A DNA stretch of 64,000 nucleotides from Porodaedalea pini (lineage: Eukaryota; Basidiomycota; Agaricomycetes; Hymenochaetales; Hymenochaetaceae): the NCBI GenBank assembly GCA_002794775.1, contig NBAY01000121.1, forward strand, positions 16,187 through 80,186, in the 5' to 3' direction. Position numbers and translations under genes: made by a program. The first letter of the stretch is position 1; every line of letters starts with the position of its first letter. The notes beneath the pieces were generated by a model. That model was not told the origin of the DNA. It did not search any database and saw nothing but the letters and a program-made list of their open reading frames with translations. Shown here in pieces: positions 1 to 64,000 of the stretch.

Positions 1-2358
1 CGGATCCTCAGCAAGGAACCGGTCGAAGCCGAGATGGGCGCTCGAAAGATTATAGCGTTGACGTCCATGAGGTACGCGCACCACGTTTGTCCTTGCTGTG
101 TGCATCACCGCCCTTGACCATGAATGCGTTCTCAACGACGCCAAGTGTCTTGAGACGCCCGTGCAGGACGTCGTTCAGCGGTCGGGATGTAGCGCAGCGC
201 AGTGATGCGGCCGACATTGTCCAAGTGGAACCCAGCGCTTTTCCTGCGTGCACACGCGACATCGCGCAGCTCCAACCTCATCTGTGTGCGTATTCTTGCT
301 TTTCGTTCCCAGTCAGAACCGAGACGGTCTTTCTTCCAGTTGGTCGGCGGACATGGGGAGGATCTCTCCGTCCTTCGTGTTCGGGTTGTTTGCGATGCCG
401 GGATGGGGAGTCCTACGTGACAACGGGGGGACTTCAGATGGTTCGGAATCGTGATCCATCGTCGGGGAAGGCGAGCTGGATGGTTAGACGTCGCTCGAGG
501 GAGAGGCGCTTTATGTCGCATTCGACTTGGGACGAATGCTCAACTCTCACTGCCTCGGTCAAGTGCAAGGCATCGTGCTCCATGGTTCATGATTCAGGTT
601 CTATCGCGCTGAACGTATCGGAGCAGCCGGTTGGAGGATCGTCAGATCGGAGTCCTTTGTCTGCCTTATTTACAACCCCGATGTATGTTTAGCTTGTAAG
701 ACCCACTTCGGAGAGTTGCGACACGAGCTCATGCACGTGTGCTCCCTTGGGTCTTGCGCGCGGAGCTGGTGCGGTCCTCTCTCCCTCGAGTGAATAATAG
801 ATATTGTGCGCGAGAACGTCATGATGGACGTACTATGTAGTGCGTTTGCCTTCTCGTTGCGTCTTCCAACGTGCGTGCGGTACCCGAATGACGCAATTCA
901 GTCCATCTCTTTGCTTTCAAGTCGCTGCGAACGAAAACGGGCCTAGCAGTGTAGCAGTAGCACGCACGAACGGCCATCATCACGAGCTGTGAGAGACTAG
1001 GCATTAATATTGGGCATCGCGCAGACGCGAGATGGGCATGAGAATGACGACGGCGGGGCTCACAACCCCGCGCGAGGGGACAGTTGACTCTAAGTCCCTG
1101 AAATGGAAACAACGTGCATCCCCCACAGTGTCGACGATCCTCCCACCAGCCGCCGCAGCCCCGGGTCCAGACCGGCGTACTCTCACTGCGCTCTCGTTTT
1201 GCCGAAAGGACGGAAGGCACGGGACATGTCGGCATCGTTGTCGTCGCTCTCAGGGAAGGCGAGGCGGATGGGTGCAGAAGACACTGCTCGAAGAGCGATG
1301 GTTCGTGTTAGAAAATGCCCAGAGCTTACATCGGAAGGGCCGTCGGCCGTCGACCTGTTGATATGAAGGAACCCGTTGGTGGATCCGAAGAAATGTGTTT
1401 GAGTTTGATTGGCACCGAGTCCCGCCGAGCTTCCTAAGTTAGATGGCAGTGGCGTATGCAACAAAATACAAAATCCTCTAGGAGAAGCCTGAGCACAAAA
1501 GGGGGAGAAGTTTTGGGTTGCACTCTTTTCGGACTCGCTGAGGCTCTATCTAGGGAGTCAAGCCCCGTCGGTCAGCACGGGGCGTGGCCTAAGAGTGGTG
1601 GGTCAACCTTAAGATTGAAGCTGACTCATCATCAAATGGACGACGCGAGGAATGGCGAGACATATCGACTCCGAGCTTCGTCAACGCGTCAGGATGTAAA
1701 GTATGCTGAATGATGTTCTGCAATCGGGTAAACAGACGGTTGGTCTGTAGCGAAGGACACTCCTGAGAACGGCCCAGGCACATATTGTAGATCTAGACGA
1801 ATTTGCATCCGTGTCTATACCTAGGGAGAGCCCACGTTCGAGTTCGACAAATCTTCGTCGACATTAAATGAGGAACATCTGCGGAAGAACAGAGCGCCTA
1901 AATTCTTGATGGCATTGCGTCTTGCGCCTTCGTGGCGTATTGCGTCGTGTTGAGCAGTGCGTTTAGGATGATGGCGAACGGCGAACGGGTGATTCATGCG
2001 TCGGGCAGCGTGACCAGAGGAGAAGTCTGCGTGTGATTGGAGACGCGAGATGGGCATGAGATGAGACGAAATGGCGACCCCGGAAGTTTATAGCGCAGCG
2101 TGAAAAATGCAGAGTAAAAGGGAGATGTCGCTGTCTCTGAGGAAGTACCTGGACATGAAGACCCGAGGAACAGCACTGAGGAACGCGATCAGCGCATTAG
2201 GCGCGCGGCTTACGCGAGTGCTGAGTCGGGACGGAGCTTCAATTTCATCATCGGATGTCGTGTCCGTCAAGGCGCTGGCCGGCGGTGACTCGTACCACGG
2301 TGAGCACTGCACGATAAGGGCCAGCGGCGGTAAGCCTCTCTTATCCACAGCATCCACA
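1..2358. other. No recognisable gene
   Basis: I see no conserved protein family on either strand. Open frames reach about 200 codons on both strands, but their composition is low-complexity Ser/Arg/Pro and overlapping frames look alike, as expected of GC-rich non-coding DNA. A 20-base string, gacgcgagatgggcatgaga, occurs near 1023 and again near 2042, a hint of old internal duplication. The last few hundred bases should hold the promoter of the DUF3602 gene. Confidence 0.5.
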
Positions 2359-3597
2359 ATGGCACACTCATCCCGCTCCCACTCACGCGGCCGCGAACTC
2401 GTACGTCCTCCTCTTCGCCATCTCACCGACTATGACATTATTCTGAGGCGGGATACATAGTACTCCACGGGGCGCGGTGGCGCCGGCAACATCCACCGCT
2501 CCCTTTCGCGCGACGGCTCCGGCCCCGCGATCGACCCCGCCCCGCACGGCCGCGAGTCCAAGCCGTCTGGCGAGCCCGTCACGCACGTCGGCCGGGGTGG
2601 TGCGGGCAACTTCCGCGATCCCTCGCGTCCGCGCGAAGAGGGTGAGTTCGAGTCTTTGCTCGTTGTATGCGTCTTGAGTCGGTTGCGTTGTTCGGATACG
2701 TCGGCCGACATTTCTCGTTTCGTCAGACGCTCTCTAGCTCGTCACACTGACAGACTCACCGCCCTGTTTTCAGGCATCACTCCCGCACAGGCATCCTACG
2801 AACACGACGTCATCGAGCGGCACGACGAAAGCCCGCATTTCTACGTACGTCCCCCTTCCTCTCCCTACCTGTTACCATCTCGCTCGTAAACTTATCCGTT
2901 GACTCGAAAGTCCACGGGCCGCGGCGGCGCAGGCAACATCAAGACGCCCACGCCCGAGCACTCGCACTCGCACTCGCGCTCGCGTTCCCGCGGGGGGCCC
3001 TCCTCCGCCCTCGATCACCCGGCTCAGACACCCGGAATGGAGCGCTCGCTATCGCGAGGACGCGTGCTGCATTCCACGGGCCGCGGCGGCGCGGGGAACA
3101 TCACCGCCGACACTCTACACGAGGAAGACGCAGACGAGCTCGAGCGGCGCGCCCATTCGCCCTCGCGGGCGGGCGGGCTGCACTCGACGGGCCGCGGCGG
3201 CCTCGCGAACGTCACCGCGCTCTCCTCCCCGCCCATCGAGGTCTCTCCTTCTCGGTTCGGTGGTGGAGATGGATATGGAGACGGTGACGGTGACGGGACG
3301 GGGATGGTCAGCACGGGCCGGGGCGGCGCGGGCAATATCGCCCCTGCGTCGCGCGACCGCACGCGGAGCGCCTCGCGCGGTGGTGCGCCCCGGAGCGGCA
3401 GCAGGGGGAGGGGCGAGCGTGACGCGCAGGCTGCCCAACAGCACCACCACGGCGCGATCGGGAAGATCGTGGAGCGCGTGAAGGCGCGGCACCACGAGCA
3501 CCACGAGCATTCGGAGCATGGCGAGGAATACTATGAGAAGGAGGGACACGAGGTGCCGGAGGCGGGTGTGGAGAGTCCACCTGCGGCGTTGAAGTGA
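2359..3597 (+). CDS. DUF3602 (Par32-like) glycine-rich repeat protein, four exons
   Basis: This gene encodes a predicted 326-residue protein from four exons: 2359-2400, 2461-2641, 2774-2844 and 2911-3597. All three introns are GT-AG and joining them keeps one frame (42+181+71+687 nt). The product carries six copies of a (S)TGRGGAGN-type motif separated by Ser/Arg/His-rich disordered linkers, the hallmark of DUF3602. The yeast member Par32/Amu1 is phosphorylated after TORC1 inhibition and regulates ammonium transporters; assigning that role here is inference. The C-terminus is His/Glu-rich. The ATG at 2359 was chosen because it precedes a consensus donor and gives a short Ser/Arg N-terminus before the first repeat. 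I see no broken motif. Degraded copies of its 3' end recur near 7.8 and 19.2 kb, so this is probably the parent copy. Confidence 0.85.
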
Positions 3598-5064
3598 TTG
3601 TCATTCGGTGCGCCGTTGTGTACACCAGTCTTTCATCCCCCGTTTTGCGCTGCTCGTTCTTGTGCTCTTCGTTGACTTGGTTATATCTGCAGACTCATTT
3701 GTGTAAATCTATGACTCTTTATCTATCTATCAATATCTAAGTTACATAGGAGGGTGGGCCGTGTTTAAATTTTGCACTTGGATTTTCTTGTACTCTGCAA
3801 ACACGATCAAAAAAGGAGGAAGGAGCCCTCGGGGCCGAACCGAGAACTACGTAGAAGCTTCTCAGCCTCTCCGAGTCGCTCTGGGTCTGACCACCATCAC
3901 CTCTGCATCCGCGTCTCGGAGGACATGATTTACAACATCTTTTGCCGACCCTCACCGGTACCGTCGACTCTCGGGTCCGCGAGCGCCCCATCTCTACTGA
4001 GGTAGTAGCAAGCAGAAGTTTATGACGCTCGACGCTCCGGGACGATTAAAAAGGTATATGCATTCGGACAGCACACGATAATGCGGCACTGGAATCTGGA
4101 ATCTGGAATCTGGACACTGAATACTGGACACTGGCTCAACTACTATTACTCGGTCCTGCGCTCATCGACTATGGAGGAAGAAACTATATCTTTCGGTGAA
4201 GGCCTCGGTAAACTCGATGGCTTTCACGGATTCATCAATACTACCGACTGGAAGACTCGGGAGTCGAAATCGAAAGAACACCGGTGCTCAGATGACAATT
4301 CAAGGACGAGACTCGGACCGATGTGTAGAAGATCCATCCGGCACCGGTCAGGAACGTCAGAACATGAGGGCCAACGAGTGCGGTGTCAGCTGCGGCTAGT
4401 AGTGTGCAAGCAGAGCCCGTCATTCAGCCTCGGGCTTCGCCGTCACAGGTGGAGAAAACATCCTGAGCTTGCTATACAACCTCAGGCTTCGACAATAGAC
4501 GTGGAAGGATATGCGGAGGGTCTTGAAACCGGCGGTAACGGCTGCGAGCTCAGAGCTTCCTGAACGCGGTCATCGAGTCTCGAGACACCACGCCTGTGGA
4601 AGGAGATGCGGGAAAAGGTGTGGATGAAGGGGAATTTCAGGCTACGACGACTGCACCTTTACCCTGCAGTCAAAGAACGACGTACCGCGTTCTTTGCGTT
4701 CCGCCTCTCAAGAGAGTTATCTGCAATTCCGCCTCCTGTGCTTGCTTCTTGCAGAGAGCTGACGTTCTGTTGTATCGCACACGTCTCAAGACTCGTCGGG
4801 GCAAAGGTAGTCAATTACCAAAGTTCATAGGCGCAGGCGCACCACACGACGACGCTGAGCAGAGGGTCGCCTTGTCTGTGGCTTCCCAGACCGGTAACGG
4901 CTTCGCATGGCTCCGATGAGAGCTAGTTGATGTCTTTCAAGGAGGAAGGAGCTCATGCAGGACGCCCGACAGAATGGGCCAGCTCTGCGACGGGAATTAG
5001 GAAGAGGACTGAGACTGAGGCTGAGACCTCCTCCTCGTCGGCCATCTCGATCTGCTGTTAAATC
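3598..5064. other. Duplicated non-coding stretch
   Basis: This stretch contains no intact gene. It is the unit-1 version of a module found again at about 8070-9640 and 19420-21080. Shared landmarks are a cacttggat...cgaacacgatcaaa segment, the phrase ggacactggct...ctactattactcggtc (4125-4160, 8730-8760, 20165-20195) and a block around 4500-4760 with caaagacgacgtaccgcgttct-like sequence. Open frames of 100-160 codons do not stay open in the sister copies, so I treat them as chance. Confidence 0.6.
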
Positions 5065-5328
5065 GTGTACGATTTTCACTTAGAACCACAGTCTGCTTGT
5101 CGCGACGTCATCGATCGAGGGCACTGTACACTATTTTACAGCACTGGGGAAGTCATGCCATGTACAGCTACTACGGATGCTACAGGGTCAACGGTGAAGA
5201 CTGGGGACTTACAAGTGGCGGACACGTATAATACTTTCGGCACCGCGTATGGCGGCTGGTTTAGCGCGCGATCGGCGTTCCAGGTCCTTGAAACGAATGA
5301 AGGCGCATGCTGCAAGTATGCAGAGTAG
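5065..5328 (+). pseudogene. Class II aldolase C-terminal remnant, copy 1
   Basis: Only the end of a class II aldolase/adducin-type protein is visible: a GGWFSARSAFQVLE segment followed by a TyrAlaGlu terminus. Copies 2-4 keep the preceding domain with the HSHS metal-binding region, but it is missing here. The middle part is out of frame relative to the family. There is no start codon context, so I call it a dead fragment. Confidence 0.6.
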
Positions 5329-5749
5329 AGGCAAAAAAGATATATACATTTGGGGTAACGGTGGTGAATGGTGAATGAAATGTAATATTAAGAATTTTGC
5401 GGGAAACGAGCATACCGTCTTTATGCTAGATTAAAATATGTGGCGTCCTCAGCATAGTTGTTTCCGTTCTTTGTACTCTAGCATGAACGCAAACTCAGTA
5501 TAATATGAGTCATTTGGGCTAAGTTGTATTCTAATTGCTACTGGCGCGCAATCCAAAGCTCGCTCTCTCCTTTATCACTGGCTTATTTGCTTCTTGATCC
5601 ACATACGCATAGTTTCTTTACCGTGCAATTCGTCGCACATAGATGCATCAAAATGCAATGAGCATTTAGTACATAAACGAGACTGTTTGCCTGTATCCAA
5701 ATCCAAACCCGCCAACTGATCAAGCAGCACCACAGAGCACATTTCGACG
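5329..5749 (+). promoter_or_regulatory. Conserved kinase upstream region
   Basis: This 0.4-kb stretch is repeated upstream of all four kinase copies (also about 10430-10802, 21840-22243 and 26200-26602). It shares the tract gcataccgtctttatg and aactcggtataatat-like sequence, then a gap-free run to the ATG. Conservation across four copies suggests it holds the promoter, though duplication alone would also explain it. Confidence 0.4.
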
Positions 5750-7516
5750 ATGGCTAAATATCTGACGAATTTAACACCTATCGATCGGCTAGGCGAAGAC
5801 GCTTCCGATGACTTATGGTCTCAACCTATACGCCGTTTGAATGTAATCAAAGGCATATGCGGTGACAAAGTCACATATACATATGTGTGTGTTCAGATGT
5901 CTATTCCCCATTTTCTATCACAGGTCAGAAGCATAAGGGATTGTAATCCGTCCTGCGTTGAACACAAAAACGTGTTATGCATTTGCACCTAGCAAAGCTT
6001 TCTGTGTCTAGATGTTTCTGCGACACATGATAGTATACCATACTAACTCCAAGCCTTTCCCTTGGTAGATAGTGAAACGGGACGACATCGAAGGAGAGTT
6101 CATCGCAAAAGTATTTCAGCTAAACGTCGCCGACAACGCAAAGGGAGCAGTGATAGATGAAGCTCGAATCACACGAAAACTACAGCATAAACATGTGGTA
6201 TGTTATCATATCCGAACTCTATTCCACAGAATGTACGCTTAATTACAAACTACTTGGAAGCTGCGGTGTATTGGCGTCTATGAGTATCAGTGTTCTAAAG
6301 ATCACGTTCGAGTTATTATCTTTGAGCTTGCTGAAGGAGGAACTCTCTTTCAGCGACTTCGCAGTGTCAAAACCTTTTCAGAAAAGGATGCCGCACATAT
6401 AATAAGGTACAGTGTCCTTCCAGCCTAAGAATATTTGAGTTGTATCTAACATGGGACAATTAGGCAGATAGCTGAAGCTTTGGAACATATCCATGGCAAG
6501 AATGTTCTACATAGGAATGTAAGGTAAGTGTCATATACTAATTGGTAAACACTATTTTGATTACTGATCTTTTGTCTTTACAGACCAGAAAACATTTACT
6601 TCAAGGATTCTCCTTCTGGCCATTCAAGCGAGAATGCCATTCTTCTTGCCAACTTTAGATTGTGAGATAGTATCATTATTGCAAAGCCCTCCTGTCCCAT
6701 TAACAAGCTACTCCCAGAGCATGTGAAAGTGAGGAAAAGATAGCACAAGGACAGGTGGGGTCACTAGCATATATAGCTCCTGAAGCAGTATGTGGTGCTG
6801 TTTATACAGAAAAAGTAGACATGTGGGCTCTAGGGTAAGGATTTTCTGCTTTGATTTAGATTGAACAAGCAATGTACTCTAACCTTTCTTAGAGTTATCA
6901 CATATGAGCTTCTAACTGGAGTGAAGCCTTTTTCTGGAAAAAATAATGGTGAGACAGAGATGCAGATCATGAGAAAACCAATTGGCCACATGTTGGAAAT
7001 GTTGCAAGGCATATCTCATGAGGGTGAGTTCATTTTCCTTTATACAGAACATGCTTTTCTCAGTCTAGAAAATATGCAGCAAAAGATTTTATAACTAAGT
7101 GTCTGAACAGAGTCCCAACAGAAAGAATGTCTGCAAAAGATGCACTTAAACATGAGGTAGGATTAGAAATTTATTAAGATAATTACTCCTGTGAAACTAA
7201 TACCTTTTTTACATTGTATATTCAGTGGTTGAGGAAGCATACAAATACTAGTACAGCAAAGATAGAACATGGTTCTCAGTCTTCTAGCAAAGCAGAAGGC
7301 AGCAATACGATCTCGAGTCCAGTGACCAATAGAAGGGGAAAAGGGGAAACAAATCAGCCACTGGCATCTGCAACAAGATCAAGCCCCAGCCCAAAGCGAA
7401 ATACTACACCAGATCCTGTCCCTGCCACTACAACTTCAAAGGATACTAAGAAGAGATCAAGGGATGGGAAGAAGCCGAAACAAAAGAAAAGAAAAGGAAA
7501 TGAAAGTGAGAAATAG
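5750..7516 (+). pseudogene. Protein kinase copy 1, catalytically dead and frameshifted
   Basis: The eight-exon layout matches copy 3, with introns at the same places. The glycine loop is degenerate (KGICGDKVTYTY), the VAIK-type lysine is kept (FIAKVF), and the catalytic HRD reads HRN (LHRNVRPEN). DFG reads NFR, and APE is kept in YIAPEAV. In exon 7 a run that reads attttccc in copies 3 and 4 is attttcc here. That one-base loss near 7042 shifts the frame and stops translation soon after at about 7094. The downstream exons (KYAAKDF..., WLRKHT) remain recognisable in the other frame, as does a Lys-rich tail ending at 7516. Both catalytic aspartates are gone, so kinase activity is not expected. 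A truncated pseudokinase product cannot be excluded. Confidence 0.8.
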
Positions 7517-7749
7517 AAATCCATACTTTAAAATAGCTTGCACGGGTTGCACTAGTACTAGTCTATTTATTATGTATGTTAGATATGTCGAAGTAGTCAA
7601 AGCGAATTTGCGCTTGAGACAAGTGACACGTAACCGTTAGTGGGTCACGCGTTCAGATTTTCCTGATCGACGTCGACGATGAACTCAATGTTATTGTTAA
7701 TGAGGCGATGAGCGCAACCAATTGTGAGCAACTCGACGACGACAAGTAA

Positions 7750-8062
7750 GTAGAAATTCACTGATGACTATCACGAGTCCCCCGATGTGAGTGTCTTGTC
7801 CGCGCCATGGCAAGTGCCCCTGCACCGCGAGACCACACGCGGAGCGCCTCGCGTGGTGGTGGACTCCGGAGTGCCAGCAGGGGGAGAGGTGACGTTGATG
7901 GACAGGCGGCGCAGCATTAGCACAACAGAGTGATCGGGAAAATCATGGATCGCGTGAATGGGCGACACCATGAACGCCATGAGCGGCGAGGAATGTTATG
8001 AGAAGGAGGGACACGATGTGCCGGAGGCGGGTGTGGGGAGTCTGCCTGCGGCGTTGAATTGA
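7750..8062 (+). pseudogene. DUF3602 3'-end remnant, copy 2
   Basis: This matches the last 250 bases of the DUF3602 gene (3350-3600): cacacgcggagcgcctcgcg, gatcgggaaaatcatggatcgcgtg, gagaaggagggacacga and ggcgttgaattgattgtcattcggtg. The repeat-motif part is absent and indels break the frame. The stop region and 3' flank are the best preserved. Confidence 0.75.
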
Positions 8063-9639
8063 TTGTCATTCGGTGCGTCGTTGTGTACGTCAATCTTTCT
8101 GGCTACATCCCGTTTCGCACAGCTCATTTCTGTCTGTCTGCAGATTAGCTGATCTTCCTCTTTTCTGGTCCATTTCCATTTCCGTTCCATCCTCCAAACT
8201 TCAAAAACAAATGTATTTTTCCCGAAACGCGGTGTATGGTGTATGCTGTGGAACGTGTTTGTGTAAGTGTGTAACTATGTAATTATTATCAATCCAGCTA
8301 AATTATCTGAGTTGTGTAGGAAGGCGGTCGTGTTTTGCACTTGGATGTTTTGTAAAATTTCTTCACTCGCGAACACGATCAAAATGGAGTACAGTAGCGG
8401 AAGGAGCCCCCAGGGTCGGGTGGAAATTTTGAAGCTTCTCGAATCTTAGGCTCTCGTTCTGACCACCACCACCTCCCCATCTGCATCCGAGTCTGACTCA
8501 TGCGCGTCTCGAACGAGGCATTATGTATCACCCTCTGCCGATGCACTAGTACTCTCCGAGTGTCCCTTTTTCGCTCTCCTCGTCCCGAGCCAGAGCACGC
8601 CCAGCCCATCAGTCTCTCGTGGGACCTAGTCTGGAGTCGGCAGTCAACAGTACTAGTCAGCCTTCCGAGTCGAATCAACGGTATCTGTATTCGGATAATA
8701 CTAATACAGCACTAGTACTACATAGAATCTGGACACTGGCTAGGCTGCTATTACTCGGTCGTGCGCTCATCGACTTTATAGGAAACTATACCTTTCGGTA
8801 ATGGCCTCGGTAAACTTGATGGTTTTCACGGATTCATTATCGACTGAAAGACTCGAAAGACCACCGGTGCTCAGGCAAGGTTTCAAGGACGAGACTCGGG
8901 TCGATTTACAGAAGACCCATCTTGCGCAGGTCATGAACACGGGGCCAACGAGTGTGGTGTCAATCGTGGCTAGTGGTTCACAACTTGAGCCTGTGGCTTA
9001 GCCTCGGCCCTCGGGCTTCGACACCAGGGGTGGAACGTTATTCTGGACCTGCCATACAACCTCAAGATTCGACACTGGGCGTGGAAGGAGATACAGAAAG
9101 TCGTGAAATCGGTAGTAACGGCTGCAAGCCCAGAGCTTCCTGACCCCGGTCATCGAGTCTCGAGACACGACGCCTGTGGAAGAATGAGATGCGGGAGAAG
9201 GTCCAGAGCCGATAGTGGATGAAGTGGAGATTGAAGCTATAATTACACCTTCACCCTGCAGTCAAAGACGACGTACCGCGTTCTGTGCGTTCCGCCTTTC
9301 AAGAGTGCCAACTCCGACGTCCGTGCCTTTACCAGTGCCTGCAACCGAAGACGGTATCGCATCCTCTGCACCATCTCGAGCAGCCAGCTGAGCACAATAG
9401 CACCTCATCTCTGACTTCCAGACCGGCAACAGCTTCGCATGACACGGACGAGGGCGCGTTGATGCTCTTCAAGGAGGAGCTCATACAGGCTGCAGCATAA
9501 TTGGCTATATATCCAGAAGGGAATTGGGAAGAGGGCTGAGACCGGGACTGGGATGGAGATGATAGCGTCTCCTCCATATCACCATCAGAGTACGTCGTTC
9601 GAATTCTAGTTTATATTCAGACAACTAACTACTTATTAA
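8063..9639. other. Duplicated non-coding stretch of unit 2
   Basis: No supported gene. The sequence is very close to 19420-21080 in unit 3. The block 8500-8800 and its partner 19930-20230 are nearly identical. It includes the leader of the aldolase remnant (gccaactccgacgtccgtgcc and following). Confidence 0.6.
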
Positions 9640-10432
9640 TATTGAAAGGGTCTGGTTGACCGACTCCTTCTGGGCTAATCCGTTCGGTCTTCACTTCTCG
9701 CTGATCCAGCCAGATCTCCTCCTCCTCGTCGACCACGCTGGCGCCATTCTCGACGAGTCTGGACCCTCACGCCTCCTCAACTCGGCCACATTTGCGATCC
9801 ACTCTGCTATTCACACTGCACGTCCCGATGTTCTTTGCGCCGCATACTCTCACTCCGTGTATGGACGTGCGTTCTCAAAGCTTGGGAAAGAGCTTGATAT
9901 GGTCACACAGGACTCTTGCGCATTCTACAAGTACCACGCGGTTTGACAAGCAGTTTAATGGTGTTGTTCTCGCGGAGGAGGAAGGGCGGAACATAGCTGA
10001 GACACTTAGAAAACAAGAAGGTATGGATTATTTGAGTAAGGCAAACGTCTGTTGTGTTGATGGCAGTCGTGCGTAGGCTATCATTCTTCAGGTAGGCATC
10101 AGTCGTCTTTCTCGACCTGTTGTTAAATCGTGTCCGATTTCCATCTAGAACTACGTTATACTTGTCGCGACGTCATCGATCGAAGGCACTGTTCACCATT
10201 TTACGGCACTGGAGAAGGCATGCCATGTACAGCTACTACGGATGCTACAGGGTCGACGGTGAAGAATGGGGACTTAAAAGTGGCGAATAGGTATATTACT
10301 GTCGACGCCGCGTATGGCGGCTGGTTTAGTGGCCGACCAGCGTTTCAGGTCCTCGAACGAATGAAGGTGTATGCTGCAAGTATGCAAAGGAATATATATA
10401 CATTTGGGGCAACGGTAGTGAATGGTGAATGA
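9640..10432 (+). pseudogene. Class II aldolase/adducin-domain remnant, copy 2
   Basis: The segment 9656-9946 encodes a clear class II aldolase domain: NPFGLHFSLIQPDLLLLVDH, an HSAIHTARPD helix and the SHSVYGRAF metal-site region. The first His of the usual HSHS is Tyr here (AAYSHS). A frame change near 9945 moves the continuation (QFNGVVLAEEEGRNIAETL) to another frame. The C-terminal YGGWFSGRPAFQVLE part sits at about 10310-10360. Enzymes of this fold bind a divalent metal and act on sugar phosphates or related aldols. This copy lacks its N-terminus and one ligand, so it should be inactive. Confidence 0.75.
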
Positions 10433-10802
10433 AATGTACTATTAAGAACTTTGCGGGAAACGAACATACCGTCTTTATGCTAGATTAAAATATGTGGCGT
10501 CCTTAGCATTGTTGTTTCCGTTCTTTGTACTCTGGCATGAACGCAAACTCGGTATAATATAAGTCATTCGGGTTAAGTTGCATTCTAATTGCGACTGGCG
10601 CGCAATCCAAAGCTCGTACTCTCCTTTATCACTGGCTTATTTGCTCCTTGATCCACATATGCATAACTTCTTTATTGTGCAATTCGTCGCACATAAATGC
10701 ATCAAAATGCAATGAGCATTTAGCACATAAAGGAGACTGTTTGCCTGTATCCAATATAAACCCGTCAATTGATCAAGCAGCACCTCAGAGCACATTTTGA
10801 CA

Positions 10803-11876
10803 ATGCCTAAAGTTCTGGAGAATTTAACACCTGTCATGCAGCTAGGCGAAGGTGCTTCCAATGATTTATGGTCTCAACCTATACCCCGTTTGAGGATACT
10901 CAAACCCATAGGTAGCTCAGATTACACACGTACATGGGTGTGTGTTCAGATGTCTATTCCCCATTTTCTATCACAAGTCAGAGGGATAAGGGTTTTATCC
11001 CTCTTGCGTTGAATGCAAAAATGTGTTATGCATTTGCACCTAGCAAAGCGCTCTGTGTCTAGATGGCACTGTGACATATGATGCTACGTACTGACTCCAA
11101 GCTTTGCCTTTGGTAGGTAGCGAAACGGGACGGCATCGAAGAAGAGCTCGCCATAAGAATATTTAGGCCAGACATTCCCGACAACTTAGAGAAAGTAGTG
11201 AAAAATGAAGTTCGATCCGGATTCACACAAGAACTACAGCACGAGCATGTGGTACGTTATCATATGGGAACTCTATTCCACAAAATGTACGCTTAGTTCC
11301 CAACTACTTGTAAGCTGAGGTATTATGGTGTCTATAAGCAAGAGAATCCTGGATGTTATGTTTCTATTTTTGAGCATGCTAAAGGAGGATCTCTCTTTCA
11401 GCGACTTCACAGTGTCAAAACTTCAGAAAAGGATGCTGCACATATAGTAAGGTATAGTGATCTTCCAGTCTAAGAATATTTGAGTTGTATCTAACATGGG
11501 ACAATTAGGCAGATAGCTGAAGCTTTGAAATATATTCATCACAAAAATGTTATACATAGGAATGTAATGTAAGTGTCATTTACTAATTGGTATGTGCTAT
11601 TTTCATCACTGATCTTTTGTCTTTACAGACCGGAAAACATTCTCTTCAAGGATTCTCCTTCTAGCCATTTGAGCAAGGATGTCATTCTTCTTACCAACTT
11701 TACATTGTAAGATAGTATCATCATTGCAAAGCCCTCCTGTCCCATTAACAAGCTACTCCCAGAGCATGTGAAAGTGAGGAAAAGATAGCACAAGGACAGG
11801 TGGGGTCACTAGCATATATAGCTCCTGAAGCAGTACATGGTGCTGTTTATACAGAAAAAGTAGACATGTGGGCTCT
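10803..11876 (+). pseudogene. Protein kinase copy 2, 5' part (pseudokinase split by LTR element)
   Basis: Exons 1-6 align with copies 1 and 3. The glycine loop is lost (PIGSSDYTRTW), the VAIK lysine is Arg (LAIRIF), HRD reads HRN (VIHRNVMPEN) and DFG reads NFT (LLTNFTL). All four catalytic signatures of an active kinase are therefore damaged, more than in copy 1. The exon-6 APE stretch runs to MWAL, where the chromovirus enters; the last five bases, gctct (11872-11876), are the target duplication. The ATG at 10803 matches the start used by the other copies. Confidence 0.8.
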
Positions 11877-12302
11877 TGTCAGGACTCAAACTTTCACCCT
11901 TTCTTTATTTTTCCCTTTTACCATTTCCTTTTATTTTAATCGCTCCTTTTCATTATATTTAATCATCGGACCAATCGTTTCCCACACTTCATTCACGCGA
12001 CCTTCATTCGTTCCATTCTGACCCTTTATGTAATATTAGATAATAGAGTCTCACGGTCGTCGCTATATAAGGTCTCAGGAATCGCATGAACTCCTTGTTC
12101 TGCTTTTCCTCTTACCTCCGCGACGACCTAGGTGAGACTCGTCCCCCCTGTATTAGTATAGACTTGTATTAATCCTCTTACCTCCGCGACGACCTAGCCT
12201 GAGTAAGCGTGCCCCGAGTCTACGCTCGAGTATAGCACGTCCCAGACGACAGTCAGCCGAGGCCTGCCCAGTCCGAGTCGTCTCCCGGGCTCCCGCCTAA
12301 CA
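11877..12302 (+). repeat. Chromovirus 5' LTR
   Basis: The LTR begins TGTCAGG and ends CCTAACA. A TATA box, TATATAA, sits at 12064-12070. The sequence ttacctccgcgacgacctag occurs twice, about 65 bp apart, inside the presumed R/U5 part. The 11 bases at 12097-12107 are complementary to the primer site just outside the LTR. Confidence 0.95.
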
Positions 12303-12303
12303 T

Positions 12304-12314
12304 AAAAGCAGAAC
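12304..12314 (+). other. Self-priming primer binding site
   Basis: The 11 bases aaaagcagaac lie one base after the 5' LTR. They are the exact reverse complement of gttctgctttt at 12097-12107, about 33 nt after the TATA box, where the transcript should start. This is the Tf1-type arrangement, in which the mRNA 5' end folds back and primes reverse transcription instead of a tRNA. Confidence 0.7.
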
Positions 12315-13069
12315 CACACCCAGGCTCATCCCCAGCGTACGTCGTCGCTGTCGACTCGCCTTCACTCGGTCTAGAGGAGCATTCCCCTCGACGGACTTGA
12401 CGTGTAAAAAACCCCTGAACGACAACCCTCAACCCCGCCCGGGCGTTTTCGAACGTTCGTGTTTTAAGTAATCCGACTTTCCCCGACTATTACCGCATTT
12501 GGGCACCTACTTGACCTTGGAGGACCGGACGCCCCAATCGGGAAACTCCCTCCCACCCTGGCTCTCCGGATTAGCCTCTGGTGGAGCACGCACCTGACGT
12601 GGACGTGGGTAACTAGACGAGTCCAAACTTCGACGACGATCTCGTTTGTAATCTCACTCGGATCCTACCGCCTCGTCATCAACTTCGCTGACGAACCCGC
12701 TCAACGTTGGCGTAACCCCGGATCGAACGCGCAACCGATCCCTGTCCCTCCGCCAACATCAAGATAGATCTCACCGACGAACAGCAACGGGCCCTTCCTG
12801 CTTCAGCCCGTTGGGATCCAGACCGACCAGGCTACGTCGCGACCAATAATAGCGGCGTCACTCACGACATCTGGTGGAGTGAAATCCGGCGCAGCTGGTA
12901 TTCATCAGACGAACGAGGAAGGAGAGCAAGGTGGCCCCCAGCCGCTCCGTCGTCACCCGCACCGTCAACATCTACGGTCAACCTACCACCAACCCCAGGT
13001 CCTTACCGCGAGACCAACAGAGACCCCTCACCGCCGACTCCCCCAGAACCTTCGACACCCGAACCCGCG
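12315..13069 (+). other. Chromovirus gag leader
   Basis: This 0.75-kb stretch between the primer site and the first gag ATG shows no conserved product. The gag frame could start earlier in other frames, but none of those shows gag features. It probably holds the 5' untranslated leader and packaging signals. Confidence 0.5.
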
Positions 13070-14149
13070 ATGTCAGCAGAAGGTTTCAGCCAACAGCAAA
13101 TGGCGCAGATCGCGGCCATCGTTGCGAATGCCTTCACCCATCAGGCGAACAACGCCCCAGCACCGGTCGCAGCCGCTAACCCCCCGACCCCCAACATAGA
13201 CGTCGCCCGGCCACGTGAATTCACTGGCGGCGACGATTACCTCGACTTCAGACGAGAAGTCCTCCTTTTCGTGTCCGCGAACCCAAACCGATACCCTACG
13301 TCGGAAAGCAAGATTTACGTAGCCCTCTCCTACCTGAAGGGTGGTAATGCGGCAACGTGGGCGCAGAACTACGTCGAGGAATCGACAACGTCGGGAGTTG
13401 TCACCTTCACGGACAGCTGGGATAGATTCCAGGAACGACTCGACGCCTCGTTCGACGACCCGAACCGAAAAGAAGCGGCGCTGAAGGATTTCCGGGAGAA
13501 GGTTCAGAAGGACCTCACCGCGGATAAGTTCTTCCAACAACTCGACGTCATCATCAAGCGGGCGGAACTGAAGGACGACAGCGTCATCTGCGATCGTCTC
13601 AAGCGGGCAATGAACATCGAGGTAGTCCGCGGCGTGCTGAGGTCGACGCCCGTGCCAACAACATACGAGGCATGGAAGAACAAGGCTATCGAGATCGATC
13701 GTGGCGAACAGCAGATCCGAGCGATCCAACGAGGCCGTCCGTTCATACCTCAACCCCGTCAACAACAACAGGCACCCCCCGCTCGGCGCCAAGTTGCAGC
13801 CCCGCACGTCGACAAACGCGACGCGACCGGCGTCACGTTCGGAGGCGCTGGTCAACCGATGGACGTCTCAATGAACGAGGCGCAACGACGACGCGCGTGC
13901 TGGATCTGCGGCGGGCTGGGCCATTTCAAGGACAAGTGCCCGCAGGGGAAGCCGATCATCCAGCGCATGCTGGAGCTAATGGCACCAGGCGAACGTCGCA
14001 TCCTCGCGGACGAGCTCGGCGCGATGAAGGAATCGGCCTTCGAGGAAGTCGTAGACACTCGGAGGTCGACGGTGGAGGACTATGTGGAAGAAGAAGAGAA
14101 TGACGAAGAGGTCGTCGACTCGCAGGGTTTTGCGAGTGGTCAGGCGTAG
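13070..14149 (+). CDS. gag: Gag polyprotein
   Basis: This 359-residue capsid/nucleocapsid protein forms the particle that packages element RNA. The N-terminal half holds a Retrotrans_gag-type region (ATWAQNYVEE..., WDRFQERLDASF). A CCHC zinc knuckle, CWICGGLGHFKDKC (CX2CX4HX4C), lies at residues 277-290, followed by an acidic tail. The frame ends with TAG at 14147-14149. Pol lies in the -1 frame and overlaps its last 46 bases. The ATG at 13070 follows the long leader and precedes the conserved region. Confidence 0.9.
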   Translation: MSAEGFSQQQMAQIAAIVANAFTHQANNAPAPVAAANPPTPNIDVARPREFTGGDDYLDFRREVLLFVSANPNRYPTSESKIYVALSYLKGGNAATWAQNYVEESTTSGVVTFTDSWDRFQERLDASFDDPNRKEAALKDFREKVQKDLTADKFFQQLDVIIKRAELKDDSVICDRLKRAMNIEVVRGVLRSTPVPTTYEAWKNKAIEIDRGEQQIRAIQRGRPFIPQPRQQQQAPPARRQVAAPHVDKRDATGVTFGGAGQPMDVSMNEAQRRRACWICGGLGHFKDKCPQGKPIIQRMLELMAPGERRILADELGAMKESAFEEVVDTRRSTVEDYVEEEENDEEVVDSQGFASGQA

Positions 14150-17100
14150 CCATCGGGACGACTGACCGAGAGGAACAAGGGACTTTGAACCCGGACTCGT
14201 TAAAATATAACCAACCGTCTGTACGATACGTAAATACAAACGACGTCGATGGTTTTCCCGAGTACGAAGTCCCCACCGGTGTAAAAGAAAGTAAGGAGTA
14301 CGAGCAGCTGTTCATGAGAGGAACTGGCGGACGCCAGCTGGACCTTCTCCTGAACGTCGGACACAGCGTGGAAGGTGAAGTGAGGGAGGTAGACGCGCAT
14401 GCCCTTGTGGATTTGGGATGCACGGGATCCTGCATCGACATCAGGTTCATCGAGAGGTACGGGTTGGAAACGAAACGCTACATTCGACCCCTTGCGGTAC
14501 TCAATGCCGACGGCACGCACAACGAGGCCGGGTTGATTGAGGAATACGTCGACGTTGAACTTACGATCGGTCACCACAAGGAACAAATTGTCCTGGCAGT
14601 AACCTCGCTAGCATCGTCCAACATCTTCCTGGGATACGACTGGCTTCGACGGCACAACCCAGAGGTCGACTGGAAAACGGGGACGCTTGACTTCACTCGC
14701 TGCCCGAGCGAATGTGTGGTGGAGAAGGCTGTAGAGGACGGCATGCGGAAGGTGTTAGAGGTGGCGGAAGAGACGGGGAGGATGAGAGAGGTGCGAATGG
14801 ACAAGGCGTCCTGGCCCGCATACCTCAACGATTACGCCGACGTCTTCTCGGAGAAGGGATTCGAGAAACTGCCGGAACACCGACCCTGGGACCATGTCAT
14901 CGACTTGAAGCCTGACTTCAAACCAAGCGACTGTAAAATCTATCCGCTCACGCCAACTGAGCAACAGTCACTCAAGGACTTCCTCGACGAAAATCTGAAG
15001 TCGGGTCGCATTCGACGGTCGATATCGCCAATGGCGTCGCCCTTCTTCTTCATCAAGAAGGCCGACAAGTCGCTACGCCCGATCCAGGACTACCGTAAAC
15101 TCAATGACGGCACGATCAAGAATAAGTATCCCCTCCCTCTCATCGACGAACTTGTTGACAAGGTCAAGAAGGCGAAGTACATCACTAAGCTTGACCTTCG
15201 TTGGGGATACTACAACGTCCGGATCCGCGAAGGTGACGAATGGAAGGCAGCGTTTCGCACGAACATGGGCCTCTTCGAACCGACGGTCATGTTCTTTGGT
15301 CTCTGCAACGCCCCGGCAACGTTCCAGGCTTTTGTCAATCACATCTTCAAGGAACTGATTTACGCTAACCTGATCATCGTATACCTCGACGACATATTGA
15401 TCCTCTCGGAAACCATTGAGGAACATATAGACACGTCGAGGCGCGTCCTTCAGATCCTTCGAGAGAATGGCCTGTACCTGAAGCCGGAGAAGTGCGAGTT
15501 TGACGCCAAGGTCGTCAAATACCTCGGCCACATCATCGGTAATGGCGAGATCAAGGCTGACCCAGCAAAGACGGAGGCAATTGCGAACTGGCCGGTCCCA
15601 CGAAACCTGAAGCAGCTACAACAGTTCCTCGGCATGGGTAACTGGCTGCGACGGTTCATCAAGGACTACAGCAAGGTGGTCCATCCGCTGACATCGTTAA
15701 CGGGCAAGAAGGACTGGGTATGGGAGACCGAACAGCAGGAGGCGTTCGAGGAGCTGAGACGACGTCTCTGCTCACCTCCAGTCCTAGCCATCGCCAACGA
15801 CGAGGGTCCTTTCCGCGTAGAAGCGGACTCGTCAAACTTTGCGCTCGGCGGTGTGTTGTTACAGAAGCAGGAAGGGAAGTGGAGGGTGATTGCCTATAGG
15901 TCAGAAGCACTCCTACCCGCTGAACGAAACTACGAGATCTACGACAAGGAGATGCTCGCGATCGTTTCGGCGCTCAAGGAATGGCGACAATACCTCCTCG
16001 GCGCTCGCCACAAGATCGAAATCTGGTCCGACCACGCTAACCTCACCTACTTCAGGTCAGCGCAGAAGCTGAGCTACCGTCAAGCCCGCTGGCGAACCGA
16101 ACTCGAGGAGTTTGACTTCCACCTCGAACACAAGTCGGGGAAGACGATGGGCAAGGCGGACTTACTGTCGCGCAAAGCCGGCTATGATGAGGGAAAGGAT
16201 GACAACGACGACGTCGTGTTCATCAAGGACAAGTGGCTAAATCGTGGAGTGGTCAGAACGTCTCGGGAGGAAGTGTTGGAACGAGTGGGTGACGCGCAGA
16301 GGGCACAGGACGAGTCGGAAAGGCCGACGAATATGGTGGAGGTCGACGGGTTGTGGCGGATGAAAGGCAAGGTGTACGTGCCGTCGACGATGAAGGAAGC
16401 GGTGTTGCGGGAGTGCCACGACTCGACCCTGGCAGGACATCCCGGATCGTCGAAGACGGTCGAACTGGTACGTCGAGACTTCTGGTGGGCGTCGATGTTC
16501 TCCGATGTCCGAGCATACGTCCGAGGATGCGACCGTTGCCAACGGACGAAGGCTCTGAGGACATCGAGGTCGAGGCCACTTCATCCTAACGCAATCCCTG
16601 AAGGTCCCTGGGAGATCGTCACGGTCGACCTAATCGGAGAGCTTCCGGACTCCAAGGGACACAACGCGATCTGCGTCTTCGTGGATAGATTCTCGAAGCA
16701 GATGCACGCGATTCCGACGACGACAAGACTGTCAGCAGAAGGCATGGCCCAGCTGTACCGCGATCATGTCTTCCGCCTCCACGGTTTGCCGAAGAAGATC
16801 ATCCATGACCGCGGCACGCAGTTCGACGCATCGATGATGAAGGAGCTGTACAAACTCCTACACATCGAGGGCAACCCTTCAACGGCATACCACCCGCAAA
16901 CGGACGGTCAGACGGAACGCGTCAACCAAGAGCTCGAACAATACCTCCGACTCTTCGTTGACCATCGGCAATCGGACTGGAAGGACTGGCTTCCTCTCGC
17001 AGAGTTCGCGTACAACAACCGCGAACATTCGGCGACAAAGATGTCACCCTTCTACGCGAACACTGGACGTCACCCCAGGAGCTTCGACACCGTACGAACT

Positions 17101-17775
17101 TCCTCTGCCAACATGTCGGCAGAAGAATTCGCAAAGCACATCAAGGAGACCCATCGCGCGGCAAAGGACAATCTGGTCAAGGCAGCAGAAGACATGAAAC
17201 GCTACCATGACCGGACGGCAGGAGCATCGGTGGAGTACAAGGCTGGTGATAAGGTCTTCCTCGACGGACGAAACATCAGCACGGATTCACCCACGAAGAA
17301 GCTTGCCGACAAATGGTACGGTCCCTTCGACATTGTCGACAAGGTAGGGGCGAGTGCCTACAAGCTCAAACTCCCCAAACGATGGAAAAAGGTCCACCCT
17401 GTCTTCAATGAAGCCCTACTGAAACCCGCCGTTGAACCGTCCTTTGAGAGCCAGAAGCTACCGCCACCGCCGCCACCGGAAATCGTCAACAACGAAGAGG
17501 AATACGAAGTTGAAGAGGTCATTGACTCACGTCTGCACCGAGGTAAACTACAGTACCTCGTCAAGTGGGTCGGGTACAACGAACCAACCTGGCAACCAGA
17601 GACGGACTTCGGCGAGAACGCTAAGGAGGCGATTGCTGAATTCTACCTCAAACACCCCGGTGCTCCTCGCAAACTCGATATCCCTCGCTCACGACTCCGT
17701 CCACTCTTCGTCGACACCGAGCCAGACGACCGCAATCTTGGTTGGTCGGGACGCCCAACCTTGAGGAGGGGGTAA
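14104..17775 (+). CDS. pol: Pol polyprotein with C-terminal chromodomain
   Basis: Pol has no ATG of its own near the start, consistent with expression by -1 frameshift from gag. With residue 1 at 14185, the retropepsin motif is at about residue 76 and reads LVDLGCTGS. The reverse transcriptase active site YLDD is at 400-403. RNase H follows (EADSSNFALGGVLL, YDKEMLAIV). The integrase has an HHCC zinc region (HPGSSK...CDRCQ) and DDE residues in VDLIG, HDRGTQF and ERVNQELE. The C-terminus is a chromodomain (YEVEEVIDSRLHRG, YLVKWVGY, TWQPE), which typically directs integration to modified chromatin. The stop TAA at 17773-17775 abuts the 3' LTR. The one oddity is Leu in the protease DSG/DTG triad. 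Confidence 0.95.
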   Translation, partial: RRGRRLAGFCEWSGVAIGTTDREEQGTLNPDSLKYNQPSVRYVNTNDVDGFPEYEVPTGVKESKEYEQLFMRGTGGRQLDLLLNVGHSVEGEVREVDAHALVDLGCTGSCIDIRFIERYGLETKRYIRPLAVLNADGTHNEAGLIEEYVDVELTIGHHKEQIVLAVTSLASSNIFLGYDWLRRHNPEVDWKTGTLDFTRCPSECVVEKAVEDGMRKVLEVAEETGRMREVRMDKASWPAYLNDYADVFSEKGFEKLPEHRPWDHVIDLKPDFKPSDCKIYPLTPTEQQSLKDFLDENLKSGRIRRSISPMASPFFFIKKADKSLRPIQDYRKLNDGTIKNKYPLPLIDELVDKVKKAKYITKLDLRWGYYNVRIREGDEWKAAFRTNMGLFEPTVMFFGLCNAPATFQAFVNHIFKELIYANLIIVYLDDILILSETIEEHIDTSRRVLQILRENGLYLKPEKCEFDAKVVKYLGHIIGNGEIKADPAKTEAIANWPVPRNLKQLQQFLGMGNWLRRFIKDYSKVVHPLTSLTGKKDWVWETEQQEAFEELRRRLCSPPVLAIANDEGPFRVEADSSNFALGGVLLQKQEGKWRVIAYRSEALLPAERNYEIYDKEMLAIVSALKEWRQYLLGARHKIEIWSDHANLTYFRSAQKLSYRQARWRTELEEFDFHLEHKSGKTMGKADLLSRKAGYDEGKDDNDDVVFIKDKWLNRGVVRTSREEVLERVGDAQRAQDESERPTNMVEVDGLWRMKGKVYVPSTMKEAVLRECHDSTLAGHPGSSKTVELVRRDFWWASMFSDVRAYVRGCDRCQRTKALRTSRSRPLHPNAIPEGPWEIVTVDLIGELPDSKGHNAICVFVDRFSKQMHAIPTTTRLSAEGMAQLYRDHVFRLHGLPKKIIHDRGTQFDASMMKELYKLLHIEGNPSTAYHPQTDGQTERVNQELEQYLRLFVDHRQSDWKDWLPLAEFAYNNREHSATKMSPFYANTGRHPRSFDTVRTSSANMSAEEFAKHIKETHRAAKDNLVKAAEDMKRYHDRTAGASVEYKAGDKVFLDGRNISTDSPTKKLADKWYGPFDIVDKVGASAYKLKLPKRWKKVHPVFNEALLKPAVEPSFESQKLPPPPPPEIVNNEEEYEVEEVIDSRLHRGKLQYLVKWVGYNEPTWQPETDFGENAKEAIAEFYLKHPGAPRKLDIPRSRLRPLFVDTEPDDRNLGWSGRPTLRRG
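14125..14131 (+). promoter_or_regulatory. Putative -1 ribosomal frameshift site
   Basis: The heptamer G GGT TTT fits the canonical X XXY YYZ slippery pattern in the gag frame. It lies inside the 46-base window (14104-14149) where gag and the open pol frame overlap, and slipping back one base leads directly into pol. I did not establish a downstream pseudoknot. Confidence 0.7.
17761..17772 (+). other. Polypurine tract of the chromovirus
   Basis: The purine run gaggaggggg lies immediately 5' of the 3' LTR, overlapping the last codons of pol. This is the expected plus-strand primer site. Confidence 0.7.
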
Positions 17776-18201
17776 TGTCAGGACTCAAACTTTCACCCTT
17801 TCTTTATTTTTCCCTTTTACCATTTCCTTTTATTTTAATCGCTCCTTTTCATTATATTTAATCATCGGACCAATCGTTTCCCACACTTCATTCACGCGAC
17901 CTTCATTCGTTCCATTCTGACCCTTTATGTAATATTAGATAATAGAGTCTCACGGTCGTCGCTATATAAGGTCTCAGGAATCGCATGAACTCCTTGTTCT
18001 GCTTTTCCTCTTACCTCCGCGACGACCTAGGTGAGACTCGTCCCCCCTGTATTAGTATAGACTTGTATTAATCCTCTTACCTCCGCGACGACCTAGCCTG
18101 AGTAAGCGTGCCCCGAGTCTATGCTCGAGTATAGCACGTCCCAGACGACAGTCAGCCGAGGCCTGCCCAGTCCGAGTCGTCTCCCGGGCTCCCGCCTAAC
18201 A
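17776..18201 (+). repeat. Chromovirus 3' LTR
   Basis: The same length as the 5' LTR (426 bp), with a single visible base difference near 18122. It is followed by the duplicated target gctct and the resumed kinase exon 6 (ctaggg, then gtaagg). Confidence 0.95.
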
Positions 18202-18863
18202 GCTCTAGGGTAAGGATTTTCTGCTTTGATTTAGATTGAACAAGCAATGTACTCTAACCTTTCTTAGAGTTATCACATATGAGCTTCTAACTGGAGTGAA
18301 GCCTTTTTCTGGAAAAAATAATCATGAGAAAGAGATGCAGATCATGAGAAAACCAATTGGCCACATGTTGGAAATGTTGCAAGGCATATCTCATGAGGGT
18401 GAGTTCATTTTCCTTTATACAGAACATGCTTTTCTCAGTCTAGAAAATATGCAGCAAAAGATTTTATAACTAAGTGTCTGAACAAAGTCCCAACAGAAAG
18501 AATGTCTGCAAAAGATGCACTTAAACATGAGGTAGGATTTAAATTTATTAAGATAATTACTCCTGTGAAACTAATACCTTATTTACATTGTATATTCAGT
18601 GGTTGAGGAAGCATGCAAATATTAGTACAGCAAAGATAGAACATGGTTCTCAGTCTTTTAGCAAAGCGGAAGGTAGCAAAACAATCTCGAGTCTGACCAA
18701 TAGAACAAATCAGCCACTATCATCTGCAACAAGATCGAATGTGGCAGCGAGCTCCAGCCAAAATCGAAATACTACACCGGATCCTGCTGCTTCCGTTGGA
18801 ACCGGTGGTAAGAGATCAAACGATGGGAATCAGCCGAAAGGAAAGAAAAGAAGAGAGGAATGA
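18202..18863 (+). pseudogene. Protein kinase copy 2, 3' part
   Basis: This is the continuation of kinase copy 2 beyond the chromovirus. Exon 7 encodes VITYELLTGVKPFSGKNN and carries the same one-base deletion as copy 1 (attttcctttatac), so the frame ends at LENMQQKIL. Exon 8 begins WLRKHANIS and ends at TGA 18861-18863 with a Lys/Arg tail. The shared deletion and shared catalytic losses group copies 1 and 2 as sisters. Confidence 0.8.
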
Positions 18864-19099
18864 AAGTGGGAAGCATCCCTGGGAAGTATAAAACCCTACT
18901 TTAAAGTATCTTTCATATGTCGTACTAGTCTATTTATTATGTATGTTAGATTTGTCGAAGTAGTCAAAGCAAATCTGCCCTTGAGACAAGTGACACGTAA
19001 CCGTTAGTGGGTCACGCGTTCAGATTTTCCTGATCGACGTCGACGATGAACTCAATGTTAACGACGGCGATGAGTGCAACCAATTGTGAGCAACTCGAC

Positions 19100-19402
19100 G
19101 AGTGCACTGATGACTATTCCGAGTCTCCCGATGTGAGTGTCTTGTCCGCGCCATGGCAAGTGCCCCTGCATCGTGAGACCACACGTGGAGCGCATCACGT
19201 GGTGGACTCCGTAGTGGCAGCAAGGGGAGAGGTGACGTCGATGGACACGCGGTGCAGCATTAGCACAACAGAGTGATTGGGAAGATCATGGATCGCGTGA
19301 CTGGGCGACACCATGAACGCCATGAGCTTTCGGAGCACGGCGAGGGATGGTGAGAAGGAGGGTCACGAGGTGCCGGAGGCGGGTGTGGAGAGGCGTTGAA
19401 GT
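19100..19402 (+). pseudogene. DUF3602 3'-end remnant, copy 3
   Basis: A degraded copy of the DUF3602 C-terminal region: cgagaccacacg-like start, gattgggaagatcatggatcg, tttcggagcacggcgagg, ggtgccggaggcgggtgtggag and the stop/3' flank gcgttgaagtgattgtcattcggtgcgcc. Indels remove the frame and no GRGGAGN motif remains. Confidence 0.75.
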
Positions 19403-21083
19403 GATTGTCATTCGGTGCGCCGCTATGTACGTCAGCCTTTCTTGCTGCACCCCATTTCGCGCTGCTCGTTTCTGTGCTTTCATTGACTTAGTTGTCTGTC
19501 TGCAGATTAGCTGATCTTCCTCCTGTTTTCCTTTCCCATACGCATCAAACTTATGACTCACATCGACCTTTCGCTCCTCTTTTTTGGCCCATTTCCATTT
19601 CCGTTGCGCCCTCCAAACTTCAAAAGCAAATGAATTCCTCCCGAAACGCGAAGTATGGTGTATGGTGTATGCTGTGGAACGTGTTTGTGTAAGTAAGTGT
19701 GTAACTTTGTAACTCCTATCTATCTAGCTAAATTATCTAATTCGTGTAGGAGGGTGGTCGTGTTTGCCACTTGGATTTCTTGTCAATTTTCTTCACTCGT
19801 GAACACGATCAAAGTGGGGTACAGTAGCGGAAGGAGCCCCCAGGGTCGGGCGGAGAATTTGAAGCTTCTTGAATTTTAGGCTCTCGTTCTGACCACCACC
19901 ACCTCCTCTCCATCCGCATCCGAGTCTCACTCATGCGCGTCTCGAACGAGGCATTATGTATCACCCTCTGCCGATGCACTAGTACTCTCCGAGTGTCCCT
20001 TTTTCGCTCTCCTCGTCCCGAGCCAGAGCACGCCCAGCCCATCAGTCTCTCGTGGGACCTAGTCTGGAGTCGGCAGTCAACAGTACTAGTCAGCCTTCCG
20101 AGTCGAATCAACGGTATCTGTATTCGGATAATACTAATACAGCACTAGTACTATATAGAATCTGGACACTGGCTAGGCTGCTATTACTCGGTCGTGCGCT
20201 CATCGACTTTGGAGGAAACTACACCTTTCGGTACTGGCCTCGGTAAACTTGATGGCTTTCACGGATTCATTATCGACTAAAAGACTCGAAAGACCACCAG
20301 TGCTCAGGCAAGGTTTCAAGGTCGAGACTCGGGCCGATCTACAGAAGGCCGATCTTGCGCAGGTCATGAACACGGGGCCAACGAGTGTGGTGTCAATCGT
20401 GGCTAGTAGCTCGCAACTTGAGCCTGTGGCTCAGCCTCGGCCCTCGGGCTTCGACACCAGGGGTGGAATGTCATCCTGGACCTGCCATACAACCTCAAGA
20501 TTCGACACTGGGCGTGGAAGGAGATACAGAAAGTCGTGAAACCGGTAGTAACGGCTGCAAGCCCAGAGCTTCCTGACCCCGGTCATCGAGTCTCGAGACA
20601 CGATGCCTGTGGAAGAAGGAAATACGGGAGAGGATCCAGAGCCGATAGTGGATGAAGTGGAGATTGAAGCTATAATTACACCTTCACCCTGCAGTCAAAG
20701 ACGACGTACCGCGTTCTGTGCGTTCCGCCTTTCAAGAGTGCCAACTCCGACGTCCGTGCCTTTACCAGTGCCTGCAACCGAAGACGGTATCGCATCCTCT
20801 GCACCATCTCGAGCAGCCAGCTGAGCACAATAGCACCTCATCTCTGACTTCCAGACCGGTAATGGCTTCGCATGACGCGGACGAGGGCGCGTTGATGCTC
20901 TTCAAGGAGGAGCTCATACAGGCTGCAGCATATCTGGCTAGGTCCAGGAGGGGAATTGGGAAGAGGGCTGAGACTGAGACTGGGATGGAGATGATAACAT
21001 GTCCTCCATATCACTGTCAGAGTGCGTCGTTCGCATCCTAACTTATACTCAGACAATTAACTGCTTATTAACATTGAAAGGGT
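19403..21083. other. Duplicated non-coding stretch of unit 3
   Basis: No supported gene. This is a near copy of 8063-9639. Short frames encode serine-rich peptides leading into the aldolase remnant (ASHDADEGALMLFKEEL), which may be a degraded upstream part of that gene. Confidence 0.55.
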
Positions 21084-21830
21084 CCGGTTAAGACCGACTT
21101 GTTCTGGGTTAGTCCGTTCGGTCTTCACTTCTCGCTGATCCAGCCAGATCTCCTCCTCCTCGTCGACCACACCGGCGCCATTCTCGACGAGTCTGGGCCC
21201 TCACGCCTTCTCAACTCGGCCGCGTTTGCGATCCACTCTGCTATTCACACTGCACGCCCTGACGTGATTTATGCGGAGCATTCTCATTCTGTGTATGGAC
21301 GTGCGTTCTCGACCGTCGTGAAAAAGCTTGATATGATCACACAGGACTCTTGCGCATTCTACAAGGACCACGCGGTTTACAAGCAGTTTAATGGTGTTGT
21401 TCTCGCGGAGGAGGAAGGGCGGGACATAGCTGAGACGCTTGGAAACAAGAAGGTATGGATTATTTGAGTAAGGCAAGGCACTGTTGTGCTGATGGCCGTC
21501 ATGCATAGGCCAACATTCTTCAGGTAACCCTCAGCCGTCTTTCTCGATCTGTTGTCAAACCGTGTCCGATTTCCTTCTAGAACTACGTTATACTTGTCGC
21601 GACGTCATCGATCGAAGGCACTGTTCACTATTTTATGGCACTGGAGAAGTCGTGTTATTCACAGCTGCTAGCGGACGCCGCAGGATCAACGGTGAAGATT
21701 GGGTACTTAAATGCGGCGGACACCTACAGATGTTGGTACCGCGTATGGCGGCTGATTTAGCGGCTTGCCAGCATTCCAGTTCCTCGAAGCGAATAAAGGC
21801 GTATGCTTCAAGTATGCAAAGTAGATGCTA
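21084..21830 (+). pseudogene. Class II aldolase/adducin-domain remnant, copy 3
   Basis: The frame 21099-21467 gives about 120 residues of the aldolase domain: NPFGLHFSLIQP-like start (SPFG here), VDHTGAILDE, HSAIHTARPDV, AEHSHSVYGRAF, DSCAFYKDHAVYKQFNGVVLAEEEG. Both His of HSHS are kept, unlike copy 2. The frame stops at 21465-21467 and the C-terminal part (from about 21562) is degraded. The protein N-terminus is missing. Confidence 0.75.
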
Positions 21831-21839
21831 GAAAAATAT

Positions 21840-22243
21840 GTGCATTGGGAGTCACGGCCGTGAATGGTGAATGAAATGTACTATTAGTAGCTTTGCGGGA
21901 AAGATGAACATACCGTCTTGATGCTCGATTGTAGTACGTGGCGTCCTTAGTATAGTTATTTTGTACTCTGGCATGAATGCAAACTCGGTATAATATAAGT
22001 CATTCGGGCTAAGTTGCATTCCAATTGCTACTGGAGCGCAATCCGAAACTCGTTCTCCTTTCTTTTATCACCGGCTTATTTGCTCCTTGGTCCACACATG
22101 CATAGTTTCTTTACTGTGCGATTCGTCGCACATGGATGCATCAAAAATGCAATGAACATTTAGCACATAAACGAGGTTGTCTGCCTGCATCCAAATCCAA
22201 ACCCGCCAACTAATCAAGCAGCACGTCAGAGCACATTTCGACG
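21840..22243 (+). promoter_or_regulatory. Upstream region of the intact kinase
   Basis: This is the copy-3 version of the conserved kinase 5' flank, with cataccgtcttgatgc and aactcggtataatataagtc. It runs to the ATG at 22244. The promoter assignment rests only on position and conservation. Confidence 0.4.
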
Positions 22244-24194
22244 ATGCCTCGATATTCATACAGTTTGAAACCTGTAAAACTGCTAGGCGAAGGCGCTTCC
22301 GAGAATAAATGGTCTCAACCTATACCCCATTTGGAATTTATCAGTTTGATAGGCACGGGTAGTTTCGCACAAGTATGGGTGTGTGTTCAGATGTCTATTC
22401 CTCACTTCCTATCACAAGTCACTGGCATAAGGGAGTATCTCCCTCTTGCATTGAACGCAAAGACGTGTTATGCATTTGCACACAACGAAGCTTTCTGTGT
22501 CTAGCTGGTTCTGCGACACATGATACTATATACTAACTCCAAGCTTTTCCTTTGGTAGACAGTGAAACGAATCGACATGGAAGGAGAGTTTGCCGCAAAA
22601 GTATTTAGCGCACGCACCTTTGCCAGCACAGAGGAAGCAGTGATAAATGAAGCTCGACTCACACGAAAACTACGGCATAAACATGTGGTACGTTATCAAC
22701 GGGAACTCTATACCGCAGAATATATGCTTAATACCCGACTACTTGAAGCTGAGGTGTTATGGCATCTATAAGCATGAGAATTCTGGAGTTCGTGTTATTA
22801 TCTTTGAGCTTGCTAAAGGAGGAACTCTCTTTCAGCAATTTCAAAATCTCAAAGCCTTTTCAGAAAAGGATGCTGCACATATAATAAGGTACAGTGATCT
22901 TCCAGTCTAAGTGTATTTGAGTTGTATCTAATATAGGACAATTAGGCAAGTAGCTGAAGCTTTGGAGTATATCCATGGCAAGAATATTATGCATAGGGAT
23001 ATAAAGTAAGTGCCATATGGTGATTGTTATGTGCTATTTTGATCACTGATCTTTTGTCTCTACAGACCAGAAAATATTTTAGTTAAGAATGCCCCTGATC
23101 CTTCTAGCTCTTTGAGCAAAGATTCAATTCTTCTTTGTGACTTTGGATTGTGAGATAGTATCATCATTGCAAATCTTTCCTGTTCCACTAACATGTCATT
23201 CTCAGTGCACATGAAAGTGATGACAATAAAGCAAGTGGTGATCCAGGAACACTATCATATATGGCTCCTGAGGTGCTACATGGTTATGAGTACACAGAAA
23301 AAGTAGATATGTGGTCTTTAGGGTGAGGATATTCTACTTCAGTTAGATTGTACAAACAATGCACTCTCTAACCTTTCTTAGAGTTGTCACATATGAGATT
23401 CTATCAGGAAGGAAACTGTTTTTTGGAAGAACTCTTAAGGAAATAAAGATGCAGGTCATGATAAAACCTATTGTTTTTAGAGATGAAATATGGCAAGGTA
23501 TATCTCATGATGGTGAGCTCATTTTCCCTTTATACAGAACATGTTTTACTCACTTTAGGAAATATGTAGCAAGAGATTTTGTATCTGATTGTCTGAACAG
23601 AGTCCCAGCAGAAAGAATGTCTGCAGAAGAAGCACTTAAACACAAGGTAGGATTCAAACTTATTTACATAGTTGCTTCTGTGAAACTAATTCTGTTTTTA
23701 TGTTGTTTGTGCAGTGGTTGAGGCACCATACAGGCATTAGTACAGCAAGGAATTTCAATGCATTGGATGCATGGAAGAAAGGGATAAAGACAATTATGGA
23801 TATGAATAGAGAGAAAGCAAAGATTGAGCCAGAGGTGGTAGTGCATGCCTTCTCTCCTGAAGCATCCAAGAGAGAATGTGACTCCCAGCCTCCTAAGGAA
23901 AACAAAGTGGCAGGAAAGCAGACAGAAGTAGGACCAGCTGTTTTAGTATCTAGCAAAGACTCTGGTACAGTGGAAATCAGCAAAAAAGGTTCAAGCCAGG
24001 CTGGGAAAAGAAGGAAGCCTTCAAGATCTACAGCAGGGCCGAGCACAGAAGCAAGTCATGCCAGAAGACAAAAAACAGATCATGTCCACACTGGAACTCC
24101 AAAGGTTGCTGGAGGTACAGAGGAAGTGAAGGAAGGACAAGGCCCAGAAGACAGGGTAGGAGGAAAGGGAAAGCAAAGGGAGAAGCTAACCTAA
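22244..24194 (+). CDS. Intact serine/threonine protein kinase (copy 3), eight exons
   Basis: The exons are 22244-22378, 22559-22687, 22749-22888, 22946-23005, 23066-23149, 23206-23322, 23382-23646 and 23715-24194. They give 469 residues with all phases consistent and GT-AG introns, the first with a TACTAAC branch site. Catalytic features are all present: glycine loop GTGSF at 37-41, Lys59 in FAAKVF, a candidate helix-C Glu76, HRDIKPEN from 151, DFG at 180-182 and APE at 203-205. The sequence GTLSYMAPEV resembles CAMK-type kinases, but I cannot name a subfamily. Residues 311-469 form a basic, Lys/Ser-rich tail (AGKRRKPSRS) that may carry a nuclear signal. It is the only copy of four without a disabling change. 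The substrate is unknown. Confidence 0.88.
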
Positions 24195-24283
24195 ACATTG
24201 TTGGAATGATGAGCAGCATGAGCTCGATTGTTGCTGCGAGGCAGCTGATCACCGAGCTTTTAATTGATATAAGCTGGTTCTTC

Positions 24284-24708
24284 TTCTTTTTTTTTTTTTT
24301 TTTTGGATGCATTTATTACGTGCATCAGCCATTTTGTAACTACAAATGCGCGCAAAAAGATTACTCCTTTTTCCTATGGATACAATCACTTCCAATTTGG
24401 TAAGGAGATCCCTCCCCTGTACTTCAGTTGACCTATGATGAGGCACTGATGGTTGGTCACGGCTTACGCCTTGCATATTTGGGGATTACCCGCCTACTAC
24501 CACTTCCTTCAGCCACATTACCACTAGGGAGTCACCTGACAGGTACCGATATTTATTAAGGCTCAGGTGGCCCATAGCCTACTTGATGAGTGGCTTCTCA
24601 CTTTTCCCAGGGGGGCTGAGTGGACCCCAGGGCTCCTGAATGGGTTCACCACCAGCCCTAAGGGGATGTGCGGGTCTGGGCCCGACCCCTAGTTACCAGC
24701 CAGTGTAG
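24284..24708 (-). mobile_element. SINE-like retroposon with poly(A) tail and 13-bp target duplication
   Basis: This 425-bp insertion starts on the + strand with a long T run, read on the minus strand as a 3' poly(A) tail. It is flanked by the exact 13-bp direct repeat aagctggttcttc at 24271-24283 and 24709-24721. The equivalent place after kinase copy 4 (about 30130) lacks it. It has no coding potential. I did not find convincing pol III A and B boxes, so it could be a SINE or a 5'-truncated LINE tail. Confidence 0.8.
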
Positions 24709-24721
24709 AAGCTGGTTCTTC

Positions 24722-25490
24722 ATTTGACCCTTTTCCCATATCATTATGCATTTTATTTTTACAGTATAAATACCTAGCAAACTTGTACATGTCTGCTATC
24801 CCTTTGTCTTAGAGCTCAGGGGGTCAAACCTGAATTCTTTTGTTGTTTTCATTTCTTTCTCTTGAACATCACGTGCATGGCATCGCAATCGCCGGCGACT
24901 CTGTGTCGCCGAAGTCCAACTACAACTTCGAACAACAGGATGGATATCTTACTTCAGAGTCGCTTAGCACAGCTGTTATATTGTATCACGTACGTCTAGA
25001 CTCGTCGAAGCACTAGTCGTAGATTGAGGTTGAGTCAAGATTTGGACTCGACCCTTAACCGTCGGTGACAGTGTGTGTCACGCGCTCGACGCCACCAGCT
25101 CTGACCAACTCAAGTCTCAACTATCCTCCTTCCAGAGAGCCGGCCCCAACGCATGTGCCTTCGTCAGCGCCTGCAGTCGAAGACAATATTGCCTCCTCTG
25201 CACCTTCTCGAGCAGCCAGCGCACCGCACGATGCCGCTGAGGACAGCGTCGCCTCATCTGCGGCTTCCAGACCGATAACGGCTTCGCATGACGCGGAAGA
25301 GAGTCCGTTGATGCTCTTCAAGGAGGAGCCCATGAAGGCTACAGCATAATCGGCTAGGTATAGGAGGGGAACTGGGAAGAGGGTTGAGACTAGACTGGCA
25401 TGGAGATGATCAGTGTGTCCATATCACCGTCAGAGTACGTCGTTCGCATCCTAGCGTATACTCAGACAATTAAATACGTGTTAATATTGA
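24722..25490. other. Kinase 3' flank and start of unit 4
   Basis: The stretch 24722-25060 matches the sequence after kinase copy 4 (30130-30440), sharing gcgaagtccaacta-like and acttgtcaaagcactagt-like phrases. From about 25065 the sequence resembles the aldolase leader of units 2 and 3 (gtgccttcgtcagcgcctgcagtcgaagac). No DUF3602 remnant was found, so unit 4 is truncated at its 5' end. Confidence 0.55.
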
Positions 25491-26210
25491 AAGGATCCGA
25501 TTAAGAACGATTCCTGCTGGGATAATCCGTCCAGTGTCCACTTCTCGCTCATCCAGCCAGATGACCTCCTCGTCGATCACACCGGCGCCATTCTCGACGA
25601 GTCTGGGCCCTCACGCCTTCTCAACACAACCGCGTTCGCAATCCACTCTGCTATCCACACTGCACGTCCCGACATGATTTGTGCCGCGCACTCTCACTCC
25701 GTGTATGGACGTGCGTTCTCAACGCTTGGGAAGGAGCTAGATATGATCACACAGGACTCTCGCGCATTCTACAAGGACCACGCTGTTTACAAGCAGTTCA
25801 TTGGTGTTATTCTCGCGGAGGAAATAGGACGGAACATAGCTGAGACACTTGGAAAACAAGAAGGTATGGATTATTTGAGTAAGGCAAGCGTCTGTTGTGC
25901 TGATGGCCGTCATGCGTAGGCTATCATTCTTCAGGTAACCATCAGCTGTCCTTCTCGATCTACTGTTAAATCGTGTACTATTTTCACCTAGCACCACAGT
26001 CTGCTTGTCGCGATGTCATTGATCGAGGGCACTGTGCACTATTTTACGGCAGCGGAGAAGCCACGCCATGTACAGCTGCTAGCGGACGCGGCAGGGTCAA
26101 CGGTGATGATCGTGCGATTGGTTTATCGGCCGACCGGCATTCCAGGTCCTAGCGAATGAAGCGTATGCTGCAAGCGTGCAAAGTAGAGGCAACGAAGATA
26201 TATTCATATG
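25491..26210 (+). pseudogene. Class II aldolase/adducin-domain remnant, copy 4
   Basis: The domain is visible as DDLLVDHTGAILDE, HSAIHTARPDM and CAAHSHSVYGRAFSTLGKELDMITQDS, then YKQFIGVILAEEIGRNIAETLGKQE up to about 25860. The HSHS metal ligands are kept. Frame breaks occur before 25674, and the C-terminal section (25990-26160) lacks the SARPAFQV-type segment in frame. The N-terminus is absent. Confidence 0.7.
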
Positions 26211-26602
26211 GGGTCACGACAGTGACTAGTGAAGAGAAAGTACTATGAATAACTTTGCGGGAAAAATAAGCATACCGCCATATTAGAATTTGCGGCGTCC
26301 TTAATATAGCTGTTCCCGTTCTTTGTACTCTGGCATGAACACAAACTCGGTATAATATAAGTCATTCGGGCTAAGTTGCATTCCAATTGCTACTGGAGCG
26401 CAATCCAAAGCTCCGTCCCTCCTTTATCACTGGATTATTTGCTCCTTGATCCACATATGCATAGTTTATTTACTGTGCGATTCGTCGCACATGGATGCAT
26501 CAAAAATGCAATGAACATTTAATACATAAATGAGACTGTTTGCCTGTATCCAAATCCAGACCCGTCAACTGATCAAGGAGCACCTGAGAGCGCGTTTGGA
26601 CG

Positions 26603-27637
26603 ATGCCTGAATATCTGAAGAATTTAATACCTTTCGAACCGCTAGAAGATGGCGACTTCCCGGCTGTGTGGTCTCAGCCTATAGGCAGTTTAGAAATTTT
26701 GGGCAAGCTAGGCAAGGGCAATTTCGGAGATGTATGGGTGTGTGTTCAGACGTCTATTCCTCATTTTCTGTTACAAATCAGTGGCATGATGGATGGTTAT
26801 TCCTCTTGCGTTGGACGCAAAGAAATATTGACCATTTGCACCTAGCAAAGCTTTCTGTTTCTAGATGGTACTGCAACATATGATGCTACATACTGATTCC
26901 AAGCCTTTCCTTTGGTAGGCAGTGAAACGGGACGACATGGAAGGAGAGTTCGCCGCAAAAGAATTTAAAGCACACATCCCCGACAACACAAAGGAAGCAG
27001 TGATAAATGAAGCTCGACTCACACGAAAACTAAGGCATAAGCATGTGGTATGTTATCAATGGCAACTCTATACCGCAGAATATATGCTTAATACCCAGCC
27101 ATTTGGAAGCTGAAGTGTTATGGCATCTATAAGAGAGAGGATTCCTTTGTTATTATCTATGAGGTTGCTAGAGGAGGGACTCTCCTCGTCCGTGAGCAAA
27201 CCAACTCAAAGGAACACAAAAGCTTCTCAGAAGAGGATGCTGCACATATAGTAAGGTACAGTGACCTTCCCATCTAAGTATATTTGAGTTTAATCTAACA
27301 AAAGACAATTAGGCAGATGGCTGAGGCTTTGGAGTATATCCATGGCAAGAAAGTTATGCATAGGGATGTAAAGTAAGTGGCATATGGTGATTGTTGTGAG
27401 TTATTTGGACCTCTGATCTTTTGTCTCTACAGACCAGAAAACATTTTCTTCAAGAATTTTCCTTCTAGCTCTTTGAGCAAGGATGCCATTCTTCTTGGTG
27501 ACTTTGGATTGTGAGATAGTATCATTATTGCAAAGCTCTCCTGTCACATTGACAGGTTACCCCCAGTGCATATGAAAGCAAGGATAACAAAGCAAGTAAA
27601 AAAAAGGGATCACCATCATATATTGCTCCTGAAGTGA
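26603..27637 (+). pseudogene. Protein kinase copy 4, 5' part (motifs intact, split by Tc1)
   Basis: Exons 1-6 encode an active-looking kinase: glycine loop GKGNFGDVW, lysine in FAAKEF, MHRDVKPEN, GDFGL and SYIAPEV. The frame is broken only at the insertion, after Ile in APEVI. Beyond it, CGAEYTEKVDIWALG continues exon 6 once the element and one TA are removed. Copy 4 is closest to copy 3 and shares its uncorrupted exon 7. Confidence 0.82.
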
Positions 27638-27639
27638 TA

Positions 27640-29245
27640 CAGTAGCGTGTGAAAATTCTGTCACCCCCCCTTTACGTGAGTTGTTTTATTTCTAGGACAC
27701 AACACGCTTGACAGAAAGCTACAAAATTTTACAGTATCGCTGGTGTACATGTACTCCATTTCCATGTGAAATTTAATAGCGATTGGTGGTGTGTATACTG
27801 AGAAAATGTGTATTTACTGAAAATTGGCTTCTTGCCAGATTTAGACTAAAGACATCCTTCAACTCTGGGAAGCCCGGAAAGCAGATATTAAATTATCAAA
27901 AATTAGTATGGAGTATGCTTCCCATGTACACTGTACAGTAGACTAGTTCTCCTGGGTAGAGATGTATACAGCTTTTTAATAAATGCCACATCCAGATGGT
28001 CCCACTCATCCTGCAAAGCCTCCCACAACTCTTCCTTGTTTGATGGCTGGTGAGCCCGGTTGCGTACCCGATCATCAAGTTCCTTCCAGACATGCTCTAT
28101 GATGCTCATGTCAGAGCTCTGGGGAGGCCAAGGCAATAAATGGATCCCATTTCTGGTGAACCACTGGCGGGCATACAGTGATGTGTGCTTTGAATCATTG
28201 TCTTGCTGGAAAATGATGCGGTGTTTTTGGAGGTGCTTGTCACGGAGTGTGCCCAGTAGACCGTCCTTCAGGATGTCGATGTACTTGAAGCGATCCATAA
28301 TGCCCTCGATGCGAATGAGCCTTCTGACACCACACTGAGTGATGCATCCCCACACCATGACACTTCCACCACCATGCTTCACTGTATCCTGCAGATATCT
28401 TTCATCCATCTCCTCCCCAGGCCTTCTCCAGCACCAAGTCCTTCCATCTGACCCATAAAGGTTGAATTTCGATTCATCTGAAAAAATAATGGTGGACCAT
28501 TTTCGCAAGGTCCACGCACGGTGTGCTTGGGCCCAGCGAAAACGATTCATTCGTTGTCGAGGAGTGAGTTTTGGCTTTTTTCGGCAGACGTACGCTTTCA
28601 GCCCCAGCTTGTGAAGATGCTGTGTGATGGTGGTGCGGTGTACATGCGGTGCGAGTTTTCGCTGAGCTTCACTTGCGTTGTGCACAGTGCCCTTGCGGAG
28701 CTCGCGTGCGATGTAACGTGTCTCTCGCTCGGTTAACTTGGGTGGTCGGCCAGGTCTTGTGCACGGTCGATAAGGGTCATCTGTCTCAGAAAAATCTGCA
28801 TTAATTCGCTGCACAGAACGAACCGAAATCCCGAGGTCGTGTGCAATTGACGCGTTTGGGACGTGGCGTTTCTTCAGCTGCTTCACAGCACGAATTTTCG
28901 TTGGTGTACAGACAACCATCTTTTCAAACTGGTCAGCATGAATTGAGACGAAATACTCATGCCTTACTTACAGGTACTGTGAGTTTGCGAGTCGTCGTTG
29001 AGTGAAGAAACGGTGCGAGGTGCACGTTTGTTGTCTCAGCCTAATCAGGAAAGCAAGCTGTTACATAAAACTAGGGCACTTTCTCGTGACATACTGAACG
29101 GAATGCTCTCAAATTTCACTCATACATGTCAAACATAGTGATGAACTATTCCAAATTTCTGGATGGATTTTCAATGCATTTTCAGGGTTCTATAAGCAAA
29201 ATACTGCTCAAAGAGGGGGGGTGACAGTATTTTCACTCGCTACTG
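27640..29245 (-). mobile_element. Tc1/mariner element, full length
   Basis: This 1,606-bp element has 32-bp terminal inverted repeats (27640-27671 and 29214-29245) that start CAGTAGCG and differ at two positions. It is flanked by the TA target duplication (27638-27639 and 29246-29247). It carries one uninterrupted transposase gene on the minus strand and sits in exon 6 of kinase copy 4. Confidence 0.95.
27903..28919 (-). CDS. Tc1-like DD34E transposase
   Basis: The 338-residue protein has an N-terminal paired-type helix-turn-helix (IRAVKQLKKRHVPNASIAHD, SVRSVQRI), a GRPP linker and a second DNA-binding part. The catalytic core shows FSDESKFNLYGSDG, then FQQDNDSKH and IIEHVWKELD. There are 34 residues between the second Asp and the Glu, so it is DD34E. 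It excises and inserts the element at TA sites. The frame is complete and the ATG at 28919 lies well inside the repeats. The usual SPDLNPIE reads SSDMSIIE, a mild deviation. It may be active. Confidence 0.93.
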   Translation of the reverse strand: MVVCTPTKIRAVKQLKKRHVPNASIAHDLGISVRSVQRINADFSETDDPYRPCTRPGRPPKLTERETRYIARELRKGTVHNASEAQRKLAPHVHRTTITQHLHKLGLKAYVCRKKPKLTPRQRMNRFRWAQAHRAWTLRKWSTIIFSDESKFNLYGSDGRTWCWRRPGEEMDERYLQDTVKHGGGSVMVWGCITQCGVRRLIRIEGIMDRFKYIDILKDGLLGTLRDKHLQKHRIIFQQDNDSKHTSLYARQWFTRNGIHLLPWPPQSSDMSIIEHVWKELDDRVRNRAHQPSNKEELWEALQDEWDHLDVAFIKKLYTSLPRRTSLLYSVHGKHTPY

Positions 29246-30064
29246 TATGTGGTGCTGAGTACACAGAAAAAGTAGACATATGGGCTCTAGGGTAAGGATT
29301 TTCTGCTTTGATTTAAATTGAACAAACAATGCACTCTAACCTTTCTTAGAGCTATCACATATGAGCTTCTATCTGGAGTGATGCTTTTTTCTGGAGATGA
29401 TGACAATAAGACACTGGAGCAGGTTATGAGAAAACGTATTGTTTTTCCAGGGAAAATATGGCAAGGTATATCTCATGATGGTGAACTCATTTTCTCTTTA
29501 TACAGAACATGTTTTACTCACTTTAGGAAATATGTAGCAAGAGATTTTGTATCTGATTGTCTGGACAGAGATGCAACAAAAAGAATGTCTGCAGAAGAAG
29601 CACTTAGACACAAGGTAGGATTCAAACTTATTTACATAGTTGCTTCTGTGAAACTAATTCTGTTTTTATGTTGTTTATGCAGTGGTTGAGGCACCATACA
29701 GACATTAGTACAGCAAGGAATTTCAATGCATTGGATGCATGGAAGAAAGGGATATCAGAGGTTAAGAAGGAAAACAGAGATAAAAAAGAGATTAAGCCAG
29801 AGGTGGGTAACACATGCCTTATCTCCTGGAGAATCTAAGAAAGAACTAAGCTCCCTGCTCATTAAGAAAAAGGTACAAGTGTCAGGAGAGCAGGAAGGAG
29901 GAGGACCAGTTACTAGAGCTTCTAGGAAGAGGAAGTCTTTAGAATCTACAGCAAAGCCTGCCAAAAGAGAAACCCATGAATTGAATGTTGTCCACACTGA
30001 AAGTCCAAAGATTGTGAAGGGCAAAGGGAAAGGGAAGGAAAGAGACAGTAAAAAGAGAAGCTAA
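29246..30064 (+). pseudogene. Protein kinase copy 4, 3' part
   Basis: After the Tc1 element the kinase resumes as CGAEYTEKVDIWALG. Exon 7 (AITYELLSGVMLFSGDDD, ISHDGELIFSLYRTCFTHF, RMSAEEALRHK) has no frameshift. In exon 8 one extra base near 29807 (gaggtgggtaac against gaggtggtagtg in copy 3) moves the frame, so the tail would end early at about 29837. The old tail remains readable in the next frame to 30064. Confidence 0.8.
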
Positions 30065-30971
30065 CCTAAAAAAGTATTGGAATGATGAGCTTAATTGATG
30101 GCCAATCATTGAACTTTGAATTGATAGGAGCTGGTACTTTATTTCACCCTTTTTTCATTTTACAATATGAGTACATAGCTTACTTGTCCATGTCAGCTAT
30201 CCATTTGCCTTAGAGCTCAGGAAACATGAATTCTTTTGTTGTTCTCATTTCTTTCTCTTGAACATCATGTGCACATCATCATACAACTGCTGTGTTGCTG
30301 CGAAGTCCAACTATGTATAATTTTGAACAACAAGCTGGATGGCCCTACTTACTTCAGAGCTGCTTAGAATGGCTGTTATATTGTATCTCATACATCTCAG
30401 ACTTGTCAAAGCACTAGTAGTAGATGTTAGGTCAAGATTTGAACTCGACCATCACAAAATTTTGCATCAAATGATATACACTTTTGGGAATGATAATGAC
30501 ACAGTAATGATTGGACCAGACTAAATTAGGTTATATGTAGCTTTAATGGGATGACAAGGCTTCCTAAAGGCTTATAAGTGTGCATAATAATTGTGCAAGG
30601 TTGTAAGGGTAATTTAAGACTTTCCACAACGATATAAGGGCATGAAATAGTTGTACATATGTTTCATGCAAATGTAATGTGCTGGAAAGTCTGTCACTTT
30701 TATAATAAGCAAGGCGTAAGTTTTGCAAGCGTCTCATATACTTGTGTAAGACTTTGGTGGTTATATACAATGCTTATAAGCATCTCTGCAAGTATTACAT
30801 GGAAAGTATAATTGCATTAAATACCTGAAGAACTATGTCATATAACTACAATTGCATTAAATACATGAGGAACTATGCCATATAATTACAATGTATCCTA
30901 TCCAATAATGAGTGATGCTACAGCAGTGAGACGGGAACATTACAGTGCATAGAGGGAATGCGATTGAAATA
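30065..30971. other. AT-rich intergenic stretch
   Basis: The first 375 bases are the kinase 3' flank shared with 24722-25060. From about 30450 to 30970 I see only AT-rich sequence with a local repeat, (ata)attgcattaaatac(ct/at)gaggaactatg, near 30810-30880. No gene is supported. Confidence 0.55.
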
Positions 30972-32626
30972 TCAAACAAAGGTCTCAATGTAGAATGAGA
31001 TCAAGGGACAGAAGTCCTTCATACTGGCACCTATGCTCATGGGGAAGCCAGGCCACACCTTCAGAATGAGGAAAAGGGCCTCGACAGAGCCATCGTCCAA
31101 TTGTTCTCCCCAGTACTCCCTTATTGGCTTCCGTATGTCAGGAATAACAGTGGTCGAGCTGTCAGTGGTGCCGAGATAGATGTGGCTCAATAGAGCATTC
31201 CATTGCTGATGCTCGTCCATTGTCATGCATTTGCGCAGCAGGATCAGTTGATCAAGCGCATACAACTCGTACCAGAATACAAGCTCAGAAAGTTCCCACT
31301 GGACTTCCATTTGAAGGACCTTGTTGCGGCCTATGCAGTCCATTGAGATGGATTTACCATGCCATACCTGTTGCTTAGTTCGATTGAATGGCTCCAAGTG
31401 GCACTCGATGCCAAACACGACCTTGATGGTCACCTTGTCAGAAATTTGTTGCTGTTTCGTGGGAGGCAAGTCGCTCGCATCTGGCATGTCACGATCATAC
31501 AAAGAGAGAGAGATGTGACTGGCAGCCTGTCTGGACAGACTGGCATCTAGTACTGAAGGCATCCTGTTGTAGATGCGCTCTATGAATGGATCAGCAGTGT
31601 TCAGTGGGAGCGGCGTGGACTTCATGTAGTCACTGTGCATGATGGTCTTCCAGTCTCGCAGCCTGCGCCATATTGACTTGTCGAAGATGCCACCTTTGAG
31701 GAGCATATCAATCAATGTAGACCGTATACAGATGTAGTTGAGATAAAGATCTGCCATCTTTTCTGTGCTGGGGTGGATGAGCAGGAAAGGTGGAGGGAGT
31801 GGGTAGAGTGCAGTGTGGGTCTTGTTCTGGCCTATGGTGCCGAGTCTCATCAGACTGCCCAACATGACCTTGTGGTACAAAGGCAGGTCTGGTCGACCAT
31901 CAACTCCATTTGGTATGCGGAGGATACGAGTGTAGTTAATGTAAGGCTCACTTTGCGCCTTCTGCTTCCCCTTGTTCTCTGCCTTTTCTTTCTTGGCCCT
32001 CTTCTTAAAGCTCTTCTTCTTTGAAGGTACGTTCACCCGGGACGTTGCATCAGTGGAAGGGACTGAAGACAAAGGTATTGAAGGAGGAGCCTGAGTGTGT
32101 TTCATAGCAGATGATGATGACGAAGGATGACTGAAAGCAGGAGCTCCGGGTTGATGATTCTGAAAGCCATACATTTGCTCAAGGAGCTCGCTGATATCAT
32201 CTTCTACCATGAACTGACTCCTTGACAGATCTTGCAAATGCACATCCAGTTGAAAGCTAAAGCCATCATGAAGAGGCCTTCCTTTAAATTGGAATAAGCT
32301 GCTTTCAACATACTTCAACCATAGAACACAATCCTGGATGGCAAAAATTTTTCCATCTAACTGTTCATGCCGACAAATGAACCACACAGGTATACCGATC
32401 CAATAGAGGTGGTTGACAACAGAGGGCTCAGTAGTGAATGCGCCGTGAACAGGCAGGATCTCTGTTTCATAGGATTGCTTCAACTTGATGCGCGGCAGCA
32501 TGACATTGAGGTACATATGCAGCCCATGCAGTTCGAGAATGGAGTGCTGGATGTCGCATACAGTGAACAATGTCTGCCACCAGCTGCTTTTCAGGAGGCA
32601 AAGGCGCTCGACTCCAAACTGGCCTG
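30972..32626 (-). pseudogene. Unknown large fungal protein, C-terminal part (split by copia)
   Basis: About 550 codons are open on the minus strand from the copia junction to a stop at 30972. The sequence has a basic linker (KKKSFKKRAKKEKAENKGKQK) and a C-terminal section (WELSELVFWYELYALDQL... to the end) that, from memory, resembles large Agaricomycete families of unknown function. No enzyme motif is recognised. The 5' part continues at 37630-37989 with no frame loss if the copia and one target copy are removed. I mark it as a pseudogene because of the insertion and upstream stop codons. Confidence 0.65.
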
Positions 32627-32796
32627 TCTTATGATAATACTGTTTATGCAACCTATTTACTTATGACTTCACTTGTTTACTCACATGACTATGACTTCCT
32701 ACTTGTTATAGTATGCTATTCAATTGTACTGTATATAAGGACAGGCACTCTCGCCCCTAATCTATAGCTTTGTCCCACTTTTCTGCTCGTCTAAGA
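32627..32796 (+). repeat. Copia 5' LTR
   Basis: This 170-bp LTR has a TATA-like tgtatataagg at about 32731-32741. Its terminal inverted pentamer is TCTTA/TAAGA. It is identical to the 3' LTR by eye. Confidence 0.93.
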
Positions 32797-32807
32797 GGTT
32801 ATGAGCC
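32797..32807 (+). other. Copia primer binding site (initiator tRNA-Met anticodon region)
   Basis: The 11 bases directly after the LTR, ggttatgagcc, are the reverse complement of GGCTCATAACC. That sequence is the anticodon stem-loop of fungal initiator tRNA-Met. This matches the half-tRNA priming known for copia, rather than priming by a tRNA 3' end. Confidence 0.7.
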
Positions 32808-32844
32808 TTGGCTCCCTCCTACTCATTGCACTCCTCACTATTGC

Positions 32845-35800
32845 ATGTCAGACCGTCCTCCTCATTCACCAACACCACCACTACCAACTACTCCTAAACC
32901 AACTACTAGCACTTATCCTTGCACTCGTGCACAAACACAGGCTGAACAACTAGTCGCAACTACTAGCGGCACTACTCAAACTCCTACTCCACCCATATCT
33001 ACTGCCACACCAGCGCAACTTGAGCGCAACTTTGAAACACTACCGCCAATACTAGAGCACGTTACTCCACCTACTGAATCATCAGAAGGCGAACTAACTG
33101 ATCCTACTACAGTGCCTCCTACTCGCACTCAGCGCATTCCCCGCTGCGAATCACCAATAATGTCAGCACTTAAAGCGGGTGAAATAATCAAACTATTTGA
33201 TGGCATCGAACCACTCGACGGTGTCAAGAACTGGAAACTCTGGATATTCCGTATCTTCCAGGCTATCAATGCCACTGGCCACCCAACTCTTATGGAGGCA
33301 GGGCCATCCAATCCAGAAGAAAATGTCATTGCAAATGCCATCTATGCGGGTGTAATCAAAAACATCCCTGACAAAATACTCAGAAACTACTTAGGCGTAA
33401 CTCAAGTACACGTCCTACTTAAACAACTAAAGGCGCGTTACGACATACAAACTACAGTAACTAACGCGTTAAATGAAGGAGCGTTATTCAACGTCCGAGG
33501 CCATGTGTCTCAACTTGACAAAACTTTGGATGAACTCGAACGATGCCACGCTGAACTTTGCGCTCATGGAAAACAACCAGCCGACTCAACTTACTTGGCA
33601 GCAATAACCGCGGCGATACCACCGCAATATAAATATGTCATAACTCAACTCGAACTTCAAATAAACGCCGTGAACGAATACAATAAGAATAATGACGACC
33701 ACGAGGATCTTGTTCTTACTCCGAACCGACTTATCCAAGAAACTCGTCAGGCCTTTGCAAACTGGAGCGCGGCAAATACTCGAAGAAATCCAATCGCCGC
33801 CACGCACCCTTACCAAAGCGAGGCTACTCACCCCTACTTTAGAGGGCGAGGCGGACACACTCGAGGTCGCGGCCGAGGCCGTGGCCGATTTGGAACTTAT
33901 AGAGGCCGAGGACGCGGCCACAGAGGATACTCAAATAACTCCGATAACTCGAACTCAGGGAACTCTAATCCCTTTGTTAAATGTTATAACTGTAACAACT
34001 ACGGGCATCAATCACCTGACTGCCCTCAGCCGTGGACTCAGAAGACTAAAGATGCCATGGCAAAGAAAGGGATTCAGGAGCATGCGAAACCTCCGACCAC
34101 TGCCCACTCGCATCAGGCGAGCACGTCGAACACGGCAAACGTACCTGCGACCGCTTCCACTTCCACTGCAGTCGCCCAAGCACACCAAGCGACAAATGTT
34201 GAAATGCCCAACTTCCCACAGACGCCACCATTCACTGCGACGATAACTGAAATAACCGATGACGTCACTATGCAGTTCGACAATGAATCTGCACTTTTCG
34301 ACTTCTTACACGACGATCACTACATGGATGCTATTGAAAACTTTGAGGCGAATCATGTAAGCGCCACAGCCATTTACTTAAAAGAAAATTATGCTAATAA
34401 ACTTTATCATACTATGGATATTATTGATTCTGGCGCCACTCTTCACTTAACTCCTTATTTTAACCGACTTACTAATGTCAAACAAACTGACCCAATCTCT
34501 GTTATAACCGCTAACTCACAAACTTTTATTACTTCAACTATAGGGATTTTAACTGTTGAGATCCCGAATGGTGATACTGTAAGCACCATCACTATTAAAG
34601 ATGTTTATTATGCTAAAGAAATGCACATGACGCTACTAAGCCAGTCTAAACTTTGCGCAGAAGGATATGAATTTATTTATAAAGGAAATTTGTGTACAAT
34701 AAAGGCACCTAGCGGTGAAATATGCGGTCAAATTCAATGTAAAAATAACCTGTACTCTATATTAAAACATTATCAAATGAGCGCTGTGAAATCAATCACT
34801 TTGTTTGAACTTCATAAGAAACTCGGTCACTTAAGTTATACTTACCTCAAATGGCTACTTAAAAATCATCCTGAATCAATTCATTACAAAATTACTGACT
34901 CAACTGAAACTCAATGTCGTGTTTGTGTCGAAGCAAATATTAAAAGAAATGTTATACCTAAAACTCAAACTTCTGAATTAGCTAAAAACTTTGGCGATCA
35001 TTTTCATATGGATATTTGGGGACCTGCGCCGACAACTGCTATTGGAAATTTTAAATATTTGTTAACTTTAGTCGACGACTGTACTAGATGGGTCCAAATG
35101 AGTTTACTTAAAACTAAAGCGGATGGTTATACTGCTTACATCAAATGGGCTACTTTATTATCAACTCAATATGGAATTAAAATTAAAACACTACAATCCG
35201 ATAATGATACTGTCTTTTTATCAAATGACTTTCAACTCTTTTTAGACAGTCAAGGAACTGTGCGAAAACTAACTGTACATGATACTCCACAACAAAATGG
35301 TGTAGCTGAGCGAACTCATCAAACAATACTAAATCAAGTTAGATCAAACTTACTAGGACATAAATTACCGGACAAGCTCTGGGGAGAAGCCGTTAACTAC
35401 TCAACCTTTATACATAATAGAACACCTAAAGCGGCAATTAACTTTGTCTCTCCATACTTTAAACGATTCAATAAAGCTTATATTTTTGATAACTTACATG
35501 AATTTGGCACTCATGACATTTTCAGAGAAGAAAATACTAATAAACTAACTCCTAAAGGATCCTACGGCCGATGGCTATGTTGGGATGAAGAAAGTAAAGG
35601 ACATAGAATTTATCATGATCAGAAAATAACTGTTGAAAGAAATGTCCAATTTCTCGAAGTTGCACCTTCTCGAATTGAAGGGGAGCAAACTGATACCCCA
35701 CTAGAAAACAATCAAAACAACCCTACTGAAACTACTGAACCAAGAAGATCAGAGCGACAAAGAAAACCAACTAAATGTTCTAGAGGACTAGATTATACTG

Positions 35801-37302
35801 AAGAACTTAACCTTGCCATTTACTTAACTGAATTCAATGAATTTAATAATGAACAACTTGGCGACCCCATCACTTTTCAACAAGCAATTAAGCGACCAGA
35901 TGCACTTAGATGGGCTAAAGCCATGAAAGATGAAATTGAAACATTAAAAGAAAGACAAACTTGGGAATACGTTTACCCACCTACTAATGCAAATATCATT
36001 GGCACTAAATTTGTTTACAAAACTAAACGGTTAGCCGATGGCCGAATTGACAAATACAAAGCAAGACTAGTTGTGCAAGGATATGCGCAACAGGAAGGAA
36101 TTGATTTTTACTCAGATGACCTATTTGCACCAGTAGCACGACTTAGTACTGTGCGAACTATACTTTCCTGGGCAGCAACTAATGACTATGAAATACATCA
36201 AATAGATATCAAATCAGCCTACTTGTATGGTGAACTAGAAGACGGTGAAGAAATTTACATCAAACCACCACCAGGATATAATAAACTATTACCTGACTTA
36301 AAACCTGGTCAAATACTAAAATTAAAGAAAGCACTATATGGATTAAAACAAGCAGGAAGATGTTGGTACAAGAAACTAATGTCAATCTTAACCAAAATAG
36401 GACTAACTAGATCAGATAATGACAACGCAGTCTTTTTCAAAACAGAAAATAATAAAACTATACTAGTATTATTTGTACATGTCGATGACATTACAATAGC
36501 TGCGAAATCAACTAAACTATTAACTGAACTAAAAACTCAAATTAGAAATGAAGTTACTTACACTGATGGAAATGAAATTCATTGGTTACTTGGAATTGAA
36601 ATCAAACGTAACCGTCAAACTAAAACTATAGTGTTAAAACAACAAAATTATATTGAAACTATTATCAAACGCTATAACTTAGAAAATGCTAAACTAAAGA
36701 ATTCTCCTATGGAGCCAGAGAGACAATTATCAACTGATGACGCACCAGCCGATGATGAAGAACTTACTTACATGGAAAAGGTACCTTATATGAACATGGT
36801 TGGAGCACTGCGATATGCAGCAGACTGTACCAGGCCAGATATTGCCTATACATGTGGAATACTCGCGAGATATTTAACTAACCCTGGTATTAAACATTTT
36901 GATGCCGCAAAACAATGTTTTCAATACTTACACTCAACTAAGGACTATTGGCTCATACTCGGTGGAACTGAAAATACTCAACTTACTGGATACACTGACT
37001 CTGATGGAATGACAACTGAAGGGCATAAAGCCATATCCGGATACTTCTTTAAACTTGGCAATTCAATAACATCATGGTCAAGCAAGAGACAAACTTTAGT
37101 GTCATTAGCCGTAGCTGAAGCTGAACTTATTGCACTAGCTTATGCGACTCAGGAGGCTATTTGGCTAAAAAGACTTGTGAATGAGGTTCTACAGGCTTCG
37201 TTTACGCCTACTACAATTTTTACTGATAATCAAGCCATTATTACTATGGCAACTGATCCTGAGCGTAAATATTCTCAAAGAACTAAACATATTGACATAT
37301 GA
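32845..37302 (+). CDS. Copia Gag-Pol polyprotein with premature stop in RNase H
   Basis: The frame runs from ATG 32845 to TGA 37300-37302, about 1,485 residues. Gag contains an RGG-rich RNA-binding stretch and a CCHC knuckle (CYNCNNYGHQSPDC). The protease has DSGATLH. The integrase has an HHCC region (HKKLGH...CRVC) and DDE residues in HMDIWGP, LQSDNDT and NGVAERTHQ. The RT active site is FVHVDDI and the RNase H shows GYTDSDG. The TGA falls right after KHIDI, where copia elements usually have Arg. The next 49 codons stay open to a second TGA at 37450-37452, so one C-to-T change in a CGA codon would explain it. Expression of full RNase H would need readthrough. Confidence 0.93.
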   Translation: MSDRPPHSPTPPLPTTPKPTTSTYPCTRAQTQAEQLVATTSGTTQTPTPPISTATPAQLERNFETLPPILEHVTPPTESSEGELTDPTTVPPTRTQRIPRCESPIMSALKAGEIIKLFDGIEPLDGVKNWKLWIFRIFQAINATGHPTLMEAGPSNPEENVIANAIYAGVIKNIPDKILRNYLGVTQVHVLLKQLKARYDIQTTVTNALNEGALFNVRGHVSQLDKTLDELERCHAELCAHGKQPADSTYLAAITAAIPPQYKYVITQLELQINAVNEYNKNNDDHEDLVLTPNRLIQETRQAFANWSAANTRRNPIAATHPYQSEATHPYFRGRGGHTRGRGRGRGRFGTYRGRGRGHRGYSNNSDNSNSGNSNPFVKCYNCNNYGHQSPDCPQPWTQKTKDAMAKKGIQEHAKPPTTAHSHQASTSNTANVPATASTSTAVAQAHQATNVEMPNFPQTPPFTATITEITDDVTMQFDNESALFDFLHDDHYMDAIENFEANHVSATAIYLKENYANKLYHTMDIIDSGATLHLTPYFNRLTNVKQTDPISVITANSQTFITSTIGILTVEIPNGDTVSTITIKDVYYAKEMHMTLLSQSKLCAEGYEFIYKGNLCTIKAPSGEICGQIQCKNNLYSILKHYQMSAVKSITLFELHKKLGHLSYTYLKWLLKNHPESIHYKITDSTETQCRVCVEANIKRNVIPKTQTSELAKNFGDHFHMDIWGPAPTTAIGNFKYLLTLVDDCTRWVQMSLLKTKADGYTAYIKWATLLSTQYGIKIKTLQSDNDTVFLSNDFQLFLDSQGTVRKLTVHDTPQQNGVAERTHQTILNQVRSNLLGHKLPDKLWGEAVNYSTFIHNRTPKAAINFVSPYFKRFNKAYIFDNLHEFGTHDIFREENTNKLTPKGSYGRWLCWDEESKGHRIYHDQKITVERNVQFLEVAPSRIEGEQTDTPLENNQNNPTETTEPRRSERQRKPTKCSRGLDYTEELNLAIYLTEFNEFNNEQLGDPITFQQAIKRPDALRWAKAMKDEIETLKERQTWEYVYPPTNANIIGTKFVYKTKRLADGRIDKYKARLVVQGYAQQEGIDFYSDDLFAPVARLSTVRTILSWAATNDYEIHQIDIKSAYLYGELEDGEEIYIKPPPGYNKLLPDLKPGQILKLKKALYGLKQAGRCWYKKLMSILTKIGLTRSDNDNAVFFKTENNKTILVLFVHVDDITIAAKSTKLLTELKTQIRNEVTYTDGNEIHWLLGIEIKRNRQTKTIVLKQQNYIETIIKRYNLENAKLKNSPMEPERQLSTDDAPADDEELTYMEKVPYMNMVGALRYAADCTRPDIAYTCGILARYLTNPGIKHFDAAKQCFQYLHSTKDYWLILGGTENTQLTGYTDSDGMTTEGHKAISGYFFKLGNSITSWSSKRQTLVSLAVAEAELIALAYATQEAIWLKRLVNEVLQASFTPTTIFTDNQAIITMATDPERKYSQRTKHIDI

Positions 37303-37459
37303 AAAGATTTCTTTAGAGATCATATTGATAAAGGAACTATTACTGTTAAATACATCCCCACTGAACATAATATTGCTGATTTACTCACTAAAGCACTTTC
37401 AGTAACTTTACTCAAGCGCTTTGTAGAACAACTTAAACTAACACGCGCTTGAAGGGGAG

Positions 37460-37629
37460 TCTTATGATAATACTGTTTATGCAACCTATTTACTTATGAC
37501 TTCACTTGTTTACTCACATGACTATGACTTCCTACTTGTTATAGTATGCTATTCAATTGTACTGTATATAAGGACAGGCACTCTCGCCCCTAATCTATAG
37601 CTTTGTCCCACTTTTCTGCTCGTCTAAGA
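37460..37629 (+). repeat. Copia 3' LTR
   Basis: Identical by eye to the 5' LTR. It is preceded by the polypurine tract and followed by the target duplication gcctg. Confidence 0.93.
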
Positions 37630-37989
37630 GCCTGCTTGCAAGCACCGCCTGTATGTCTTGTCCATTCTGTTGTCAGACCGTTCTTGCCTGCATATTGAGC
37701 CACTAGTTTGCATTTTCGCTGCTATCAAGAGCAGTGCAGTTTCCAAATTGTCGATAAGTTCTTGACACAACTGGCCGACTTGCATCTGTGGTTCGTTGTC
37801 GTGCCAGTGCTCCTTGTTACCATCCTTGTCAAGCAGGAGGACCTCCATAAAGTCCTCAGACTCTTTGGGATCGTACAAAGGAATGTCTATGATGAGAGAA
37901 CAAAGGCGCACAAAGCTACCCATGGTGTTATTCACATTGAATGGGATGCAAGCGTGATGGATGGAAGTTTCTGAGAAAAATTGGGGCCA
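37630..37989 (-). pseudogene. Unknown large fungal protein, upstream part
   Basis: 120 open codons on the minus strand (ETSIHHACIPFNVNNTMGS and onward to YRRCLQAG) run exactly into the C-terminal part at 32621 when the copia is subtracted. The junction then reads ...CLQAGQFGVERLCLL.... An in-frame TGA (37990-37992) cuts it off from further homologous-looking codons. Confidence 0.65.
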
Positions 37990-39060
37990 TCAGCTGTATT
38001 CATGATCTCCCCAAAAGCCATCGACATGTTTGATAACACCAAGTTTCTCATTCACTATTGGGTATTGTGGTACCCAGTTTGCATTCAGACTCGAGATGAC
38101 ATTCTTGTTATACTGCATATCCACCAAAACTTGGGCATCTAGGGCTCGTACTGGGTATACACTCTCATCTGCATGTGAATACTTTAGAATGCATTTTAGA
38201 ATCAGCAGCTCGCAAATGTACCGAGATCATGCATCTTTTTCAAAGGTAAGGAATTCTGTTGTTGTCCTTCACTCCTCGAACAATGCTCATTGCCCCATGA
38301 GCCAAGCTCTTCGTCCCACTGGTACGAGCCTTGCTCCTTGTGCTCCGAGCCTTGCTCTTTGCCCCCCAAGCCTTGCTCTTTGCCCCCCGAGCCTTGCTCC
38401 TTGCCCCATGAGCCAAGCTCCCACTGGCACGAGCCTTGCTCTTCACCCCATGAGCTATTCTTGCCATTTGTACCATACCAAGAGTAATCACCTCCACTTG
38501 ACATCTTAAGATACGTCTGTCGCAAGTTACATGGTTGACGAAGGATTGAAATTTGGAGAACTTTGAGAAAGCCTTGATGTAGGATGAATCAGGATTGGAC
38601 TGAAATGTCTTTGAAAATGTTTGAGCCTTCAGTGCATTCAAACAAGCAACTTTCTATGACACACCTCGCAATTTCAATCTGCCTCTCCACAGAGAAATCC
38701 TTGTAGTGTTGGGCCCTGAAGATGACGACCTTCAGCTCAGCAAATATGAATTGTAGCTGCTGAGATACACAAGACAGTTTGCTACTGCAGACCATCAATG
38801 ATATGTCCACGAGTATGCACTAGGCTGACTCTTAGGGACTTTGTGATGGTCGGGTGGGTTCTTCAGGTGGTGGTAATGGGTTGATTGATGGTGGGAGGCA
38901 ACTTGAAGTCGTCGACGAGAGTGGCAGCGGCAATGATCGACTTTGGACCGAGTCATCATGTGTGGGCCTGGTTGCATCCCTTCTAAATTCTATAATTTCT
39001 AATATTAATGGGGGCAATCAACAAATGCAAGCCACAACTTCCCACGGGTCTCAGTAAGGT
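37990..39060 (-). pseudogene. Decayed N-terminal region of the same unknown gene
   Basis: Minus-strand segments stay readable in pieces. One is YICELLILKCILKYSHADES to GVIKHVDGFWGD (about 38190-38000). Another is CVSQQLQFIFAELKVVIFRA (about 38760-38700). They are separated by stops, plus a tandem Gly/Lys/Glu/Gln-rich stretch at 38290-38440 (GKEQGSGGKEQG on the minus strand). These look like exons of the same family in decay, but I could not build a clean gene model. Confidence 0.4.
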
Positions 39061-39883
39061 GCGCCGATCCTCTTGGTGGTGCAGTGGAAGCACAAAATCT
39101 TTGGTTTCTGCAAGCTTCATACTACTCCACATGTACTTGAAAATCACAAAAAAACCATTATATATATTATAATTTGAGTGAGACTCAAATGATTCAAAGA
39201 TAGATTGAGGGACTCTTCAGAAGTTCATTATCTATCAAAATACAAAAGTTTCTGTCACTAAATTGGCCATATCTCAACATATTAAACATTTCAGGAAATT
39301 TCATCAATTAAATTCCAGATTATCTACCAAAAAGCAAGTCTAGTTAATGATACTAGTCAAGATCTTGTTGTGCTGAATTGCAAGAGAGCTGGAAGGAGAC
39401 AAAGGGTACTGTCACAAAACACATTTAGTAATTCTCTAGGTGCCTTCCATCTACCAGAGAATACACACCTTATACTATCACTCCACAGTACACATCTTTC
39501 ATTTTCATAAGTCATCAGTTACAACCTGACTTTGCACCTTTTTGTACACTTGTGTACAGTCCAATGTAGTGCTCAATTTGTGCTTAGGTGTCAGCCATCC
39601 TATTATACCACTCTCTTTCTTTATTATAATAGACAGATACAAGCCCTGTATACACATTCAAACACTTTGTTTCATCAATTTCTATCTTATACTTTATGTT
39701 TTATGCACTGATTCCCACTCTGTCTGATATGCTGAGCACTCCACACTCACCTACGCACCAGCCAGCCCCTACAGCCAAGGAAAGGGAATCCCGACTTGGA
39801 CTAGAATCCCAAAGTAGGATGTGGACCAATCCCACCGGTGGCCAACACCTCTCCCCCAACAAAAGTGAAAGTCCTGCAGGATT
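39061..39883. other. AT-rich flank left of the palindrome
   Basis: No conserved gene is seen. The last 180 bases hold a Pro/Ser-rich open frame that runs into the palindrome boundary. The heptamer caggatt at 39877-39883 is repeated directly after the right arm. Confidence 0.5.
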
Positions 39884-39949
39884 CACTTCAGGCTACCCCT
39901 CTGAGCAGACCAAGTAGGACTATTCATACACACAACTAATTGACCATTT

Positions 39950-40170
39950 AGGTATTGACCCTGGGCGTGCCCAATCTGCTGGGCACTCCCAGTGGGTGCG
40001 AGTTGGGTGTGCCCAATTTTTTTTACTGTGGGAAAGTTGGGTGCACCCAGATCATTTGGGCACTCCCAACTGGGCCTGCCCAGTTTTTGGGCACCCCCAG
40101 TGGGAGTGCCCTGGGAGTGCCCAGATATGTCACTGTCACTGACTGTCTGGGGGACTTTTGGGCACACCCA
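39950..40170 (+). repeat. Subterminal GGGCACTCCCA repeat cluster, left
   Basis: Many copies of tgggcac, gtgcccaa and ggtgcaccca occur in both orientations within 220 bases, about 70 bp from the arm end. They resemble the core of the minisatellite further in. Such subterminal clusters often serve as transposase binding sites; here that is inference. The mirror copy is at 53166-53386. Confidence 0.7.
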
Positions 40171-40189
40171 ATTTGTTTTTGCCATAAAA

Positions 40190-41065
40190 TCTAGGGGCTT
40201 TATAAATGCTGTATTTTATTGTTTTTAATCCTACAATTTAGTGATCTTGCTATTGTTTAGTTTATGATTCATTAGCTATGTGACTGACCTTTGGTATGAA
40301 TTGAATTTTGGTCAACAGTAGTCTGGGTCAGACAGGAAAGAATGCTGAGCATGCTAGACACACAGGACAAAATGATATTTGTTGCTATTTGAGGGACTAA
40401 GATAATAAAGATAATAGAGATAGTATTGAGCAGTTCTATATACTGTAAGACAAATGGAGAAATAGGGAAATTATACAGCAGTATGAGAGAAATGAAAATA
40501 AATATGAGTCAGCTAAAAGTGTAATGACTACCTAAGAAATCATTAATGGTATTCTAACATTAAACATTGGGAATCAAGCTCTAGCATTCTAACTATATCA
40601 GAGAGATTATATGTCATAGGCTCTATGAGAAGTTCCAACTAGAGTGATATAGCTGCACTGGACACTTAAGTAGAGCTATTTAAAATTAAACAAGTGCAAG
40701 GGTCTGATACATTAGGATCAGTTTGAATGCCTAAGTGGAGTAAAGAGTATAAACTAAGAGAGAAACTGAGATAGAAACATAGAAAGAGTATAAGCCCACT
40801 GGAGCATTCTTATCATTTCTGACATGTTGCTGACCTTCTGAACATCATAACTTGACTTTGAGGTACTAAGCATTTAACACTCTGAGATACACAAAGTATC
40901 AATACAGTGTAAAATCCCAGGATGCAGGGGAAGAGATTCAAAGTTGAAATGAAAGAGAGACTTGAAAGCAATCAGGCTTAAGCTGTGCTTAAATATTAGG
41001 CCTGGACTACTAAGCTTAAAAGATTAGATATGACTAGTTGACTGTATCTAAATCTTTTACAGGTG
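40190..41065. other. AT-rich stretch of left arm
   Basis: No gene is visible; open frames are short. The mirror copy is 52271-53146. Confidence 0.5.
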
Positions 41066-41069
41066 CCTA

Positions 41070-41640
41070 GTTGAGTATACTCAGTATACCCAATTATCTG
41101 GGAGTGCCCAGTTGGGTATGCCCAATTATCTGGGAGTGCCCAGTTGGGTATGCCCAATTATCTGGGGGCACCCAGTTGGGTATGCCCAATTATCTGGGGG
41201 CACCCAGTTGGGTGCTCCCAATTATCCGGGGGGGCCCAGTTGGGTGCACCCAATTATCTGGGGGGGCCCAGTTGGGTGCTCCCAATTATCCGGGGGGGCC
41301 CAGTTGGGTGCTCCCAATTATCCGGGGGGGGCCCAGTTGGGTGCTCCCAATTATCCGGGGGGGGCCCAGTTGGGTGCACCCAATTATCTGGGGGGGCCCA
41401 GTTGGGTGCTCCCAATTATCCAGGGGGGCCCAGTTGGGTGCACCCAATTATCTGGGGGGGCCCAGTTGGGTGCACCCAATTATCCGGGGGGGCCTAGTTG
41501 GGTGCACCCAATTATCTGGGGGGGCCTAGTTGGGTGCACCCAATTATCTGGGGGGGCCTAGTTGGGTGCTCCCAATTATCTGGGGGGGCCTAGTTGGGTG
41601 CTCCCAATTATCTGGGGGTGCCCAGTTGGGTACATCCAAA
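41070..41640 (+). repeat. About 18-copy, roughly 32-bp minisatellite, left arm
   Basis: The unit is gggcccagttgggtgcaccc followed by aattatctgggg. The unit contains the perfect palindrome ttgggtgcacccaa and G runs of five to eight. Variant units (tatgccc, tgctccc, tgcaccc) are intermixed. The open frames through it only reflect the periodicity. The mirror copy is 51696-52266. Confidence 0.9.
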
Positions 41641-41994
41641 TGTCTGAGAGTACCTAGCTATATAAGGTCTTTTTTAATTCCTGCCTTAGAATCATTTTTT
41701 AAAATGCAAAAAATCATTATGTCATGAAAATTAAATAAGTCTAGAATGGAAGCCTTAATAATTCTATGGATCAATTTCTCAATCATTTTGTTCTAGACTC
41801 TGCATCTTGGCAGCTTCGCTCTGAAGACAAATCAATACACTGTAATCATTGACCCAACACCAGAGCTGCCATGAGATCAAAGACAAGCAAGCATAAAACT
41901 TCATTTTGAAGAGATTACCACCCTGCTCCTCTGTATCTTCTCAATTGCATGCTCAAGGCACTCAGTTGCTGCATACTGCAAACTCAAAATAAGT

Positions 41995-43335
41995 ATAGGG
42001 TTGACGAGGAATACATGTTGATGCGTGTCGCTCAGATTGAACAGGACACTGCTCATCAAGAAAAGGATGCAATGGCAGTGTATGGCATGCTTTCCGGTTC
42101 AGAGCCTCATATTTCTCCTCTTCGTCATGCTCTTGCTGTCTTTGGCCTTACGCCAGATGACATTGACGTTCTTTCCATCCACGGCACCAGCACCAAGGCC
42201 AACGAAAAGAATGAAACACAGATCTGGAACGATGTTTTCTCTACGCTTGGTCGTACACTTGGAAATGCAGTTCCAATTATGGCACAGAAGAGCTGATGTG
42301 GTCATTCAAAGGGTGGATCTGCTGCTTGGCAACTCGCCGGTCTGATTCAGACCGTTGGTTCAGGTATCGTTCCCGGAAACCGAAACGCAGAGTAAGTCAT
42401 TTTTGGTTCCTCTATAGTGCCGATCTCATTTCTTTCTTGTTTAGTAACGTCGATGCCGATTTCTGCAAGCATGAGTATCTTATGTTGCCTTCGAAAACTA
42501 TCCATACAGATGGCATCTGTTCCGGTATCATGGTATGTTGCTCCATTATCTTTCACATACTAGTCCCGATCTCAACATCTTACAGTCGTCTTTCGGCTTC
42601 AGCCAAGTTGGCGGCACCGTACTCGTCATCCACCCTCGCTTCCTTCTCGGCGCTGTCGAGCCCGCACAGTACGAGGGGTACAAGCTCCACAACCGCGAGC
42701 GTGCATTGGCATGCTACAAAGCCATGACCTCCATGATGACCATAAACTCACTGGTTGAGATCAAGGACGCACCTCCGTATTCGAGCGAGCTGGAAGTTCC
42801 TGTTCTCCTCAACTCTCTGGCACGTGCGGCGCTTGACGATAAGACCGGCAGCTACTCGCTCCCGAAAAAGTTTGCCACAAAGGCGACATTTAATGTTTCG
42901 AATGTCGAGGCTGCTGCCAAGGCCCTTGCAACTGGTAAAGGCTCTCCTGGTGTTGGCGTCGATCATGGTAAGTCTAATTCATATCAATCATCTGAAACTC
43001 ACAGCATACTAATTGGCATTTCGGAGCTCATTTCCGCTGTCCCGTCGTCTAACCCGACTTTCATCTCACGTAACTTTACTGATACGGAGATCGCTTACTG
43101 CCGCTCGCAGCCTTCACCCGCGGCATCGTTTGCTGCGCGCTGGGCTAGCAAGAAAGCGGTCTTCAAGTTATTTGGAGTCGCTTCGAAGGGATCAGCGGCA
43201 GCGATGAAGGACATCGAGATCCTTCCTGATGCATCGGATGTGCCGTCCGTGACGCTTCACGGCGATGCGCTTGCTGCTGCGGATAGTAAGGGAGTCACGC
43301 AGGTGCACGTGAGTCTCAGCCACGTAGCAGAGTGC
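41995..43335 (+). pseudogene. FAS2: FAS2 (fatty acid synthase alpha) 3' fragment, left arm
   Basis: This encodes the end of the ketoacyl-synthase domain (SPLRHALAVFGLTPDD, IHGTSTKANEKNETQIWND, GHSKGGSAAW) and the C-terminal phosphopantetheinyl transferase (FISRNFTDTEIAYCRSQP, FAARWASKKAVFK). At least three introns remain, for example at 42392 and 42533, so DNA rather than mRNA was copied. A TGA at 42294-42296 interrupts KS-GHSKGG. The last family residues are HVSLSH, after which unrelated sequence follows. The intact protein makes long-chain fatty acids in the cytosol; this piece cannot. Confidence 0.9.
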
Positions 43336-43339
43336 CGAC

Positions 43340-43983
43340 TGCAGGACGCTACGTCTCGTGCGTGAATGGCGAGGCGAGTGCGATGCAGCGCGTATGCGAC
43401 GAAGTGCGCAAGCGTATTCGGTATCACTGGTGCTCCTCCTGATCCTGCCGTTGCGGTAACAGGGGAACGCGAGACGACTGTGGTCGAGGACGATGTGGAA
43501 GAGGTGAAGGACGACGGAGGAAGGATCTCGGGGCAGTTGAAGGTATGGCTGACGAAGCGCGCACAGAGCTTGCTGGTGTCTTCGTGCCCGTAGTAAGTGG
43601 CGACTGCCGGTGGGGGTGCTGCCGGCGCGGGGTGGTGCGAGTGGTGTGCGCGCGGGACTGCCGATGACTGTTTTTTTGTCGAACGTTTTCGGCGCGGTCG
43701 GAGGAAAAAAAACGCGATAGAGAAAAAGACACCGATCAACAGCCACTCATCACTCAAGTATCAGAGATCGGGGGGAAAGAGGGGGGACGCTTACAGAACT
43801 CGAGGTAGATGCTGCGGCAGCGGCGGACGCAGAAGACGATTTCGCAGGTGGAGGCGGGGCGTACGTCGCGCGGTGCACGCGCCGGAAGGGCGAGTGGTTC
43901 GAGCTGGCACTCGATGATGATATCGAATGCTGATGCGGATGCGGATGGGGGTGGGGATGGCGCGGGGCGTGGACGGTGGCCAT
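43340..43983 (-). pseudogene. Cyclin 5' fragment, left arm
   Basis: Mirror copy of the right-arm fragment described at 49353. It is read on the minus strand from ATG 43981-43983, with one intron. It is truncated within the first cyclin helix after ALHRTRL, near the FAS2 fragment's 3' end. Confidence 0.7.
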
Positions 43984-44289
43984 ATTCGCTGCGGCGGGCT
44001 CTCTGGCTCTGGGCGTTGACGAGCGTCTGTGAGCGTCAAAGGACAGGTGGAGTTGATGCGTGAGAAGAGGTCGCTACGAATGTTTTGATTGGAACGAGAT
44101 CCTTCTCGGACACAACGGTTGCGTCGCGTTCGCCGAAGTGCGCAGTGAGAAAGGCAGATGAGAAAACGGCTGACGTCGATGTTGAGGCGTGTGGAACATT
44201 GGCGGGGGCAGAAGGAAGAGGTGAGGAATGCGTCCCAGGTGAACAGGGCGAGGGAAGTTGAACCGCTCGACGGTTTCGGTGAATGTCGC

Positions 44290-44553
44290 CAGTCCCTCCC
44301 TGCCTGACAATGACGAGAGAGAGGACAGCGACGTTGCGACCGATGATGCAGCCAGGGGCCGGCTTGCACTTTCTCACCAGTGCGGCAGAGACGGTAGCAA
44401 GAGTGACCAGCAGAAAGGAGAAGGCGAGCAGTTAGGAATGAGTACACCCTGCTTCATCGGGAAGTCCTGCTCGTCGTTTCCGCCAGAGACGCGGAAGACG
44501 TAGCCCTTGAACTCATCACCGACCAAGTCGCTGGGGACACCTGGGACATCTTC
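44290..44553 (-). pseudogene. RPS6: 40S ribosomal protein S6 fragment, left arm
   Basis: Mirror copy of the right-arm fragment at 48783. The minus strand reads [29 protein letters not shown], then [12 protein letters not shown] and GCIIGRNVAVLSLVIV in shifted frames. Confidence 0.8.
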
Positions 44554-44570
44554 TTGCCGTGGAAAATGCG

Positions 44571-45667
44571 GTAACGACCACCTCGCTATGAAGCATTTCT
44601 CGGTAGAAGGTCAGCTCGAATTCAAGGCTATTCTCTACATTCCGAAGCGGTGAGTCTCCTTGCTGGCCTTGCTATGAACCTGTTTCTGACGTCTCTTTAG
44701 CGCACCGTTCGACCTCTTTGAGTCCAAGAAGAAGCGTAACAACATTAAGCTCTACGTCCGCCCCGTCTTCATTATGGACGACTGCGAGGATCTCATCCCC
44801 GAGTACCTTAACTTCGTCAAGGGTATCGTCGACTCTGAGGATCTCCCGCTCAACATCTCGCGTGAGACGCTCCAGCAGAACAAGATTCTCAAGGTCATCC
44901 GCAAGAACATCGTGAAGAAGTGCCTCGACCTCATCCAGGAGATCTCGGAGGACAAGGACAACTTCAAGAAGTTCTACGAGGCGTTCGGCAAGAACCTCAA
45001 GCTTGGTATCCACGAGGATGCGCAGAACCGCAGCAAGCTCGCCGAGTTCCTCCGCTTCTACTCGACGAAGTCGACTGAGGAGCAGGTCTCGCTGAAAAAG
45101 GGTACGTGTTCAAGCGGCGGCCCTGTTCCGTATTTTGGTTGCTGACAGCTTACCGCAGACTACATCACGCGGATGCCTGAGATTCAGAAGTCCATCTACT
45201 ACCTCACTGGCGAGTCGCTCAATGCCGTCAAGGACTCTCCCTTCCTTGAGGCTCTCAAGAAGAAGGGCTTCGAGGTACTCCTGCTTGTTGACCCGATCGA
45301 CGAGTACGCCGTCACTTAGTTCAAGGAGTTCGACGGTCACAAGCTCGTGTGCGTGTCGAAGGAGGGTCTGGAGCTCGAGGAGACCGAAGAGGAGAAGGAG
45401 CGCGAGAGTGAGGCCTCGCAGTTCGAGGAGCTCTGCAAGGTCGTCAAGGATGCGCTCGGCGACAAGGTCGAGAAGGTCGTCATCTCGAACCGCGTCACCG
45501 ACTCACCATGTGTGCTCGTCACCGGCCAGTTCGGCTGGTCCGCAAATATGGAGCACTTCATGAAGGCGCAGGCGCTTCGCGACTCGTCAATGTCATCGTA
45601 CATGGCGTCGAAGAAGACGCTTGAGCTTAACCCGCACAACGCGATCATCAAGGTCCTTCGATGTTGA
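44571..45667 (+). pseudogene. HSP90 middle-domain fragment, left arm
   Basis: This codes for the HSP90 middle domain into the C-terminal domain: [84 protein letters not shown] and [19 protein letters not shown]. Introns at about 44651-44699 and 45101-45159 are kept. The ATPase domain and the C-terminal MEEVD end are missing. An in-frame TAG at 45317-45319 replaces the Gln expected in VTQFKEF. The family is an essential cytosolic chaperone; this piece is non-functional. Confidence 0.92.
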
Positions 45668-46508
45668 TCGTCTTTTACTGGCCCATCGCCAGGTCAGCGA
45701 TGTCGACACTTCATGGCCGGTGGTGTCTTGAGGAGGAGCTCGTCGTGTTCTGTCCCTTCAGGCAAGCAAAAAAAATGATGAGAAGTAATTATTAGTATAT
45801 TCAAATAGTTTTTATGATTATTTTTTTTGCTTACCTTGAGTGTGTGGCCGGTGGGACAGCCGTGCTCGTCGTCGATGGTGAAGACGAAACGACGACGACG
45901 CGTTGGTTGTGTTGCCTAATTTGGCCGATCGCCGCGTCTCAAACAAGCAATCAAAGCATTCCGATTCTTTCGGAAATCTCGAAAGTCTCAGCTGTTGGCC
46001 TCAAACAAATTCTACAGATGCGTTTAAAAATACAAAAAAATATGGAATGGTTTTATTATGTATTTATCTCTATCATAGCCAATAATTACGTGTCCAACGC
46101 GTTTTTTTATGGAGTAATAAATACAACAGTAATCTTGACATGCAGCACCAGGCCTCCAGAAGCATACACAAAAGTACAATATACCCTGAAAGGCCTGACA
46201 CCTATTCTATCATGAAGTAAGTGATACATTGTGTATGTATGCAAGGTTTCAAGCCAGTCAGACATGAACTGACTTCATAATAGAGAAGGAGGTGGTTTCA
46301 TAAGATCTTCTGAATCTGAGTGTTTTGTATATCCTGTTCCCACTTTCTACTTTGATGGCACATAAAATATTAAGCATATCCAGAATGGATATGTCTATGT
46401 TTCTGTAAGTTTACAAGTTTCCCTAGCCTCAGTGGTTGGAGCTGGGTGAATTGCAAAACATCGAAAAGCATGGTTTTTAGAAGTTCAGAGAAAGCATATA
46501 TTCATGTT
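45668..46508. other. Inner part of left arm
   Basis: Near 45740-45905 the minus strand shows what could be two exon ends (FTIDDEHGCPTGHTLK) around a 78-nt intron with GT-AG ends, possibly another captured fragment of unknown origin. The rest (45910-46508) is AT-rich without a recognised gene. The mirror copy is 46828-47668. Confidence 0.35.
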
Positions 46509-46827
46509 GTTGCTTTATTCTAAACCTCAGGAAGCTCTATAAAATAAATATTAATACTTTTAATGACTACAATGAATGTAATCAGGTGCTAGATCTCAGA
46601 GTTAGGGGAAAGTTCTGAAGGGGGAGAGAAAATACATGCAAAACTGCTCTGTGTTTCTTGGATTTGTGTCGAGTTTCACAAAGCATGAACTGTATCACCT
46701 CTCATTTCACTCCCAATTCCGAACTTTTCCCTCACCCACAAAACTAAGGACTGGATATCTTTCTTGGAGCATACTTAAATACAAACAACTAATTTTGTTG
46801 AGCTTCTCATACTGTGAACCAACTAAA
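46509..46827. other. 319-bp unique spacer of the palindrome
   Basis: This is the only part of the unit present once. It has no coding potential longer than about 70 codons and no recognisable motif. Pairing stops abruptly at both ends (46508/46828). Confidence 0.8.
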
Positions 46828-47668
46828 AACATGAATATATGCTTTCTCTGAACTTCTAAAAACCATGCTTTTCGATGTTTTGCAATTCACCCAGCTCCAA
46901 CCACTGAGGCTAGGGAAACTTGTAAACTTACAGAAACATAGACATATCCATTCTGGATATGCTTAATATTTTATGTGCCATCAAAGTAGAAAGTGGGAAC
47001 AGGATATACAAAACACTCAGATTCAGAAGATCTTATGAAACCACCTCCTTCTCTATTATGAAGTCAGTTCATGTCTGACTGGCTTGAAACCTTGCATACA
47101 TACACAATGTATCACTTACTTCATGATAGAATAGGTGTCAGGCCTTTCAGGGTATATTGTACTTTTGTGTATGCTTCTGGAGGCCTGGTGCTGCATGTCA
47201 AGATTACTGTTGTATTTATTACTCCATAAAAAAACGCGTTGGACACGTAATTATTGGCTATGATAGAGATAAATACATAATAAAACCATTCCATATTTTT
47301 TTGTATTTTTAAACGCATCTGTAGAATTTGTTTGAGGCCAACAGCTGAGACTTTCGAGATTTCCGAAAGAATCGGAATGCTTTGATTGCTTGTTTGAGAC
47401 GCGGCGATCGGCCAAATTAGGCAACACAACCAACGCGTCGTCGTCGTTTCGTCTTCACCATCGACGACGAGCACGGCTGTCCCACCGGCCACACACTCAA
47501 GGTAAGCAAAAAAAATAATCATAAAAACTATTTGAATATACTAATAATTACTTCTCATCATTTTTTTTGCTTGCCTGAAGGGACAGAACACGACGAGCTC
47601 CTCCTCAAGACACCACCGGCCATGAAGTGTCGACATCGCTGACCTGGCGATGGGCCAGTAAAAGACGA

Positions 47669-48765
47669 TCAACATCGAAGGACCTTGATGATCGCGTTGT
47701 GCGGGTTAAGCTCAAGCGTCTTCTTCGACGCCATGTACGATGACATTGACGAGTCGCGAAGCGCCTGCGCCTTCATGAAGTGCTCCATATTTGCGGACCA
47801 GCCGAACTGGCCGGTGACGAGCACACATGGTGAGTCGGTGACGCGGTTCGAGATGACGACCTTCTCGACCTTGTCGCCGAGCGCATCCTTGACGACCTTG
47901 CAGAGCTCCTCGAACTGCGAGGCCTCACTCTCGCGCTCCTTCTCCTCTTCGGTCTCCTCGAGCTCCAGACCCTCCTTCGACACGCACACGAGCTTGTGAC
48001 CGTCGAACTCCTTGAACTAAGTGACGGCGTACTCGTCGATCGGGTCAACAAGCAGGAGTACCTCGAAGCCCTTCTTCTTGAGAGCCTCAAGGAAGGGAGA
48101 GTCCTTGACGGCATTGAGCGACTCGCCAGTGAGGTAGTAGATGGACTTCTGAATCTCAGGCATCCGCGTGATGTAGTCTGCGGTAAGCTGTCAGCAACCA
48201 AAATACGGAACAGGGCCGCCGCTTGAACACGTACCCTTTTTCAGCGAGACCTGCTCCTCAGTCGACTTCGTCGAGTAGAAGCGGAGGAACTCGGCGAGCT
48301 TGCTGCGGTTCTGCGCATCCTCGTGGATACCAAGCTTGAGGTTCTTGCCGAACGCCTCGTAGAACTTCTTGAAGTTGTCCTTGTCCTCCGAGATCTCCTG
48401 GATGAGGTCGAGGCACTTCTTCACGATGTTCTTGCGGATGACCTTGAGAATCTTGTTCTGCTGGAGCGTCTCACGCGAGATGTTGAGCGGGAGATCCTCA
48501 GAGTCGACGATACCCTTGACGAAGTTAAGGTACTCGGGGATGAGATCCTCGCAGTCGTCCATAATGAAGACGGGGCGGACGTAGAGCTTAATGTTGTTAC
48601 GCTTCTTCTTGGACTCAAAGAGGTCGAACGGTGCGCTAAAGAGACGTCAGAAACAGGTTCATAGCAAGGCCAGCAAGGAGACTCACCGCTTCGGAATGTA
48701 GAGAATAGCCTTGAATTCGAGCTGACCTTCTACCGAGAAATGCTTCATAGCGAGGTGGTCGTTAC
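47669..48765 (-). pseudogene. HSP90 middle-domain fragment, right arm
   Basis: Mirror of 44571-45667 with the same introns and the same stop (48017-48019). Confidence 0.92.
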
Positions 48766-48782
48766 CGCATTTTCCACGGCAA

Positions 48783-49046
48783 GAAGATGTCCCAGGTGTC
48801 CCCAGCGACTTGGTCGGTGATGAGTTCAAGGGCTACGTCTTCCGCGTCTCTGGCGGAAACGACGAGCAGGACTTCCCGATGAAGCAGGGTGTACTCATTC
48901 CTAACTGCTCGCCTTCTCCTTTCTGCTGGTCACTCTTGCTACCGTCTCTGCCGCACTGGTGAGAAAGTGCAAGCCGGCCCCTGGCTGCATCATCGGTCGC
49001 AACGTCGCTGTCCTCTCTCTCGTCATTGTCAGGCAGGGAGGGACTG
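48783..49046 (+). pseudogene. RPS6: 40S ribosomal protein S6 fragment, right arm
   Basis: About 40 residues match RPS6 in one frame: [38 protein letters not shown] shift then gives [18 protein letters not shown] and a further shift gives GCIIGRNVAVLSLVIVRQG. The family reads [10 protein letters not shown]...[29 protein letters not shown], so an internal piece has also been lost. RPS6 is a small-subunit ribosomal protein; only its central part is present here. Confidence 0.8.
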
Positions 49047-49352
49047 GCGACATTCACCGAAACCGTCGAGCGGTTCAACTTCCCTCGCCCTGTTCACCTG
49101 GGACGCATTCCTCACCTCTTCCTTCTGCCCCCGCCAATGTTCCACACGCCTCAACATCGACGTCAGCCGTTTTCTCATCTGCCTTTCTCACTGCGCACTT
49201 CGGCGAACGCGACGCAACCGTTGTGTCCGAGAAGGATCTCGTTCCAATCAAAACATTCGTAGCGACCTCTTCTCACGCATCAACTCCACCTGTCCTTTGA
49301 CGCTCACAGACGCTCGTCAACGCCCAGAGCCAGAGAGCCCGCCGCAGCGAAT

Positions 49353-49990
49353 ATGGCCACCGTCCACGCCCCGCGCCATCCCCACCCCCATCCGCATCCG
49401 CATCAGCATTCGATATCATCATCGAGTGCCAGCTCGAACCACTCGCCCTTCCGGCGCGTGCACCGCGCGACGTACGCCCCGCCTCCACCTGCGAAATCGT
49501 CTTCTGCGTCCGCCGCTGCCGCAGCATCTACCTCGAGTTCTGTAAGCGTCCCCCCTCTTTCCCCCCGATCTCTGATACTTGAGTGATGAGTGGCTGTTGA
49601 TCGGTGTCTTTTTCTCTATCGCGTTTTTTTTCCTCCGACCGCGCCGAAAACGTTCGACAAAAAAACAGTCATCGGCAGTCCCGCGCGCACACCACTCGCA
49701 CCACCCCGCGCCGGCAGCACCCCCACCGGCAGTCGCCACTTACTACGGGCACGAAGACACCAGCAAGCTCTGTGCGCGCTTCGTCAGCCATACCTTCAAC
49801 TGCCCCGAGATCCTTCCTCCGTCGTCCTTCACCTCTTCCACATCGTCCTCGACCACAGTCGTCTCGCGTTCCCCTGTTACCGCAACGGCAGGATCAGGAG
49901 GAGCACCAGTGATACCGAATACGCTTGCGCACTTCGTCGCATACGCGCTGCATCGCACTCGCCTCGCCATTCACGCACGAGACGTAGCGT
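49353..49990 (+). pseudogene. Cyclin 5' fragment with leader and intron, right arm
   Basis: The ATG at 49353 opens a His/Ser/Ala-rich N-terminus (ATVHAPRHPHPHPHPH). A GT-AG intron runs from about 49542 to 49669. The second exon reads SSAVPRAHHS..., then LARFVSH-like CARFVSHTFNCPEILPP and LAHFVAYALHRTRL, which matches the start of a Pcl/Pho80-type cyclin box. The match ends there and the rest of the cyclin box is absent. The upstream bases look like a 5' leader. Cyclins of this type partner a CDK; the fragment could be transcribed but could not fold as a cyclin. Confidence 0.7.
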
Positions 49991-50000
49991 CCTGCAGTCG

Positions 50001-51341
50001 GCACTCTGCTACGTGGCTGAGACTCACGTGCACCTGCGTGACTCCCTTACTATCCGCAGCAGCAAGCGCATCGCCGTGAAGCGTCACGGACGGCACATCC
50101 GATGCATCAGGAAGGATCTCGATGTCCTTCATCGCTGCCGCTGATCCCTTCGAAGCGACTCCAAATAACTTGAAGACCGCTTTCTTGCTAGCCCAGCGCG
50201 CAGCAAACGATGCCGCGGGTGAAGGCTGCGAGCGGCAGTAAGCGATCTCCGTATCAGTAAAGTTACGTGAGATGAAAGTCGGGTTAGACGACGGGACAGC
50301 GGAAATGAGCTCCGAAATGCCAATTAGTATGCTGTGAGTTTCAGATGATTGATATGAATTAGACTTACCATGATCGACGCCAACACCAGGAGAGCCTTTA
50401 CCAGTTGCAAGGGCCTTGGCAGCAGCCTCGACATTCGAAACATTAAATGTCGCCTTTGTGGCAAACTTTTTCGGGAGCGAGTAGCTGCCGGTCTTATCGT
50501 CAAGCGCCGCACGTGCCAGAGAGTTGAGGAGAACAGGAACTTCCAGCTCGCTCGAATACGGAGGTGCGTCCTTGATCTCAACCAGTGAGTTTATGGTCAT
50601 CATGGAGGTCATGGCTTTGTAGCATGCCAATGCACGCTCGCGGTTGTGGAGCTTGTACCCCTCGTACTGTGCGGGCTCGACAGCGCCGAGAAGGAAGCGA
50701 GGGTGGATGACGAGTACGGTGCCGCCAACTTGGCTGAAGCCGAAAGACGACTGTAAGATGTTGAGATCGGGACTAGTATGTGAAAGATAATGGAGCAACA
50801 TACCATGATACCGGAACAGATGCCATCTGTATGGATAGTTTTCGAAGGCAACATAAGATACTCATGCTTGCAGAAATCGGCATCGACGTTACTAAACAAG
50901 AAAGAAATGAGATCGGCACTATAGAGGAACCAAAAATGACTTACTCTGCGTTTCGGTTTCCGGGAACGATACCTGAACCAACGGTCTGAATCAGACCGGC
51001 GAGTTGCCAAGCAGCAGATCCACCCTTTGAATGACCACATCAGCTCTTCTGTGCCATAATTGGAACTGCATTTCCAAGTGTACGACCAAGCGTAGAGAAA
51101 ACATCGTTCCAGATCTGTGTTTCATTCTTTTCGTTGGCCTTGGTGCTGGTGCCGTGGATGGAAAGAACGTCAATGTCATCTGGCGTAAGGCCAAAGACAG
51201 CAAGAGCATGACGAAGAGGAGAAATATGAGGCTCTGAACCGGAAAGCATGCCATACACTGCCATTGCATCCTTTTCTTGATGAGCAGTGTCCTGTTCAAT
51301 CTGAGCGACACGCATCAACATGTATTCCTCGTCAACCCTAT
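50001..51341 (-). pseudogene. FAS2: FAS2 3' fragment, right arm
   Basis: Mirror of 41995-43335, with the same stop at 51040-51042 and the same introns. Confidence 0.9.
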
Positions 51342-51695
51342 ACTTATTTTGAGTTTGCAGTATGCAGCAACTGAGTGCCTTGAGCATGCAATTGAGAAGA
51401 TACAGAGGAGCAGGGTGGTAATCTCTTCAAAATGAAGTTTTATGCTTGCTTGTCTTTGATCTCATGGCAGCTCTGGTGTTGGGTCAATGATTACAGTGTA
51501 TTGATTTGTCTTCAGAGCGAAGCTGCCAAGATGCAGAGTCTAGAACAAAATGATTGAGAAATTGATCCATAGAATTATTAAGGCTTCCATTCTAGACTTA
51601 TTTAATTTTCATGACATAATGATTTTTTGCATTTTAAAAAATGATTCTAAGGCAGGAATTAAAAAAGACCTTATATAGCTAGGTACTCTCAGACA

Positions 51696-52266
51696 TTTGG
51701 ATGTACCCAACTGGGCACCCCCAGATAATTGGGAGCACCCAACTAGGCCCCCCCAGATAATTGGGAGCACCCAACTAGGCCCCCCCAGATAATTGGGTGC
51801 ACCCAACTAGGCCCCCCCAGATAATTGGGTGCACCCAACTAGGCCCCCCCGGATAATTGGGTGCACCCAACTGGGCCCCCCCAGATAATTGGGTGCACCC
51901 AACTGGGCCCCCCTGGATAATTGGGAGCACCCAACTGGGCCCCCCCAGATAATTGGGTGCACCCAACTGGGCCCCCCCCGGATAATTGGGAGCACCCAAC
52001 TGGGCCCCCCCCGGATAATTGGGAGCACCCAACTGGGCCCCCCCGGATAATTGGGAGCACCCAACTGGGCCCCCCCAGATAATTGGGTGCACCCAACTGG
52101 GCCCCCCCGGATAATTGGGAGCACCCAACTGGGTGCCCCCAGATAATTGGGCATACCCAACTGGGTGCCCCCAGATAATTGGGCATACCCAACTGGGCAC
52201 TCCCAGATAATTGGGCATACCCAACTGGGCACTCCCAGATAATTGGGTATACTGAGTATACTCAAC
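51696..52266 (-). repeat. Minisatellite, right arm
   Basis: Mirror of 41070-41640, with the same number and order of variant units. Confidence 0.9.
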
Positions 52267-53165
52267 TAGGCACCTGTAAAAGATTTAGATACAGTCAACT
52301 AGTCATATCTAATCTTTTAAGCTTAGTAGTCCAGGCCTAATATTTAAGCACAGCTTAAGCCTGATTGCTTTCAAGTCTCTCTTTCATTTCAACTTTGAAT
52401 CTCTTCCCCTGCATCCTGGGATTTTACACTGTATTGATACTTTGTGTATCTCAGAGTGTTAAATGCTTAGTACCTCAAAGTCAAGTTATGATGTTCAGAA
52501 GGTCAGCAACATGTCAGAAATGATAAGAATGCTCCAGTGGGCTTATACTCTTTCTATGTTTCTATCTCAGTTTCTCTCTTAGTTTATACTCTTTACTCCA
52601 CTTAGGCATTCAAACTGATCCTAATGTATCAGACCCTTGCACTTGTTTAATTTTAAATAGCTCTACTTAAGTGTCCAGTGCAGCTATATCACTCTAGTTG
52701 GAACTTCTCATAGAGCCTATGACATATAATCTCTCTGATATAGTTAGAATGCTAGAGCTTGATTCCCAATGTTTAATGTTAGAATACCATTAATGATTTC
52801 TTAGGTAGTCATTACACTTTTAGCTGACTCATATTTATTTTCATTTCTCTCATACTGCTGTATAATTTCCCTATTTCTCCATTTGTCTTACAGTATATAG
52901 AACTGCTCAATACTATCTCTATTATCTTTATTATCTTAGTCCCTCAAATAGCAACAAATATCATTTTGTCCTGTGTGTCTAGCATGCTCAGCATTCTTTC
53001 CTGTCTGACCCAGACTACTGTTGACCAAAATTCAATTCATACCAAAGGTCAGTCACATAGCTAATGAATCATAAACTAAACAATAGCAAGATCACTAAAT
53101 TGTAGGATTAAAAACAATAAAATACAGCATTTATAAAGCCCCTAGATTTTATGGCAAAAACAAAT

Positions 53166-53386
53166 TGGGTGTGCCCAAAAGTCCCCCAGACAGTCAGTGA
53201 CAGTGACATATCTGGGCACTCCCAGGGCACTCCCACTGGGGGTGCCCAAAAACTGGGCAGGCCCAGTTGGGAGTGCCCAAATGATCTGGGTGCACCCAAC
53301 TTTCCCACAGTAAAAAAAATTGGGCACACCCAACTCGCACCCACTGGGAGTGCCCAGCAGATTGGGCACGCCCAGGGTCAATACCT
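53166..53386 (-). repeat. Subterminal GGGCACTCCCA repeat cluster, right
   Basis: Mirror of 39950-40170, near the outer end of the right arm. Confidence 0.7.
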
Positions 53387-53459
53387 AAATGGTCAATTAG
53401 TTGTGTGTATGAATAGTCCTACTTGGTCTGCTCAGAGGGGTAGCCTGAAGTGCAGGATT

Positions 53460-54039
53460 CAACGACTTGCACCCCAGAATCACTCAGTTTCCAATTAATC
53501 CCTCGGCACAGGTATGCCACACCAATGCACAAAACCCTCATCCCGACTCCAAAAGCTGACCAAGGCTGATTCCTGTCCCAACCAACAAGCACAAAACTCT
53601 CAGAATCACCGACTGCTGACATCCCAATGGCACAAGGTGACATGAGTAGAGGATACCACTAATCGGATGAGCCAAAAGGCCTCTGGGAAGCACCCCATTT
53701 CTCTTTTCATGATTATTTGCCGATTTTGGACATGTCAGATGTTCCTGACCATGTACAGTCGGGTGTCCCACAGTTTCACATCCCGTGTGGGGATCCACCC
53801 TTGTTGCTCTCTCTAGTATAGTAAAATATATTTATAGGAAAGCATATAGCGCATCATTCAGCAGAATAGACTACCTCTGACTCCTCCTATCTAAGTCCCC
53901 ACCTGTCTGTCTCACTGAGGTCCTGCAGAAGGAGTCCTAACTCGAACCGCCCCTCCACCACTGTTGCCATCACCATGTGGATGTTGGCCAAATCCTGCCC
54001 ATATCTATCTTGACATCCTTCTCATATCCAAATCACCCT
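53460..54039. other. Right flank of the palindrome
   Basis: No family recognised. A minus-strand frame (53643 downwards) and a plus-strand frame from the left flank both continue across the joined empty site. This suggests the palindrome entered a formerly continuous sequence. Confidence 0.45.
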
Positions 54040-54230
54040 CGGCTGCTCCTCTCCTGACCTCCTCCTACACCACATTTGCATCTGTGTACTCCTCTCCTGA
54101 CCTCCTCCTACACCACATTTGCTTCTGCATACTCTGCTCCTGACCTCCTCCTACACCACATCTGCCTCCACGCAGTACACCACATTTGCCTCCACGCAGT
54201 ACACCACATTCGCTTCTGTGTACTCCGCTC
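54040..54230 (+). repeat. Short minisatellite
   Basis: About three units of a 43-46-bp repeat (ctcctgacctcctcctacac, cacatttgc...) are followed by two or three 24-bp units (caccacatttgcctccacgc). It lies directly before the solo LTR. Confidence 0.8.
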
Positions 54231-54235
54231 CTTCC

Positions 54236-54756
54236 TGTTAGGATCTCAAGTGCGCTTCCTCTATTTCCCCTTTTCTTTAATTGTCTTCATCACTGCTGAC
54301 GTCCCCTCCCTCCCCCTCCCCATCAGACTTCATCTGCCATCACTCCTTCCACTGACGTCACCCACTTAGTGATCGTGTGACCCTTGCACACAGTCACAGG
54401 TGATGTCGTCTGCTCATTAGTAAGAACATTCTACAATGTTCTATCACATTCTATTTCCCAGGAACGTCGTCCTCGTTATAGTAGTAAGGTCTCACAAGTG
54501 CTGAGTATATAGGTAGCTCGTTCGCCTGTATTGTCCCTTACCCCAGCATTCTTGGAATCTACTACTGCTTGCTCTTGACAATGTCGTCTGCAACGCTCAT
54601 GCGTTTGACTCCTCCCCTCTTCGCTCTTGTGTCTGTGGGCGTGGCGGTTGCCTGAATGGTGTCCGCTATCATTCTCCCACGTTGCTTAACCTCTGCTCAC
54701 ATTGTATGTGGGTATGATGATTAAGTGATCATTGAGTACGTGGTCGTACTCTAACA
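54236..54756. mobile_element. Solo LTR (521 bp) with 5-bp target duplication
   Basis: The sequence starts TGTTAG and ends CTAACA, and it is flanked by cttcc at 54231-54235 and 54757-54761. A TATA-like gagtatatagg lies near 54504. There is no internal region, so the parent element was probably removed by LTR-LTR recombination. It is unrelated by eye to the other two LTR types in the window. Confidence 0.85.
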
Positions 54757-54761
54757 CTTCC

Positions 54762-55458
54762 CCCATAGTTGTTGGGAAGCAGCATCATGTCCAGTGCGCA
54801 CCACTCCTGCTCCTGCTGGCTGCAAACTCTTCTCTAGAGAGTGGCTGGACTTGCAGGCTCCCCTCCACTCCTATTCCAAATGAATGTTGTGTGGTATGGG
54901 TGATTGAGAGCATATATAGTGGGATATAGGATGAATATGAAGGAAATGAAGTGTTTGAGCATGATAGGGATTGGTATAAGTGTTTGAATGTGCTTCAGTA
55001 TGATAGGAAGAGCCAACATTGAAGGATCAAAATTTTTAATTACATTTTAATTACATGGAGATTCTGAGCGCTCGGCATCTCATGCCGGAGTACATGGGAA
55101 TGCACGTGCGACTCACGGCAATTGCTGCCAACTAGGCTCAGGCCCCACTGCTGCAAGCCTGACTCTCACACCAATGTCTCCCTCCCCCCTATCTCATTCT
55201 CCGCAACTGTAGCCCTTCGACCGTCCTCAATCTTTTACTTGACCACAACCAAGCACACGCTCAATGGCCAGATTACGAGTAGTAGGTGCAATCATGCTAC
55301 CTTGCTAGACTGAGCTTGCAAAACAGCACAGACCACTGCTCAGGTTTGGTAAGTAATTGTTTCCTTTTCTTTCTGCATAGTCAATAACTCATGGGCTTTG
55401 TTACTTGCCTGAGCATCTGTGTACCGCTTGAATGACCAACACACCAAGGATCAGCGAC
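54762..55458. other. No recognisable gene
   Basis: Only short frames are present and no family was recognised. Confidence 0.5.
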
Positions 55459-55639
55459 ACATCAGGGATCAGCAATGTTATTCTCCAGTGGATCATTTTC
55501 CCATCTGTTGACAATGAGTCAACACAGCCAGATAATGATCACAAAGACTTACGTGGATTCAAGAACGAGACACTTGCAAAGCTCCTGGCCCCTGCAGAGG
55601 TTCAGCTGCTCACTCCAGAGTAAGTACTTTGAGATAATC
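55459..55639 (+). repeat. Direct repeat copy A of an exon-like segment
   Basis: About 180 bp recur at 63633-63812 with roughly 85-90% identity. The translation (DTSGISNVILQWIIFPSVDN, NDHKDLRGFKNETLAKLLAP) ends at a GT donor after PE and looks like an exon. The second half of the repeat core (ctccagtggatcgttttccc) occurs once more at about 55640. It may belong to an Agaricomycete DUF6698-like family; that is from memory and uncertain. Confidence 0.65.
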
Positions 55640-56202
55640 CTCCAGTGGATCGTTTTCCCATCCGTTGATACGAGTCGACAACAGCAGCTGTTGTAGCAAG
55701 CCATGATATGGACTTCGTGCATTACCCAACAAGTTTGAGCACTAGAACTCAAGAAAGAGGTCTGTATACTAAAACATATCATATTGCTTTATCGGCTGAC
55801 CATCGACAGCCAGATCAAGCAAATACTGGGATCTGAGCTTTCTGGGATCAGGATGGGATTTTTCGCTGTCTCGAGCCTTTTTTCCCCTCATCTTTTGACA
55901 AGTGCTCCCAGGCTCAATAGCAACTGCTGTCATAGTCTAGCCAACCCTGCCATCATTGCCAGCCTAGTGCATGCAATAGGTGGGGTGGAGTATGCAGTAC
56001 CGCAAACTATAGTTAGCGGTGCTGTTTTTTGATAGGGTGAAGGACGTGCATCAAACATACATTGTCATGTCAGGTGAGATATTATGATTGATTCAAAAAG
56101 AGGTGCATACTATTCTTTCTTCTGTCTTTCTACATGCAGCTCACTGACATCTCCATACTTTGCGGTAGCTTTATTGGTTGACACCGGCTGACAGAGCCAT
56201 GA
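55640..56202. other. No supported gene
   Basis: After a partial repeat of the preceding segment there is one 82-codon frame without recognised homology. Confidence 0.45.
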
Positions 56203-56436
56203 GTGAAATCATGGACATTATATCTCGGTAGCGTGGCTGGCCAGGGACTTGCCGGTTGCATATGTCAAGGAATCATCATTTGGAACACTTGGGCGGGCAA
56301 ATTGCAGATCTATTGGCTGCATAATAGGAATGGAATGATTAGGTGGTCACGCACTGTAGAGATAAATGCACCCTTATCTGGTCCTAAAGCATTCTCCATG
56401 TCCCTTTCCCTTGCTTGTTCTGCACCATCCAAAAAA

Positions 56437-59400
56437 ATGTCATACAGTTGTAGTGGTCCTGGGTGCCCGCATACGTCCATGGGAATGAATGGCCTCAGTC
56501 ATCATGAAGCTGCCTGTCTTTACGTTCAGGCTGAAGTGAAGCGAGTATTGCTTGATGCGAAGGAGAGACGAAAGAAAGCCAAGAAGGTGAAGCTCTCGCA
56601 TGGAGTACATGTTGTCTTGCTTCTCTTCACTTAAGTCTAGATTACTCAATTTTTTTTAAAATGTAGTCGGCCTCCTTCGCTGAGACTTATGACGATATGG
56701 GTGTGGCGCCCGACTTTGGCCCTGACCTTGATCCTGCTGAAAGTGCACCCAGCCATCCTCTTGCTGTGCCTGACCCACCGGCTCTATCAGCGGCCGGCCA
56801 CATTGTATGCCGACATGTACTTCCTGCCCGTTATTGGGATGTGTTACCTGATGTTCCTACCAGTGCAGCCGTGATTCAAGCAAACTCTAGCATGGAAGAA
56901 ACAGCAGCCAATTCGGGAGACCCAGAGGCTGTGGATGATACTCCTTCCCGCCTATTCCAGTCTGAACGCAACAAGTTTGGATTGTGTAAGGTCTTCAGAC
57001 GTATCTCTTGTCCGGAAGCCCCCACTGTAGGAAATGTGTATGATAGGGAGCCCTCACCTGCAGATCGAGGCACACAAGAAAATCCATTTGCCCTGCATCT
57101 GAATTTATCCTCATTTCTTTTCAACCAATGGTTTTGGTCGGGGTCCCTTACTAAAACAATTGAGGATGCAGAATGGCTTCAAGCTCTAATAGGCTCGGAT
57201 GACTTCATTGCGAAAGATGTTCTTGAAATGAATATATGGAAGGTCACTAAGCAGCTTCGAAACAGCTCTCTAGATGAGTTTTTTGACCCCCGTGATGGCT
57301 GGATGCAAAGTGGTCCGAAGATACGCATGCTGCTTGGACACTTGCATCCTGAAGCACTGAGTTGCCTTGATTTTGAAATTAATGAGTTCCTTCATTGACT
57401 GTTGGTCACTGTCATTCGGTTCATGTTCAAGAGCAAAGAGAAGAGTGCAGGTTTTTGTTACAAGCCTTACGAGCTTAGGATTCAGTCACCGCACAGAGGC
57501 AAGGAGCAGACAGTCCATGGGGAATTATATTGGTCAAAGAAGTTTCGTGATGCACACGAGGAAGTGCAATGTCTCCCCTGGGACTCTGGCGACAATTTTC
57601 CAAGAGCTGTCATTGCAATGCAGCTATGGTCAGATGGAATGTTGGCTGCAAAGTTTGGCAGTGCAAAACTCTGGCCCATGTATCTCCAGTTTGGCAACCA
57701 GTCAAAGTACGAGCAAAGAAAGTCTGAAGCATGTCATCATATTGCTCATATACCTTCCATAAGCAAGTTGTCTCTTGAAGATTGGACTTTTCATCTCATT
57801 ATTTCATTTGTAGCTTCCAGGTGATTTCAATGACTTCGTTCAACATCATGCACAGGGAAATCTGGCATCGAACACACTTCAGACACATTGCCGGTGAGAA
57901 GTAATGCACAGTGTATGGAAAACTATGCTGGACGACAAATTTCTTCATGCATGGAAACACGGCATGGTTGTCCACTGCAGTGATGGGGTGACACGACATT
58001 TGTATCCTCACATCTTCACTTACTCTGTGGATTACTCTGAAAAGTATGTATCGTTCAATTCATATGGATGACAAACTAAGTATTCTTGCAGAGTTCTGCT
58101 TGCAACAATGAAGCACTTAGGAAAGTGCCCATGCCCCCATTGTCCCATGGAGAGTGGTGCAATATTGTCTTTGGGTAAACACGCAGACTCTCGAACCCGA
58201 ATCAAGCATGCTCGAGTTGATGATACATGGCGCCGTCGTAAAGTAGAAGTCGCTCGGGACATCATCTATAATAAACGTCGGCATGTTGCAAATGCAAGTG
58301 TCAGTTGGCTTTTAGACATGCAATTGCTCACGCCTGTTGAAGTGAGTTTGCTTGGTTCGATATGGAGGTCTTACAGACTCTGATGTGTTTCTAGAATGCT
58401 TTTTCTGCAAGGTTGGGTCCCCTCAGTTTTGATTACCATTCCATGCTCGTGGTTGATGTCATGCATGAGTGGGAGGTTGGCATATAGCAGCAGATCTTCA
58501 CTCATCTCATTCGCATTCTTGATACTTTCACATATGCTCAATTGAACAAGGTGCATGAGCTAGACAGAAGGTTAGTGCTTGTTGACGAAATGTTAAGTGG
58601 AAGGCTCTTCTCATGACTCAGTAGGGTCTGATGTATACCTCCTTTTTCGGATGCGATACGAACATACAAAGGAAACATATCAGAGATGAAACAAATGACC
58701 GCATACAGCTTCGAAGACCTTTTATAGGTGAGCAAGCAAAGGCAGAAACAAAAACAGTAGCTTAACATCTCCCCACATAGTGTGCATTACCAGTGTTCGA
58801 GGGACTTCTACCAGAACCTCATGAGTCCATCATTTGCAAACTCCTATATTGCATGGCAACCATCCATGCACTCGCAAAGCTCCATATGCACACTGATGCT
58901 ACAGTCACAGCGTTGGACAGTGAAACAAAGTGATTTGGTACTGCACTGCGAAGCTTCAATGACAAGACATGTTCTGCCTTCATGACTGATGAACTTCCAT
59001 CGGAATCCCAGAAGCGACTGTGCAGATCACACCGCAAGACAACAGGAGGTGATACCAATACTGCAGACTTGATACGTCCCACAGTGGAGAAGTCCTTCAA
59101 TATAAACATGTCCAAGATCCATGCCCTTGGGGACTACGCACATCACGTTCTCATGTTCAGGACGACCGACTCATATAGCACTTCCATTGTCAGACACTTC
59201 TCTTCATTTTTGAGACCCAACATTTACTCACTTCACAATGTCAGGGTGAAACTGAGCACAAACAGTCAAGACAAAATTACTTAAGAATGAACCGCGTGAA
59301 CTTTGTTCAACAAGTGACAGAAATTCAACGCATCCAGTCTAATCTTGCTCACATGGTGGAAAAGTTCAACAAGTCTGCGCCCAAAATTCCACTGGACGCC

Positions 59401-60543
59401 ATCAATGACAGTTTAGATGATGATAACATGCGCTACTGCATAGCAGCGAGGGGAATGACGGATACCATTAGATCATGGTTGCATCGGAATGATTACGATC
59501 CTGCATTGACTGTAAGATTGCTGTTTTTCAGAATAACATATGACTGACATTTGCTCAGGATTTTGAAGAATTATTATTAAATCACATTTTTGCTTGGTTG
59601 AAGAACTTTGATTGTGATGATGATGAACTTCAGTTCTTGACTGTTGATCGAGAGGACGTCATCATTAAAGACGATAAGATGTACGAGCACAAATGTCTAC
59701 GCATCAACTACACAATATATGATATGCAGCGGGAACATGATTCTATTAATCCTACCTCCATTACTTCAGATGTCATGCTTCTATTGAGGGACTCAGATGC
59801 TGTCTCAAAGTCTATATCACCGTTCTGGTACACTTGAGTGATTGGGATATATCATGTCGATGCACGACTCAGGAGCAATGGAGACACGGCATCAAGTCAT
59901 TTGGATTTCCTGTGGGTTCATTGGTTCAGCTGAGCTGTGGAAGATAGGTTTGGCGATGATGCCTGTCGATTGGAACACATAAGATTCATTACAAGGGAAG
60001 ACGAGTCCCTGCTGTTTGATTTTGTAGATCCAGCTGCTGTCGTTCATGCTGCCCATTTAATTCCCACATTCCATTATGGACGCACAGATGCGCTCCTGTC
60101 TCCATCTTATCTAGCTCAAATCAAAGAACCGAATGATATTATAACAGACTGGGAATCATTCTATGTGAATAAGTAGGTCACAATTGCCTTATCTCCCATT
60201 GGACTGAAACTGATAGATCTACAGATTTGCTGACCGTGATTTATTCATGCATCACTGAGATGGTGGAGTAGGCCACACCACAGCACACAATGCAGAGAAT
60301 GCAAACCATGTACCAGCAGACTTGTATAGCAAGCTAGGCATACACCACTCTGATGAAGAAGATGACAAGATGGACATTGAACCTGCAGAAGAAGTTAAGA
60401 CTTTGCTTGAGCGCATTCAAAGCAAAATGGGAGATGACGGACACGATAGTGAAGGCGGAGATGAGGAAATGGAAGACTCTGAGTCTGAAGGATTGGTACT
60501 GGACAATGAATCTGCTGATGAGGAGATGCCAGTCCAAAATTAA
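56437..60543 (+). pseudogene. Plavaka (KDZ-type) transposase gene relic
   Basis: An N-terminal Cys/His segment (CSGPGCPHTSMGMNGLSHHEAAC) is followed by the long Plavaka body. The recognisable blocks are LPARYWDVLPDVP, YKPYELRIQSPHRGKEQTVHGE, AMQLWSDGMLAAKFGSAKLW, PMYLQFGNQSKYEQRKSEAC, GMVVHCSDGVTRHLYPHIFT, KCPCPHCPM, FDYHSMLVVDVMHEWEVG, HELDRR and TDATVTALDSETK-like (frame-shifted). An acidic tail ends at 60543. Introns still have good sites. In-frame stops (TGA 57396, another near 57893, one near 58489) and several frame changes make it inactive. Transposases of this type move large basidiomycete DNA transposons. I found no terminal repeats for this copy. Confidence 0.82.
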
Positions 60544-61963
60544 TTGGGCACTCTGTCTCCTTGAGTAGTCTGAGGTGCCGTTATGATTGGCAGACAAAGG
60601 AAGGTGTGGATTATACTCTTGATGAGAGCCATTGTGATGAGTTGGCATCTGTGACACCAGAAGAAGGCGAGCAGAGCAGCTGTCATTTTGTGAGATTCAG
60701 GGAAGCAACAACATGGCAAGGCCTGCGCCAACGTGACTGGGTGCATGAGCCTGAGGAGACTGAACCTGCATGGGCTAGCTGTGTGCAGAGATCACAGCTG
60801 GTGAGATGATGGATGCATAAGCCAATGACGGATGGCTGGAGCCGATGGAGTAGTACTCAGAACAAGAATCGTAACTTGAATAGTCTGAGGTGCCATTATG
60901 ATTGGCAGATGAAGGAGGGTGTGGATTATACTCTTCGAGCGAGATGTTGCCTGAGCCACTTTGCAATAGTCTGAGGGAATGTCTGACGGCTGTCAGATGG
61001 CTGGTGCCTGTGCAAATTTACCAACGAGTTCGAATGAATACTTCGAGGAGGCTTGATTGTAGAAAGACTTCAAGCAGGCAGTCATCGTTTCATATGCTGA
61101 GGCAGACTCTGAGCTGATGGTGAAGAGTAGTTTCAGAATGTAGGAAGTTGAACACATCTGGCTGCTCGATGATGAGTGATTACAGCAGGTAAGGGTCGAA
61201 GCCTGCAAGAGATGAGTCGAGTTTGGACTTGAAGAGATCGGGGTGAGGTGCGAGGATGTCAGACAGGCTCATGAAAGATGAAAAGTCAATTTGCTAGGAC
61301 TCCAACGATAAGCTAACAATCGGAGTTGAAGGTTCCTTTGTTGTACAAGATTGTAAACTACTTTCTTTTCAAGCTCACGCTGCACCCCCACCTTGCCAAC
61401 TCATCAACGTACTTCTCGAGTGACAATGACAAGAATCCTCTCATTATCTATAGTCGTGTTTCAGTTGAACAGTGGACGATTTTGTGACAGTCAGATGCAC
61501 CATTCGAAACTTGATTCTCATTTTCTTTCCTCCAGGATTTCCCTTTTTTTTTGATATGAGGCGGCAGTACCTGTGCAAGTATGTGGATGGTGAGAACTGT
61601 TGTACAGATGCAAGGGCAAGCTTGAATACTGACTATACAATTTTGATCAGCTGGCTGTGTGCAATCGGGCGGCGTGTCCGCCTTCTTCTGTACTTGTGTC
61701 GGTAAGGTGATCTTGCCCATGTGTAAATTGAGTGTAGCTAAGAAATGACAGACATACGGGCCCTTGAATGACAGCGAGCTCGAGCTGAGGCGTGCCCGGA
61801 ACCATATGCTTGATTTGGTGAGCATGCTATGCATGCTTCTTAACTTAAGAAGCTCAAGACTAACTTTTTAGCATTTCAATGAGTTCTCGGTATGCCAACA
61901 ACTCTGTAATATTCTCCAGATACCAGCTGAATCATTTCTGTGTCTTATGACATGTGCTGTCAG
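60544..61963. other. Repeat-bearing stretch between Plavaka relic and Ku70 fragment
   Basis: A 60-bp segment (tagtctgaggtgcc.ttatg and attggcaga..aagga.ggtg) occurs at about 60567 and 60880 as a direct repeat. The stretch 61470-61830 has short frames, one ending with DSELELRRARNHMLDL before a GT donor at about 61819. It could be an exon, but I cannot name it. Confidence 0.4.
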
Positions 61964-62812
61964 TTCTTGAAGGCAAACACAATGTTGTTCTCTTTGCAAT
62001 TGACTGTTTGGAGTCAATGCAAGTGCTTCATGATGACCTGAACAAAGAAGGTGCACAGACCTCCCACCTGCTTGCTGCACTTGAGGCCAATATGAAAATT
62101 CAGAAGCAGAAGGTTGTCAGGCCAAATGACACTGCTGGGATTTTACTTTTCAATACCGTGAGAAGCTCTCAAACTCCCACATATACCACACCGTACTGAG
62201 CATCTCAAAGTCTTGCAAGAAAGAAAATATGGTGTGCGGAGCTACAGAGTACAAAGAATAGGACATTCATATACAAGCCTGTAGGACAGATTGATGCCCC
62301 AAAGATTCAAAATCTTATCCAGCTCCTTTACGGTGTGCTATACTTTGACTCGCAGTTGTATGTTAAGCAATTGCTGATCCATTCCTCTCAAATGTATCTA
62401 GAGGCAAAGGATAACCATAAGTGGCTTCATTATGAGTATCCACCATCAGAGAATCGTGTCCCTATGGGTGATGTCTTTACAAGCTGTAACTGGGCCTTAC
62501 GAGACGGGTAAGTGTTGCCTATCTGTATAGGCTCATTTGTGTAAAACAACTTTTTTCTACCAGAGCTCCAAAATCTGGCATCAAGCATCTTTTCCTCATT
62601 ACTGATGAAGACGACCCTCATCCCAGTGTGAAGAATGCTCAACTTGTCATGTCTGCTCAAATGACACTTTTGGTAGCACTTGAGTTAGCATTGCATTTGT
62701 TTGACGCCATGAACACTTTGCTTAGGACTTGACTCAAGCAGGTGTCTCCGTTGAACCATTCTTCATCAGCATGGAGGAGAGTCCATTTGACCCTACCAAG
62801 TTCTATTCAGTG
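61964..62812 (+). pseudogene. Ku70 N-terminal (vWA domain) fragment with introns
   Basis: The segments read LEGKHNVVLFAIDCLESM, HLLAALEANMKIQKQKVV, TAGILLFNT, then QIDAPKIQNLIQLLY, EYPPSENRVPMGDVFTSCNW, ALRDGAPKSGIKHLFLITDE, DDPHPSVKNA and DLTQAGVSVEPFFISMEESP, and end at FDPTKFYS. This is the Ku70 vWA domain in order, with four introns that splice in phase (for example DG|AP at 62509 and TLL|DLTQ at about 62673). The Ku core, the SAP domain and a clear first exon are missing; after 62812 the sequence is unrelated. Ku70 binds DNA ends in non-homologous end joining. This is a fragment or a strongly altered paralogue, not a full gene. Confidence 0.82.
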
Positions 62813-63130
62813 TGGCTTTCTTCCTTCTCTCTTCAAGTTCTGGCACTCTCACTGAAACACATGAGATCATAACACGATATAGCCAAGAGGGGATATCTCA
62901 CCATGGTTGTGTTTTCCAGTGAAAGTTGCACAGCCGCTGATCTCCCCCGCCCAGCCTTATAAACTGGTTAGGTGTTACTATTCTCCTTTCTGTATTCGAA
63001 CACTCACCGTGATGTCTCCCCCTCACGGAATGCTCACCCCTCAGCACCTGATGACACCGACTCCCCCTATGACGGATTTGCAGCCTAGCTCCTCAGACTC
63101 CTCTTCTGACTTGGACTCGACCAGTGCTTC
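62813..63130 (+). other. Possible first exon of an unknown gene
   Basis: A 75-codon frame ends in a Pro/Ser-rich peptide from ATG 63011 (SPPHGMLTPQHLMTPTPPMT) and stops at 63132. It may precede the gene at 63138, but no good splice model was found. Confidence 0.3.
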
Positions 63131-63890
63131 ATGACAGGTGCCAGAGGAAGAGTTTACACGAAGTGGAAAGAGGAAGGCATATGCTGGCTTCTTCCTCTTG
63201 TTCTCGTTTATCTGTTTACTTTACTCATTTGCAGTACTGCAGCGGACATCTTCGTCAGCAAGGGATGCTACCTTGCTAGAGCATATGAACCATGGACTAG
63301 CCCACAACAAATTCTTAACAAAGGTATTCCTAATGCAAAGCTTAGCCCTGCTGAATTACAACAAATCACTGATCTGTCGTAAGTGATTGGTTTTATTCTA
63401 CTTTATTCTTTCAATAATCAGTTCTTGTACCAGTGTCCACCATGCTGTGGATGCTGTGAAGGCTTTATTCGATGTCAACACCTTGCTGTACAAGAAGGTT
63501 GTCAAGGCGGATACTCAGACATTCAAATATATAGTTAATTGCATGAGTCATTGCTTTTTTTCCCTCTGCATAGATAAACTCTCACAATGTTTACAGTTGC
63601 ATGAGGGTCAGTGTGCCGCTCGGTCTGCTGATACATCAGGAATCAGGAAAATTATCCTCCAGTGGATCATTTTCCCATCTGCTGACAACGAGTTGACACG
63701 GCCAGATAATGATCACAAAGACTTACATGGATTCGAGAATGAGACACTTGCAAAGCTCCTGGCCCCGCAGAGGTTCAGCCACTCACTCCAGAGTAAGTAC
63801 TTTGAGATAATCTTAAACAAAAGAAGACGTGCTCATGCCTTTCCTATCACATCATTGCTGATTTATATTACATACTTTCTAGATATCTAG
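63131..63890 (+). pseudogene. Unknown gene fragment containing direct repeat copy B
   Basis: Exon-like pieces follow one another: EEEFTRSGKRKAYAGFF, then VHHAVDAVKALFDVNTLLYK and VVKADTQTFKYIV. Next comes the repeated segment DTSGIRKIILQWIIFPSADN, NDHKDLHGFENETLAKLLAP. A one-base difference from copy A (ggccccgcagagg versus ggcccctgcagagg) shifts the frame at its end. The family is uncertain; a DUF6698-like protein is a guess. The 110 bases to the window end hold nothing I recognise. Confidence 0.4.
63633..63812 (+). repeat. Direct repeat copy B of the exon-like segment
   Basis: Partner of 55459-55639. The pair lies about 8.17 kb apart in the same orientation and encloses the Plavaka relic and the Ku70 fragment. 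Confidence 0.7.
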
Positions 63891-64000
63891 CTTTGTTGCA
63901 TGCGGACAGGGCCATGGTAACAAACAAAAAAAGGAGTTACCTGTGAACTTGATGGCAAACATAGCCAAGTCTTTGCCTTCAAAAATGGTATTTATCATCC

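Follow-up and report, generated by a model that had tools for sequence, protein, structure and literature searches.

Palindromes that are both long and perfect tend to be unstable and are seldom found. Gene-capturing DNA transposons, such as Pack-MULEs, carry pieces of host genes, introns included, in non-autonomous elements. Among fungal transposons, excerpts of the published description give the Cryptococcus element KDZ1 a length of about 11 kb, inverted repeats of 241 bp and duplications of 8 bp (PMC12810828). Target duplications are 7 bp in Kyakuja and 8 bp in Zisupton, and the excerpted text describes two Kyakuja families as having no inverted repeats (PMC12730594). Copy 112 of Galileo in D. 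willistoni is 9,021 bp long and has inverted repeats of 4,246 and 4,680 bp, identical target duplications and, as far as the excerpt goes, no transposase segment (PMC4168063). Primate X-chromosome palindromes have arms that are >99% identical through gene conversion, according to extracts of a study of them (PMC8981503).

The window analyzed here is a stretch of 64,000 nucleotides from the basidiomycete Porodaedalea pini (contig NBAY01000121.1, below C121).

The palindromic unit and its insertion site

The first-pass annotation of the window had described a palindrome whose 6,625-bp arms pair base for base around a 319-bp spacer, with CAGGATT outside both ends. All of these properties were reproduced on the sequence (Table 1): position x pairs with 93336-x, and the two arms have 0 mismatches. 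The minisatellite has about 17 units in each arm and is identical between them, in agreement with the observation that it shows no length difference. With 6,625-bp arms, a 32-bp minisatellite inside them and only 319 bp in the middle, the element has the form of a foldback transposon. The unit had also been said to lack a transposase. Accordingly, only one of the five arm ORFs scanned against Pfam has a match, which is to ACPS and derives from the FAS2 piece. We found no KDZ transposase gene belonging to the element, and none of the genome-wide KDZ profile matches is on contig C121.

Table 1. Features of the palindromic element, in window positions
Feature	Position	Strand	Basis or remark
Left target-site duplication CAGGATT	39877-39883	+	Single copy at C70 empty site
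Left arm, 6,625 bp	39884-46508	+	0 mismatches vs right arm
Terminal signature CACTTCAGGCTACCCCTCTGAGCA, left arm	39884-39907	+	Terminus pattern search of genome
32-bp minisatellite, left arm, 17.4 units	41088-41646	+	TRF
Captured host FAS2 fragment, left arm (arm 2115-3440)	41998-43323	+	95.2% to C9:1083515-1084840; Pfam ACPS
Captured host Hsp90 fragment, left arm (arm 4693-5774)	44576-45657	+	95.3% to C3 parent gene
Spacer, 319 bp	46509-46827	.	Homologues at 40/40 places scored
Right arm, 6,625 bp	46828-53452	-	Exact reverse complement of left arm
Hsp90 fragment, right-arm copy	47679-48760	-	Mirror of 44576-45657
FAS2 fragment, right-arm copy	50013-51338	-	Mirror of 41998-43323
32-bp minisatellite, right arm, 16.9 units as cut by TRF	51705-52247	-	TRF
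Terminal signature, right arm (C121:69615-69638)	53429-53452	-	Terminus pattern search
Right target-site duplication CAGGATT	53453-53459	+	Identical heptamer to 39877-39883

The palindrome is an inserted element. When the unit and one heptamer are removed, the joined flanks match C70:184742-185061 over 320/320 bases with 2 mismatches. The empty site, which the first-pass annotation had suggested looking for in other strains, is present on another contig of the same genome, with a single CAGGATT. Collinearity of this contig with the window extends over 4.9 kb (99.1%) on one side and 5.0 kb (99.6%) on the other, which is the whole extent of the sequence compared. Flanks were joined for 12 copies of the family described below, and the four that were searched against the genome (window, C3, C46 and C20) all matched contiguously. 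Identical ends and target duplications recur at many loci and, together with the empty site, bear out the proposal of one inserted element. Four of the six reading frames are open across the rejoined junction, as had been noted (62, 68, 93 and 116 codons; the remaining two 17 and 6), but this point is weak because no gene was identified there. The empty site is also consistent with a very recent insertion.

Pieces of two host genes are present in both arms, each about 95% identical to a parent elsewhere in the genome. The FAS2 piece aligns with its parent on C9 over 1,326 bp without gaps and with introns kept, while the alignment of the Hsp90 piece with its parent on C3 has 5 gap openings. FAS2 with a phosphopantetheinyl-transferase domain is a fungal feature. 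A fungal origin of the window also agrees with the KDZ/CxC1 families described below and with Mycena capillaripes, the single organism named in a list of 120 homologues. One subfamily has FAS2, whereas in another this position of the arm is occupied by a different module, in each case in both arms.

The family and its relation to KDZ transposons

Members of this family form no fewer than 38 inverted pairs in the same genome (53.3 Mb). Its spacer is present in at least 40 copies; all 40 places scored, from 52 candidates, are homologous. Each of the 11 copies read over its full length is palindromic, and the arms, at approximately 6.2-7.1 kb, make up nearly the whole element. Allowing for up to 3 mismatches, the 24-bp terminus was located at 65 sites, compared with 0 for a reversed control pattern. 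Perfect target duplications of 7-8 bp were seen in 9 of 13 copies checked, including two larger KDZ relatives. Among the first 10 copies compared (window counted), seven have perfect 7-8 bp duplications, two (C46 and C20) have duplications matching at 6/7 bp and one has none; no target duplication was found at C25 or C105. The search for further copies that had been recommended thus revealed many loci with different flanks and their own target duplications. The C46 insertion has an empty counterpart at 99%, despite its imperfect duplication. Because of this counterpart, imperfect duplications such as those at C46 and C20 are a weak argument for age, and we dropped decayed duplications as proof of it (Fisher test, p 3e-6). 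The C3 copy has a centre that differs from the rest, with 4.0 kb between its arms. The left arm of C19 is interrupted by a Gypsy element, and two contigs, C119 and C168, start within a family member.

Two larger relatives with the window element's ends, at C28:3533-25584 and C2:501266-530822, contain KDZ and CxC1 domains. The 24-bp end of the C28 element is identical to that of the window element, and the two are 95-97% identical over about 230 bp; the end of the C2 element has 3 mismatches. The inverted repeats of these relatives measure 4.0 kb (C28) and 2.4 kb (C2), and both have 8/8 target duplications. KDZ profile matches in the genome number 77. Given these two relatives, which have the same ends and code for KDZ and CxC1 domains, the class of the window element is known, and its 7-bp duplication lies within the 7-8 bp of KDZ transposons. 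The earlier statement that it fits no element class is thus not upheld. On sequence grounds, a non-autonomous KDZ transposon in foldback form fits best; we file it as a non-autonomous member only, because no KDZ match lies inside it. Two other transposase sources were considered and rejected. Plavaka (PF18759) has 64 matches in the genome, none of which is inside the C28 or C2 element, and the 4.0-kb centre of C3 has no blastn match to the compared parts of these elements.

Similarity of the arms and its possible causes

Changes specific to one copy tend to occur in both of its arms. In C120, C29b and C35, 33 ungapped copy-private sites are in both arms (20 of them outside the minisatellite), 10 are in one arm and 1 is other, which is why we regard the arms as evolving together. 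Another 14 "arm-shared" sites were dropped from this count because they are confined to the last 45 columns and represent the inverted spacer. The total of 292 two-arm sites was left unused; up to about 245 are at the inner end, in which C3 lacks homology to the other copies. Arm counts exclude C19 because of its Gypsy element, and the C119 copy is incomplete. Site 84, the odd one among these three copies, shows a mixture in C120, while each of the other two is fixed for one or the other base.

These patterns suggest that arm-to-arm gene conversion likely keeps the arms identical, and changes common to both arms within one copy support the first-pass mention of gene conversion. Homogenization is not always complete, in view of C144, whose arms differ at 40 sites (28 in the outer third, 12 in the middle third and 0 in the inner third). 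The corresponding numbers are 10, 1 and 0 in C105, 0, 4 and 4 in C35, and 7, 2 and 11 in C3. Conversion running uniformly outward from the centre was rejected: the trend is visible in C144 and C105 and absent in C35, C3 and C119. The flanks of C168 share 998/1,000 bases with those of C120, but the C168 spacer is inverted (146/147 differing sites). A switch falls between positions 94 and 2423 of the arm, as expected from one arm-arm crossover. The C168 contig ends inside the element, with a 0.9-kb stump of the second arm that is 98% identical to the first (9 mismatches, 9 gap openings). The inverted spacer could be the assembler's choice, 6-kb arms being hard to phase.

We consider it probable that the window element is a non-autonomous, KDZ-kind foldback transposon that is cut and pasted by its relatives' KDZ transposase and whose arms are kept identical by conversion. 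The larger relatives would supply the predicted transposase in trans. The palindrome may have formed once, given a spacer that is homologous across subfamilies, C3 excepted; with its different centre, C3 lends no support to a single origin. Later changes, captured gene pieces included, would be copied from arm to arm by recombination, and occasional arm-arm crossovers would invert the spacer. A giant foldback transposon mobilized in trans, which had been offered as one option, is accordingly the best fit to the shared ends, duplications, empty site and KDZ-encoding relatives, although the movement in trans is itself inferred.

A different account of the identical arms is that the second is rebuilt on the first at each transposition, by copying of a folded strand or hairpin, so that every new copy is born perfect. 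No one-arm difference is common to two insertions among C120, C29b and C35, and among the 9 copies measured whose two arms are both homologous to those of the window element, 3 (window included) have 0 arm substitutions, as rebuilding would predict. However, C144 has a perfect 8-bp duplication despite its unlike arms, of which the left is nearest to C25 and the right to C46. Transposition of an element whose arms differ therefore seems possible, unless the outer arms of C144 were converted by other copies after insertion. To our knowledge, no such copying step has been described for KDZ elements or for other transposons that move by cut and paste. We judge this account unlikely. If it were true, a host gene piece caught by one arm would be doubled at once. 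It is also conceivable that the palindromes are simply young and their arms alike without any homogenization. The 99% empty counterparts of the window and C46 insertions agree with youth. Yet C121, C46 and C25, in each of which the two arms show 0 substitutions (4 gap openings in C46), differ from one another at 86-112 sites (94, 112 and 86). Moreover, youth alone would not place the same private change in both arms unless the palindrome had arisen separately in every copy, which conflicts with the shared spacer. Youth alone was already disfavoured and appears improbable.

The remaining alternatives concern the assembly and the superfamily. One arm might have been doubled by a hairpin or chimeric read, an option raised previously, and the identical window arms and the two contigs starting inside copies could be read in this way. 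Such an artefact is very unlikely given that 38 pairs or more occupy separate loci, which differ in flanks, arm sequences and target duplications, the duplications being direct and lying outside both ends; given also the arm-arm differences in 8 of 9 other copies measured (C46 by gaps only), and the empty collinear site. Galileo likewise has 7-bp target duplications and long inverted repeats in the excerpted account (PMC4168063), which could suggest a foldback element of the P superfamily; with KDZ and CxC1 domains encoded by two relatives that share the element's ends, there is hardly any chance of this.

Comparison with known systems

A transposon family has spread dozens of long palindromes through one genome. 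It is a natural replicated system for studying arm identity, the doubling of captured genes and the origin of foldback transposons. Should the arms be transcribed, window-type copies would be ready-made hairpins against host FAS2 and Hsp90. By title or abstract start, the open-access literature searched contains no palindromic or gene-capturing KDZ elements.

The family resembles fungal KDZ transposons (Kyakuja, Dileera and Zisupton; Cryptococcus KDZ1-3) in its 7-8 bp duplications and KDZ/CxC1 relatives, and its CA..TG ends are like those in the excerpted account of Kyakuja. Unlike these transposons, the window element has arms that fill nearly all of it, no KDZ gene, and host pieces in both arms. 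Galileo copy 112, a Drosophila element of the P superfamily, is similar, as excerpted, in that inverted repeats make up nearly the whole element, there is no transposase and target duplications are present. However, its repeats are unequal and its transposase class is different by the published account, whereas the window arms are equal and contain host genes. The difference from Pack-MULEs is that the gene pieces of the window element are inside the inverted repeats, so there are two per element. The near-identical arms are shared with primate X-chromosome palindromes, going by the extracts cited above. Those palindromes are fixed chromosomal structures, while the family described here is mobile and multicopy.

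Insertion and family membership

The first-pass annotation had described a near-perfect palindrome, and its two arms (39884-46508 and 46828-53452) indeed pair with 0 mismatches around a 319-bp spacer, with CAGGATT outside both ends. Chance is out of the question as its origin. The palindrome is an insertion, because its flanks, joined over a single CAGGATT, match another contig of the genome, C70 (320/320 bases aligned, 2 mismatches). C70 and the window are collinear for ~5 kb on each side at identities of 99.1% and 99.6%, and C70 probably represents a segmental duplicate or the second haplotype. We joined the flanks of 12 elements and searched with those of the window and of the copies on contigs C46, C20 and C3; contiguous matches were found for all three other copies searched. 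The C46 flanks match C19:96923-97242 at 99%, and the C20 flanks match three places at 94%. The C3 flanks have at least 39 matches, where joined-flank scoring covered 40 of 883 candidates, one of the 40 being C70. Since the C3 site lies within a repeated Gypsy gene, its 39 matches represent target copies rather than alleles.

The window palindrome is a member of a family. Copies with the same start, which the annotation had proposed to seek across the genome, are present, many of them in inverted pairs, and most of those checked are flanked by target duplications. A 517-bp terminal query (40 of 138 candidates scored) gave at least 41 matches, 30 of which form 15 inverted pairs that span 10.7-19.2 kb. 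Allowing up to 3 mismatches, the 24-bp terminus has 65 sites, and the reversed control pattern has none. Counted by content, there are at least 38 inverted pairs: at least 20 with a piece of an Hsp90 gene, at least 13 at 99-100% and at least 4 at ~80% with a module that replaces the FAS2 piece in some copies, and C20. All 40 scored candidates for spacer homologues, from 52 in all, match. The pair, terminus-query and spacer counts are lower bounds, and the family counts include some allelic copies (C120 and C168). The Hsp90 pieces listed without an inverted partner are single arms or contig breaks. Module matches without a listed partner are on C168 (a copy truncated by its contig end), C38, C14:143740, C54, C141 and C166.

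Coordinates of features (window positions unless a contig or the arm is named)
Feature	Location	Remarks
Gypsy-type polyprotein with chromodomain	14185-17775	1,196 aa
Tc1/mariner-like transposase	27903-28919	
Copia-type polyprotein	32770-37302	1,510 aa, single open frame
FAS2 piece	arm 2115-3440	contiguous, ungapped; 95.2% to C9 gene; introns kept
Hsp90 piece	arm 4693-5774	95.3% to gene on C3
Hsp90 pieces without listed partner	C129:66523-67576, C179:20825-21530	
Second FAS2-bearing family fragment	C121:1235-3059	contig coordinates, on the window's contig but outside window; three pieces, middle one inverted
KDZ-encoding relative	C28:3533-25584	22,052 bp; inverted repeats 4.0 kb, 98.3%
KDZ-encoding relative	C2:501266-530822	29,557 bp; inverted repeats 2.4 kb, 98.5%

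Several kilobase-scale segments at 5239-29776 (families D3-D20) occur in two to four copies each, 60-99% identical and spaced ~4.4, 5.1, 6.0 and 11.4 kb apart. Unconnected with the palindrome, they form an array or are nested repeats. In a cluster at C50:61983-97119, one Hsp90-type pair is spaced 11 kb apart instead of the usual ~3 kb, with a second end pair at 82633-95945 and an additional end at 97119; these are perhaps nested insertions.

Arms, captured genes and proposed arm-to-arm copying

We read 11 copies in full (the window's, nine others and C105), and all 11 have inverted arms of ~6.2-7.1 kb. The arms of the C3 element are separated by 4.0 kb, and each is unlike the window's over its inner 0.66 kb; this centre has no match to the end parts of the KDZ-encoding relatives. 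One arm of the C19 copy carries a Gypsy element. The FAS2 piece was likely taken up as DNA, because introns are included. The C120 subfamily (C120, C29b, C35 and relatives) has a different module at its exact position, and the inner arm of C105 is 97.6% like the window's while the outer arms differ. In all copies read, such changes in arm content are present in both arms.

Target duplications and arm-to-arm substitutions (C121, window's element; C29b, one copy on C29)
Copy	Target duplication	Substitutions
C121	7/7	0
C46	6/7	0
C25	none	0
C20	6/7	1
C29b	8/8	3
C120	8/8	5
C119 (partial arm)		7
C35	7/7	8
C105	none (by eye)	11
C3	8/8	20
C144	8/8	40
C19	7/7	
C28, C2 (KDZ relatives)	8/8 each (by eye)	

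Between the three copies whose own arms show no substitutions, the differences number 94 (C121-C46), 112 (C121-C25) and 86 (C46-C25) sites. Among the variable ungapped sites of C120, C29b and C35, three of the four subfamily copies fetched, 33 are unique to one copy but found in its two arms alike; 20 of these lie outside the minisatellite. Another 10 sites vary in a single arm, and 1 fits neither pattern. The account needing the fewest events would be that the palindrome arose once and that later changes were copied from arm to arm, which is favoured because the spacer is homologous between subfamilies, C3 excepted.

By its flank (998/1,000), C168 is the same insertion as C120, with the spacer in opposite orientation. 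At its outer sites 4, 84 and 94 it agrees with one arm; at sites 2423 and 6283, and in the spacer, it agrees with the other. One crossover between arms would yield this switched pattern; assembly mis-phasing might also account for it, and the contig end of C168 is of poor quality.

Relation to KDZ transposons and known systems

Profile searches of arm ORFs and of the genome's contigs found no KDZ match inside the window's element. The larger C28 and C2 elements, compared over their end parts, have ends in common with it, and each encodes KDZ and CxC1 domains. The window arm and C28 are alike across the first 230-340 bp, and C28 has a minisatellite related to the arm's at about equal distance from the end. 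Excerpts of published work give target duplications of 7-8 bp for KDZ elements, and 4-8 bp for KDZ2 and KDZ3 (PMC12730594, PMC12810828). Because the ends are common to both, we infer that a KDZ protein moves the palindromes. Ends, target duplications and relatives together place the window's element with the KDZ transposons, as a non-autonomous one without its own KDZ gene. Functionally it resembles a foldback transposon.

We found no report of palindromic or gene-capturing KDZ elements in titles and abstract openings of the open-access literature searched. The nearest structure among the published excerpts examined is a Galileo copy, which PMC4168063 gives as 9 kb with two repeats of 4.2-4.7 kb. 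Arm size, arm-to-arm identity and host genes in both arms distinguish the window's element from the known kinds.
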